This document shows, piece after piece, positions 1 through 64,000 of a stretch of DNA of 64,000 bases (its first letter is position 1; the number at the start of each line of letters is the position of its first letter). Both the position numbers and the translations under genes were made by a program. Where the stretch lies: positions 29,080,009 to 29,144,008 of the forward strand of contig NC_079230.1 of assembly GCF_029633865.1 (NCBI RefSeq), in the 5' to 3' direction. The notes beneath the pieces were generated by a model. The model did no database searches and had not been told where the DNA came from. It was given only the letters and a program-made list of their open reading frames with translations. The DNA comes from Lampris incognitus. Lineage: Eukaryota; Chordata; Actinopteri; Lampriformes; Lampridae.

Positions 1-209
1 TGCTTCCGACGTTCAACCAATCGGCGTCGAGCCCCTCCCAGCAGGTTTTCAGGGCCGCTCAGAAGTACCGACCCCAGAGCAGGGACTAGAGACGCTCCCT
101 TAAAAGTCCCAGTAAGAGTTCCGGTCAGGGGTAGTTCCTCTAGTGGAAACACCAGCAAAGCTGCCGGCCCCCTAAAAGGTTCGGGTAGTTCCGCTGGTGG
201 AAAATGGCC
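1..209 (-). mobile_element. Harbinger-like element end, cut by the window start
   Basis: The part of the terminal segment that falls at the beginning of the window. Subterminal repeats lie at 131-153 and 185-207, and the terminus GGCC at 206-209 is followed by TTA. Confidence 0.5.
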
Positions 210-229
210 TTATGAGTTGTGTTGACAGG

Positions 230-395
230 TTGCTTAACAAGGGGCGTCACTCCAGATACTGAAAGCAAAGGTTCACCTACTTTTGCCACTCACAGATGTG
301 AAATATTGGATCATTTTGCTCAATAAATGAATGAGCAAGTATCATATTTTTGTCTCATTTGTTTAATTGGGTTTTCTTCATCTACTTTTAGGACT
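230..395. mobile_element. Tc1-like transposon terminal fragment
   Basis: This stretch matches my memory of a very common teleost Tc1/mariner-family element, from its inner TTGCTTCACAAGGGG through GATACTGAAAGCAAAGG and CAGATGTGAAATATTGG to TCATCTACTTTTAGGACT. It is part of the long terminal inverted repeat plus a little inner sequence. The outermost ~75 bp and all of the transposase are absent, and it stops abruptly at the SINE. It cannot move. It is present in every unit, ending just before the SINE start. Copies 18, 19, 21-23 and 25 share an A-to-C change near 293 (unit 1 numbering). The exact family name would need a Repbase or Dfam search. Confidence 0.75.
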
Positions 396-779
396 CGTCG
401 CCGGACCGAATCCCCGTGTTACCCCCGCCTTGATTGGTGTCGCTAAAGCCACAATTGGCCGTGTGTGCGGGTGTGAAGCCGGATGTGAGTATGTGTCGAG
501 GTGGCTGCAGTAGCGCCTCCTCTGATCGGTCGGGGCGCCTGTTCGGGGGAGAGGGAGAACTGGAGGAATAGCGTGATCCTGCCACGCGCTACGTCGCCCT
601 GGCGAAACGCCTCACTGTCAGGGGAACGAAGCGGCTGGCGACTCCACATGCGTCGGAGGAGGCATGTGGTAGTCTGCAGCCCTCCCCGCAATGGCAGAGG
701 GGATGGAGCAGAAACCGGGAGGGATCGGAAGAGTGGGGTAATTGGTCCCATATAATTGGGGAGACAAAGAGGAACGAAA
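396..779 (+). mobile_element. 5'-truncated tRNA-derived teleost SINE
   Basis: The segment opens with GGACCGAATCC, which fits a polymerase III B box (GGTTCGAATCC type), so only the last part of the tRNA-like head remains. It then follows a widespread fish repeat that I recognise (GCCTCCTCTGATCGGTCGGG, GGCTGGCGACTCCACATG, GTAGTCTGCAGCCCTCCCC) and ends near GGGGAGACAAAGAGG. An 8-bp inverted repeat, CCACATGC and GCATGTGG, lies at 644-669. The A box is gone, so it should not be transcribable alone. Copies start at 396, 2770, 5144, 7518, 9892, 12266, 14640, 17013, 19387, 21761, 24135, 26509, 28883, 31257, 33631, 36004, 38377, 40750, 43123, 45496, 47869, 50242, 52615, 54988, 57361, 59734 and 62107. 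Only about four positions vary among them. Open frames inside it are chance. Confidence 0.75.
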
Positions 780-887
780 CCCCGATGATGAATTAAGGGA
801 CGCAAGATTATTAACACGCCGAATGTCGTAAAGTTTGTGTTTTCCTGCCTTAACGGGAACCATATTGTTTTTCTTTTGACATTTAAT
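780..887. other. U1 3' flank, unusually variable between copies
   Basis: Between the SINE and U1. Apart from the 3' box I see no element. About 13 positions of these 108 differ in at least one copy (for example near 791, 800, 818, 843 and 865 in unit 1 numbering), about ten times the rate in the adjacent SINE. Confidence 0.7.
867..880 (-). terminator. snRNA 3' box of U1 (copy 1; repeated in every unit)
   Basis: On the minus strand GTCAAAAGAAAAAC begins 8 nt past the last base of U1. It resembles the snRNA 3' box (GTTT, 0-3 bases, AAA, purine, two bases, AGA) that directs Integrator-dependent 3' end formation, at the usual distance of about 9-19 nt. Confidence 0.65.
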
Positions 888-1051
888 CAGGGGAGAGCGC
901 GAACGCAGTCCCCCACTACCAGAAATTATGCAGTCGAGACTCCCACGTTTGGGGAATTCGCACAGGTCAGCACAACCGGAGTGCAATGGTCAAGCCTCGC
1001 CGTGGGTGAACCACCTTCTTGATCATGGTGTCTCCCCTGCCAGGTAAGTAT
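888..1051 (-). ncRNA. RNU1: U1 snRNA gene, copy 1
   Basis: U1 is the RNA of the U1 snRNP, which recognises 5' splice sites in the nucleus by base pairing. Read on the minus strand, the gene starts ATACTTACCTG (1041-1051, pairs with the 5' splice site). The U1-70K loop GATCAAGAAG follows at 1015-1024, then the U1A loop ATTGCACTCC at 978-987, the Sm site AATTTCTGG at 919-927, and stem-loop 4 with a UUCG cap ending in CCCCTG at 888. Length is 164 nt, the same as human U1. The start and end are set by alignment to the recalled human sequence. Upstream lies a PSE-like element and downstream a 3' box, as expected for RNA polymerase II snRNA genes. This copy carries A112G (plus 940), which turns a U-A pair of stem 3 into U-G. 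Copies 3, 9, 12 and 14 share it. Confidence 0.97.
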
Positions 1052-1092
1052 GAACCCCAGCCATCGCACAGAGGAGCTGATTCTGACACACA

Positions 1093-1111
1093 TCTATCTG
1101 TATGACGGTGC
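1093..1111 (-). promoter_or_regulatory. PSE-like proximal element of U1 (copy 1; repeated in every unit)
   Basis: On the minus strand GCACCGTCATACAGATAG starts about 60 bp before U1 nucleotide 1. The position and the CACCGT core fit the proximal sequence element bound by SNAPc at RNA polymerase II snRNA genes. There is no TATA box just downstream, consistent with polymerase II and not polymerase III. Assignment rests on position and a recalled consensus. The same element lies 42-60 bp above each U1 end (for example 3467-3485, 5841-5859). Confidence 0.65.
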
Positions 1112-1179
1112 CACGGCATCAAGTAAAGCGACTGCTTTGTCCTCACAGAAATCAAGGTTTGTTTCTTTTAACATGTAAA

Positions 1180-1318
1180 CGGGGGAGAGCGCGAACGCAG
1201 TCCCCCACTACCGGAAATGATGCAGTCCAGAGTCTATAACATTTGGGGAATTGACCTTTCGCAAAGTCAGTTACCGTTGCTATGACCGTCAAGCCTTTCA
1301 GAACTATCCAGGAAGTAG
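1180..1318 (-). pseudogene. U1-like snRNA relic, copy 1
   Basis: Upstream of U1 and in the same direction lies a second, diverged U1, 139 nt long. Stem-loop 4 is near-identical to U1 (31 bases in a row at 1182-1212), and a Sm-like region, TTCCCCAAA of stem 3 and GGCTTGACGGTC of stem-loop 2 can still be aligned. The 5' end reads CTACTTCCTGG in place of ATACTTACCTGG. Stem-loop 1 is mostly lost and the U1A loop is gone. The Sm-like site is CATTTCCGG, poor for Sm binding. Flanks were duplicated too: a 3'-box-like GTTAAAAGAAACA sits 8 nt downstream (1160-1172), the same spacing as in U1, and a PSE-like TACTGTTACTTTTAAC lies at 1364-1379, about 60 bp upstream. It is either a dead tandem duplicate or a divergent U1 variant. 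Its low variability between copies favours the first. Confidence 0.8.
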
Positions 1319-1399
1319 CCGGAAAACACCAAAACATGAAGGAAGAAATCAGCGCATTGTGTGGTTAAAAGTAACAGTAGTAATACATTAGCTATCAAT

Positions 1400-1618
1400 A
1401 ATAGCTAGTAGCAAGCTTAGCTTGGAGCAGACAGGTATTTTTGTTGATTTTGGATGGATTAAGCTGGCCATGGGGTCTGCTATACTGTGACATCTATTGA
1501 CGACATTGCGCTTCTTGCGTTCTGGGTTTCGGGAAGGGAAAGAAAATGACACCCCCTCCAAACTTTTCACATATCTAGTATCCGATCTGCAGATCCCATA
1601 GGCACACCGTTTCAGCAT
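1400..1618 (-). pseudogene. THAP-like zinc-finger exon relic
   Basis: On the minus strand a frame from the ATG at 1618 reads MLKRCAYGICRSDTRY, then GVSFSFPSRNPERKK and KSTKIPVCSK. This follows a THAP-type DNA-binding domain (C2CH zinc site) of a form common in teleost transposon-derived genes. The first cysteine pair (C-x4-C) and the third cysteine (VCSK) are present. The final histidine of the usual VCSKHF is replaced by leucine, the family tryptophan after RK is missing, and the spacing to the third cysteine is slightly long. It is therefore a decayed exon and not a working protein. The ATG lies at 1618, 3992, 6366, 8740, 11114, 13488, 15862, 18235, 20609, 22983, 25357, 27731, 30105, 32479, 34853, 37226, 39599, 41972, 44345, 46718, 49091, 51464, 53837, 56210, 58583, 60956 and 63329. 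In copies 18, 19, 23 and 25 it is changed to ATA. Confidence 0.6.
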
Positions 1619-2103
1619 TTTGTTGTGTGTTTGCAAAGCTTGACGGACCGTTGCTAAGGTCGGATTGGACAAGCACCGTTCTGGGGAGGTACTTTGCGAA
1701 AGCTCAATTGAACTCGAGGCGTTCTAGAGGAGTGTAAAGTCTACCTCGACTGTACACAGTTACGGCTCCTGATCGGTCTAAAGTCTACGGTGAGTGAACG
1801 CTCTAGACTAATCGGAAGCCGAAAGAGCCGATTGTAGCGTACCAGTCATAGGTCCCAGATGAGACGAGCATCAAAGCTTATCAAGAGGAAGAAGAGTGGT
1901 TTTCAAAGTTTACGGCGATGTTTGTTCTTCGATGATTCGTTTGAAGGAAAAGTGTTAGCTATAGCTATTAGCGATTTTCCATAGGAACAACTACACGAAC
2001 TCACAGGCTGGCGCGAATTACAAGTGGAACTACCCCGTAGTCGCCCTGTCGAGAGTCGTGTTTCCATAGCGACGTAGGAGCCGCCGGGATCATGAGTTGA
2101 CGT
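1619..2103. other. Unassigned spacer between the THAP-like and Myb-like relics
   Basis: I recognise no gene or element here. Small features are a direct repeat TAAAGTCTAC at 1735-1744 and 1779-1788, and the palindrome TAGCTATAGCTA near 1958-1969. It holds the one-base indel that sets unit length (near 1634) and a two-base marker TAGAC/TTTAC near 1804 that alternates between units 1 to 6. It could be intron or inner sequence of the element whose Myb-like exon lies above it, as the two relics share a strand. Confidence 0.4.
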
Positions 2104-2284
2104 CAACATTTTGCGACAGCTTTCACCGCGACGTAATTATCCCATCCCGGTGGCGGGAAATGTCGAGGTAAATCGTCTCGTTTCTCCTGGAGGACTCGAG
2201 CCCCCGCTGAACCTCGTCGGTGGCGTAGTCAGCCAACAAAGCCTGCACCTCCTCGTCTGTCCGTTTCTCGGCTGATTTCTCCAT
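2104..2284 (-). pseudogene. Broken Myb/SANT-like exon of a PIF/Harbinger-type element
   Basis: From the ATG at 2284 the minus strand reads MEKSAEKRTDEEVQALLADY and continues with ATDEVQRGLE and NETIYLDISRH for 53 codons. This is the Myb/SANT-like (trihelix-type) DNA-binding domain seen in Harbinger accessory proteins and their many teleost relatives. The usual first tryptophan (KWTDEEVQ) is arginine here. The third helix, LRRGESCRKML at about 2104-2136, fits the family pattern RxxEQCRxKxK but lies in another frame, so a frameshift breaks the domain. Copies 19, 21 and 22 also change R8 to proline. ATG positions in the other units are 4658, 7032, 9406, 11780, 14154, 16527, 18901, 21275, 23649, 26023, 28397, 30771, 33145, 35518, 37891, 40264, 42637, 45010, 47383, 49756, 52129, 54502, 56875, 59248, 61621 and 63994. 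Confidence 0.65.
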
Positions 2285-2583
2285 TTCGCTTGATCGAAAT
2301 TAAGTTTGCTACCACACAGCTTGGTTGCTGGCTTATACAATTGCGCTTGTTGAACACCGAAGTAGAAGGCTGGTTGCTTCCGACGTTCAACCAATCGGCG
2401 TCGAGCCCCTCCCAGCAGGTTTTCAGGGCCGCTCAGAAGTACCGACCCCAGAGCAGGGACTAGAGACGCTCCCTTAAAAGTCCCAGTAAGAGTTCCGGTC
2501 AGGGGTAGTTCCTCTAGTGGAAACACCAGCAAAGCTGCCGGCCCCCTAAAAGGTTCGGGTAGTTCCGCTGGTGGAAAATGGCC
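2285..2583 (-). mobile_element. Outer end and promoter region of the Harbinger-like element
   Basis: Upstream of the Myb-like exon the minus strand runs ~300 bp to GGCCATTTTCCACCAGCGG at 2583. Two near-copies, GTAGTTCC(T/G)CT(A/G)GTGGAAA on the plus strand (2505-2527 and 2559-2581; 131-153 and 185-207 in unit 1), look like subterminal repeats of a DNA transposon. The three bases TTA that follow at 2584-2586 would fit a TWA target duplication, but the other end is not in the unit, so this is untested. The element is a one-ended fragment and has no transposase. The same segment is cut by the window start (1-209) and repeats every unit. Confidence 0.5.
2332..2395 (-). promoter_or_regulatory. CCAAT and TATA-like boxes ahead of the Myb-like exon
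   Basis: An inverted CCAAT box (GATTGG on the minus strand, CCAAT at plus 2391-2395) and TATAAG (2332-2337) lie about 107 and 50 bp before the ATG at 2284. The arrangement suggests a former polymerase II promoter of the transposon gene. Whether it still works is unknown, since the exon behind it is broken. Confidence 0.35.
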
Positions 2584-3261
2584 TTATGAGTTGTGTTGAC
2601 AGGTTGCTTCACAAGGGGCGTCACTCCAGATACTGAAAGCAAAGGTTCACCTACTTTTGCCACTCACAGATGTGAAATATTGGATCATTTTGCTCAATAA
2701 ATGAATGAGCAAGTATCATATTTTTGTCTCATTTGTTTAATTGGGTTTTCTTCATCTACTTTTAGGACTCGTCGCCGGACCGAATCCCCGTGTTACCCCC
2801 GCCTTGATTGGTGTCGCTAAAGCCACAATTGGCCGTGTGTGCGGGTGTGAAGCCGGATGTGAGTATGTGTCGAGGTGGCTGCAGTAGCGCCTCCTCTGAT
2901 CGGTCGGGGCGCCTGTTCGGGGGAGAGGGAGAACTGGAGGAATAGCGTGATCCTGCCACGCGCTACGTCGCCCTGGCGAAACGCCTCACTGTCAGGGGAA
3001 CGAAGCGGCTGGCGACTCCACATGCGTCGGAGGAGGCATGTGGTAGTCTGCAGCCCTCCCCGCAATGGCAGAGGGGATGGAGCAGAAACCGGGAGGGATC
3101 GGAAGAGTGGGGTAATTGGTCCCATATAATTGGGGAGACAAAGAGGAACGAAACCCCGATGATGTATTAAGGGACGCAAGATTATTAACACGCCGAATGT
3201 CGTAAAGTTTGTGTTTTCCTGCCTTAACGGGAACCATACTGTTTTTCTTTTGACATTTAAT

Positions 3262-3425
3262 CAGGGGAGAGCGCGAACGCAGTCCCCCACTACCAGAAAT
3301 TATGCAGTCGAGATTCCCACGTTTGGGGAATTCGCACAGGTCAGCACAACCGGAGTGCAATGGTCAAGCCTCGCCGTGGGTGAACCACCTTCTTGATCAT
3401 GGTGTCTCCCCTGCCAGGTAAGTAT
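3262..3425 (-). ncRNA. RNU1: U1 snRNA gene, copy 2
   Basis: I see only the majority U1 sequence here, with all motifs intact. It is one of five copies (2, 7, 11, 13, 27) that look identical over the 164 nt. Two private changes lie in the 3' flank, near 3165 and 3240. Confidence 0.97.
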
Positions 3426-3553
3426 GAACCCCAGCCATCGCACAGAGGAGCTGATTCTGACACACATCTATCTGTATGACGGTGCCACGGCATCAAGTAA
3501 AGCGACTGCTTTGTCCTCACAGAAATCAAGGTTTGTTTCTTTTAACATGTAAA

Positions 3554-3692
3554 CGGGGGAGAGCGCGAACGCAGTCCCCCACTACCGGAAATGATGCAGT
3601 CCAGAGTCTATAACATTTGGGGAATTGACCTTTCGCAAAGTCAGTTACCGTTGCTATGACCGTCAAGCCTTTCAGAACTATCCAGGAAGTAG
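3554..3692 (-). pseudogene. U1-like snRNA relic, copy 2
   Basis: Same as copy 1, with no difference seen. Confidence 0.8.
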
Positions 3693-5635
3693 CCGGAAAA
3701 CACCAAAACATGAAGGAAGAAATCAGCGCATTGTGTGGTTAAAAGTAACAGTAGTAATACATTAGCTATCAATAATAGCTAGTAGCAAGCTTAGCTTGGA
3801 GCAGACAGGTATTTTTGTTGATTTTGGATGGATTAAGCTGGCCATGGGGTCTGCTATACTGTGACATCTATTGACGACATTGCGCTTCTTGCGTTCTGGG
3901 TTTCGGGAAGGGAAAGAAAATGACACCCCCTCCAAACTTTTCACATATCTAGTATCCGATCTGCAGATCCCATAGGCACACCGTTTCAGCATTTTGTTGT
4001 GTGTTTGCAAAGCTTGACGGACCGTTGCTAAGGTCGGATTGGACAAGCACCGTTCTGGGGAGGTACTTTGCGAAAGCTCAATTGAACTCGAGGCGTTCTA
4101 GAGGAGTGTAAAGTCTACCTCGACTGTACACAGTTACGGCTCCTGATCGGTCTAAAGTCTACGATGAGTGAACGCTCTTTACTAATCGGAAGCCGAAAGA
4201 GCCGATTGTAGCGTACCAGTCATAGGTCCCAGATGAGACGAGCATCAAAGCTTATCAAGAGGAAGAAGAGTGGTTTTCAAAGTTTACGGCGATGTTTGTT
4301 CTTCGATGATTCGTTTGAAGGAAAAGTGTTAGCTATAGCTATTAGCGATTTTCCATAGGAACAACTACACGAACTCACAGGCTGGCGCGAATTACAAGTG
4401 GAACTACCCCGTAGTCGCCCTGTCGAGAGTCGTGTTTCCATAGCGACGTAGGAGCCGCCGGGATCATGAGTTGACGTCAACATTTTGCGACAGCTTTCAC
4501 CGCGACGTAATTATCCCATCCAGGTGGCGGGAAATGTCGAGGTAAATCGTCTCGTTTCTCCTGGAGGACTCGAGCCCCCGCTGAACCTCGTCGGTGGCGT
4601 AGTCAGCCAACAAAGCCTGCACCTCCTCGTCTGTCCGTTTCTCGGCTGATTTCTCCATTTCGCTTGATCGAAATTAAGTTTGCTACCACACAGCTTGGTT
4701 GCTGGCTTATACAATTGCGCTTGTTGAACACCGAAGTAGAAGGCTGGTTGCTTCCGACGTTCAACCAATCGGCGTCGAGCCCCTCCCAGCAGGTTTTCAG
4801 GGCCGCTCAGAAGTACCGACCCCAGAGCAGGGACTAGAGACGCTCCCTTAAAAGTCCCAGTAAGAGTTCCGGTCAGGGGTAGTTCCTCTAGTGGAAACAC
4901 CAGCAAAGCTGCCGGCCCCCTAAAAGGTTCGGGTAGTTCCGCTGGTGGAAAATGGCCTTATGAGTTGTGTTGACAGGTTGCTTCACAAGGGGCGTCACTC
5001 CAGATACTGAAAGCAAAGGTTCACCTACTTTTGCCACTCACAGATGTGAAATATTGGATCATTTTGCTCAATAAATGAATGAGCAAGTATCATATTTTTG
5101 TCTCATTTGTTTAATTGGGTTTTCTTCATCTACTTTTAGGACTCGTCGCCGGACCGAATCCCCGTGTTACCCCCGCCTTGATTGGTGTCGCTAAAGCCAC
5201 AATTGGCCGTGTGTGCGGGTGTGAAGCCGGATGTGAGTATGTGTCGAGGTGGCTGCAGTAGCGCCTCCTCTGATCGGTCGGGGCGCCTGTTCGGGGGAGA
5301 GGGAGAACTGGAGGAATAGCGTGATCCTGCCACGCGCTACGTCGCCCTGGCGAAACGCCTCACTGTCAGGGGAACGAAGCGGCTGGCGACTCCACATGCG
5401 TCGGAGGAGGCATGTGGTAGTCTGCAGCCCTCCCCGCAATGGCAGAGGGGATGGAGCAGAAACCGGGAGGGATCGGAAGAGTGGGGTAATTGGTCCCATA
5501 TAATTGGGGAGACAAAGAGGAACGAAACCCCGATGATGAATTAAGGGACGCAAGATTATTAACACGCCGAATGTCGTAAAGTTTGTGTTTTCCTGCCTTA
5601 ACGGGAACCATATTGTTTTTCTTTTGACATTTAAT

Positions 5636-5799
5636 CAGGGGAGAGCGCGAACGCAGTCCCCCACTACCAGAAATTATGCAGTCGAGACTCCCACGTTTGG
5701 GGAATTCGCACAGGTCAGCACAACCGGAGTGCAATGGTCAAGCCTCGCCGTGGGTGAACCACCTTCTTGATCATGGTGTCTCCCCTGCCAGGTAAGTAT
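5636..5799 (-). ncRNA. RNU1: U1 snRNA gene, copy 3
   Basis: Carries A112G (stem 3 wobble). The 5' flank has a GAGTCTG variant near 5829 that only copy 5 shares, part of the two-unit pattern. Confidence 0.96.
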
Positions 5800-5927
5800 G
5801 AACCCCAGCCATCGCACAGAGGAGCTGAGTCTGACACACATCTATCTGTATGACGGTGCCACGGCATCAAGTAAAGCGACTGCTTTGTCCTCACAGAAAT
5901 CAAGGTTTGTTTCTTTTAACATGTAAA

Positions 5928-6066
5928 CGGGGGAGAGCGCGAACGCAGTCCCCCACTACCGGAAATGATGCAGTCCAGAGTCTATAACATTTGGGGAATT
6001 GACCTTTCGCAAAGCCAGTTACCGTTGCTATGACCGTCAAGCCTTTCAGAACTATCCAGGAAGTAG
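5928..6066 (-). pseudogene. U1-like snRNA relic, copy 3
   Basis: One change near 6015 (GCCAGTT for GTCAGTT), shared with copy 5. Confidence 0.8.
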
Positions 6067-8009
6067 CCGGAAAACACCAAAACATGAAGGAAGAAATCAG
6101 CGCATTGTGTGGTTAAAAGTAACAGTAGTAATACATTAGCTATCAATAATAGCTAGTAGCAAGCTTAGCTTGGAGCAGACAGGTATTTTTGTTGATTTTG
6201 GATGGATTAAGCTGGCCATGGGGTCTGCTATACTGTGACATCTATTGACGACATTGCGCTTCTTGCGTTCTGGGTTTCGGGAAGGGAAAGAAAATGACAC
6301 CCCCTCCAAACTTTTCACATATCTAGTATCCGATCTGCAGATCCCATAGGCACACCGTTTCAGCATTTTGTTGTGTGTTTGCAAAGCTTGACGGACCGTT
6401 GCTAAGGTCGGATTGGACAAGCACCGTTCTGGGGAGGTACTTTGCGAAAGCTCAATTGAACTCGAGGCGTTCTAGAGGAGTGTAAAGTCTACCTCGACTG
6501 TACACAGTTACGGCTCCTGATCGGTCTAAAGTCTACGGTGAGTGAACGCTCTAGACTAATCGGAAGCCGAAAGAGCCGATTGTAGCGTACCAGTCATAGG
6601 TCCCAGATGAGACGAGCATCAAAGCTTATCAAGAGGAAGAAGAGTGGTTTTCAAAGTTTACGGCGATGTTTGTTCTTCGATGATTCGTTTGAAGGAAAAG
6701 TGTTAGCTATAGCTATTAGCGATTTTCCATAGGAACAACTACACGAACTCACAGGCTGGCGCGAATTACAAGTGGAACTACCCCGTAGTCGCCCTGTCGA
6801 GAGTCGTGTTTCCATAGCGACGTAGGAACCGCCGGGATCATGAGTTGACGTCAGCATTTTGCGACAGCTTTCACCGCGACGTAATTATCCCATCCAGGTG
6901 GCGGGAAATGTCGAGGTAAATCGTCTCGTTTCTCCTGGAGGACTCGAGCCCCCGCTGAACCTCGTCGGTGGCGTAGTCAGCCAACAAAGCCTGCACCTCC
7001 TCGTCTGTCCGTTTCTCGGCTGATTTCTCCATTTCGCTTGATCGAAATTAAGTTTGCTACCACACAGCTTGGTTGCTGGCTTATACAATTGCGCTTGTTG
7101 AACACCGAAGTAGAAGGCTGGTTGCTTCCGACGTTCAACCAATCGGCGTCGAGCCCCTCCCAGCAGGTTTTCAGGGCCGCTCAGAAGTACCGACCCCAGA
7201 GCAGGGACTAGAGACGCTCCCTTAAAAGTCCCAGTAAGAGTTCCGGTCAGGGGTAGTTCCTCTAGTGGAAACACCAGCAAAGCTGCCGGCCCCCTAAAAG
7301 GTTCGGGTAGTTCCGCTGGTGGAAAATGGCCTTATGAGTTGTGTTGACAGGTTGCTTCACAAGGGGCGTCACTCCAGATACTGAAAGCAAAGGTTCACCT
7401 ACTTTTGCCACTCACAGATGTGAAATATTGGATCATTTTGCTCAATAAATGAATGAGCAAGTATCATATTTTTGTCTCATTTGTTTAATTGGGTTTTCTT
7501 CATCTACTTTTAGGACTCGTCGCCGGACCGAATCCCCGTGTTACCCCCGCCTTGATTGGTGTCGCTAAAGCCACAATTGGCCGTGTGTGCGGGTGTGAAG
7601 CCGGATGTGAGTATGTGTCGAGGTGGCTGCAGTAGCGCCTCCTCTGATCGGTCGGGGCGCCTGTTCGGGGGAGAGGGAGAACTGGAGGAATAGCGTGATC
7701 CTGCCACGCGCTACGTCGCCCTGGCGAAACGCCTCACTGTCAGGGGAACGAAGCGGCTGGCGACTCCACATGCGTCGGAGGAGGCATGTGGTAGTCTGCA
7801 GCCCTCCCCGCAATGGCAGAGGGGATGGAGCAGAAACCGGGAGGGATCGGAAGAGTGGGGTAATTGGTCCCATATAATTGGGGAGACAAAGAGGAACGAA
7901 ACCCCGATGATGAATTAAGGGACGCAAGATTATTAACACGCCGAATGTCGTAAAGTTTGTGTTTTCCTGCCTTAACGGGAACCATATTGTTTTTCTTTTG
8001 ACATTTAAT

Positions 8010-8173
8010 CAGGAGAGAGCGCGAACGCAGTCCCCCACTACCAGAAATTATGCAGTCGAGATTCCCACGTTTGGGGAATTCGCACAGGTCAGCACAACCG
8101 GAGTGCAATGGTCAAGCCTCGCCGTGGGTGAACCACCTTCTTGATCATGGTGTCTCCCCTGCCAGGTAAGTAT
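8010..8173 (-). ncRNA. RNU1: U1 snRNA gene, copy 4
   Basis: Carries C160U (plus 8014), changing a G-C pair of stem-loop 4 into G-U. Only copy 6, two units away, shares it. Confidence 0.96.
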
Positions 8174-8301
8174 GAACCCCAGCCATCGCACAGAGGAGCT
8201 GATTCTGACACACATCTATCTGTATGACGGTGCCACGGCATCAAGTAAAGCGACTGCTTTGTCCTCACAGAAATCAAGGTTTGTTTCTTTTAACATGTAA
8301 A

Positions 8302-8440
8302 CGGGGGAGAGCGCGAACGCAGTCCCCCACTACCGGAAATGATGCAGTCCAGAGTCTATAACATTTGGGGAATTGACCTTTCGCAAAGTCAGTTACCGTT
8401 GCTATGACCGTCAAGCCTTTCAGAACTATCCAGGAAGTAG
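8302..8440 (-). pseudogene. U1-like snRNA relic, copy 4
   Basis: Majority form. Confidence 0.8.
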
Positions 8441-10383
8441 CCGGAAAACACCAAAACATGAAGGAAGAAATCAGCGCATTGTGTGGTTAAAAGTAACAGT
8501 AGTAATACATTAGCTATCAATAATAGCTAGTAGCAAGCTTAGCTTGGAGCAGACAGGTATTTTTGTTGATTTTGGATGGATTAAGCTGGCCATGGGGTCT
8601 GCTATACTGTGACATCTATTGACGACATTGCGCTTCTTGCGTTCTGGGTTTCGGGAAGGGAAAGAAAATGACACCCCCTCCAAACTTTTCACATATCTAG
8701 TATCCGATCTGCAGATCCCATAGGCACACCGTTTCAGCATTTTGTTGTGTGTTTGCAAAGCTTGACGGACCGTTGCTAAGGTCGGATTGGACAAGCACCG
8801 TTCTGGGGAGGTACTTTGCGAAAGCTCAATTGAACTCGAGGCGTTCTAGAGGAGTGTAAAGTCTACCTCGACTGTACACAGTTACGGCTCCTGATCGGTC
8901 TAAAGTCTACGGTGAGTGAACGCTCTTTACTAATCGGAAGCCGAAAGAGCCGATTGTAGCGTACCAGTCATAGGTCCCAGATGAGACGAGCATCAAAGCT
9001 TATCAAGAGGAAGAAGAGTGGTTTTCAAAGTTTACGGCGATGTTTGTTCTTCGATGATTCGTTTGAAGGAAAAGTGTTAGCTATAGCTATTAGCGATTTT
9101 CCATAGGAACAACTACACGAACTCACAGGCTGGCGCGAATTACAAGTGGAACTACCCCGTAGTCGCCCTGTCGAGAGTCGTGTTTCCATAGCGACGTAGG
9201 AACCGCCGGGATCATGAGTTGACGTCAGCATTTTGCGACAGCTTTCACCGCGACGTAATTATCCCATCCAGGTGGCGGGAAATGTCGAGGTAAATCGTCT
9301 CGTTTCTCCTGGAGGACTCGAGCCCCCGCTGAACCTCGTCGGTGGCGTAGTCAGCCAACAAAGCCTGCACCTCCTCGTCTGTCCGTTTCTCGGCTGATTT
9401 CTCCATTTCGCTTGATCGAAATTAAGTTTGCTACCACACAGCTTGGTTGCTGGCTTATACAATTGCGCTTGTTGAACACCGAAGTAGAAGGCTGGTTGCT
9501 TCCGACGTTCAACCAATCGGCGTCGAGCCCCTCCCAGCAGGTTTTCAGGGCCGCTCAGAAGTACCGACCCCAGAGCAGGGACTAGAGACGCTCCCTTAAA
9601 AGTCCCAGTAAGAGTTCCGGTCAGGGGTAGTTCCTCTAGTGGAAACACCAGCAAAGCTGCCGGCCCCCTAAAAGGTTCGGGTAGTTCCGCTGGTGGAAAA
9701 TGGCCTTATGAGTTGTGTTGACAGGTTGCTTCACAAGGGGCGTCACTCCAGATACTGAAAGCAAAGGTTCACCTACTTTTGCCACTCACAGATGTGAAAT
9801 ATTGGATCATTTTGCTCAATAAATGAATGAGCAAGTATCATATTTTTGTCTCATTTGTTTAATTGGGTTTTCTTCATCTACTTTTAGGACTCGTCGCCGG
9901 ACCGAATCCCCGTGTTACCCCCGCCTTGATTGGTGTCGCTAAAGCCACAATTGGCCGTGTGTGCGGGTGTGAAGCCGGATGTGAGTATGTGTCGAGGTGG
10001 CTGCAGTAGCGCCTCCTCTGATCGGTCGGGGCGCCTGTTCGGGGGAGAGGGAGAACTGGAGGAATAGCGTGATCCTGCCACGCGCTACGTCGCCCTGGCG
10101 AAACGCCTCACTGTCAGGGGAACGAAGCGGCTGGCGACTCCACATGCGTCGGAGGAGGCATGTGGTAGTCTGCAGCCCTCCCCGCAATGGCAGAGGGGAT
10201 GGAGCAGAAACCGGGAGGGATCGGAAGAGTGGGGTAATTGGTCCCATATAATTGGGGAGACAAAGAGGAACGAAACCCCGATGATGAATTAAGGGACGCA
10301 AGATTATTAACACGCCGAATGTCGGAAAGTTTGTGTTTTCCTGCCTTAACGGGAACCATATTGTTTTTCTTTTGACATTTAAT

Positions 10384-10547
10384 CAGGGGAGAGCGCGAAC
10401 GCAGTCCCCCACTACCAGAAATTATGCAGTCGAGATTCCCACGTTTGGGGAACTCGCACAGGTCAGCACAACCGGAGTGCAATGGTCAAGCCTCGCCGTG
10501 GGTGAACCACCTTCTTGATCATGGTGTCTCCCCTGCCAGGTAAGTAT
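10384..10547 (-). ncRNA. RNU1: U1 snRNA gene, copy 5
   Basis: Carries A95G (plus 10453), which keeps a wobble pair at the base of stem 3. Its 5' flank matches copy 3. Confidence 0.96.
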
Positions 10548-10675
10548 GAACCCCAGCCATCGCACAGAGGAGCTGAGTCTGACACACATCTATCTGTATG
10601 ACGGTGCCACGGCATCAAGTAAAGCGACTGCTTTGTCCTCACAGAAATCAAGGTTTGTTTCTTTTAACATGTAAA

Positions 10676-10814
10676 CGGGGGAGAGCGCGAACGCAGTCCC
10701 CCACTACCGGAAATGATGCAGTCCAGAGTCTATAACATTTGGGGAATTGACCTTTCGCAAAGCCAGTTACCGTTGCTATGACCGTCAAGCATTTCAGAAC
10801 TATCCAGGAAGTAG
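10676..10814 (-). pseudogene. U1-like snRNA relic, copy 5
   Basis: Shares GCCAGTT with copy 3 and also has AAGCATTT for AAGCCTTT near 10791. Confidence 0.8.
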
Positions 10815-12757
10815 CCGGAAAACACCAAAACATGAAGGAAGAAATCAGCGCATTGTGTGGTTAAAAGTAACAGTAGTAATACATTAGCTATCAATAATAG
10901 CTAGTAGCAAGCTTAGCTTGGAGCAGACAGGTATTTTTGTTGATTTTGGATGGATTAAGCTGGCCATGGGGTCTGCTATACTGTGACATCTATTGACGAC
11001 ATTGCGCTTCTTGCGTTCTGGGTTTCGGGAAGGGAAAGAAAATGACACCCCCTCCAAACTTTTCACATATCTAGTATCCGATCTGCAGATCCCATAGGCA
11101 CACCGTTTCAGCATTTTGTTGTGTGTTTGCAAAGCTTGACGGACCGTTGCTAAGGTCGGATTGGACAAGCACCGTTCTGGGGAGGTACTTTGCGAAAGCT
11201 CAATTGAACTCGAGGCGTTCTAGAGGAGTGTAAAGTCTACCTCGACTGTACACAGTTACGGCTCCTGATCGGTCTAAAGTCTACGGTGAGTGAACGCTCT
11301 AGACTAATCGGAAGCCGAAAGAGCCGATTGTAGCGTACCAGTCATAGGTCCCAGATGAGACGAGCATCAAAGCTTATCAAGAGGAAGAAGAGTGGTTTTC
11401 AAAGTTTACGGCGATGTTTGTTCTTCGATGATTCGTTTGAAGGAAAAGTGTTAGCTATAGCTATTAGCGATTTTCCATAGGAACAACTACACGAACTCAC
11501 AGGCTGGCGCGAATTACAAGTGGAACTACCCCGTAGTCGCCCTGTCGAGAGTCGTGTTTCCATAGCGACGTAGGAACCGCCGGGATCATGAGTTGACGTC
11601 AGCATTTTGCGACAGCTTTCACCGCGACGTAATTATCCCATCCAGGTGGCGGGAAATGTCGAGGTAAATCGTCTCGTTTCTCCTGGAGGACTCGAGCCCC
11701 CGCTGAACCTCGTCGGTGGCGTAGTCAGCCAACAAAGCCTGCACCTCCTCGTCTGTCCGTTTCTCGGCTGATTTCTCCATTTCGCTTGATCGAAATTAAG
11801 TTTGCTACCACACAGCTTGGTTGCTGGCTTATACAATTGCGCTTGTTGAACACCGAAGTAGAAGGCTGGTTGCTTCCGACGTTCAACCAATCGGCGTCGA
11901 GCCCCTCCCAGCAGGTTTTCAGGGCCGCTCAGAAGTACCGACCCCAGAGCAGGGACTAGAGACGCTCCCTTAAAAGTCCCAGTAAGAGTTCCGGTCAGGG
12001 GTAGTTCCTCTAGTGGAAACACCAGCAAAGCTGCCGGCCCCCTAAAAGGTTCGGGTAGTTCCGCTGGTGGAAAATGGCCTTATGAGTTGTGTTGACAGGT
12101 TGCTTCACAAGGGGCGTCACTCCAGATACTGAAAGCAAAGGTTCACCTACTTTTGCCACTCACAGATGTGAAATATTGGATCATTTTGCTCAATAAATGA
12201 ATGAGCAAGTATCATATTTTTGTCTCATTTGTTTAATTGGGTTTTCTTCATCTACTTTTAGGACTCGTCGCCGGACCGAATCCCCGTGTTACCCCCGCCT
12301 TGATTGGTGTCGCTAAAGCCACAATTGGCCGTGTGTGCGGGTGTGAAGCCGGATGTGAGTATGTGTCGAGGTGGCTGCAGTAGCGCCTCCTCTGATCGGT
12401 CGGGGCGCCTGTTCGGGGGAGAGGGAGAACTGGAGGAATAGCGTGATCCTGCCACGCGCTACGTCGCCCTGGCGAAACGCCTCACTGTCAGGGGAACGAA
12501 GCGGCTGGCGACTCCACATGCGTCGGAGGAGGCATGTGGTAGTCTGCAGCCCTCCCCGCAATGGCAGAGGGGATGGAGCAGAAACCGGGAGGGATCGGAA
12601 GAGTGGGGTAATTGGTCCCATATAATTGGGGAGACAAAGAGGAACGAAACCCCGATGATGAATTAAGGGACGCAAGATTATTAACACGCCGAATGTCGTA
12701 AAGTTTGTGTTTTCCTGCCTTAACGGGAACCATATTGTTTTTCTTTTGACATTTAAT

Positions 12758-12921
12758 CAGGAGAGAGCGCGAACGCAGTCCCCCACTACCAGAAATTATG
12801 CAGTCGAGATTCCCACGTTTGGGGAATTCGCACAGGTCAGCACAACCGGAGTGCAATGGTCAAGCCTCGCCGTGGGTGAACCACCTTCTTGATCATGGTG
12901 TCTCCCCTGCCAGGTAAGTAT
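12758..12921 (-). ncRNA. RNU1: U1 snRNA gene, copy 6
   Basis: Carries C160U (plus 12762), as in copy 4. Other motifs are intact. Confidence 0.96.
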
Positions 12922-13049
12922 GAACCCCAGCCATCGCACAGAGGAGCTGATTCTGACACACATCTATCTGTATGACGGTGCCACGGCATCAAGTAAAGCG
13001 ACTGCTTTGTCCTCACAGAAATCAAGGTTTGTTTCTTTTAACATGTAAA

Positions 13050-13188
13050 CGGGGGAGAGCGCGAACGCAGTCCCCCACTACCGGAAATGATGCAGTCCAG
13101 AGTCTATAACATTTGGGGAATTGACCTTTCGCAAAGTCAGTTACCGTTGCTATGACCGTCAAGCCTTTCAGAACTATCCAGGAAGTAG
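13050..13188 (-). pseudogene. U1-like snRNA relic, copy 6
   Basis: Majority form. Confidence 0.8.
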
Positions 13189-15131
13189 CCGGAAAACACC
13201 AAAACATGAAGGAAGAAATCAGCGCATTGTGTGGTTAAAAGTAACAGTAGTAATACATTAGCTATCAATAATAGCTAGTAGCAAGCTTAGCTTGGAGCAG
13301 ACAGGTATTTTTGTTGATTTTGGATGGATTAAGCTGGCCATGGGGTCTGCTATACTGTGACATCTATTGACGACATTGCGCTTCTTGCGTTCTGGGTTTC
13401 GGGAAGGGAAAGAAAATGACACCCCCTCCAAACTTTTCACATATCTAGTATCCGATCTGCAGATCCCATAGGCACACCGTTTCAGCATTTTGTTGTGTGT
13501 TTGCAAAGCTTGACGGACCGTTGCTAAGGTCGGATTGGACAAGCACCGTTCTGGGGAGGTACTTTGCGAAAGCTCAATTGAACTCGAGGCGTTCTAGAGG
13601 AGTGTAAAGTCTACCTCGACTGTACACAGTTACGGCTCCTGATCGGTCTAAAGTCTACGGTGAGTGAACGCTCTTTACTAATCGGAAGCCGAAAGAGCCG
13701 ATTGTAGCGTACCAGTCATAGGTCCCAGATGAGACGAGCATCAAAGCTTATCAAGAGGAAGAAGAGTGGTTTTCAAAGTTTACGGCGATGTTTGTTCTTC
13801 GATGATTCGTTTGAAGGAAAAGTGTTAGCTATAGCTATTAGCGATTTTCCATAGGAACAACTACACGAACTCACAGGCTGGCGCGAATTACAAGTGGAAC
13901 TACCCCGTAGTCGCCCTGTCGAGAGTCGTGTTTCCATAGCGACGTAGGAACCGCCGGGATCATGAGTTGACGTCAGCATTTTGCGACAGCTTTCACCGCG
14001 ACGTAATTATCCCATCCAGGTGGCGGGAAATGTCGAGGTAAATCGTCTCGTTTCTCCTGGAGGACTCGAGCCCCCGCTGAACCTCGTCGGTGGCGTAGTC
14101 AGCCAACAAAGCCTGCACCTCCTCGTCTGTCCGTTTCTCGGCTGATTTCTCCATTTCGCTTGATCGAAATTAAGTTTGCTACCACACAGCTTGGTTGCTG
14201 GCTTATACAATTGCGCTTGTTGAACACCGAAGTAGAAGGCTGGTTGCTTCCGACGTTCAACCAATCGGCGTCGAGCCCCTCCCAGCAGGTTTTCAGGGCC
14301 GCTCAGAAGTACCGACCCCAGAGCAGGGACTAGAGACGCTCCCTTAAAAGTCCCAGTAAGAGTTCCGGTCAGGGGTAGTTCCTCTAGTGGAAACACCAGC
14401 AAAGCTGCCGGCCCCCTAAAAGGTTCGGGTAGTTCCGCTGGTGGAAAATGGCCTTATGAGTTGTGTTGACAGGTTGCTTCACAAGGGGCGTCACTCCAGA
14501 TACTGAAAGCAAAGGTTCACCTACTTTTGCCACTCACAGATGTGAAATATTGGATCATTTTGCTCAATAAATGAATGAGCAAGTATCATATTTTTGTCTC
14601 ATTTGTTTAATTGGGTTTTCTTCATCTACTTTTAGGACTCGTCGCCGGACCGAATCCCCGTGTTACCCCCGCCTTGATTGGTGTCGCTAAAGCCACAATT
14701 GGCCGTGTGTGCGGGTGTGAAGCCGGATGTGAGTATGTGTCGAGGTGGCTGCAGTAGCGCCTCCTCTGATCGGTCGGGGCGCCTGTTCGGGGGAGAGGGA
14801 GAACTGGAGGAATAGCGTGATCCTGCCACGCGCTACGTCGCCCTGGCGAAACGCCTCACTGTCAGGGGAACGAAGCGGCTGGCGACTCCACATGCGTCGG
14901 AGGAGGCATGTGGTAGTCTGCAGCCCTCCCCGCAATGGCAGAGGGGATGGAGCAGAAACCGGGAGGGATCGGAAGAGTGGGGTAATTGGTCCCATATAAT
15001 TGGGGAGACAAAGAGGAACGAAACCCCGATGATGAATTAAGGGACGCAAGATTATTAACACGCCGAATGTCGTAAAGTTTGTGTTTTCCTGCCTTAACGG
15101 GAACCATATTGTTTTTCTTTTGACATTTAAT

Positions 15132-15295
15132 CAGGGGAGAGCGCGAACGCAGTCCCCCACTACCAGAAATTATGCAGTCGAGATTCCCACGTTTGGGGAA
15201 TTCGCACAGGTCAGCACAACCGGAGTGCAATGGTCAAGCCTCGCCGTGGGTGAACCACCTTCTTGATCATGGTGTCTCCCCTGCCAGGTAAGTAT
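15132..15295 (-). ncRNA. RNU1: U1 snRNA gene, copy 7
   Basis: Majority sequence. The unit is the first to lack one base in the THAP-side spacer, so the next copy is 2,373 bp away. Confidence 0.97.
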
Positions 15296-15423
15296 GAACC
15301 CCAGCCATCGCACAGAGGAGCTGATTCTGACACACATCTATCTGTATGACGGTGCCACGGCATCAAGTAAAGCGACTGCTTTGTCCTCACAGAAATCAAG
15401 GTTTGTTTCTTTTAACATGTAAA

Positions 15424-15562
15424 CGGGGGAGAGCGCGAACGCAGTCCCCCACTACCGGAAATGATGCAGTCCAGAGTCTATAACATTTGGGGAATTGACC
15501 TTTCGCAAAGTCAGTTACCGTTGCTATGACCGTCAAGCATTTCAGAACTATCCAGGAAGTAG
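15424..15562 (-). pseudogene. U1-like snRNA relic, copy 7
   Basis: Has the AAGCATTT variant also seen in copies 5, 18 and 24. Confidence 0.8.
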
Positions 15563-17504
15563 CCGGAAAACACCAAAACATGAAGGAAGAAATCATCGCA
15601 TTGTGTGGTTAAAAGTAACAGTAGTAATACATTAGCTATCAATAATAGCTAGTAGCAAGCTTAGCTTGGAGCAGACAGGTATTTTTGTTGATTTTGGATG
15701 GATTAAGCTGGCCATGGGGTCTGCTATACTGTGACATCTATTGACGACATTGCGCTTCTTGCGTTCTGGGTTTCGGGAAGGGAAAGAAAATGACACCCCC
15801 TCCAAACTTTTCACATATCTAGTATCCGATCTGCAGATCCCATAGGCACACCGTTTCAGCATTTTGTTGTGTGTTTGAAAGCTTGACGGACCGTTGCTAA
15901 GGTCGGATTGGACAAGCACCGTTCTGGGGAGGTACTTTGCGAAAGCTCAATTGAACTCGAGGCGTTCTAGAGGAGTGTAAAGTCTACCTCGACTGTACAC
16001 AGTTACGGCTCCTGATCGGTCTAAAGTCTACGGTGAGTGAACGCTCTTTACTAATCGGAAGCCGAAAGAGCCGATTGTAGCGTACCAGTCATAGGTCCCA
16101 GATGAGACGAGCATCAAAGCTTATCAAGAGGAAGAAGAGTGGTTTTCAAAGTTTACGGCGATGTTTGTTCTTCGATGATTCGTTTGAAGGAAAAGTGTTA
16201 GCTATAGCTATTAGCGATTTTCCATAGGAACAACTACACGAACTCACAGGCTGGCGCGAATTACAAGTGGAACTACCCCGTAGTCGCCCTGTCGAGAGTC
16301 GTGTTTCCATAGCGACGTAGGAGCCGCCGGGATCATGAGTTGACGTCAACATTTTGCGACAGCTTTCACCGCGACGTAATTATCCCATCCAGGTGGCGGG
16401 AAATGTCGAGGTAAATCGTCTCGTTTCTCCTGGAGGACTCGAGCCCCCGCTGAACCTCGTCGGTGGCGTAGTCAGCCAACAAAGCCTGCACCTCCTCGTC
16501 TGTCCGTTTCTCGGCTGATTTCTCCATTTCGCTTGATCGAAATTAAGTTTGCTACCACACAGCTTGGTTGCTGGCTTATACAATTGCGCTTGTTGAACAC
16601 CGAAGTAGAAGGCTGGTTGCTTCCGACGTTCAACCAATCGGCGTCGAGCCCCTCCCAGCAGGTTTTCAGGGCCGCTCAGAAGTACCGACCCCAGAGCAGG
16701 GACTAGAGACGCTCCCTTAAAAGTCCCAGTAAGAGTTCCGGTCAGGGGTAGTTCCTCTAGTGGAAACACCAGCAAAGCTGCCGGCCCCCTAAAAGGTTCG
16801 GGTAGTTCCGCTGGTGGAAAATGGCCTTATGAGTTGTGTTGACAGGTTGCTTCACAAGGGGCGTCACTCCAGATACTGAAAGCAAAGGTTCACCTACTTT
16901 TGCCACTCACAGATGTGAAATATTGGATCATTTTGCTCAATAAATGAATGAGCAAGTATCATATTTTTGTCTCATTTGTTTAATTGGGTTTTCTTCATCT
17001 ACTTTTAGGACTCGTCGCCGGACCGAATCCCCGTGTTACCCCCGCCTTGATTGGTGTCGCTAAAGCCACAATTGGCCGTGTGTGCGGGTGTGAAGCCGGA
17101 TGTGAGTATGTGTCGAGGTGGCTGCAGTAGCGCCTCCTCTGATCGGTCGGGGCGCCTGTTCGGGGGAGAGGGAGAACTGGAGGAATAGCGTGATCCTGCC
17201 ACGCGCTACGTCGCCCTGGCGAAACGCCTCACTGTCAGGGGAACGAAGCGGCTGGCGACTCCACATGCGTCGGAGGAGGCATGTGGTAGTCTGCAGCCCT
17301 CCCCGCAATGGCAGAGGGGATGGAGCAGAAACCGGGAGGGATCGGAAGAGTGGGGTAATTGGTCCCATATAATTGGGGAGACAAAGAGGAACGAAACCCC
17401 GATGATGAATTAAGGGGCGCAAGATTATTAACACGCCGAATGTCGTAAAGTTTGTGTTTTCCTGCCTTAACGGGAACCATATTGTTTTTCTTTTGACATT
17501 TAAT

Positions 17505-17668
17505 CAGGGGAGAGCGCGAACGCAGTCCCCCACTACCAGAAATTATGCAGTCGAGATTCCCACGTTTGGGGAATTCGCACAGGTCAGCACAACCGGAGTG
17601 CAATGGTCAAACCTCGCCGTGGGTGAACCACCTTCTTGATCATGGTGTCTCCCCTGCCAGGTAAGTAT
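17505..17668 (-). ncRNA. RNU1: U1 snRNA gene, copy 8
   Basis: Carries C58U (plus 17611) near the start of stem-loop 2. Copy 9 next door shares it, together with a GACCTG variant in the 5' flank. Confidence 0.96.
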
Positions 17669-17796
17669 GAACCCCAGCCATCGCACAGAGGACCTGATTC
17701 TGACACACATCTATCTGTATGACGGTGCCACGGCATCAAGTAAAGCGACTGCTTTGTCCTCACAGAAATCAAGGTTTGTTTCTTTTAACATGTAAA

Positions 17797-17935
17797 CGGG
17801 GGAGAGCGCGAACGCAGTCCCCCACTACCGGAAATGATGCAGTCCAGAGTCTATAACATTTGGGGAATTGACCTTTCGCAAAGTCAGTTACCGTTGCTAT
17901 GACCGTCAAGCCTTTCAGAACTATCCAGGAAGTAG
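17797..17935 (-). pseudogene. U1-like snRNA relic, copy 8
   Basis: Majority form. Confidence 0.8.
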
Positions 17936-19878
17936 CCGGAAAACACCAAAACATGAAGGAAGAAATCAGCGCATTGTGTGGTTAAAAGTAACAGTAGTAA
18001 TACATTAGCTATCAATAATAGCTAGTAGCAAGCTTAGCTTGGAGCAGACAGGTATTTTTGTTGATTTTGGATGGATTAAGCTGGCCATGGGGTCTGCTAT
18101 ACTGTGACATCTATTGACGACATTGCGCTTCTTGCGTTCTGGGTTTCGGGAAGGGAAAGAAAATGACACCCCCTCCAAACTTTTCACATATCTAGTATCC
18201 GATCTGCAGATCCCATAGGCACACCGTTTCAGCATTTTGTTGTGTGTTTGCAAAGCTTGACGGACCGTTGCTAAGGTCGGATTGGACAAGCACCGTTCTG
18301 GGGAGGTACTTTGCGAAAGCTCAATTGAACTCGAGGCGTTCTAGAGGAGTGTAAAGTCTACCTCGACTGTACACAGTTACGGCTCCTGATCGGTCTAAAG
18401 TCTACGGTGAGTGAACGCTCTTTACTAATCGGAAGCCGAAAGAGCCGATTGTAGCGTACCAGTCATAGGTCCCAGATGAGACGAGCATCAAAGCTTATCA
18501 AGAGGAAGAAGAGTGGTTTTCAAAGTTTACGGCGATGTTTGTTCTTCGATGATTCGTTTGAAGGAAAAGTGTTAGCTATAGCTATTAGCGATTTTCCATA
18601 GGAACAACTACACGAACTCACAGGCTGGCGCGAATTACAAGTGGAACTACCCCGTAGTCGCCCTGTCGAGAGTCGTGTTTCCATAGCGACGTAGGAACCG
18701 CCGGGATCATGAGTTGACGTCAGCATTTTGCGACAGCTTTCACCGCGACGTAATTATCCCATCCAGGTGGCGGGAAATGTCGAGGTAAATCGTCTCGTTT
18801 CTCCTGGAGGACTCGAGCCCCCGCTGAACCTCGTCGGTGGCGTAGTCAGCCAACAAAGCCTGCACCTCCTCGTCTGTCCGTTTCTCGGCTGATTTCTCCA
18901 TTTCGCTTGATCGAAATTAAGTTTGCTACCACACAGCTTGGTTGCTGGCTTATACAATTGCGCTTGTTGAACACCGAAGTAGAAGGCTGGTTGCTTCCGA
19001 CGTTCAACCAATCGGCGTCGAGCCCCTCCCAGCAGGTTTTCAGGGCCGCTCAGAAGTACCGACCCCAGAGCAGGGACTAGAGACGCTCCCTTAAAAGTCC
19101 CAGTAAGAGTTCCGGTCAGGGGTAGTTCCTCTAGTGGAAACACCAGCAAAGCTGCCGGCCCCCTAAAAGGTTCGGGTAGTTCCGCTGGTGGAAAATGGCC
19201 TTATGAGTTGTGTTGACAGGTTGCTTCACAAGGGGCGTCACTCCAGATACTGAAAGCAAAGGTTCACCTACTTTTGCCACTCACAGATGTGAAATATTGG
19301 ATCATTTTGCTCAATAAATGAATGAGCAAGTATCATATTTTTGTCTCATTTGTTTAATTGGGTTTTCTTCATCTACTTTTAGGACTCGTCGCCGGACCGA
19401 ATCCCCGTGTTACCCCCGCCTTGATTGGTGTCGCTAAAGCCACAATTGGCCGTGTGTGCGGGTGTGAAGCCGGATGTGAGTATGTGTCGAGGTGGCTGCA
19501 GTAGCGCCTCCTCTGATCGGTCGGGGCGCCTGTTCGGGGGAGAGGGAGAACTGGAGGAATAGCGTGATCCTGCCACGCGCTACGTCGCCCTGGCGAAACG
19601 CCTCACTGTCAGGGGAACGAAGCGGCTGGCGACTCCACATGCGTCGGAGGAGGCATGTGGTAGTCTGCAGCCCTCCCCGCAATGGCAGAGGGGATGGAGC
19701 AGAAACCGGGAGGGATCGGAAGAGTGGGGTAATTGGTCCCATATAATTGGGGAGACAAAGAGGAACGAAATCCCGATGATGAATTAAGGGACGCAAGATT
19801 ATTAACACGCCGAATGTCGTAAAGTTTGTGTTTTCCTGCCTTAACGGGAACCATATTGTTTTTCTTTTGACATTTAAT

Positions 19879-20042
19879 CAGGGGAGAGCGCGAACGCAGT
19901 CCCCCACAACCAGAAATTATGCAGTCGAGACTCCCACGTTTGGGGAATTCGCACAGGTCAGCACAACCGGAGTGCAATGGTCAAACCTCGCCGTGGGTGA
20001 ACCACCTTCTTGATCATGGTGTCTCCCCTGCCAGGTAAGTAT
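19879..20042 (-). ncRNA. RNU1: U1 snRNA gene, copy 9
   Basis: Carries C58U (plus 19985), A112G (19931) and a private A135U (19908) just after the Sm site. The Sm site itself is intact. Confidence 0.95.
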
Positions 20043-20170
20043 GAACCCCAGCCATCGCACAGAGGACCTGATTCTGACACACATCTATCTGTATGACGGT
20101 GCCACGGCATCAAGTAAAGCGACTGCTTTGTCCTCACAGAAATCAAGGTTTGTTTCTTTTAACATGTAAA

Positions 20171-20309
20171 CGGGGGAGAGCGCGAACGCAGTCCCCCACT
20201 ACCGGAAATGATGCAGTCCAGAGTCTATAACATTTGGGGAATTGACCTTTCGCAAAGTCAGTTACCGTTGCTATGACCGTCAAGCCTTTCAGAACTATCC
20301 AGGAAGTAG
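20171..20309 (-). pseudogene. U1-like snRNA relic, copy 9
   Basis: Majority form. Confidence 0.8.
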
Positions 20310-22252
20310 CCGGAAAACACCAAAACATGAAGGAAGAAATCAGCGCATTGTGTGGTTAAAAGTAACAGTAGTAATACATTAGCTATCAATAATAGCTAGT
20401 AGCAAGCTTAGCTTGGAGCAGACAGGTATTTTTGTTGATTTTGGATGGATTAAGCTGGCCATGGGGTCTGCTATACTGTGACATCTATTGACGACATTGC
20501 GCTTCTTGCGTTCTGGGTTTCGGGAAGGGAAAGAAAATGACACCCCCTCCAAACTTTTCACATATCTAGTATCCGATCTGCAGATCCCATAGGCACACCG
20601 TTTCAGCATTTTGTTGTGTGTTTGCAAAGCTTGACGGACCGTTGCTAAGGTCGGATTGGACAAGCACCGTTCTGGGGAGGTACTTTGCGAAAGCTCAATT
20701 GAACTCGAGGCGTTCTAGAGGAGTGTAAAGTCTACCTCGACTGTACACAGTTACGGCTCCTGATCGGTCTAAAGTCTACGGTGAGTGAACGCTCTTTACT
20801 AATCGGAAGCCGAAAGAGCCGATTGTAGCGTACCAGTCATAGGTCCCAGATGAGACGAGCATCAAAGCTTATCAAGAGGAAGAAGAGTGGTTTTCAAAGT
20901 TTACGGCGATGTTTGTTCTTCGATGATTCGTTTGAAGGAAAAGTGTTAGCTATAGCTATTAGCGATTTTCCATAGGAACAACTACACGAACTCACAGGCT
21001 GGCGCGAATTACAAGTGGAACTACCCCGTAGTCGCCCTGTCGAGAGTCGTGTTTCCATAGCGACGTAGGAACCGCCGGGATCATGAGTTGACGTCAGCAT
21101 TTTCCGACAGCTTTCACCGCGACGTAATTATCCCATCCAGGTGGCGGGAAATGTCGAGGTAAATCGTCTCGTTTCTCCTGGAGGACTCGAGCCCCCGCTG
21201 AACCTCGTCGGTGGCGTAGTCAGCCAACAAAGCCTGCACCTCCTCGTCTGTCCGTTTCTCGGCTGATTTCTCCATTTCGCTTGATCGAAATTAAGTTTGC
21301 TACCACACAGCTTGGTTGCTGGCTTATACAATTGCGCTTGTTGAACACCGAAGTAGAAGGCTGGTTGCTTCCGACGTTCAACCAATCGGCGTCGAGCCCC
21401 TCCCAGCAGGTTTTCAGGGCCGCTCAGAAGTACCGACCCCAGAGCAGGGACTAGAGACGCTCCCTTAAAAGTCCCAGTAAGAGTTCCGGTCAGGGGTAGT
21501 TCCTCTAGTGGAAACACCAGCAAAGCTGCCGGCCCCCTAAAAGGTTCGGGTAGTTCCGCTGGTGGAAAATGGCCTTATGAGTTGTGTTGACAGGTTGCTT
21601 CACAAGGGGCGTCACTCCAGATACTGAAAGCAAAGGTTCACCTACTTTTGCCACTCACAGATGTGAAATATTGGATCATTTTGCTCAATAAATGAATGAG
21701 CAAGTATCATATTTTTGTCTCATTTGTTTAATTGGGTTTTCTTCATCTACTTTTAGGACTCGTCGCCGGACCGAATCCCCGTGTTACCCCCGCCTTGATT
21801 GGTGTCGCTAAAGCCACAATTGGCCGTGTGTGCGGGTGTGAAGCCGGATGTGAGTATGTGTCGAGGTGGCTGCAGTAGCGCCTCCTCTGATCGGTCGGGG
21901 CGCCTGTTCGGGGGAGAGGGAGAACTGGAGGAATAGCGTGATCCTGCCACGCGCTACGTCGCCCTGGCGAAACGCCTCACTGTCAGGGGAACGAAGCGGC
22001 TGGCGACTCCACATGCGTCGGAGGAGGCATGTGGTAGTCTGCAGCCCTCCCCGCAATGGCAGAGGGGATGGAGCAGAAACCGGGAGGGATCGGGAGAGTG
22101 GGGTAATTGGTCCCATATAATTGGGGAGACAAAGAGGAACGAAATCCCGATGATGAATTAAGGGACGCAAGATTATTAACACGCCGAATGTCGTAAAGTT
22201 TGTGTTTTCCTGCCTTAACGGGAACCATATTGTTTTTCTTTTGACATTTAAT

Positions 22253-22416
22253 CAGGGGAGAGCGCGAACGCAGTCCCCCACTACCAGAAATTATGCAGTC
22301 GAGATTCCCACGTTTGGGGAATTCGCACAGGTCAGCACAACCGGAGTGCAATGGTCAAGCCTCGCCGTGGGTGAACCACCTTCTTGATCATGGTGTCTCT
22401 CCTGCCAGGTAAGTAT
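22253..22416 (-). ncRNA. RNU1: U1 snRNA gene, copy 10
   Basis: Carries G17A (plus 22400) in the 5' strand of stem-loop 1. It is the only G-to-A change seen among the 27 copies. Confidence 0.95.
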
Positions 22417-22544
22417 GAACCCCAGCCATCGCACAGAGGAGCTGATTCTGACACACATCTATCTGTATGACGGTGCCACGGCATCAAGTAAAGCGACTGC
22501 TTTGTCCTCACAGAAATCAAGGTTTGTTTCTTTTAACATGTAAA

Positions 22545-22683
22545 CGGGGGAGAGCGCGAACGCAGTCCCCCACTACCGGAAATGATGCAGTCCAGAGTCT
22601 ATAACATTTGGGGAATTGACCTTTCGCAAAGTCAGTTACCGTTGCTATGACCGTCAAGCCTTTCAGAACTATCCAGGAAGTAG
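22545..22683 (-). pseudogene. U1-like snRNA relic, copy 10
   Basis: Majority form. Confidence 0.8.
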
Positions 22684-24626
22684 CCGGAAAACACCAAAAC
22701 ATGAAGGAAGAAATCAGCGCATTGTGTGGTTAAAAGTAACAGTAGTAATACATTAGCTATCAATAATAGCTAGTAGCAAGCTTAGCTTGGAGCAGACAGG
22801 TATTTTTGTTGATTTTGGATGGATTAAGCTGGCCATGGGGTCTGCTATACTGTGACATCTATTGACGACATTGCGCTTCTTGCGTTCTGGGTTTCGGGAA
22901 GGGAAAGAAAATGACACCCCCTCCAAACTTTTCACATATCTAGTATCCGATCTGCAGATCCCATAGGCACACCGTTTCAGCATTTTGTTGTGTGTTTGCA
23001 AAGCTTGACGGACCGTTGCTAAGGTCGGATTGGACAAGCACCGTTCTGGGGAGGTACTTTGCGAAAGCTCAATTGAACTCGAGGCGTTCTAGAGGAGTGT
23101 AAAGTCTACCTCGACTGTACACAGTTACGGCTCCTGATCGGTCTAAAGTCTACGGTGAGTGAACGCTCTAGACTAATCGGAAGCCGAAAGAGCCGATTGT
23201 AGCGTACCAGTCATAGGTCCCAGATGAGACGAGCATCAAAGCTTATCAAGAGGAAGAAGAGTGGTTTTCAAAGTTTACGGCGATGTTTGTTCTTCGATGA
23301 TTCGTTTGAAGGAAAAGTGTTAGCTATAGCTATTAGCGATTTTCCATGGGAACAACTACACGAACTCACAGGCTGGCGCGAATTACAAGTGGAACTACCC
23401 CGTAGTCGCCCTGTCGAGAGTCGTGTTTCCATAGCGACGTAGGAGCCGCCGGGATCATGAGTTGACGTCAACATTTTGCGACAGCTTTCACCGCGACGTA
23501 ATTATCCCATCCAGGTGGCGGGAAATGTCGAGGTAAATCGTCTCGTTTCTCCTGGAGGACTCGAGCCCCCGCTGAACCTCGTCGGTGGCGTAGTCAGCCA
23601 ACAAAGCCTGCACCTCCTCGTCTGTCCGTTTCTCGGCTGATTTCTCCATTTCGCTTGATCGAAATTAAGTTTGCTACCACACAGCTTGGTTGCTGGCTTA
23701 TACAATTGCGCTTGTTGAACACCGAAGTAGAAGGCTGGTTGCTTCCGACGTTCAACCAATCGGCGTCGAGCCCCTCCCAGCAGGTTTTCAGGGCCGCTCA
23801 GAAGTACCGACCCCAGAGCAGGGACTAGAGACGCTCCCTTAAAAGTCCCAGTAAGAGTTCCGGTCAGGGGTAGTTCCTCTAGTGGAAACACCAGCAAAGC
23901 TGCCGGCCCCCTAAAAGGTTCGGGTAGTTCCGCTGGTGGAAAATGGCCTTATGAGTTGTGTTGACAGGTTGCTTCACAAGGGGCGTCACTCCAGATACTG
24001 AAAGCAAAGGTTCACCTACTTTTGCCACTCACAGATGTGAAATATTGGATCATTTTGCTCAATAAATGAATGAGCAAGTATCATATTTTTGTCTCATTTG
24101 TTTAATTGGGTTTTCTTCATCTACTTTTAGGACTCGTCGCCGGACCGAATCCCCGTGTTACCCCCGCCTTGATTGGTGTCGCTAAAGCCACAATTGGCCG
24201 TGTGTGCGGGTGTGAAGCCGGATGTGAGTATGTGTCGAGGTGGCTGCAGTAGCGCCTCCTCTGATCGGTCGGGGCGCCTGTTCGGGGGAGAGGGAGAACT
24301 GGAGGAATAGCGTGATCCTGCCACGCGCTACGTCGCCCTGGCGAAACGCCTCACTGTCAGGGGAACGAAGCGGCTGGCGACTCCACATGCGTCGGAGGAG
24401 GCATGTGGTAGTCTGCAGCCCTCCCCGCAATGGCAGAGGGGATGGAGCAGAAACCGGGAGGGATCGGAAGAGTGGGGTAATTGGTCCCATATAATTGGGG
24501 AGACAAAGAGGAACGAAACCCCGATGATGAATTAAGGGACGCAAGATTATTAACACGCCGAATGTCGTAAAGTTTGTGTTTTCCTGCCTTAACGGGAACC
24601 ATATTGTTTTTCTTTTGACATTTAAT

Positions 24627-24790
24627 CAGGGGAGAGCGCGAACGCAGTCCCCCACTACCAGAAATTATGCAGTCGAGATTCCCACGTTTGGGGAATTCGC
24701 ACAGGTCAGCACAACCGGAGTGCAATGGTCAAGCCTCGCCGTGGGTGAACCACCTTCTTGATCATGGTGTCTCCCCTGCCAGGTAAGTAT
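24627..24790 (-). ncRNA. RNU1: U1 snRNA gene, copy 11
   Basis: Majority sequence; I see no changes in the 164 nt. Confidence 0.97.
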
Positions 24791-24918
24791 GAACCCCAGC
24801 CATCGCACAGAGGAGCTGATTCTGACACACATCTATCTGTATGACGGTGCCACGGCATCAAGTAAAGCGACTGCTTTGTCCTCACAGAAATCAAGGTTTG
24901 TTTCTTTTAACATGTAAA

Positions 24919-25057
24919 CGGGGGAGAGCGCGAACGCAGTCCCCCACTACCGGAAATGATGCAGTCCAGAGTCTATAACATTTGGGGAATTGACCTTTCG
25001 CAAAGTCAGTTACCGTTGCTATGACCGTCAAGCCTTTCAGAACTATCCAGGAAGTAG
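24919..25057 (-). pseudogene. U1-like snRNA relic, copy 11
   Basis: Majority form. Confidence 0.8.
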
Positions 25058-27000
25058 CCGGAAAACACCAAAACATGAAGGAAGAAATCAGCGCATTGTG
25101 TGGTTAAAAGTAACAGTAGTAATACATTAGCTATCAATAATAGCTAGTAGCAAGCTTAGCTTGGAGCAGACAGGTATTTTTGTTGATTTTGGATGGATTA
25201 AGCTGGCCATGGGGTCTGCTATACTGTGACATCTATTGACGACATTGCGCTTCTTGCGTTCTGGGTTTCGGGAAGGGAAAGAAAATGACACCCCCTCCAA
25301 ACTTTTCACATATCTAGTATCCGATCTGCAGATCCCATAGGCACACCGTTTCAGCATTTTGTTGTGTGTTTGCAAAGCTTGACGGACCGTTGCTAAGGTC
25401 GGATTGGACAAGCACCGTTCTGGGGAGGTACTTTGCGAAAGCTCAATTGAACTCGAGGCGTTCTAGAGGAGTGTAAAGTCTACCTCGACTGTACACAGTT
25501 ACGGCTCCTGATCGGTCTAAAGTCTACGGTGAGTGAACGCTCTAGACTAATCGGAAGCCGAAAGAGCCGATTGTAGCGTACCAGTCATAGGTCCCAGATG
25601 AGACGAGCATCAAAGCTTATCAAGAGGAAGAAGAGTGGTTTTCAAAGTTTACGGCGATGTTTGTTCTTCGATGATTCGTTTGAAGGAAAAGTGTTAGCTA
25701 TAGCTATTAGCGATTTTCCATAGGAACAACTACACGAACTCACAGGCTGGCGCGAATTACAAGTGGAACTACCCCGTAGTCGCCCTGTCGAGAGTCGTGT
25801 TTCCATAGCGACGTAGGAGCCGCCGGGATCATGAGTTGACGTCAACATTTTGCGACAGCTTTCACCGCGACGTAATTATCCCATCCAGGTGGCGGGAAAT
25901 GTCGAGGTAAATCGTCTCGTTTCTCCTGGAGGACTCGAGCCCCCGCTGAACCTCGTCGGTGGCGTAGTCAGCCAACAAAGCCTGCACCTCCTCGTCTGTC
26001 CGTTTCTCGGCTGATTTCTCCATTTCGCTTGATCGAAATTAAGTTTGCTACCACACAGCTTGGTTGCTGGCTTATACAATTGCGCTTGTTGAACACCGAA
26101 GTAGAAGGCTGGTTGCTTCCGACGTTCAACCAATCGGCGTCGAGCCCCTCCCAGCAGGTTTTCAGGGCCGCTCAGAAGTACCGACCCCAGAGCAGGGACT
26201 AGAGACGCTCCCTTAAAAGTCCCAGTAAGAGTTCCGGTCAGGGGTAGTTCCTCTAGTGGAAACACCAGCAAAGCTGCCGGCCCCCTAAAAGGTTCGGGTA
26301 GTTCCGCTGGTGGAAAATGGCCTTATGAGTTGTGTTGACAGGTTGCTTCACAAGGGGCGTCACTCCAGATACTGAAAGCAAAGGTTCACCTACTTTTGCC
26401 ACTCACAGATGTGAAATATTGGATCATTTTGCTCAATAAATGAATGAGCAAGTATCATATTTTTGTCTCATTTGTTTAATTGGGTTTTCTTCATCTACTT
26501 TTAGGACTCGTCGCCGGACCGAATCCCCGTGTTACCCCCGCCTTGATTGGTGTCGCTAAAGCCACAATTGGCCGTGTGTGCGGGTGTGAAGCCGGATGTG
26601 AGTATGTGTCGAGGTGGCTGCAGTAGCGCCTCCTCTGATCGGTCGGGGCGCCTGTTCGGGGGAGAGGGAGAACTGGAGGAATAGCGTGATCCTGCCACGC
26701 GCTACGTCGCCCTGGCGAAACGCCTCACTGTCAGGGGAACGAAGCGGCTGGCGACTCCACATGCGTCGGAGGAGGCATGTGGTAGTCTGCAGCCCTCCCC
26801 GCAATGGCAGAGGGGATGGAGCAGAAACCGGGAGGGATCGGAAGAGTGGGGTAATTGGTCCCATATAATTGGGGAGACAAAGAGGAACGAAATCCCGATG
26901 ATGAATTAAGGGACGCAAGATTATTAACACGCCGAATGTCGTAAAGTTTGTGTTTTCCTGCCTTAACGGGAACCATATTGTTTTTCTTTTGACATTTAAT

Positions 27001-27164
27001 CAGGGGAGAGCGCGAACGCAGTCCCCCACTACCAGAAATTATGCAGTCGAGACTCCCACGTTTGGGGAATTCGCACAGGTCAGCACAACCGGAGTGCAAT
27101 GGTCAAGCCTCGCCGTGGGTGAACCACCTTCTTGATCATGGTGTCTCCCCTGCCAGGTAAGTAT
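27001..27164 (-). ncRNA. RNU1: U1 snRNA gene, copy 12
   Basis: Carries A112G only. Shares flank markers with copies 10 and 14, two units to either side. Confidence 0.96.
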
Positions 27165-27292
27165 GAACCCCAGCCATCGCACAGAGGAGCTGATTCTGAC
27201 ACACATCTATCTGTATGACGGTGCCACGGCATCAAGTAAAGCGACTGCTTTGTCCTCACAGAAATCAAGGTTTGTTTCTTTTAACATGTAAA

Positions 27293-27431
27293 CGGGGGAG
27301 AGCGCGAACGCAGTCCCCCACTACCGGAAATGATGCAGTCCAGAGTCTATAACATTTGGGGAATTGACCTTTCGCAAAGTCAGTTACCGTTGCTATGACC
27401 GTCAAGCCTTTCAGAACTATCCAGGAAGTAG
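27293..27431 (-). pseudogene. U1-like snRNA relic, copy 12
   Basis: Majority form. Confidence 0.8.
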
Positions 27432-29374
27432 CCGGAAAACACCAAAACATGAAGGAAGAAATCAGCGCATTGTGTGGTTAAAAGTAACAGTAGTAATACA
27501 TTAGCTATCAATAATAGCTAGTAGCAAGCTTAGCTTGGAGCAGACAGGTATTTTTGTTGATTTTGGATGGATTAAGCTGGCCATGGGGTCTGCTATACTG
27601 TGACATCTATTGACGACATTGCGCTTCTTGCGTTCTGGGTTTCGGGAAGGGAAAGAAAATGACACCCCCTCCAAACTTTTCACATATCTAGTATCCGATC
27701 TGCAGATCCCATAGGCACACCGTTTCAGCATTTTGTTGTGTGTTTGCAAAGCTTGACGGACCGTTGCTAAGGTCGGATTGGACAAGCACCGTTCTGGGGA
27801 GGTACTTTGCGAAAGCTCAATTGAACTCGAGGCGTTCTAGAGGAGTGTAAAGTCTACCTCGACTGTACACAGTTACGGCTCCTGATCGGTCTAAAGTCTA
27901 CGGTGAGTGAACGCTCTAGACTAATCGGAAGCCGAAAGAGCCGATTGTAGCGTACCAGTCATAGGTCCCAGATGAGACGAGCATCAAAGCTTATCAAGAG
28001 GAAGAAGAGTGGTTTTCAAAGTTTACGGCGATGTTTGTTCTTCGATGATTCGTTTGAAGGAAAAGTGTTAGCTATAGCTATTAGCGATTTTCCATGGGAA
28101 CAACTACACGAACTCACAGGCTGGCGCGAATTACAAGTGGAACTACCCCGTAGTCGCCCTGTCGAGAGTCGTGTTTCCATAGCGACGTAGGAGCCGCCGG
28201 GATCATGAGTTGACGTCAACATTTTGCGACAGCTTTCACCGCGACGTAATTATCCCATCCAGGTGGCGGGAAATGTCGAGGTAAATCGTCTCGTTTCTCC
28301 TGGAGGACTCGAGCCCCCGCTGAACCTCGTCGGTGGCGTAGTCAGCCAACAAAGCCTGCACCTCCTCGTCTGTCCGTTTCTCGGCTGATTTCTCCATTTC
28401 GCTTGATCGAAATTAAGTTTGCTACCACACAGCTTGGTTGCTGGCTTATACAATTGCGCTTGTTGAACACCGAAGTAGAAGGCTGGTTGCTTCCGACGTT
28501 CAACCAATCGGCGTCGAGCCCCTCCCAGCAGGTTTTCAGGGCCGCTCAGAAGTACCGACCCCAGAGCAGGGACTAGAGACGCTCCCTTAAAAGTCCCAGT
28601 AAGAGTTCCGGTCAGGGGTAGTTCCTCTAGTGGAAACACCAGCAAAGCTGCCGGCCCCCTAAAAGGTTCGGGTAGTTCCGCTGGTGGAAAATGGCCTTAT
28701 GAGTTGTGTTGACAGGTTGCTTCACAAGGGGCGTCACTCCAGATACTGAAAGCAAAGGTTCACCTACTTTTGCCACTCACAGATGTGAAATATTGGATCA
28801 TTTTGCTCAATAAATGAATGAGCAAGTATCATATTTTTGTCTCATTTGTTTAATTGGGTTTTCTTCATCTACTTTTAGGACTCGTCGCCGGACCGAATCC
28901 CCGTGTTACCCCCGCCTTGATTGGTGTCGCTAAAGCCACAATTGGCCGTGTGTGCGGGTGTGAAGCCGGATGTGAGTATGTGTCGAGGTGGCTGCAGTAG
29001 CGCCTCCTCTGATCGGTCGGGGCGCCTGTTCGGGGGAGAGGGAGAACTGGAGGAATAGCGTGATCCTGCCACGCGCTACGTCGCCCTGGCGAAACGCCTC
29101 ACTGTCAGGGGAACGAAGCGGCTGGCGACTCCACATGCGTCGGAGGAGGCATGTGGTAGTCTGCAGCCCTCCCCGCAATGGCAGAGGGGATGGAGCAGAA
29201 ACCGGGAGGGATCGGAAGAGTGGGGTAATTGGTCCCATATAATTGGGGAGACAAAGAGGAACGAAACCCCGATGATGAATTAAGGGACGCAAGATTATTA
29301 ACACGCCGAATGTCGTAAAGTTTGTGTTTTCCTGCCTTAACGGGAACCATATTGTTTTTCTTTTGACATTTAAT

Positions 29375-29538
29375 CAGGGGAGAGCGCGAACGCAGTCCCC
29401 CACTACCAGAAATTATGCAGTCGAGATTCCCACGTTTGGGGAATTCGCACAGGTCAGCACAACCGGAGTGCAATGGTCAAGCCTCGCCGTGGGTGAACCA
29501 CCTTCTTGATCATGGTGTCTCCCCTGCCAGGTAAGTAT
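29375..29538 (-). ncRNA. RNU1: U1 snRNA gene, copy 13
   Basis: Majority sequence; I see no changes in the 164 nt. Confidence 0.97.
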
Positions 29539-29666
29539 GAACCCCAGCCATCGCACAGAGGAGCTGATTCTGACACACATCTATCTGTATGACGGTGCCA
29601 CGGCATCAAGTAAAGCGACTGCTTTGTCCTCACAGAAATCAAGGTTTGTTTCTTTTAACATGTAAA

Positions 29667-29805
29667 CGGGGGAGAGCGCGAACGCAGTCCCCCACTACCG
29701 GAAATGATGCAGTCCAGAGTCTATAACATTTGGGGAATTGACCTTTCGCAAAGTCAGTTACCGTTGCTATGACCGTCAAGCCTTTCAGAACTATCCAGGA
29801 AGTAG
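29667..29805 (-). pseudogene. U1-like snRNA relic, copy 13
   Basis: Majority form. Confidence 0.8.
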
Positions 29806-31748
29806 CCGGAAAACACCAAAACATGAAGGAAGAAATCAGCGCATTGTGTGGTTAAAAGTAACAGTAGTAATACATTAGCTATCAATAATAGCTAGTAGCA
29901 AGCTTAGCTTGGAGCAGACAGGTATTTTTGTTGATTTTGGATGGATTAAGCTGGCCATGGGGTCTGCTATACTGTGACATCTATTGACGACATTGCGCTT
30001 CTTGCGTTCTGGGTTTCGGGAAGGGAAAGAAAATGACACCCCCTCCAAACTTTTCACATATCTAGTATCCGATCTGCAGATCCCATAGGCACACCGTTTC
30101 AGCATTTTGTTGTGTGTTTGCAAAGCTTGACGGACCGTTGCTAAGGTCGGATTGGACAAGCACCGTTCTGGGGAGGTACTTTGCGAAAGCTCAATTGAAC
30201 TCGAGGCGTTCTAGAGGAGTGTAAAGTCTACCTCGACTGTACACAGTTACGGCTCCTGATCGGTCTAAAGTCTACGGTGAGTGAACGCTCTAGACTAATC
30301 GGAAGCCGAAAGAGCCGATTGTAGCGTACCAGTCATAGGTCCCAGATGAGACGAGCATCAAAGCTTATCAAGAGGAAGAAGAGTGGTTTTCAAAGTTTAC
30401 GGCGATGTTTGTTCTTCGATGATTCGTTTGAAGGAAAAGTGTTAGCTATAGCTATTAGCGATTTTCCATAGGAACAACTACACGAACTCACAGGCTGGCG
30501 CGAATTACAAGTGGAACTACCCCGTAGTCGCCCTGTCGAGAGTCGTGTTTCCATAGCGACGTAGGAGCCGCCGGGATCATGAGTTGACGTCAACATTTTG
30601 CGACAGCTTTCACCGCGACGTAATTATCCCATCCAGGTGGCGGGAAATGTCGAGGTAAATCGTCTCGTTTCTCCTGGAGGACTCGAGCCCCCGCTGAACC
30701 TCGTCGGTGGCGTAGTCAGCCAACAAAGCCTGCACCTCCTCGTCTGTCCGTTTCTCGGCTGATTTCTCCATTTCGCTTGATCGAAATTAAGTTTGCTACC
30801 ACACAGCTTGGTTGCTGGCTTATACAATTGCGCTTGTTGAACACCGAAGTAGAAGGCTGGTTGCTTCCGACGTTCAACCAATCGGCGTCGAGCCCCTCCC
30901 AGCAGGTTTTCAGGGCCGCTCAGAAGTACCGACCCCAGAGCAGGGACTAGAGACGCTCCCTTAAAAGTCCCAGTAAGAGTTCCGGTCAGGGGTAGTTCCT
31001 CTAGTGGAAACACCAGCAAAGCTGCCGGCCCCCTAAAAGGTTCGGGTAGTTCCGCTGGTGGAAAATGGCCTTATGAGTTGTGTTGACAGGTTGCTTCACA
31101 AGGGGCGTCACTCCAGATACTGAAAGCAAAGGTTCACCTACTTTTGCCACTCACAGATGTGAAATATTGGATCATTTTGCTCAATAAATGAATGAGCAAG
31201 TATCATATTTTTGTCTCATTTGTTTAATTGGGTTTTCTTCATCTACTTTTAGGACTCGTCGCCGGACCGAATCCCCGTGTTACCCCCGCCTTGATTGGTG
31301 TCGCTAAAGCCACAATTGGCCGTGTGTGCGGGTGTGAAGCCGGATGTGAGTATGTGTCGAGGTGGCTGCAGTAGCGCCTCCTCTGATCGGTCGGGGCGCC
31401 TGTTCGGGGGAGAGGGAGAACTGGAGGAATAGCGTGATCCTGCCACGCGCTACGTCGCCCTGGCGAAACGCCTCACTGTCAGGGGAACGAAGCGGCTGGC
31501 GACTCCACATGCGTCGGAGGAGGCATGTGGTAGTCTGCAGCCCTCCCCGCAATGGCAGAGGGGATGGAGCAGAAACCGGGAGGGATCGGAAGAGTGGGGT
31601 AATTGGTCCCATATAATTGGGGAGACAAAGAGGAACGAAATCCCGATGATGAATTAAGGGACGCAAGATTATTAACACGCCGAATGTCGTAAAGTTTGTG
31701 TTTTCCTGCCTTAACGGGAACCATATTGTTTTTCTTTTGACATTTAAT

Positions 31749-31912
31749 CAGGGGAGAGCGCGAACGCAGTCCCCCACTACCAGAAATTATGCAGTCGAGA
31801 CTCCCACGTTTGGGGAATTCGCACAGGTCAGCACAACCGGAGTGCAATGGTCAAGCCTCGCCGTGGGTGAACCACCTTCTTGATCATGGTGTCTCCCCTG
31901 CCAGGTAAGTAT
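31749..31912 (-). ncRNA. RNU1: U1 snRNA gene, copy 14
   Basis: Carries A112G only. Confidence 0.96.
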
Positions 31913-32040
31913 GAACCCCAGCCATCGCACAGAGGAGCTGATTCTGACACACATCTATCTGTATGACGGTGCCACGGCATCAAGTAAAGCGACTGCTTTG
32001 TCCTCACAGAAATCAAGGTTTGTTTCTTTTAACATGTAAA

Positions 32041-32179
32041 CGGGGGAGAGCGCGAACGCAGTCCCCCACTACCGGAAATGATGCAGTCCAGAGTCTATAA
32101 CATTTGGGGAATTGACCTTTCGCAAAGTCAGTTACCGTTGCTATGACCGTCAAGCCTTTCAGAACTATCCAGGAAGTAG
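32041..32179 (-). pseudogene. U1-like snRNA relic, copy 14
   Basis: Majority form. Confidence 0.8.
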
Positions 32180-34122
32180 CCGGAAAACACCAAAACATGA
32201 AGGAAGAAATCAGCGCATTGTGTGGTTAAAAGTAACAGTAGTAATACATTAGCTATCAATAATAGCTAGTAGCAAGCTTAGCTTGGAGCAGACAGGTATT
32301 TTTGTTGATTTTGGATGGATTAAGCTGGCCATGGGGTCTGCTATACTGTGACATCTATTGACGACATTGCGCTTCTTGCGTTCTGGGTTTCGGGAAGGGA
32401 AAGAAAATGACACCCCCTCCAAACTTTTCACATATCTAGTATCCGATCTGCAGATCCCATAGGCACACCGTTTCAGCATTTTGTTGTGTGTTTGCAAAGC
32501 TTGACGGACCGTTGCTAAGGTCGGATTGGACAAGCACCGTTCTGGGGAGGTACTTTGCGAAAGCTCAATTGAACTCGAGGCGTTCTAGAGGAGTGTAAAG
32601 TCTACCTCGACTGTACACAGTTACGGCTCCTGATCGGTCTAAAGTCTACGGTGAGTGAACGCTCTTTACTAATCGGAAGCCGAAAGAGCCGATTGTAGCG
32701 TACCAGTCATAGGTCCCAGATGAGACGAGCATCAAAGCTTATCAAGAGGAAGAAGAGTGGTTTTCAAAGTTTACGGCGATGTTTGTTCTTCGATGATTCG
32801 TTTGAAGGAAAAGTGTTAGCTATAGCTATTAGCGATTTTCCATAGGAACAACTACACGAACTCACAGGCTGGCGCGAATTACAAGTGGAACTACCCCGTA
32901 GTCGCCCTGTCGAGAGTCGTGTTTCCATAGCGACGTAGGAACCGCCGGGATCATGAGTTGACGTCAGCATTTTGCGACAGCTTTCACCGCGACGTAATTA
33001 TCCCATCCAGGTGGCGGGAAATGTCGAGGTAAATCGTCTCGTTTCTCCTGGAGGACTCGAGCCCCCGCTGAACCTCGTCGGTGGCGTAGTCAGCCAACAA
33101 AGCCTGCACCTCCTCGTCTGTCCGTTTCTCGGCTGATTTCTCCATTTCGCTTGATCGAAATTAAGTTTGCTACCACACAGCTTGGTTGCTGGCTTATACA
33201 ATTGCGCTTGTTGAACACCGAAGTAGAAGGCTGGTTGCTTCCGACGTTCAACCAATCGGCGTCGAGCCTCTCCCAGCAGGTTTTCAGGGCCGCTCAGAAG
33301 TACCGACCCCAGAGCAGGGACTAGAGACGCTCCCTTAAAAGTCCCAGTAAGAGTTCCGGTCAGGGGTAGTTCCTCTAGTGGAAACACCAGCAAAGCTGCC
33401 GGCCCCCTAAAAGGATCGGGTAGTTCCGCTGGTGGAAAATGGCCTTATGAGTTGTGTTGACAGGTTGCTTCACAAGGGGCGTCACTCCAGATACTGAAAG
33501 CAAAGGTTCACCTACTTTTGCCACTCACAGATGTGAAATATTGGATCATTTTGCTCAATAAATGAATGAGCAAGTATCATATTTTTGTCTCATTTGTTTA
33601 ATTGGGTTTTCTTCATCTACTTTTAGGACTCGTCGCCGGACCGAATCCCCGTGTTACCCCCGCCTTGATTGGTGTCGCTAAAGCCACAATTGGCCGTGTG
33701 TGCGGGTGTGAAGCCGGATGTGAGTATGTGTCGAGGTGGCTGCAGTAGCGCCTCCTCTGATCGGTCGGGGCGCCTGTTCGGGGGAGAGGGAGAACTGGAG
33801 GAATAGCGTGATCCTGCCACGCGCTACGTCGCCCTGGCGAAACGCCTCACTGTCAGGGGAACGAAGCGGCTGGCGACTCCACATGCGTCGGAGGAGGCAT
33901 GTGGTAGTCTGCAGCCCTCCCCGCAATGGCAGAGGGGATGGAGCAGAAACCGGGAGGGATCGGAAGAGTGGGGTAATTGGTCCCATATAATTGGGGAGAC
34001 AAAGAGGAACGAAACCCCGATGATGAATTAAGGGACGCAAGATTATTAACACGCCGAATGTCGTAAAGTTTGTGTTTTCCTGCCTTAACGGGAACCATAT
34101 TGTTTTTCTTTTGACATTTAAT

Positions 34123-34286
34123 CAGGGGAGAACGCGAACGCAGTCCCCCACTACCATAAATTATGCAGTCGAGATTCCCACGCTTGGGGCATTCGCACAG
34201 GTCAGCACAACCGGAGTGCAATGGTCAAGCCTCGCCGTGGGTGAACCACCTTCTTGATCATGGTGTCTCCCCTGCCAGGTAAGTAT
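34123..34286 (-). ncRNA. RNU1: U1 snRNA gene, copy 15 (diverged)
   Basis: Four private changes: C155U (plus 34132), C130A inside the Sm site (34157), A104G (34183) and U97G (34190), which breaks a stem 3 pair. The Sm site becomes AATTTATGG and may still bind Sm proteins. The 5' end and both protein-binding loops are intact. The copy may be weakened or on the way to a pseudogene. Confidence 0.85.
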
Positions 34287-34414
34287 GAACCCCAGCCATC
34301 GCACAGAGGAGCTGATTCTGACACACATCTATCTGTATGACGGTGCCACGGCATCAAGTAAAGCGACTGCTTTGTCCTCACAGAAATCAAGGTTTGTTTC
34401 TTTTAACATGTAAA

Positions 34415-34553
34415 CGGGGGAGAGCGCGAACGCAGTCCCCCACTACCGGAAATGATGCAGTCCAGAGTCTATAACATTTGGGGAATTGACCTTTCGCAAA
34501 GTCAGTTACCGTTGCTATGACCGTCAAGCCTTTCAGAACTATCCAGGAAGTAG
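34415..34553 (-). pseudogene. U1-like snRNA relic, copy 15
   Basis: Majority form, although the U1 gene next to it has four changes. One change lies just upstream, near 34557. Confidence 0.8.
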
Positions 34554-36495
34554 CCGTAAAACACCAAAACATGAAGGAAGAAATCAGCGCATTGTGTGGT
34601 TAAAAGTAACAGTAGTAATACATTAGCTATCAATAATAGCTAGTAGCAAGCTTAGCTTGGAGCAGACAGGTATTTTTGTTGATTTTGGATGGATTAAGCT
34701 GGCCATGGGGTCTGCTATACTGTGACATCTATTGACGACATTGCGCTTCTTGCGTTCTGGGTTTCGGGAAGGGAAAGAAAATGACACCCCCTCCAAACTT
34801 TTCACATATCTAGTATCCGATCTGCAGATCCCATAGGCACACCGTTTCAGCATTTTGTTGTGTGTTTGAAAGCTTGACGGACCGTTGCTAAGGTCGGATT
34901 GGACAAGCACCGTTCTGGGGAGGTACTTTGCGAAAGCTCAATTGAACTCGAGGCGTTCTAGAGGAGTGTAAAGTCTACCTCGACTGTACACAGTTACGGC
35001 TCCTGATCGGTCTAAAGTCTACGGTGAGTGAACGCTCTTTACTAATCGGAAGCCGAAAGAGCCGATTGTAGCGTACCAGTCATAGGTCCCAGATGAGACG
35101 AGCATCAAAGCTTATCAAGAGGAAGAAGAGTGGTTTTCAAAGTTTACGGCGATGTTTGTTCTTCGATGATTCGTTTGAAGGAAAAGTGTTAGCTATAGCT
35201 ATTAGCGATTTTCCATAGGAACAACTACACGAACTCACAGGCTGGCGCGAATTACAAGTGGAACTACCCCGTAGTCGCCCTGTCGAGAGTCGTGTTTCCA
35301 TAGCGACGTAGGAGCCGCCGGGATCATGAGTTGACGTCAACATTTTGCGACAGCTTTCACCGCGACGTAATTATCCCATCCAGGTGGCGGGAAATGTCGA
35401 GGTAAATCGTCTCGTTTCTCCTGGAGGACTCGAGCCCCCGCTGAACCTCGTCGGTGGCGTAGTCAGCCAACAAAGCCTGCACCTCCTCGTCTGTCCGTTT
35501 CTCGGCTGATTTCTCCATTTCGCTTGATCGAAATTAAGTTTGCTACCACACAGCTTGGTTGCTGGCTTATACAATTGCGCTTGTTGAACACCGAAGTAGA
35601 AGGCTGGTTGCTTCCGACGTTCAACCAATCGGCGTCGAGCCCCTCCCAGCAGGTTTTCAGGGCCGCTCAGAAGTACCGACCCCAGAGCAGGGACTAGAGA
35701 CGCTCCCTTAAAAGTCCCAGTAAGAGTTCCGGTCAGGGGTAGTTCCTCTAGTGGAAACACCAGCAAAGCTGCCGGCCCCCTAAAAGGATCGGGTAGTTCC
35801 GCTGGTGGAAAATGGCCTTATGAGTTGTGTTGACAGGTTGCTTCACAAGGGGCGTCACTCCAGATACTGAAAGCAAAGGTTCACCTACTTTTGCCACTCA
35901 CAGATGTGAAATATTGGATCATTTTGCTCAATAAATGAATGAGCAAGTATCATATTTTTGTCTCATTTGTTTAATTGGGTTTTCTTCATCTACTTTTAGG
36001 ACTCGTCGCCGGACCGAATCCCCGTGTTACCCCCGCCTTGATTGGTGTCGCTAAAGCCACAATTGGCCGTGTGTGCGGGTGTGAAGCCGGATGTGAGTAT
36101 GTGTCGAGGTGGCTGCAGTAGCGCCTCCTCTGATCGGTCGGGGCGCCTGTTCGGGGGAGAGGGAGAACTGGAGGAATAGCGTGATCCTGCCACGCGCTAC
36201 GTCGCCCTGGCGAAACGCCTCACTGTCAGGGGAACGAAGCGGCTGGCGACTCCACATGCGTCGGAGGAGGCATGTGGTAGTCTGCAGCCCTCCCCGCAAT
36301 GGCAGAGGGGATGGAGCAGAAACCGGGAGGGATCGGAAGAGTGGGGTAATTGGTCCCATATAATTGGGGAGACAAAGAGGAACGAAACCCCGATGATGAA
36401 TTAAGGGACGCAAGATTATTAACACGCCGAATGTCGTAAAGTTTGTGTATTCCTGCCTTAACGGGAACCATATTGTTTTTCTTTTGACATTTAAT

Positions 36496-36659
36496 CAGTG
36501 GAGAGCGCGAACGCAGTCCCCCACTACCAGAAATTATGCAGTCGAGATTCCCACGTTTGGGGAATTCGCACAGGTCAGCACAACCGGAGTGCAATGGTCA
36601 AGCCTCGCCGTGGGTGAACCACCTTCTTGATCATGATGTCTCCCCTGCCAGGTAAGTAT
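36496..36659 (-). ncRNA. RNU1: U1 snRNA gene, copy 16
   Basis: Carries C161A (plus 36499), which breaks a G-C pair of stem-loop 4, and C24U (36636) beside the U1-70K loop. Confidence 0.92.
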
Positions 36660-36787
36660 GAACCCCAGCCATCGCACAGAGGAGCTGATTCTGACACACA
36701 TCTATCTGTATGACGGTGCCACGGCATCAAGTAAAGCGACTGCTTTGTCCTCACAGAAATCAAGGTTTGTTTCTTTTAACATGTAAA

Positions 36788-36926
36788 CGGGGGAGAGCGC
36801 GAACGCAGTCCCCCACTACCGGAAATGATGCAGTCCAGAGTCTATAACATTTGGGGAATTGACCTTTCGCAAAGTCAGTTACCGTTGCTATGACCGTCAA
36901 GCCTTTCAGAACTATCCAGGAAGTAG
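36788..36926 (-). pseudogene. U1-like snRNA relic, copy 16
   Basis: Majority form. Confidence 0.8.
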
Positions 36927-38868
36927 CCGGAAAACACCAAAACATGAAGGAAGAAATCAGCGCATTGTGTGGTTAAAAGTAACAGTAGTAATACATTAGC
37001 TATCAATAATAGCTAGTAGCAAGCTTAGCTTGGAGCAGACAGGTATTTTTGTTGATTTTGGATGGATTAAGCTGGCCATGGGGTCTGCTATACTGTGACA
37101 TCTATTGACGACATTGCGCTTCTTGCGTTCTGGGTTTCGGGAAGGGAAAGAAAATGACACCCCCTCCAAACTTTTCACATATCTAGTATCCGATCTGCAG
37201 ATCCCATAGGCACACCGTTTCAGCATTTTGTTGTGTGTTTGAAAGCTTGACGGACCGTTGCTAAGGTCGGATTGGACAAGCACCGTTCTGGGGAGGTACT
37301 TTGCGAAAGCTCAATTGAACTCGAGGCGTTCTAGAGGAGTGTAAAGTCTACCTCGACTGTACACAGTTACGGCTCCTGATCGGTCTAAAGTCTACGGTGA
37401 GTGAACGCTCTAGACTAATCGGAAGCCGAAAGAGCCGATTGTAGCGTACCAGTCATAGGTCCCAGATGAGACGAGCATCAAAGCTTATCAAGAGGAAGAA
37501 GAGTGGTTTTCAAAGTTTACGGCGATGTTTGTTCTTCGATGATTCGTTTGAAGGAAAAGTGTTAGCTATAGCTATTAGCGATTTTCCATAGGAACAACTA
37601 CACGAACTCACAGGCTGGCGCGAATTACAAGTGGAACTACCCCGTAGTCGCCCTGTCGAGAGTCGTGTTTCCATAGCGACGTAGGAGCCGCCGGGATCAT
37701 GAGTTGACGTCAACATTTTGCGACAGCTTTCACCGCGACGTAATTATCCCATCCAGGTGGCGGGAAATGTCGAGGTAAATCGTCTCGTTTCTCCTGGAGG
37801 ACTCGAGCCCCCGCTGAACCTCGTCGGTGGCGTAGTCAGCCAACAAAGCCTGCACCTCCTCGTCTGTCCGTTTCTCGGCTGATTTCTCCATTTCGCTTGA
37901 TCGAAATTAAGTTTGCTACCACACAGCTTGGTTGCTGGCTTATACAATTGCGCTTGTTGAACACCGAAGTAGAAGGCTGGTTGCTTCCGACGTTCAACCA
38001 ATCGGCGTCGAGCCCCTCCCAGCAGGTTTTCAGGGCCGCTCAGAAGTACCGACCCCAGAGCAGGGACTAGAGACGCTCCCTTAAAAGTCCCAGTAAGAGT
38101 TCCGGTCAGGGGTAGTTCCTCTAGTGGAAACACCAGCAAAGCTGCCGGCCCCCTAAAAGGTTCGGGTAGTTCCGCTGGTGGAAAATGGCCTTATGAGTTG
38201 TGTTGACAGGTTGCTTCACAAGGGGCGTCACTCCAGATACTGAAAGCAAAGGTTCACCTACTTTTGCCACTCACAGATGTGAAATATTGGATCATTTTGC
38301 TCAATAAATGAATGAGCAAGTATCATATTTTTGTCTCATTTGTTTAATTGGGTTTTCTTCATCTACTTTTAGGACTCGTCGCCGGACCGAATCCCCGTGT
38401 TACCCCCGCCTTGATTGGTGTCGCTAAAGCCACAATTGGCCGTGTGTGCGGGTGTGAAGCCGGATGTGAGTATGTGTCGAGGTGGCTGCAGTAGCGCCTC
38501 CTCTGATCGGTCGGGGCGCCTGTTCGGGGGAGAGGGAGAACTGGAGGAATAGCGTGATCCTGCCACGCGCTACGTCGCCCTGGCGAAACGCCTCACTGTC
38601 AGGGGGACGAAGCGGCTGGCGACTCCACATGCGTCGGAGGAGGCATGTGGTAGTCTGCAGCCCTCCCCGCAATGGCAGAGGGGATGGAGCAGAAACCGGG
38701 AGGGATCGGAAGAGTGGGGTAATTGGTCCCATATAATTGGGGAGACAAAGAGGAACGAAACCCCGATGATGAATTAAGGGACGCAAGATTATTAACACGC
38801 CGAATGTCGTAAAGTTTGTGTTTCCCTGCCTTAACGGGAACCATATTGTTTTTCTTTTGACATTTAAT

Positions 38869-39032
38869 CAGGGGAGAGCGCGAACGCAGTCCCCCACTAC
38901 CAGAAATTATGCAGTCGAGATTCCCACGTTTGGGGAATTCGCACAGGTCAGCACAACCGGAGTGCAATGGTCAAGCCTCGACGTGGGTGAACCACCTTCT
39001 TGATCATGGTGTCTCCCCTGCCAGGTAAGTAT
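38869..39032 (-). ncRNA. RNU1: U1 snRNA gene, copy 17
   Basis: Carries G52U (plus 38981) in the junction before stem-loop 2. Copy 20, three units away, shares it. Confidence 0.95.
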
Positions 39033-39160
39033 GAACCCCAGCCATCGCACAGAGGACCTGATTCTGACACACATCTATCTGTATGACGGTGCCACGGCAT
39101 CAAGTAAAGCGACTGCTTTGTCCTCACAGAAATCAAGGTTTGTTTCTTTTAACATGTAAA

Positions 39161-39299
39161 CGGGGGAGAGCGCGAACGCAGTCCCCCACTACCGGAAATG
39201 ATGCAGTCCAGAGTCTATAACATTTGGGGAATTGACCTTTCGCAAAGTCAGTTACCGTTGCTATGACCGTCAAGCCTTTCAGAACTATCCAGGAAGTAG
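39161..39299 (-). pseudogene. U1-like snRNA relic, copy 17
   Basis: Majority form. Confidence 0.8.
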
Positions 39300-41241
39300 C
39301 CGGAAAACACCAAAACATGAAGGAAGAAATCAGCGCATTGTGTGGTTAAAAGTAACAGTAGTAATACATTAGCTATCAATAATAGCTAGTAGCAAGCTTA
39401 GCTTGGAGCAGACAGGTATTTTTGTTGATTTTGGATGGATTAAGCTGGCCATGGGGTCTGCTATACTGTGACATCTATTGACGACATTGCGCTTCTTGCG
39501 TTCTGGGTTTCGGGAAGGGAAAGAAAATGACACCCCCTCCAAACTTTTCACATATCTAGTATCCGATCTGCAGATCCCATAGGCACACCGTTTCAGCATT
39601 TTGTTGTGTGTTTGAAAGCTTGACGGACCGTTGCTAAGGTCGGATTGGACAAGCACCGTTCTGGGGAGGTACTTTGCGAAAGCTCAATTGAACTCGAGGC
39701 GTTCTAGAGGAGTGTAAAGTCTACCTCGACTGTACACAGTTACGGCTCCTGATCGGTCTAAAGTCTACGGTGAGTGAACGCTCTTTACTAATCGGAAGCC
39801 GAAAGAGCCGATTGTAGTGTACCAGTCATAGGTCCCAGATGAGACGAGCATCAAAGCTTATCAAGAGGAAGAAGAGTGGTTTTCAAAGTTTACGGCGATG
39901 TTTGTTCTTCGATGATTCGTTTGAAGGAAAAGTGTTAGCTATAGCTATTAGCGATTTTCCATAGGAACAACTACACGAACTCACAGGCTGGCGCGAATTA
40001 CAAGTGGAACTACCCCGTAGTCGCCCTGTCGAGAGTCGTGTTTCCATAGCGACGTAGGAGCCGCCGGGATCATGAGTTGACGTCAGCATTTTGCGACAGC
40101 TTTCACCGCGACGTAATTATCCCATCCAGGTGGCGGGAAATGTCGAGGTAAATCGTCTCGTTTCTCCTGGAGGACTCGAGCCCCCGCTGAACCTCGTCGG
40201 TGGCGTAGTCAGCCAACAAAGCCTGCACCTCCTCGTCTGTCCGTTTCTCGGCTGATTTCTCCATTTCGCTTGATCGAAATTAAGTTTGCTACCACACAGC
40301 TTGGTTGCTGGCTTATACAATTGCGCTTGTTGAACACCGAAGTAGAAGGCTGGTTGCTTCCGACGTTCAACCAATCGGCGTCGAGCCCCTCCCAGCAGGT
40401 TTTCAGGGCCGCTCAGAAGTACCGACCCCAGAGCAGGGACTAGAGACGCTCCCTTAAAAGTCCCAGTAAGAGTTCCGGTCAGGGGTAGTTCCTCTAGTGG
40501 AAACACCAGCAAAGCTGCCGGCCCCCTAAAAGGTTCGGGTAGTTCCGCTGGTGGAAAATGGCCTTATGAGTTGTGTTGACAGGTTGCTTCACAAGGGGCG
40601 TCACTCCAGATACTGAAAGCAAAGGTTCACCTACTTTTGCCACTCACAGATGTGCAATATTGGATCATTTTGCTCAATAAATGAATGAGCAAGTATCATA
40701 TTTTTGTCTCATTTGTTTAATTGGGTTTTCTTCATCTACTTTTAGGACTCGTCGCCGGACCGAATCCCCGTGTTACCCCCGCCTTGATTGGTGTCGCTAA
40801 AGCCACAATTGGCCGTGTGTGCGGGTGTGAAGCCGGATGTGAGTATGTGTCGAGGTGGCTGCAGTAGCGCCTCCTCTGATCGGTCGGGGCGCCTGTTCGG
40901 GGGAGAGGGAGAACTGGAGGAATAGCGTGATCCCGCCACGCGCTACGTCGCCCTGGCGAAACGCCTCACTGTCAGGGGAACGAAGCGGCTGGCGACTCCA
41001 CATGCGTCGGAGGAGGCATGTGGTAGTCTGCAGCCCTCCCCGCAATGGCAGAGGGGATGGAGCAGAAACCGGGAGGGATCGGAAGAGTGGGGTGATTGGT
41101 CCCATATAATTGGGGAGACAAAGAGGAACGAAACCCCGATGATGAATTAAGGGACGCAAGATTATTAACACGCCGAATGTCGTAAAGTTTGTGTTTTCCT
41201 GCCTTAACGGGAACCATATTGTTTTTCTTTTGACATTTAAT

Positions 41242-41405
41242 CAGGGGAGAGCGCGAACGCAGTCCCCCACTACCAGAAATTATGCAGTCGAGATTCCCAC
41301 GTTTGGGGAATTCGCACAAGTCAGCACAACCGGAGTGCAATGGTCAAGCCTCGCCGTGGGTGAACCACCTTCTTGATCATGGTGTCTCCCCTGCCAGGTA
41401 AGTAT
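41242..41405 (-). ncRNA. RNU1: U1 snRNA gene, copy 18
   Basis: Carries C87U (plus 41319) at the 3' side of stem-loop 2. Copy 25 also has this change. Confidence 0.95.
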
Positions 41406-41533
41406 GAACCCCAGCCATAGCACAGAGGAGCTGATTCTGACACACATCTATCTGTATGACGGTGCCACGGCATCAAGTAAAGCGACTGCTTTGTCCTCAC
41501 AGAAATCAAGGTTTGTTTCTTTTAACATGTAAA

Positions 41534-41672
41534 CGGGGGAGAGCGCGAACGCAGTCCCCCACTACCGGAAATGATGCAGTCCAGAGTCTATAACATTTGG
41601 GGAATTGACCTTTCGCAAAGTCAGTTACCGTTGCTATGACCGTCAAGCATTTCAGAACTATCCAGGAAGTAG
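41534..41672 (-). pseudogene. U1-like snRNA relic, copy 18
   Basis: AAGCATTT variant; its PSE-like element also differs (AGTAGCAG for AGTAACAG on the plus strand), as in copies 23-26. Confidence 0.8.
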
Positions 41673-43614
41673 CCGGAAAACACCAAAACATGAAGGAAGA
41701 AATCAGCGCATTGTGTGGTTAAAAGTAGCAGTAGTAATACATTAGCTATCAATAATAGCTAGTAGCAAGCTTAGCTTGGAGCAGACAGGTATTTTTGTTG
41801 ATTTTGGATGGATTAAGCTGGCCATGGGGTCTGCTATACTGTGACATCTATTGACGACATTGCGCTTCTTGCGTTCTGGGTTTCGGGAAGGGAAAGAAAA
41901 TGACACCCCCTCCAAACTTTTCACATATCTAGTATCCGATCTGCAGATCCCATAGGCACACCGTTTCAGTATTTTGTTGTGCGTTTGAAAGCTTGACGGA
42001 CCGTTGCTAAGGTCGGATTGGACAAGCACCGTTCTGGGGAGGTACTTTGCGAAAGCTCAATTGAACTCGAGGCGTTCTAGAGGAGTGTAAAGTCTACCTC
42101 GACTGTACACAGTTACGGCTCCTGATCGGTCTAAAGTCTACGGTGAGTGAACGCTCTAGACTAATCGGAAGCCGAAAGAGCCGATTGTAGCGTACCAGTC
42201 ATAGGTCCCAGATGAGACGAGCATCAAAGCTTATCAAGAGGAAGAAGAGTGGTTTTCAAAGTTTACGGCGATGTTTGTTCTTCGATGATTCGTTTGAAGG
42301 AAAAGTGTTAGCTATAGCTATTAGCGATTTTCCATAGGAACAACTACACGAACTCACAGGCTGGCGCGAATTACAAGTGGAACTACCCCGTAGTCGCCCT
42401 GTCGAGAGTCGTGTTTCCATAGCGACGTAGGAACCGCCGGGATCATGAGTTGACGTCAGCATTTTGCGACAGCTTTCACCGCGACGTAATTATCCCATCC
42501 AGGTGGCGGGAAATGTCGAGGTAAATCGTCTCGTTTCTCCTGGAGGACTCGAGCCCCCGCTGAACCTCGTCGGTGGCGTAGTCAGCCAACAAAGCCTGCA
42601 CCTCCTCGTCTGTCCGTTTCTCGGCTGATTTCTCCATTTCGCTTGATCGAAATTAAGTTTGCTACCACACAGCTTGGTTGCTGGCTTATACAATTGCGCT
42701 TGTTGAACACCGAAGTAGAAGGCTGGTTGCTTCCGACGTTCAACCAATCGGCGTCGAGCCCCTCCCAGCAGGTTTTCAGGGCCGCTCAGAAGTACCGACC
42801 CCAGAGCAGGGACTAGAGACGCTCCCTTAAAAGTCCCAGTAAGAGTTCCGGTCAGGGGTAGTTCCTCTAGTGGAAACACCAGCAAAGCTGCCGGCCCCCT
42901 AAAAGGTTCGGGTAGTTCCGCTGGTGGAAAATGGCCTTATGAGTTGTGTTGACAGGTTGCTTCACAAGGGGCGTCACTCCAGATACTGAAAGCAAAGGTT
43001 CACCTACTTTTGCCACTCACAGATGTGCAATATTGGATCATTTTGCTCAATAAATGAATGAGCAAGTATCATATTTTTGTCTCATTTGTTTAATTGGGTT
43101 TTCTTCATCTACTTTTAGGACTCGTCGCCGGACCGAATCCCCGTGTTACCCCCGCCTTGATTGGTGTCGCTAAAGCCACAATTGGCCGTGTGTGCGGGTG
43201 TGAAGCCGGATGTGAGTATGTGTCGAGGTGGCTGCAGTAGCGCCTCCTCTGATCGGTCGGGGCGCCTGTTCGGGGGAGAGGGAGAACTGGAGGAATAGCG
43301 TGATCCTGCCACGCGCTACGTCGCCCTGGCGAAACGCCTCACTGTCAGGGGAACGAAGCGGCTGGCGACTCCACATGCGTCGGAGGAGGCATGTGGTAGT
43401 CTGCAGCCCTCCCCGCAATGGCAGAGGGGATGGAGCAGAAACCGGGAGGGATCGGAAGAGTGGGGTGATTGGTCCCATATAATTGGGGAGACAAAGAGGA
43501 ACGAAACCCCGATGATGAATTAAGGGACGCAAGATTATTAACACGCCGAATGTCGTAAAGTTTGTGTTTTCCTGCCTTAACGTGAACCATATTGTTTTTC
43601 TTTTGACATTTAAT

Positions 43615-43778
43615 CAGGGGAGAGCGCGAACGCAATCCCCCACTACCAGAAATTATGCAGTCGAGATTCCCACGTTTGGGGAATTCGCACAGGTCAGCAC
43701 AACCGGAGTGCAATGGTCAAGCCTCGCCGTGGGTGAACCACCTTCTTGATCATGGTGTCTCCCCTGCCAGGTAAGTAT
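43615..43778 (-). ncRNA. RNU1: U1 snRNA gene, copy 19
   Basis: Carries C144U (plus 43635) in the internal mismatch of stem-loop 4. Its 5' flank has the AACCTCAG variant shared with copies 21-23. Confidence 0.95.
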
Positions 43779-43906
43779 GAACCTCAGCCATCGCACAGAG
43801 GAGCTGATTCTGACACACATCTATCTGTATGACGGTGCCACGGCATCAAGTAAAGCGACTGCTTTGTCCTCACAGAAATCAAGGTTTGTTTCTTTTAACA
43901 TGTAAA

Positions 43907-44045
43907 CGGGGGAGAGCGCGAACGCAGTCCCCCACTACCGGAAATGATGCAGTCCAGAGTCTATAACATTTGGGGAATTGACCTTTCGCAAAGTCAGTTA
44001 CCGTTGCTATGACCGTCAAGCCTTTCAGAACTATCCAGGAAGTAG
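43907..44045 (-). pseudogene. U1-like snRNA relic, copy 19
   Basis: Majority form. Confidence 0.8.
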
Positions 44046-45987
44046 CCGGAAAACACCAAAACATGAAGGAAGAAATCAGCGCATTGTGTGGTTAAAAGTA
44101 ACAGTAGTAATACATTAGCTATCAATAATAGCTAGTAGCAAGCTTAGCTTGGAGCAGACAGGTATTTTTGTTGATTTTGGATGGATTAAGCTGGCCATGG
44201 GGTCTGCTATACTGTGACATCTATTGACGACATTGCGCTTCTTGCGTTCTGGGTTTCGGGAAGGGAAAGAAAATGACACCCCCTCCAAACTTTTCACATA
44301 TCTAGTATCCGATCTGCAGATCCCATAGGCACACCGTTTCAGTATTTTGTTGTGCGTTTGAAAGCTTGACGGACCGTTGCTAAGGTCGGATTGGACAAGC
44401 ACCGTTCTGGGGAGGTACTTTGCGAAAGCTCAATTGAACTCGAGGCGTTCTAGAGGAGTGTAAAGTCTACCTCGACTGTACACAGTTACGGCTCCTGATC
44501 GGTCTAAAGTCTACGGTGAGTGAACGCTCTAGACTAATCGGAAGCCGAAAGAGCCGATTGTAGCGTACCAGTCATAGGTCCCAGATGAGACGAGCATCAA
44601 AGCTTATCAAGAGGAAGAAGAGTGGTTTTCAAAGTTTACGGCGATGTTTGTTCTTCGATGATTCGTTTGAAGGAAAAGTGTTAGCTATAGCTATTAGCGA
44701 TTTTCCATAGGAACAACTACACGAACTCACAGGCTGGCGCGAATTACAAGTGGAACTACCCCGTAGTCGCCCTGTCGAGAGTCGTGTTTCCATAGCGACG
44801 TAGGAGCCGCCGGGATCATGAGTTGACGTCAACATTTTGCGACAGCTTTCACCGCGACGTAATTATCCCATCCAGGTGGCGGGAAATGTCGAGGTAAATC
44901 GTCTCGTTTCTCCTGGAGGACTCGAGCCCCCGCTGAACCTCGTCGGTGGCGTAGTCAGCCAACAAAGCCTGCACCTCCTCGTCTGTCGGTTTCTCGGCTG
45001 ATTTCTCCATTTCGCTTGATCGAAATTAAGTTTGCTACCACACAGCTTGGTTGCTGGCTTATACAATTGCGCTTGTTGAACACCGAAGTAGAAGGCTGGT
45101 TGCTTCCGACGTTCAACCAATCGGCGTCGAGCCCCTCCCAGCAGGTTTTCAGGGCCGCTCAGAAGTACCGACCCCAGAGCAGGGACTAGAGACGCTCCCT
45201 TAAAAGTCCCAGTAAGAGTTCCGGTCAGGGGTAGTTCCTCTAGTGGAAACACCAGCAAAGCTGCCGGCCCCCTAAAAGGATCGGGTAGTTCCGCTGGTGG
45301 AAAATGGCCTTATGAGTTGTGTTGACAGGTTGCTTCACAAGGGGCGTCACTCCAGATACTGAAAGCAAAGGTTCACCTACTTTTGCCACTCACAGATGTG
45401 AAATATTGGATCATTTTGCTCAATAAATGAATGAGCAAGTATCATATTTTTGTCTCATTTGTTTAATTGGGTTTTCTTCATCTACTTTTAGGACTCGTCG
45501 CCGGACCGAATCCCCGTGTTACCCCCGCCTTGATTGGTGTCGCTAAAGCCACAATTGGCCGTGTGTGCGGGTGTGAAGCCGGATGTGAGTATGTGTCGAG
45601 GTGGCTGCAGTAGCGCCTCCTCTGATCGGTCGGGGCGCCTGTTCGGGGGAGAGGGAGAACTGGAGGAATAGCGTGATCCTGCCACGCGCTACGTCGCCCT
45701 GGCGAAACGCCTCACTGTCAGGGGAACGAAGCGGCTGGCGACTCCACATGCGTCGGAGGAGGCATGTGGTAGTCTGCAGCCCTCCCCGCAATGGCAGAGG
45801 GGATGGAGCAGAAACCGGGAGGGATCGGAAGAGTGGGGTAATTGGTCCCATATAATTGGGGAGACAAAGAGGAACGAAACCCCGATGATGAATTAAGAGA
45901 CGCAAGATTATTAACACGCCGAATGTCGTAAAGTTTGTGTTTCCTTGCCTTAACGGGAACCATATTGTTTTTCTTTTGACATTTAAT

Positions 45988-46151
45988 CAGGGGAGAGCGC
46001 GAACGCAGTCCCCCACTACCAGAAATTATGCAGTCGAGATTCCCACGTTTGGGGAATTCGCACAGGTCAGCACTACCGGAGTGCAATGGTCAAGCCTCGA
46101 CGTGGGTGAACCACCTTCTTGATCATGGTGTCTCCCCTGCCAGGTAAGTAT
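45988..46151 (-). ncRNA. RNU1: U1 snRNA gene, copy 20
   Basis: Carries U78A (plus 46074), just 3' of the U1A loop stem, and G52U (46100). Confidence 0.94.
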
Positions 46152-46279
46152 GAACCCCAGCCATCGCACAGAGGAGCTGATTCTGACACACATCTATCTG
46201 TATGACGGTGCCACGGCATCAAGTAAAGCGACTGCTTTGTCCTCACAGAAATCAAGGTTTGTTTCTTTTAACATGTAAA

Positions 46280-46418
46280 CGGGGGAGAGCGCGAACGCAG
46301 TCCCCCACTACCGGAAATGATGCAGTCCAGAGTCTATAACATTTGGGGAATTGACCTTTCGCAAAGTCAGTTACCGTTGCTATGACCGTCAAGCCTTTCA
46401 GAACTATCCAGGAAGTAG
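46280..46418 (-). pseudogene. U1-like snRNA relic, copy 20
   Basis: Majority form. Confidence 0.8.
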
Positions 46419-48360
46419 CCGGAAAACACCAAAACATGAAGGAAGAAATCAGCGCATTGTGTGGTTAAAAGTAACAGTAGTAATACATTAGCTATCAATA
46501 ATAGCTAGTAGCAAGCTTAGCTTGGAGCAGACAGGTATTTTTGTTGATTTTGGATGGATTAAGCTGGCCATGGGGTCTGCTATACTGTGACATCTATTGA
46601 CGACATTGCGCTTCTTGCGTTCTGGGTTTCGGGAAGGGAAAGAAAATGACACCCCCTCCAAACTTTTCACATATCTAGTATCCGATCTGCAGATCCCATA
46701 GGCACACCGTTTCAGCATTTTGTTGTGTGTTTGAAAGCTTGACGGACCGTTGCTAAGGTCGGATTGGACAAGCACCGTTCTGGGGAGGTACTTTGCGAAA
46801 GCTCAATTGAACTCGAGGCGTTCTAGAGGAGTGTAAAGTCTACCTCGACTGTACACAGTTACGGCTCCTGATCGGTCTAAAGTCTACGGTGAGTGAACGC
46901 TCTAGACTAATCGGAAGCCGAAAGAGCCGATTGTAGCGTACCAGTCATAGGTCCCAGATGAGACGAGCATCAAAGCTTATCAAGAGGAAGAAGAGTGGTT
47001 TTCAAAGTTTACGGCGATGTTTGTTCTTCGATGATTCGTTTGAAGGAAAAGTGTTAGCTATAGCTATTAGCGATTTTCCATAGGAACAACTACACGAACT
47101 CACAGGCTGGCGCGAATTACAAGTGGAACTACCCCGTAGTCGCCCTGTCGAGAGTCGTGTTTCCATAGCGACGTACGAACCGCCGGGATCATGAGTTGAC
47201 GTCAGCATTTTGCGACAGCTTTCACCGCGACGTAATTATCCCATCCAGGTGGCGGGAAATGTCGAAGTAAATCGTCTCGTTTCTCCTGGAGGACTCGAGC
47301 CCCCGCTGAACCTCGTCGGTGGCGTAGTCAGCCAACAAAGCCTGCACCTCCTCGTCTGTCCGTTTCTCGGCTGATTTCTCCATTTCGCTTGATCGAAATT
47401 AAGTTTGCTACCACACAGCTTGGTTGCTGGCTTATACAATTGCGCTTGTTGAACACCGAAGTAGAAGGCTGGTTGCTTCCGACGTTCAACCAATCGGCGT
47501 CGAGCCCCTCCCAGCAGGTTTTCAGGGCCGCTCAGAAGTACCGACCCCAGAGCAGGGACTAGAGACGCTCCCTTAAAAGTCCCAGTAAGAGTTCCGGTCA
47601 GGGGTAGTTCCTCTAGTGGAAACACCAGCAAAGCTGCCGGCCCCCTAAAAGGTTCGGGTAGTTCCGCTGGTGGAAAATGGCCTTATGAGTTGTGTTGACA
47701 GGTTGCTTCACAAGGGGCGTCACTCCAGATACTGAAAGCAAAGGTTCACCTACTTTTGCCACTCACAGATGTGCAATATTGGATCATTTTGCTCAATAAA
47801 TGAATGAGCAAGTATCATATTTTTGTCTCATTTGTTTAATTGGGTTTTCTTCATCTACTTTTAGGACTCGTCGCCGGACCGAATCCCCGTGTTACCCCCG
47901 CCTTGATTGGTGTCGCTAAAGCCACAATTGGCCGTGTGTGCGGGTGTGAAGCCGGATGTGAGTATGTGTCGAGGTGGCTGCAGTAGCGCCTCCTCTGATC
48001 GGTCGGGGCGCCTGTTCGGGGGAGAGGGAGAACTGGAGGAATAGCGTGATCCTGCCACGCGCTACGTCGCCCTGGCGAAACGCCTCACTGTCAGGGGAAC
48101 GAAGCGGCTGGCGACTCCACATGCGTCGGAGGAGGCATGTGGTAGTCTGCAGCCCTCCCCGCAATGGCAGAGGGGATGGAGCAGAAACCGGGAGGGATCG
48201 GAAGAGTGGGGTGATTGGTCCCATATAATTGGGGAGACAAAGAGGAACGAAACCCCGATGATGAATTAAGGGACGCAAGATTATTAACACGCCGAATGTC
48301 GTAAAGTTTGTGTTTTCCTGCCTTAACGGGAACCATATTGTTTTTCTTTTGACATTTAAT

Positions 48361-48524
48361 CAGGGGAGAGCGCGAACGCAGTCCCCCACTACCAGAAATT
48401 ATGCAGTCGAGATTCCCACGTTTGGCGAATTCGCACAGGTCAGCACAACCGGAGTGCAATGGTCAAGCCTCGCCGTGGGTGAACCACCTTCTTGATCATG
48501 GTGTCTCCCCTGCCAGGTAAGTAT
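48361..48524 (-). ncRNA. RNU1: U1 snRNA gene, copy 21
   Basis: Carries C99G (plus 48426), which breaks a C-G pair of stem 3. Copies 22 and 23 share it, so three neighbours have been homogenised for a probably mildly harmful change. Confidence 0.93.
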
Positions 48525-48652
48525 GAACCTCAGCCATCGCACAGAGGACCTGATTCTGACACACATCTATCTGTATGACGGTGCCACGGCATCAAGTAAA
48601 GCGACTGCTTTGTCCTCACAGAAATCAAGGTTTGTTTCTTTTAACATGTAAA

Positions 48653-48791
48653 CGGGGGAGAGCGCGAACGCAGTCCCCCACTACCGGAAATGATGCAGTC
48701 CAGAGTCTATAACATTTGGGGAATTGACCTTTCGCAAAGTCAGTTACCGTTGCTATGACCGTCAAGCCTTTCAGAACTATCCAGGAAGTAG
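48653..48791 (-). pseudogene. U1-like snRNA relic, copy 21
   Basis: Majority form. Confidence 0.8.
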
Positions 48792-50733
48792 CCGGAAAAC
48801 ACCAAAACATGAAGGAAGAAATCAGCGCATTGTGTGGTTAAAAGTAACAGTAGTAATACATTAGCTATCAATAATAGCTAGTAGCAAGCTTAGCTTGGAG
48901 CAGACAGGTATTTTTGTTGATTTTGGATGGATTAAGCTGGCCATGGGGTCTGCTATACTGTGACATCTATTGACGACATTGCGCTTCTTGCGTTCTGGGT
49001 TTCGGGAAGGGAAAGAAAATGACACCCCCTCCAAACTTTTCACATATCTAGTATCCGATCTGCAGATCCCATAGGCACACCGTTTCAGCATTTTGTTGTG
49101 TGTTTGAAAGCTTGACGGACCGTTGCTAAGGTCGGATTGGACAAGCACCGTTCTGGGGAGGTACTTTGCGAAAGCTCAATTGAACTCGAGGCGTTCTAGA
49201 GGAGTGTAAAGTCTACCTCGACTGTACACAGTTACGGCTCCTGATCGGTCTAAAGTCTACGGTGAGTGAACGCTCTAGACTAATCGGAAGCCGAAAGAGC
49301 CGATTGTAGCGTACCAGTCATAGGTCCCAGATGAGACGAGCATCAAAGCTTATCAAGAGGAAGAAGAGTGGTTTTCAAAGTTTACGGCGATGTTTGTTCT
49401 TCGATGATTCGTTTGAAGGAAAAGTGTTAGCTATAGCTATTAGCGATTTTCCATAGGAACAACTACACGAACTCACAGGCTGGCGCGAATTACAAGTGGA
49501 ACTACCCCGTAGTCGCCCTGTCGAGAGTCGTGTTTCCATAGCGACGTAGGAACCGCCGGGATCATGAGTTGACGTCAGCATTTTGCGACAGCTTTCACCG
49601 CGACGTAATTATCCCATCCAGGTGGCGGGAAATGTCGAGGTAAATCGTCTCGTTTCTCCTGGAGGACTCGAGCCCCCGCTGAACCTCGTCGGTGGCGTAG
49701 TCAGCCAACAAAGCCTGCACCTCCTCGTCTGTCGGTTTCTCGGCTGATTTCTCCATTTCGCTTGATCGAAATTAAGTTTGCTACCACACAGCTTGGTTGC
49801 TGGCTTATACAATTGCGCTTGTTGAACACCGAAGTAGAAGGCTGGTTGCTTCCGACGTTCAACCAATCGGCGTCGAGCCCCTCCCAGCAGGTTTTCAGGG
49901 CCGCTCAGAAGTACCGACCCCAGAGCAGGGACTAGAGACGCTCCCTTAAAAGTCCCAGTAAGAGTTCCGGTCAGGGGTAGTTCCTCTAGTGGAAACACCA
50001 GCAAAGCTGCCGGCCCCCTAAAAGGTTCGGGTAGTTCCGCTGGTGGAAAATGGCCTTATGAGTTGTGTTGACAGGTTGCTTCACAAGGGGCGTCACTCCA
50101 GATACTGAAAGCAAAGGTTCACCTACTTTTGCCACTCACAGATGTGCAATATTGGATCATTTTGCTCAATAAATGAATGAGCAAGTATCATATTTTTGTC
50201 TCATTTGTTTAATTGGGTTTTCTTCATCTACTTTTAGGACTCGTCGCCGGACCGAATCCCCGTGTTACCCCCGCCTTGATTGGTGTCGCTAAAGCCACAA
50301 TTGGCCGTGTGTGCGGGTGTGAAGCCGGATGTGAGTATGTGTCGAGGTGGCTGCAGTAGCGCCTCCTCTGATCGGTCGGGGCGCCTGTTCGGGGGAGAGG
50401 GAGAACTGGAGGAATAGCGTGATCCTGCCACGCGCTACGTCGCCCTGGCGAAACGCCTCACTGTCAGGGGAACGAAGCGGCTGGCGACTCCACATGCGTC
50501 GGAGGAGGCATGTGGTAGTCTGCAGCCCTCCCCGCAATGGCAGAGGGGATGGAGCAGAAACCGGGAGGGATCGGAAGAGTGGGGTGATTGGTCCCATATA
50601 ATTGGGGAGACAAAGAGGAACGAAACCCCGATGATGAATTAAGGGACGCAAGATTATTAACACGCCGAATGTCGTAAAGTTTGTGTTTTCCTGCCTTAAC
50701 GGGAACCATATTGTTTTTCTTTTGACATTTAAT

Positions 50734-50897
50734 CAGGGGAGAGCGCGAACGCAGTCCCCCACTACCAGAAATTATGCAGTCGAGATTCCCACGTTTGGCG
50801 AATTCGCACAGGTCAGCACAACCGGAGTGCAATGGTCAAGCCTCGCCGTGGGTGAACCACCTTCTTGATCATGGTGTCTCCCCTGCCAGGTAAGTAT
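50734..50897 (-). ncRNA. RNU1: U1 snRNA gene, copy 22
   Basis: Carries C99G (plus 50799). Appears identical to copy 21. Confidence 0.93.
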
Positions 50898-51025
50898 GAA
50901 CCTCAGCCATCGCACAGAGGACCTGATTCTGACACACATCTATCTGTATGACGGTGCCACGGCATCAAGTAAAGCGACTGCTTTGTCCTCACAGAAATCA
51001 AGGTTTGTTTCTTTTAACATGTAAA

Positions 51026-51164
51026 CGGGGGAGAGCGCGAACGCAGTCCCCCACTACCGGAAATGATGCAGTCCAGAGTCTATAACATTTGGGGAATTGA
51101 CCTTTCGCAAAGTCAGTTACCGTTGCTATGACCGTCAAGCCTTTCAGAACTATCCAGGAAGTAG
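51026..51164 (-). pseudogene. U1-like snRNA relic, copy 22
   Basis: Majority form. Confidence 0.8.
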
Positions 51165-53106
51165 CCGGAAAACACCAAAACATGAAGGAAGAAATCAGCG
51201 CATTGTGTGGTTAAAAGTAACAGTAGTAATACATTAGCTATCAATAATAGCTAGTAGCAAGCTTAGCTTGGAGCAGACAGGTATTTTTGTTGATTTTGGA
51301 TGGATTAAGCTGGCCATGGGGTCTGCTATACTGTGACATCTATTGACGACATTGCGCTTCTTGCGTTCTGGGTTTCGGGAAGGGAAAGAAAATGACACCC
51401 CCTCCAAACTTTTCACATATCTAGTATCCGATCTGCAGATCCCATAGGCACACCGTTTCAGCATTTTGTTGTGTGTTTGAAAGCTTGACGGACCGTTGCT
51501 AAGGTCGGATTGGACAAGCACCGTTCTGGGGAGGTACTTTGCGAAAGCTCAATTGAACTCGAGGCGTTCTAGAGGAGTGTAAAGTCTACCTCGACTGTAC
51601 ACAGTTACGGCTCCTGATCGGTCTAAAGTCTACGGTGAGTGAACGCTCTAGACTAATCGGAAGCCGAAAGAGCCGATTGTAGCGTACCAGTCATAGGTCC
51701 CAGATGAGACGAGCATCAAAGCTTATCAAGAGGAAGAAGAGTGGTTTTCAAAGTTTACGGCGATGTTTGTTCTTCGATGATTCGTTTGAAGGAAAAGTGT
51801 TAGCTATAGCTATTAGCGATTTTCCATAGGAACAACTACACGAACTCACAGGCTGGCGCGAATTACAAGTGGAACTACCCCGTAGTCGCCCTGTCGAGAG
51901 TCGTGTTTCCATAGCGACGTAGGAACCGCCGGGATCATGAGTTGACGTCAGCATTTTGCGACAGCTTTCACCGCGACGTAATTATCCCATCCAGGTGGCG
52001 GGAAATGTCGAGGTAAATCGTCTCGTTTCTCCTGGAGGACTCGAGCCCCCGCTGAACCTCGTCGGTGGCGTAGTCAGCCAACAAAGCCTGCACCTCCTCG
52101 TCTGTCGGTTTCTCGGCTGATTTCTCCATTTCGCTTGATCGAAATTAAGTTTGCTACCACACAGCTTGGTTGCTGGCTTATACAATTGCGCTTGTTGAAC
52201 ACCGAAGTAGAAGGCTGGTTGCTTCCGACGTTCAACCAATCGGCGTCGAGCCCCTCCCAGCAGGTTTTCAGGGCCGCTCAGAAGTACCGACCCCAGAGCA
52301 GGGACTAGAGACGCTCCCTTAAAAGTCCCAGTAAGAGTTCCGGTCAGGGGTAGTTCCTCTAGTGGAAACACCAGCAAAGCTGCCGGCCCCCTAAAAGGTT
52401 CGGGTAGTTCCGCTGGTGGAAAATGGCCTTATGAGTTGTGTTGACAGGTTGCTTCACAAGGGGCGTCACTCCAGATACTGAAAGCAAAGGTTCACCTACT
52501 TTTGCCACTCACAGATGTGCAATATTGGATCATTTTGCTCAATAAATGAATGAGCAAGTATCATATTTTTGTCTCATTTGTTTAATTGGGTTTTCTTCAT
52601 CTACTTTTAGGACTCGTCGCCGGACCGAATCCCCGTGTTACCCCCGCCTTGATTGGTGTCGCTAAAGCCACAATTGGCCGTGTGTGCGGGTGTGAAGCCG
52701 GATGTGAGTATGTGTCGAGGTGGCTGCAGTAGCGCCTCCTCTGATCGGTCGGGGCGCCTGTTCGGGGGAGAGGGAGAACTGGAGGAATAGCGTGATCCTG
52801 CCACGCGCTACGTCGCCCTGGCGAAACGCCTCACTGTCAGGGGAACGAAGCGGCTGGCGACTCCACATGCGTCGGAGGAGGCATGTGGTAGTCTGCAGCC
52901 CTCCCCGCAATGGCAGAGGGGATGGAGCAGAAACCGGGAGGGATCGGAAGAGTGGGGTGATTGGTCCCATATAATTGGGGAGACAAAGAGGAACGAAACC
53001 CCGATGATGAATTAAGGGACGCAAGATTATTAACACACCGAATGTCGTAAAGTTTGTGTTTTCCTGCCTTAACGGGAACCATATTGTTTTTCTTTTGACA
53101 TTTAAT

Positions 53107-53270
53107 CAGGGGAGAGCGCGAACGCAGTCCCCCACTACCAGAAATTATGCAGTCGAGATTCCCACGTTTGGCGAATTCGCACAGGTCAGCACAACCGGAG
53201 TGCAATGGTCAAGCCTCGCCGTGGGTGAACCACCTTCTTGATCATGGTGTCTCCCCTGCCAGGTAAGTAT
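53107..53270 (-). ncRNA. RNU1: U1 snRNA gene, copy 23
   Basis: Carries C99G (plus 53172). The rest of its unit, beyond the THAP relic, matches unit 25 instead, so it is a mosaic. Confidence 0.93.
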
Positions 53271-53398
53271 GAACCTCAGCCATCGCACAGAGGACCTGAT
53301 TCTGACACACATCTATCTGTATGACGGTGCCACGGCATCAAGTAAAGCGACTGCTTTGTCCTCACAGAAATCAAGGTTTGTTTCTTTTAACATGTAAA

Positions 53399-53537
53399 CG
53401 GGGGAGAGCGCGAACGCAGTCCCCCACTACCGGAAATGATGCAGTCCAGAGTCTATAACATTTGGGGAATTGACCTTTCGCAAAGTCAGTTACCGTTGCT
53501 ATGACCGTCAAGCCTTTCAGAACTATCCAGGAAGTAG
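53399..53537 (-). pseudogene. U1-like snRNA relic, copy 23
   Basis: Majority form, with the changed PSE-like element. Confidence 0.8.
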
Positions 53538-55479
53538 CCGGAAAACACCAAAACATGAAGGAAGAAATCAGCGCATTGTGTGGTTAAAAGTAGCAGTAGT
53601 AATACATTAGCTATCAATAATAGCTAGTAGCAAGCTTAGCTTGGAGCAGACAGGTATTTTTGTTGATTTTGGATGGATTAAGCTGGCCATGGGGTCTGCT
53701 ATACTGTGACATCTATTGACGACATTGCGCTTCTTGCGTTCTGGGTTTCGGGAAGGGAAAGAAAATGACACCCCCTCCAAACTTTTCACATATCTAGTAT
53801 CCGATCTGCAGATCCCATAGGCACACCGTTTCAGTATTTTGTTGTGCGTTTGAAAGCTTGACGGACCGTTGCTAAGGTCGGATTGGACAAGCACCGTTCT
53901 GGGGAGGTACTTTGCGAAAGCTCAATTGAACTCGAGGCGTTCTAGAGGAGTGTAAAGTCTACCTCGACTGTACACAGTTACGGCTCCTGATCGGTCAAAA
54001 GTCTACGGTGAGTGAACGCTCTAGACTAATCGGAAGCCGAAAGAGCCGATTGGAGCGTACCAGTCATAGGTCCCATATGAGACGAGCATCAAAGCTTATC
54101 AAGAGGAAGAAGAGTGGTTTTCAAAGTTTACGGCGATGTTTGTTCTTCGATGATTCGTTTGAAGGAAAGGTGTTAGCTATAGCTATTAGCGATTTTCCAT
54201 AGGAACAACTACACGAACTCACAGGCTGGCGCGAATTACAAGTGGAACTACCCCGTAGTCGCCCTGTCGAGAGTCGTGTTTCCATAGCGACGTAGGAACC
54301 GCCGGGATCATGAGTTGACGTCAACATTTTGCGACAGCTTTCACCGCGACGTAATTATCCCATCCAGGTGGCGGGAAATGTCGAGGTAAATCGTCTCGTT
54401 TCTCCTGGAGGACTCGAGCCCCCGCTGAACCTCGTCGGTGGCGTAGTCAGCCAACAAAGCCTGCACCTCCTCGTCTGTCCGTTTCTCGGCTGATTTCTCC
54501 ATTTCGCTTGATCGAAATTAAGTTTGCTACCACACAGCTTGGTTGCTGGCTTATACAATTGCGCTTGTTGAACACCGAAGTAGAAGGCTGGTTGCTTCCG
54601 ACGTTCAACCAATCGGCGTCGAGCCCCTCCCAGCAGGTTTTCAGGGCCGCTCAGAAGTACCGACCCCAGAGCAGGGACTAGAGACGCTCCCTTAAAAGTC
54701 CCAGTAAGAGTTCCGGTCAGGGGTAGTTCCTCTAGTGGAAACACCAGCAAAGCTGCCGGCCCCCTAAAAGGTTCGGGTAGTTCCGCTGGTGGAAAATGGC
54801 CTTATGAGTTGTGTTGACAGGTTGCTTCACAAGGGGCGTCACTCCAGATACTGAAAGCAAAGGTTCACCTACTTTTGCCACTCACAGATGTGAAATATTG
54901 GATCATTTTGCTCAATAAATGAATGAGCAAGTATCATATTTTTGTCTCATTTGTTTAATTGGGTTTTCTTCATCTACTTTTAGGACTCGTCGCCGGACCG
55001 AATCCCCGTGTTACCCCCGCCTTGATTGGTGTCGCTAAAGCCACAATTGGCCGTGTGTGCGGGTGTGAAGCCGGATGTGAGTATGTGTCGAGGTGGCTGC
55101 AGTAGCGCCTCCTCTGATCGGTCGGGGCGCCTGTTCGGGGGAGAGGGAGAACTGGAGGAATAGCGTGATCCTGCCACGCGCTACGTCGCCCTGGCGAAAC
55201 GCCTCACTGTCAGGGGAACGAAGCGGCTGGCGACTCCACATGCGTCGGAGGAGGCATGTGGTAGTCTGCAGCCCTCCCCGCAATGGCAGAGGGGATGGAG
55301 CAGAAACCGGGAGGGATCGGAAGAGTGGGGTAATTGGTCCCATATAATTGGGGAGACAAAGAGGAACGAAACCCCGATGATGAATTAAGGGACGCAAGAT
55401 TATTAACACGCCGAATGTCGTAAAGTTTGTGTTTTCCTGCCGTAACGGGAACCATATTGTTTTTCTTTTGACATTTAAT

Positions 55480-55643
55480 CAGGGGAGAGCGCGAACGCAG
55501 TCCCCCACTACCAGAAATTATGCAGTCGAGATTCCCACGTTTGGGGAATTCGCACAGGTCAGCACAACCGGAGTGCAATGGTCAAGCCTCGCCGTGGATG
55601 AACCACCTTCTTGATCATGGTGTCTCCCCTGCCAGGTAAGTAT
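55480..55643 (-). ncRNA. RNU1: U1 snRNA gene, copy 24
   Basis: Carries C46U (plus 55598) in the 3' strand of stem-loop 1. Copy 26 shares it and a CCGTAAC variant in the 3' flank. Confidence 0.95.
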
Positions 55644-55771
55644 GAACCCCAGCCATCGCACAGAGGAGCTGATTCTGACACACATCTATCTGTATGACGG
55701 TGCCACGGCATCAAGTAAAGCGACTGCTTTGTCCTCACAGAAATCAAGGTTTGTTTCTTTTAACATGTAAA

Positions 55772-55910
55772 CGGGGGAGAGCGCGAACGCAGTCCCCCAC
55801 TACCGGAAATGATGCAGTCCAGAGTCTATAACATTTGGGGAATTGACCTTTCGCAAAGTCAGTTACCGTTGCTATGACCGTCAAGCATTTCAGAACTATC
55901 CAGGAAGTAG
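55772..55910 (-). pseudogene. U1-like snRNA relic, copy 24
   Basis: AAGCATTT variant, with the changed PSE-like element. Confidence 0.8.
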
Positions 55911-57852
55911 CCGGAAAACACCAAAACATGAAGGAAGAAATCAGCGCATTGTGTGGTTAAAAGTAGCAGTAGTAATACATTAGCTATCAATAATAGCTAG
56001 TAGCAAGCTTAGCTTGGAGCAGACAGGTATTTTTGTTGATTTTGGATGGATTAAGCTGGCCATGGGGTCTGCTATACTGTGACATCTATTGACGACATTG
56101 CGCTTCTTGCGTTCTGGGTTTCGGGAAGGGAAAGAAAATGACACCCCCTCCAAACTTTTCACATATCTAGTATCCGATCTGCAGATCCCATAGGCACACC
56201 GTTTCAGCATTTTGTTGTGTGTTTGAAAGCTTGACGGACCGTTGCTAAGGTCGGATTGGACAAGCACCGTTCTGGGGAGGTACTTTGCGAAAGCTCAATT
56301 GAACTCGAGGCGTTCTAGAGGAGTGTAAAGTCTACCTCGACTGTACACAGTTACGGCTCCTGATCGGTCTAAAGTCTACGGTGAGTGAACGCTCTAGACT
56401 AATCGGAAGCCGAAAGAGCCGATTGTAGCGTACCAGTCATAGGTCCCAGATGAGACGAGCATCAAAGCTTATCAAGAGGAAGAAGAGTGGTTTTCAAAGT
56501 TTACGGCGATGTTTGTTCTTCGATGATTCGTTTGAAGGAAAAGTGTTTGCTATAGCTATTAGCGATTTTCCATAGGAACAACTACACGAACTCACAGGCT
56601 GGCGCGAATTACAAGTGGAACTACCCCGTAGTCGCCCTGTCGAGAGTCGTGTTTCCATAGCGACGTAGGAACCGCCGGGATCATGAGTTGACGTCAGCAT
56701 TTTGCGACAGCTTTCACCGCGACGTAATTATCCCATCCAGGTGGCGGGAAATGTCGAGGTAAATCGTCTCGTTTCTCCTGGAGGACTCGAGCCCCCGCTG
56801 AACCTCGTCGGTGGCGTAGTCAGCCAACAAAGCCTGCACCTCCTCGTCTGTCCGTTTCTCGGCTGATTTCTCCATTTCGCTTGATCGAAATTAAGTTTGC
56901 TACCACACAGCTTGGTTGCTGGCTTATACAATTGCGCTTGTTGAACACCGAAGTAGAAGGCTGGTTGCTTCCGACGTTCAACCAATCGGCGTCGAGCCCC
57001 TCCCAGCAGGTTTTCAGGGCCGCTCAGAAGTACCGACCCCAGAGCAGGGACTAGAGACGCTCCCTTAAAAGTCCCAGTAAGAGTTCCGGTCAGGGGTAGT
57101 TCCTCTAGTGGAAACACCAGCAAAGCTGCCGGCCCCCTAAAAGGTTCGGGTAGTTCCGCTGGTGGAAAATGGCCTTATGAGTTGTGTTGACAGGTTGCTT
57201 CACAAGGGGCGTCACTCCAGATACTGAAAGCAAAGGTTCACCTACTTTTGCCACTCACAGATGTGCAATATTGGATCATTTTGCTCAATAAATGAATGAG
57301 CAAGTATCATATTTTTGTCTCATTTGTTTAATTGGGTTTTCTTCATCTACTTTTAGGACTCGTCGCCGGACCGAATCCCCGTGTTACCCCCGCCTTGATT
57401 GGTGTCGCTAAAGCCACAATTGGCCGTGTGTGCGGGTGTGAAGCCGGATGTGAGTATGTGTCGAGGTGGCTGCAGTAGCGCCTCCTCTGATCGGTCGGGG
57501 CGCCTGTTCGGGGGAGAGGGAGAACTGGAGGAATAGCGTGATCCCGCCACGCGCTACGTCGCCCTGGCGAAACGCCTCACTGTCAGGGGAACGAAGCGGC
57601 TGGCGACTCCACATGCGTCGGAGGAGGCATGTGGTAGTCTGCAGCCCTCCCCGCAATGGCAGAGGGGATGGAGCAGAAACCGGGAGGGATCGGAAGAGTG
57701 GGGTAATTGGTCCCATATAATTGGGGAGACAAAGAGGAACGAAACCCCGATGATGAATTAAGGGACGCAAGATTATTAACACGCCAAATGTCGTAAAGTT
57801 TGTGTTTTCCTGCCTTAACGGGAACCATATTGTTTTTCTTTTGACATTTAAT

Positions 57853-58016
57853 CAGGGGAGAGCGCGAACGCAGTCCCCCACTACCAGATATTATGCAGTC
57901 GAGATTCCCACGTTTGGGGAATTCGCACAAATCATCACAACCGGAGTGCAATGGTCAAGCCTCGCCGTAGGTGAACCACCTTCTTGATCATGGTGTCTCC
58001 CCTGCCAGGTAAGTAT
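57853..58016 (-). ncRNA. RNU1: U1 snRNA gene, copy 25 (Sm site damaged)
   Basis: Five changes: U128A in the middle of the Sm site (plus 57889, giving AATATCTGG), C87U (57930), C86U (57931), C82A (57935) and C48U (57969). Interrupting the uridine tract should weaken Sm ring assembly, and stem-loop 2 loses pairs. The 5' end and the U1A and U1-70K loops remain. This is the most likely non-functional U1 of the 27. Confidence 0.75.
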
Positions 58017-58144
58017 GAACCCCAGCCATCGCACAGAGGAGCTGATTCTGACACACATCTATCTGTATGACGGTGCCACGGCATCAAGTAAAGCGACTGC
58101 TTTGTCCTCACAGAAATCAAGGTTTGTTTCTTTTAACATGTAAA

Positions 58145-58283
58145 CGGGGGAGAGCGCGAACGCAGTCCCCCACTACCGGAAATGATGCAGTCCAGAGTCT
58201 ATAACATTTGGGGAATTGACCTTTCGCAAAGTCAGTTACCGTTGCTATGACCGTCAAGCCTTTCAGAACTATCCAGGAAGTAG
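58145..58283 (-). pseudogene. U1-like snRNA relic, copy 25
   Basis: Majority form with the changed PSE-like element, while the adjacent U1 copy 25 is the most damaged of all. Confidence 0.8.
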
Positions 58284-60225
58284 CCGGAAAACACCAAAAC
58301 ATGAAGGAAGAAATCAGCGCATTGTGTGGTTAAAAGTAGCAGTAGTAATACATTAGCTATCAATAATAGCTAGTAGCAAGCTTAGCTTGGAGCAGACAGG
58401 TATTTTTGTTGATTTTGGATGGATTAAGCTGGCCATGGGGTCTGCTATACTGTGACATCTATTGACGACATTGCGCTTCTTGCGTTCTGGGTTTCGGGAA
58501 GGGAAAGAAAATGACACCCCCTCCAAACTTTTCACATATCTAGTATCCGATCTGCAGATCCCATAGGCACACCGTTTCAGTATTTTGTTGTGCGTTTGAA
58601 AGCTTGACGGACCGTTGCTAAGGTCGGATTGGACAAGCACCGTTCTGGGGAGGTACTTTGCGAAAGCTCAATTGAACTCGAGGCGTTCTAGAGGAGTGTA
58701 AAGTCTACCTCGACTGTACACAGTTACGGCTCCTGATCGGTCAAAAGTCTACGGTGAGTGAACGCTCTAGACTAATCGGAAGCCGAAAGAGCCGATTGGA
58801 GCGTACCAGTCATAGGTCCCATATGAGACGAGCATCAAAGCTTATCAAGAGGAAGAAGAGTGGTTTTCAAAGTTTACGGCGATGTTTGTTCTTCGATGAT
58901 TCGTTTGAAGGAAAGGTGTTAGCTATAGCTATTAGCGATTTTCCATAGGAACAACTACACGAACTCACAGGCTGGCGCGAATTACAAGTGGAACTACCCC
59001 GTAGTCGCCCTGTCGAGAGTCGTGTTTCCATAGCGACGTAGGAACCGCCGGGATCATGAGTTGACGTCAACATTTTGCGACAGCTTTCACCGCGACGTAA
59101 TTATCCCATCCAGGTGGCGGGAAATGTCGAGGTAAATCGTCTCGTTTCTCCTGGAGGACTCGAGCCCCCGCTGAACCTCGTCGGTGGCGTAGTCAGCCAA
59201 CAAAGCCTGCACCTCCTCGTCTGTCCGTTTCTCGGCTGATTTCTCCATTTCGCTTGATCGAAATTAAGTTTGCTACCACACAGCTTGGTTGCTGGCTTAT
59301 ACAATTGCGCTTGTTGAACACCGAAGTAGAAGGCTGGTTGCTTCCGACGTTCAACCAATCGGCGTCGAGCCCCTCCCAGCAGGTTTTCAGGGCCGCTCAG
59401 AAGTACCGACCCCAGAGCAGGGACTAGAGACGCTCCCTTAAAAGTCCCAGTAAGAGTTCCGGTCAGGGGTAGTTCCTCTAGTGGAAACACCAGCAAAGCT
59501 GCCGGCCCCCTAAAAGGTTCGGGTAGTTCCGCTGGTGGAAAATGGCCTTATGAGTTGTGTTGACAGGTTGCTTCACAAGGGGCGTCACTCCAGATACTGA
59601 AAGCAAAGGTTCACCTACTTTTGCCACTCACAGATGTGAAATATTGGATCATTTTGCTCAATAAATGAATGAGCAAGTATCATATTTTTGTCTCATTTGT
59701 TTAATTGGGTTTTCTTCATCTACTTTTAGGACTCGTCGCCGGACCGAATCCCCGTGTTACCCCCGCCTTGATTGGTGTCGCTAAAGCCACAATTGGCCGT
59801 GTGTGCGGGTGTGAAGCCGGATGTGAGTATGTGTCGAGGTGGCTGCAGTAGCGCCTCCTCTGATCGGTCGGGGCGCCTGTTCGGGGGAGAGGGAGAACTG
59901 GAGGAATAGCGTGATCCTGCCACGCGCTACGTCGCCCTGGCGAAACGCCTCACTGTCAGGGGAACGAAGCGGCTGGCGACTCCACATGCGTCGGAGGAGG
60001 CATGTGGTAGTCTGCAGCCCTCCCCGCAATGGCAGAGGGGATGGAGCAGAAACCGGGAGGGATCGGAAGAGTGGGGTAATTGGTCCCATATAATTGGGGA
60101 GACAAAGAGGAACGAAACCCCGATGATGAATTAAGGGACGCAAGATTATTAACACGCCGAATGTCGTAAAGTTTGTGTTTTCCTGCCGTAACGGGAACCA
60201 TATTGTTTTTCTTTTGACATTTAAT

Positions 60226-60389
60226 CAGGGGAGAGCGCGAACGCAGTCCCCCACTACCAGAAATTATGCAGTCGAGATTCCCACGTTTGGGGAATTCGCA
60301 CAGGTCAGCACAACCGGAGTGCAATGGTCAAGCCTCGCCGTGGATGAACCACCTTCTTGATCATGGTGTCTCCCCTGCCAGGTAAGTAT
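60226..60389 (-). ncRNA. RNU1: U1 snRNA gene, copy 26
   Basis: Carries C46U (plus 60344), as in copy 24 two units away. Confidence 0.95.
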
Positions 60390-60517
60390 GAACCCCAGCC
60401 ATCGCACAGAGGAGCTGATTCTGACACACATCTATCTGTATGACGGTGCCACGGCATCAAGTAAAGCGACTGCTTTGTCCTCACAGAAATCAAGGTTTGT
60501 TTCTTTTAACATGTAAA

Positions 60518-60656
60518 CGGGGGAGAGCGCGAACGCAGTCCCCCACTACCGGAAATGATGCAGTCCAGAGTCTATAACATTTGGGGAATTGACCTTTCGC
60601 AAAGTCAGTTACCGTTGCTATGACCGTCAAGCCTTTCAGAACTATCCAGGAAGTAG
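60518..60656 (-). pseudogene. U1-like snRNA relic, copy 26
   Basis: Majority form, with the changed PSE-like element. Confidence 0.8.
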
Positions 60657-62598
60657 CCGGAAAACACCAAAACATGAAGGAAGAAATCAGCGCATTGTGT
60701 GGTTAAAAGTAGCAGTAGTAATACATTAGCTATCAATAATAGCTAGTAGCAAGCTTAGCTTGGAGCAGACAGGTATTTTTGTTGATTTTGGATGGATTAA
60801 GCTGGCCATGGGGTCTGCTATACTGTGACATCTATTGACGACATTGCGCTTCTTGCGTTCTGGGTTTCGGGAAGGGAAAGAAAATGACACCCCCTCCAAA
60901 CTTTTCACATATCTAGTATCCGATCTGCAGATCCCATAGGCACACCGTTTCAGCATTTTGTTGTGTGTTTGAAAGCTTGACGGACCGTTGCTAAGGTCGG
61001 ATTGGACAAGCACCGTTCTGGGGAGGTACTTTGCGAAAGCTCAATTGAACTCGAGGCGTTCTAGAGGAGTGTAAAGTCTACCTCGACTGTACACAGTTAC
61101 GGCTCCTGATCGGTCTAAAGTCTACGGTGAGTGAACGCTCTAGACTAATCGGAAGCCGAAAGAGCCGATTGTAGCGTACCAGTCATAGGTCCCAGATGAG
61201 ACGAGCATCAAAGCTTATCAAGAGGAAGAAGAGTGGTTTTCAAAGTTTACGGCGATGTTTGTTCTTCGATGATTCGTTTGAAGGAAAAGTGTTTGCTATA
61301 GCTATTAGCGATTTTCCATAGGAACAACTACACGAACTCACAGGCTGGCGCGAATTACAAGTGGAACTACCCCGTAGTCGCCCTGTCGAGAGTCGTGTTT
61401 CCATAGCGACGTAGGAACCGCCGGGATCATGAGTTGACGTCAGCATTTTGCGACAGCTTTCACCGCGACGTAATTATCCCATCCAGGTGGCGGGAAATGT
61501 CGAGGTAAATCGTCTCGTTTCTCCTGGAGGACTCGAGCCCCCGCTGAACCTCGTCGGTGGCGTAGTCAGCCAACAAAGCCTGCACCTCCTCGTCTGTCCG
61601 TTTCTCGGCTGATTTCTCCATTTCGCTTGATCGAAATTAAGTTTGCTACCACACAGCTTGGTTGCTGGCTTATACAATTGCGCTTGTTGAACACCGAAGT
61701 AGAAGGCTGGTTGCTTCCGACGTTCAACCAATCGGCGTCGAGCCCCTCCCAGCAGGTTTTCAGGGCCGCTCAGAAGTACCGACCCCAGAGCAGGGACTAG
61801 AGACGCTCCCTTAAAAGTCCCAGTAAGAGTTCCGGTCAGGGGTAGTTCCTCTAGTGGAAACACCAGCAAAGCTGCCGGCCCCCTAAAAGGTTCGGGTAGT
61901 TCCGCTGGTGGAAAATGGCCTTATGCGTTGTGTTGACAGGTTGCTTCACAAGGGGCTTCACTCCAGATACTGAAAGCAAAGGTTCACCTACTTTTGCCAC
62001 TCACAGATGTGAAATATTGGATCATTTTGCTCAATAAATGAATGAGCAAGTATCATATTTTTGTCTCATTTGTTTAATTGGGTTTTCTTCATCTACTTTT
62101 AGGACTCGTCGCCGGACCGAATCCCCGTGTTACCCCCGCCTTGATTGGTGTCGCTAAAGCCACAATTGGCCGTGTGTGCGGGTGTGAAGCCGGATGTGAG
62201 TATGTGTCGAGGTGGCTGCAGTAGCGCCTCCTCTGATCGGTCGGGGCGCCTGTTCGGGGGAGAGGGAGAACTGGAGGAATAGCGTGATCCTGCCACGCGC
62301 TACGTCGCCCTGGCGAAACGCCTCACTGTCAGGGGAACGAAGCGGCTGGCGACTCCACATGCGTCGGAGGAGGCATGTGGTAGTCTGCAGCCCTCCCCGC
62401 AATGGCAGAGGGGATGGAGCAGAAACCGGGAGGGATCGGAAGAGTGGGGTAATTGGTCCCATATAATTGGGGAGACAAAGAGGAACGAAACCCCGATGAT
62501 GAATTAAGGGACGCAAGATTATTAACACGCCGAATGTCGTAAAGTTTGTGTTTTCCTGCCTTAACGGGAACCATATTGTTTTTCTTTTGACATTTAAT

Positions 62599-62762
62599 CA
62601 GGGGAGAGCGCGAACGCAGTCCCCCACTACCAGAAATTATGCAGTCGAGATTCCCACGTTTGGGGAATTCGCACAGGTCAGCACAACCGGAGTGCAATGG
62701 TCAAGCCTCGCCGTGGGTGAACCACCTTCTTGATCATGGTGTCTCCCCTGCCAGGTAAGTAT
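62599..62762 (-). ncRNA. RNU1: U1 snRNA gene, copy 27
   Basis: Majority sequence in the 164 nt. A private change lies just upstream, near 62767. Confidence 0.97.
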
Positions 62763-62890
62763 GAACACCAGCCATCGCACAGAGGAGCTGATTCTGACAC
62801 ACATCTATCTGTATGACGGTGCCACGGCATCAAGTAAAGCGACTGCTTTGTCCTCACAGAAATCAAGGTTTGTTTCTTTTAACATGTAAA

Positions 62891-63029
62891 CGGGGGAGAG
62901 CGCGAACGCAGTCCCCCACTACCGGAAATGATGCAGTCCAGAGTCTATAACATTTGGGGAATTGACCTTTCGCAAAGTCAGTTACCGTTGCTATGACCGT
63001 CAAGCCTTTCAGAACTATCCAGGAAGTAG
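62891..63029 (-). pseudogene. U1-like snRNA relic, copy 27
   Basis: Majority form. Confidence 0.8.
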
Positions 63030-64000
63030 CCGGAAAACACCAAAACATGAAGGAAGAAATCAGCGCATTGTGTGGTTAAAAGTAACAGTAGTAATACATT
63101 AGCTATCAATAATAGCTAGTAGCAAGCTTAGCTTGGAGCAGACAGGTATTTTTGTTGATTTTGGATGGATTAAGCTGGCCATGGGGTCTGCTATACTGTG
63201 ACATCTATTGACGACATTGCGCTTCTTGCGTTCTGGGTTTCGGGAAGGGAAAGAAAATGACACCCCCTCCAAACTTTTCACATATCTAGTATCCGATCTG
63301 CAGATCCCATAGGCACACCGTTTCAGCATTTTGTTGTGTGTTTGAAAGCTTGACGGACCGTTGCTAAGGTCGGATTGGACAAGCACCGTTCTGGGGAGGT
63401 ACTTTGCGAAAGCTCAATTGAACTCGAGGCGTTCTAGAGGAGTGTAAAGTCTACCTCGACTGTACACAGTTACGGCTCCTGATCGGTCTAAAGTCTACGG
63501 TGAGTGAACGCTCTAGACTAATCGGAAGCCGAAAGAGCCGATTGTAGCGTACCAGTCATAGGTCCCAGATGAGACGAGCATCAAAGCTTATCAAGAGGAA
63601 GAAGAGTGGTTTTCAAAGTTTACGGCGATGTTTGTTCTTCGATGATTCGTTTGAAGGAAAAGTGTTAGCTATAGCTATTAGCGATTTTCCATAGGAACAA
63701 CTACACGAACTCACAGGCTGGCGCGAATTACAAGTGGAACTACCCCGTAGTCGCCCTGTCGAGAGTCGTGTTTCCATAGCGACGTAGGAACCGCCGGGAT
63801 CATGAGTTGACGTCAACATTTTGCGACAGCTTTCACCGCGACGTAATTATCCCATCCAGGTGGCGGGAAATGTCGAGGTAAATCGTCTCGTTTCTCCTGG
63901 AGGACTCGAGCCCCCGCTGAACCTCGTCGGTGGCGTAGTCAGCCAACAAAGCCTGCACCTCCTCGTCTGTCCGTTTCTCGGCTGATTTCTCCATTTCGCT

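Follow-up and report, generated by a model that had tools for sequence, protein, structure and literature searches.

The hypermutability of human snRNA and tRNA genes was reportedly described by Seplyarskiy in 2023 and by Thornlow in 2018. Human snRNA genes are called hypermutable in two reports (PMC11338827, PMC13083260), and the second of them gives an excess of new mutation of up to tenfold in short, very active human RNA genes. A germline hotspot at human transcription start sites reaches several hundred bp to either side of the start and is reported to be absent from de novo data (PMC12658150), which implies that such excesses need not be germline transcription. Human R-loop regions are described as carrying an excess of de novo variants (PMC12165836). 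On zebrafish chromosome 4, maternal U1 and U6 genes are present in large numbers, and oocytes transcribe them (PMC11075544). Our literature search, which ran mostly without subscription literature, returned no paper on gene-centred diversity inside snRNA arrays, and this is weak evidence of absence.

The gene is usually the least variable part of a repeat, whereas in the U1 array of the fish Lampris incognitus it is the most variable one, and our analysis confirms that the gene-centred hypervariable zone of this array is real. As on zebrafish chromosome 4, many snRNA genes are found together in a fish, oocyte transcription being a feature of the zebrafish genes.

The U1 array and its units

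The window, that is, the whole stretch of 64,000 nucleotides that was analysed, lies at 29.080-29.144 Mb on the 37.6-Mb contig NC_079230.1 of a 1.48-Gb genome. It is part of a tandem U1 array with at least 117 units, which starts near 28.937 Mb and still has units at 29.214 Mb. The 27 U1 genes of the window (Rfam) are all on the minus strand with a spacing of 2,373-2,374 bp, and each of the 27 gives a full-length match (positions 1-166) to the U1 covariance model RF00003, with 147.3-162.4 bits at a cut-off of 69.5. A tandem-repeat scan with a longest period of 500 bp found nothing. Positions below are those of the window, whose first unit serves for description.

780..887, minus strand: unit 1, hypervariable U1 3' flank, 108 bp past the mature 3' end; 31 events over 117 units
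888..1051, minus strand: unit 1, U1 snRNA gene, first base of the RNA at 1051; RF00003 161.3 bits; 49 events in 164 bp over 117 units
1036..1051, minus strand: unit 1, U1 bases 1-16 including the 5' splice-site pairing bases; 0 variants in 117 units
1052..1091, minus strand: unit 1, hypervariable 5' flank; 12 events in 40 bp, 10 of them in 1052-1076
1080..1114, minus strand: unit 1, presumed PSE promoter element; block aligned with dispersed U1 genes, at the upstream edge of the zone
1180..1318, minus strand: unit 1, U1-like relic, low-variation control; 6 events in 139 bp over 117 units
3154..3465, minus strand: zone of unit 2, U1 at 3262-3425
5528..5839, minus strand: zone of unit 3, U1 at 5636-5799
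7902..8213, minus strand: zone of unit 4, U1 at 8010-8173
10276..10587, minus strand: zone of unit 5, U1 at 10384-10547
12650..12961, minus strand: zone of unit 6, U1 at 12758-12921
15024..15335, minus strand: zone of unit 7, U1 at 15132-15295
17397..17708, minus strand: zone of unit 8, U1 at 17505-17668
19771..20082, minus strand: zone of unit 9, U1 at 19879-20042
22145..22456, minus strand: zone of unit 10, U1 at 22253-22416
24519..24830, minus strand: zone of unit 11, U1 at 24627-24790
26893..27204, minus strand: zone of unit 12, U1 at 27001-27164
29267..29578, minus strand: zone of unit 13, U1 at 29375-29538
31641..31952, minus strand: zone of unit 14, U1 at 31749-31912
34015..34326, minus strand: zone of unit 15, U1 at 34123-34286
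36388..36699, minus strand: zone of unit 16, U1 at 36496-36659
38761..39072, minus strand: zone of unit 17, U1 at 38869-39032
41134..41445, minus strand: zone of unit 18, U1 at 41242-41405
43507..43818, minus strand: zone of unit 19, U1 at 43615-43778
45880..46191, minus strand: zone of unit 20, U1 at 45988-46151
48253..48564, minus strand: zone of unit 21, U1 at 48361-48524
50626..50937, minus strand: zone of unit 22, U1 at 50734-50897
52999..53310, minus strand: zone of unit 23, U1 at 53107-53270
55372..55683, minus strand: zone of unit 24, U1 at 55480-55643
57745..58056, minus strand: zone of unit 25, U1 at 57853-58016
60118..60429, minus strand: zone of unit 26, U1 at 60226-60389
62491..62802, minus strand: zone of unit 27, U1 at 62599-62762

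The sample of 117 units joins the 27 window units to 90 from the same contig. The last unit is partial (1,108 bp) and covers the zone; it was counted among the 117 and left out of the 89 complete units outside the window, which are the set unseen by the original prediction. An event is a substitution, counted once per site and derived base. Indel columns, such as that of a one-base indel at 1634, were left out of the counts, as were bases that the reference unit lacks, such as an extra stretch in unit 31. The limits of the presumed SINE (384-767) and of the relic (1180-1318) were set to the lengths given in the original prediction.

Three further features of the units were observed. Window units 1-6 and 8-14 have the one-base C at 1634 of unit 1, whereas unit 7 and units 15-27 lack it, which points to array domains. 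An insert of about 320 bp sits next to the presumed SINE in array unit 31 (about 29.0089 Mb), at unit positions 361-384, and those 24 bp are repeated at both ends of the insert in the manner of a target-site duplication. Additionally, diversity peaks a second time at 1779-1951 of unit 1, some 730-900 bp upstream of U1, owing mainly to a few high-frequency variants.

Substitution excess in the U1 and U2 arrays

Across the 27 aligned window units we found 74 variable substitution sites, and the counts of the original prediction were reproduced: 22 of 164 sites in U1, 13 of 108 in the 3' flank, 5 of 40 in the 5' flank, 4 of 384 in the SINE interval and 2 of 139 in the relic, with 28 of 1,539 (1.8%) in the remainder, for which about 2% had been claimed. 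The full alignment of the 117 units likewise shows an uneven variant density along the unit. It holds 223 substitution events, 107 of them singletons; of the 2,374 bp of the unit, the 312 bp of 780-1091 contain 92 events and the remaining 2,062 bp contain 131, a 4.6-fold excess (95% CI 3.5-6.1, binomial p = 2e-25; this and the other p-values assume independence and are too small, since singletons cluster by unit and the events are thus not fully independent). Singletons alone give the same 4.6-fold value (44 of 107 in the zone, CI 3.1-6.9, p = 7e-13), and 2,000 uniform permutations never placed more than 54 events in a 312-bp window, where the data reach 93. In agreement, the 89 units outside the window have 70 of 186 events in 780-1090, a 4.0-fold excess (p = 3e-17) that is 3.6-fold for singletons. 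In mean pairwise diversity, U1 reaches 0.0115, its 3' flank 0.0126 and the 40 bp before the start 0.0195, while the other two parts of the unit stand at 0.0031 and 0.0054. Third alleles occur at 8 sites inside the zone versus 2 outside, the zone being about one seventh of the length. The quiet SINE of the original prediction did not survive the larger sample: the 4 variable sites of 384 hold for the window, but over 117 units the interval has 25 events in 384 bp (0.065 per bp), equal to the remaining 100 in 1,539 (0.065), so the value of about 1% was a small-sample low.

The clustering of singletons by unit exceeds chance both inside the zone (variance/mean 1.78) and outside it (1.66). Units 21, 22, 75, 80 and 116 of the 117 carry 3-4 zone singletons each, for which multi-base mutation events are a possible reason.

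A two-rate fit places the best segment at 791-1083, with 2-lnL support of 694-798 for the start and 1076-1091 for the end. In RNA numbering, the segment opens 31 bases ahead of the start and closes at base 261, which lies about 97 bases beyond the mature 3' end. The profile is sharp on the upstream side, where successive 25-bp windows from the start contain 10 events, then 2, then at most 1 in each of six more, and it fades gradually downstream, with 11, 6, 6, 4, 3, 3, 3, 2 and 1 events per 25 bp from base 201. Further upstream, the stretch 1084-1251, which includes the presumed promoter, has 4 events versus 10.7 expected (p = 0.019). The upstream edge adjoins a block common to the dispersed U1 genes elsewhere on the contig, and this block (1080..1114) is presumed to be the PSE. 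The zone had been described as centred on the transcribed stretch and fading about 110 bp past the 3' box; the downstream fade stands, with the fitted end at the position given above, but the upstream edge is sharp.

Within U1, bases 17-164 match the 3' flank in variability (49 events in 148 bp vs 31 in 108, p = 0.61), hence single U1 copies look weakly constrained. Bases 1-16 are invariant in 117 units, with p = 0.004 when the run end is chosen after inspection, a value that is too good because the clean run was noticed before testing. With limits fixed by known function, the p-value is 0.026 for bases 1-11 and 0.07 for the core 3-10, and the longest invariant runs inside U1 are not longer than chance (p = 0.20). 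These values suggest purifying selection on the 5' splice-site arm that is at most faint. In this sense, the original view that the diversity runs contrary to purifying selection holds for the body past base 16, while the clean bases 1-16 may be a trace of it. U1 would then be diverse because mutation input seems high and purifying selection is at most faint. The U1 body equals the consensus in 45 of the 117 units, and 41 haplotypes occur.

The usual Sm site is AUUUGUGG. The presumed Sm site of U1 (919-929 in unit 1) reads AUUUCUGG in the array and in the dispersed U1 genes, and several single copies have variants within it.

A U2 tandem array on another contig (20.01-20.25 Mb, L036-L039, minus strand, period about 2.24 kb), with roughly 107-115 candidate copies as judged by spacer pieces, repeats the U1 pattern over RNA body and 3' flank, in a different gene and spacer. 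Four of its units, spread along the array and picked by position among the 46 best-scored U2 matches, have 16 of 31 variable sites within the zone as defined from U1 (2.9-fold, p = 0.0034). Five 192-bp pieces of the four-unit majority sequence were searched against the genome and the best 40 of 107-144 candidates were scored, so that the true contrast between U2 body and spacer may be larger or smaller than the counts that follow. Among these best 40 matches, exact copies number 40 of 40 for each of the pieces -370..-179, -216..-25 and 320..511, and 4 of 40 for the 3' flank (193..384). The U2 body (1..192) is exact in 0 of the best 40 of 144 candidates, some of which may be U2 copies outside the array; its query has one tied site (base 174) that can cost one mismatch, and by bit scores at least 34 of the 40 have more than one. 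In both snRNA arrays, U1 and U2, substitutions are thus locally in excess over the RNA and its 3' flank, the rare ones as well as all taken together.

A second U1 cluster, with irregular spacing and on the opposite strand, lies on the contig of the U1 array at 10.44-10.50 Mb (L001-L008). The U1 bodies of these eight best-scored loci are identical and their 5' flanks related, and their 3' flanks are mostly unrelated from just past the 3' end. As a further test the dispersed genes were set aside, the 3' flanks being mostly unalignable with L006/L007 as the only close pair. In this pair the U1 body is identical and differences rise near U1; it was not used as evidence since it differs still more farther downstream.

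Candidate causes of the excess

As far as can be judged from sequence, the zone probably marks where transcription has raised germline mutation over a Pol II snRNA gene that is repeated in tandem. Heavy germline transcription, perhaps in oocytes, would leave the stretch open, unwound and stalled, and lesions and error-prone repair would build up from the start of melting to a fading termination zone. The turnover of units would keep the whole array young, letting a difference in mutation input show as an excess at the gene, and with more than 100 copies present, selection would let most changes in any one of them pass. The transcribed stretch would extend beyond U1 itself. Transcription is favoured because the zone tracks the transcript and fades where termination is expected, and also because maternal U1 genes of zebrafish are active in oocytes, human snRNA genes are reported to be hypermutable and human R-loop regions have an excess of de novo variants. 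This explanation, already put forward in the original prediction, gains from the U2 array, which has the same zone, and from the relic. The latter had been proposed as a built-in control, its silence being assumed, and it serves as one: in the best-aligned part it is identical to U1 at 50 of 57 sites, and of the 50 sites that are identical among 60 aligned ones, 16 are variable in U1 and 1 in the relic (discordant-pair p = 3e-4), which indicates that sequence content does not explain the zone.

The spectrum of changes is broad. All 12 change types are raised inside the zone, 1.6- to 7.5-fold, so there is no single-lesion signature, and the transition to transversion ratio is 55:37 inside vs 64:67 outside (p = 0.13). 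No strand asymmetry is significant in the zone over 117 units (C>T 20 vs G>A 14, p = 0.23; A>G 13 vs T>C 8, p = 0.28), hence location, not signature, is what points to transcription. A C>T excess among the singletons of 104 units (11 vs 3) lost significance over all events in 117 units. CpG decay was rejected, with 8 events at 32 CpG sites vs 84 at the 280 other sites inside the zone. AID/APOBEC-type deamination was rejected as well, since coding-strand C>T follows G 6, C 5, T 5 and A 4 times with no preferred 5' base; on the other strand the preceding base is C 5, A 4, G 4 and T 1 times, and the numbers are small on both strands. For GC-biased conversion, W>S and S>W variants have no significant difference in copy number, and it was rejected.

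The main rival is that an open, nucleosome-free or break-prone stretch is mutated through exposure or breakage and not through transcription. Open chromatin of this kind predicts much the same as transcription does, either exposure or breakage would give a broad spectrum without significant strand asymmetry, and the human start-site hotspots are reported to be tied to stalling and mitotic breaks (PMC12658150). However, the zone is one-sided: it extends from about -31 across the full length of the RNA and dies away some 100-240 bases beyond the 3' end, and the upstream stretch with the presumed promoter is low in events (4 vs 10.7 expected, p = 0.019). We therefore consider exposure or breakage on its own an improbable cause, though the most serious of the competitors.

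The remaining causes, like CpG decay, fit poorly. An even mutation rate with slower homogenisation in and around U1 would also raise diversity within a bounded zone, but it predicts older, commoner variants inside, where those in more than 10 copies are 4 of 92 versus 16 of 131 outside (p = 0.056), and the excess is the same for singletons as for all events; this makes it very unlikely. Slightly less credit is due to gene conversion as the source of variants, with diverged U1 copies or the relic as donors. The 3-4 singletons clustered in a few units would suit it, as would the relic-specific bases seen as array variants at 2 of 10 sites. Against it, none of the 5 bases that mark the dispersed U1 genes (eight genes compared, with identical U1) is seen in the array, and the 3' flanks of those genes are unrelated, yet the 3' flank in the array is as variable as U1, so that conversion from the U1 relatives tested is a poor source. 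Least probable of all are read or assembly errors concentrated in U1, for although long arrays are hard to assemble and singletons are known from the assembly alone, variants in two copies lie at most 3 units apart in 14 of 22 cases inside the zone and 16 of 25 outside, vs 5% of random pairs, and were thus duplicated along with their units, the changes are mostly substitutions with few indels, and the near-identical relic is unaffected.

With transcription-associated mutation as the preferred reading, a wider proposal may be put forward tentatively, and we would sooner doubt it than rely on it: germline-type snRNA arrays of Lampris might mutate themselves, with mutation raised about fivefold by transcription over exactly the Pol II footprint, which would be why no more than 45 of 117 U1 bodies still have the consensus, and a large copy number and fast turnover would keep the U1 pool usable. 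If so, the array would serve as a base-by-base record of how fast individual Pol II transcription units mutate in the germline.

Comparison with known systems

The hypermutability of snRNA genes is known in humans, where it is medically important, and the array extends it to another animal and adds an unusually clean internal control. Given that spacer, U1 near-copy and gene are present in every unit, together with the zone in U2, such arrays could map germline Pol II mutation finely, from one assembly and without pedigrees. They also raise the question of how the genome tolerates an essential RNA pool in which most array copies are off consensus.

Compared with the human start-site hotspot, the array shares an inherited excess tied to Pol II activity, which is inferred here, but its zone lies mainly downstream, over the transcript and its 3' flank. 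There is also a likeness to the human snRNA and tRNA genes, as both are short RNA genes with an excess of new mutation, very active in the human case and presumably so in Lampris. The human evidence comes from de novo and population variants in people, whereas that from Lampris comes from variants between the units of one array, and, unlike the human reports, they come with internal tests, namely the U1 near-copy that every unit carries and a second array.
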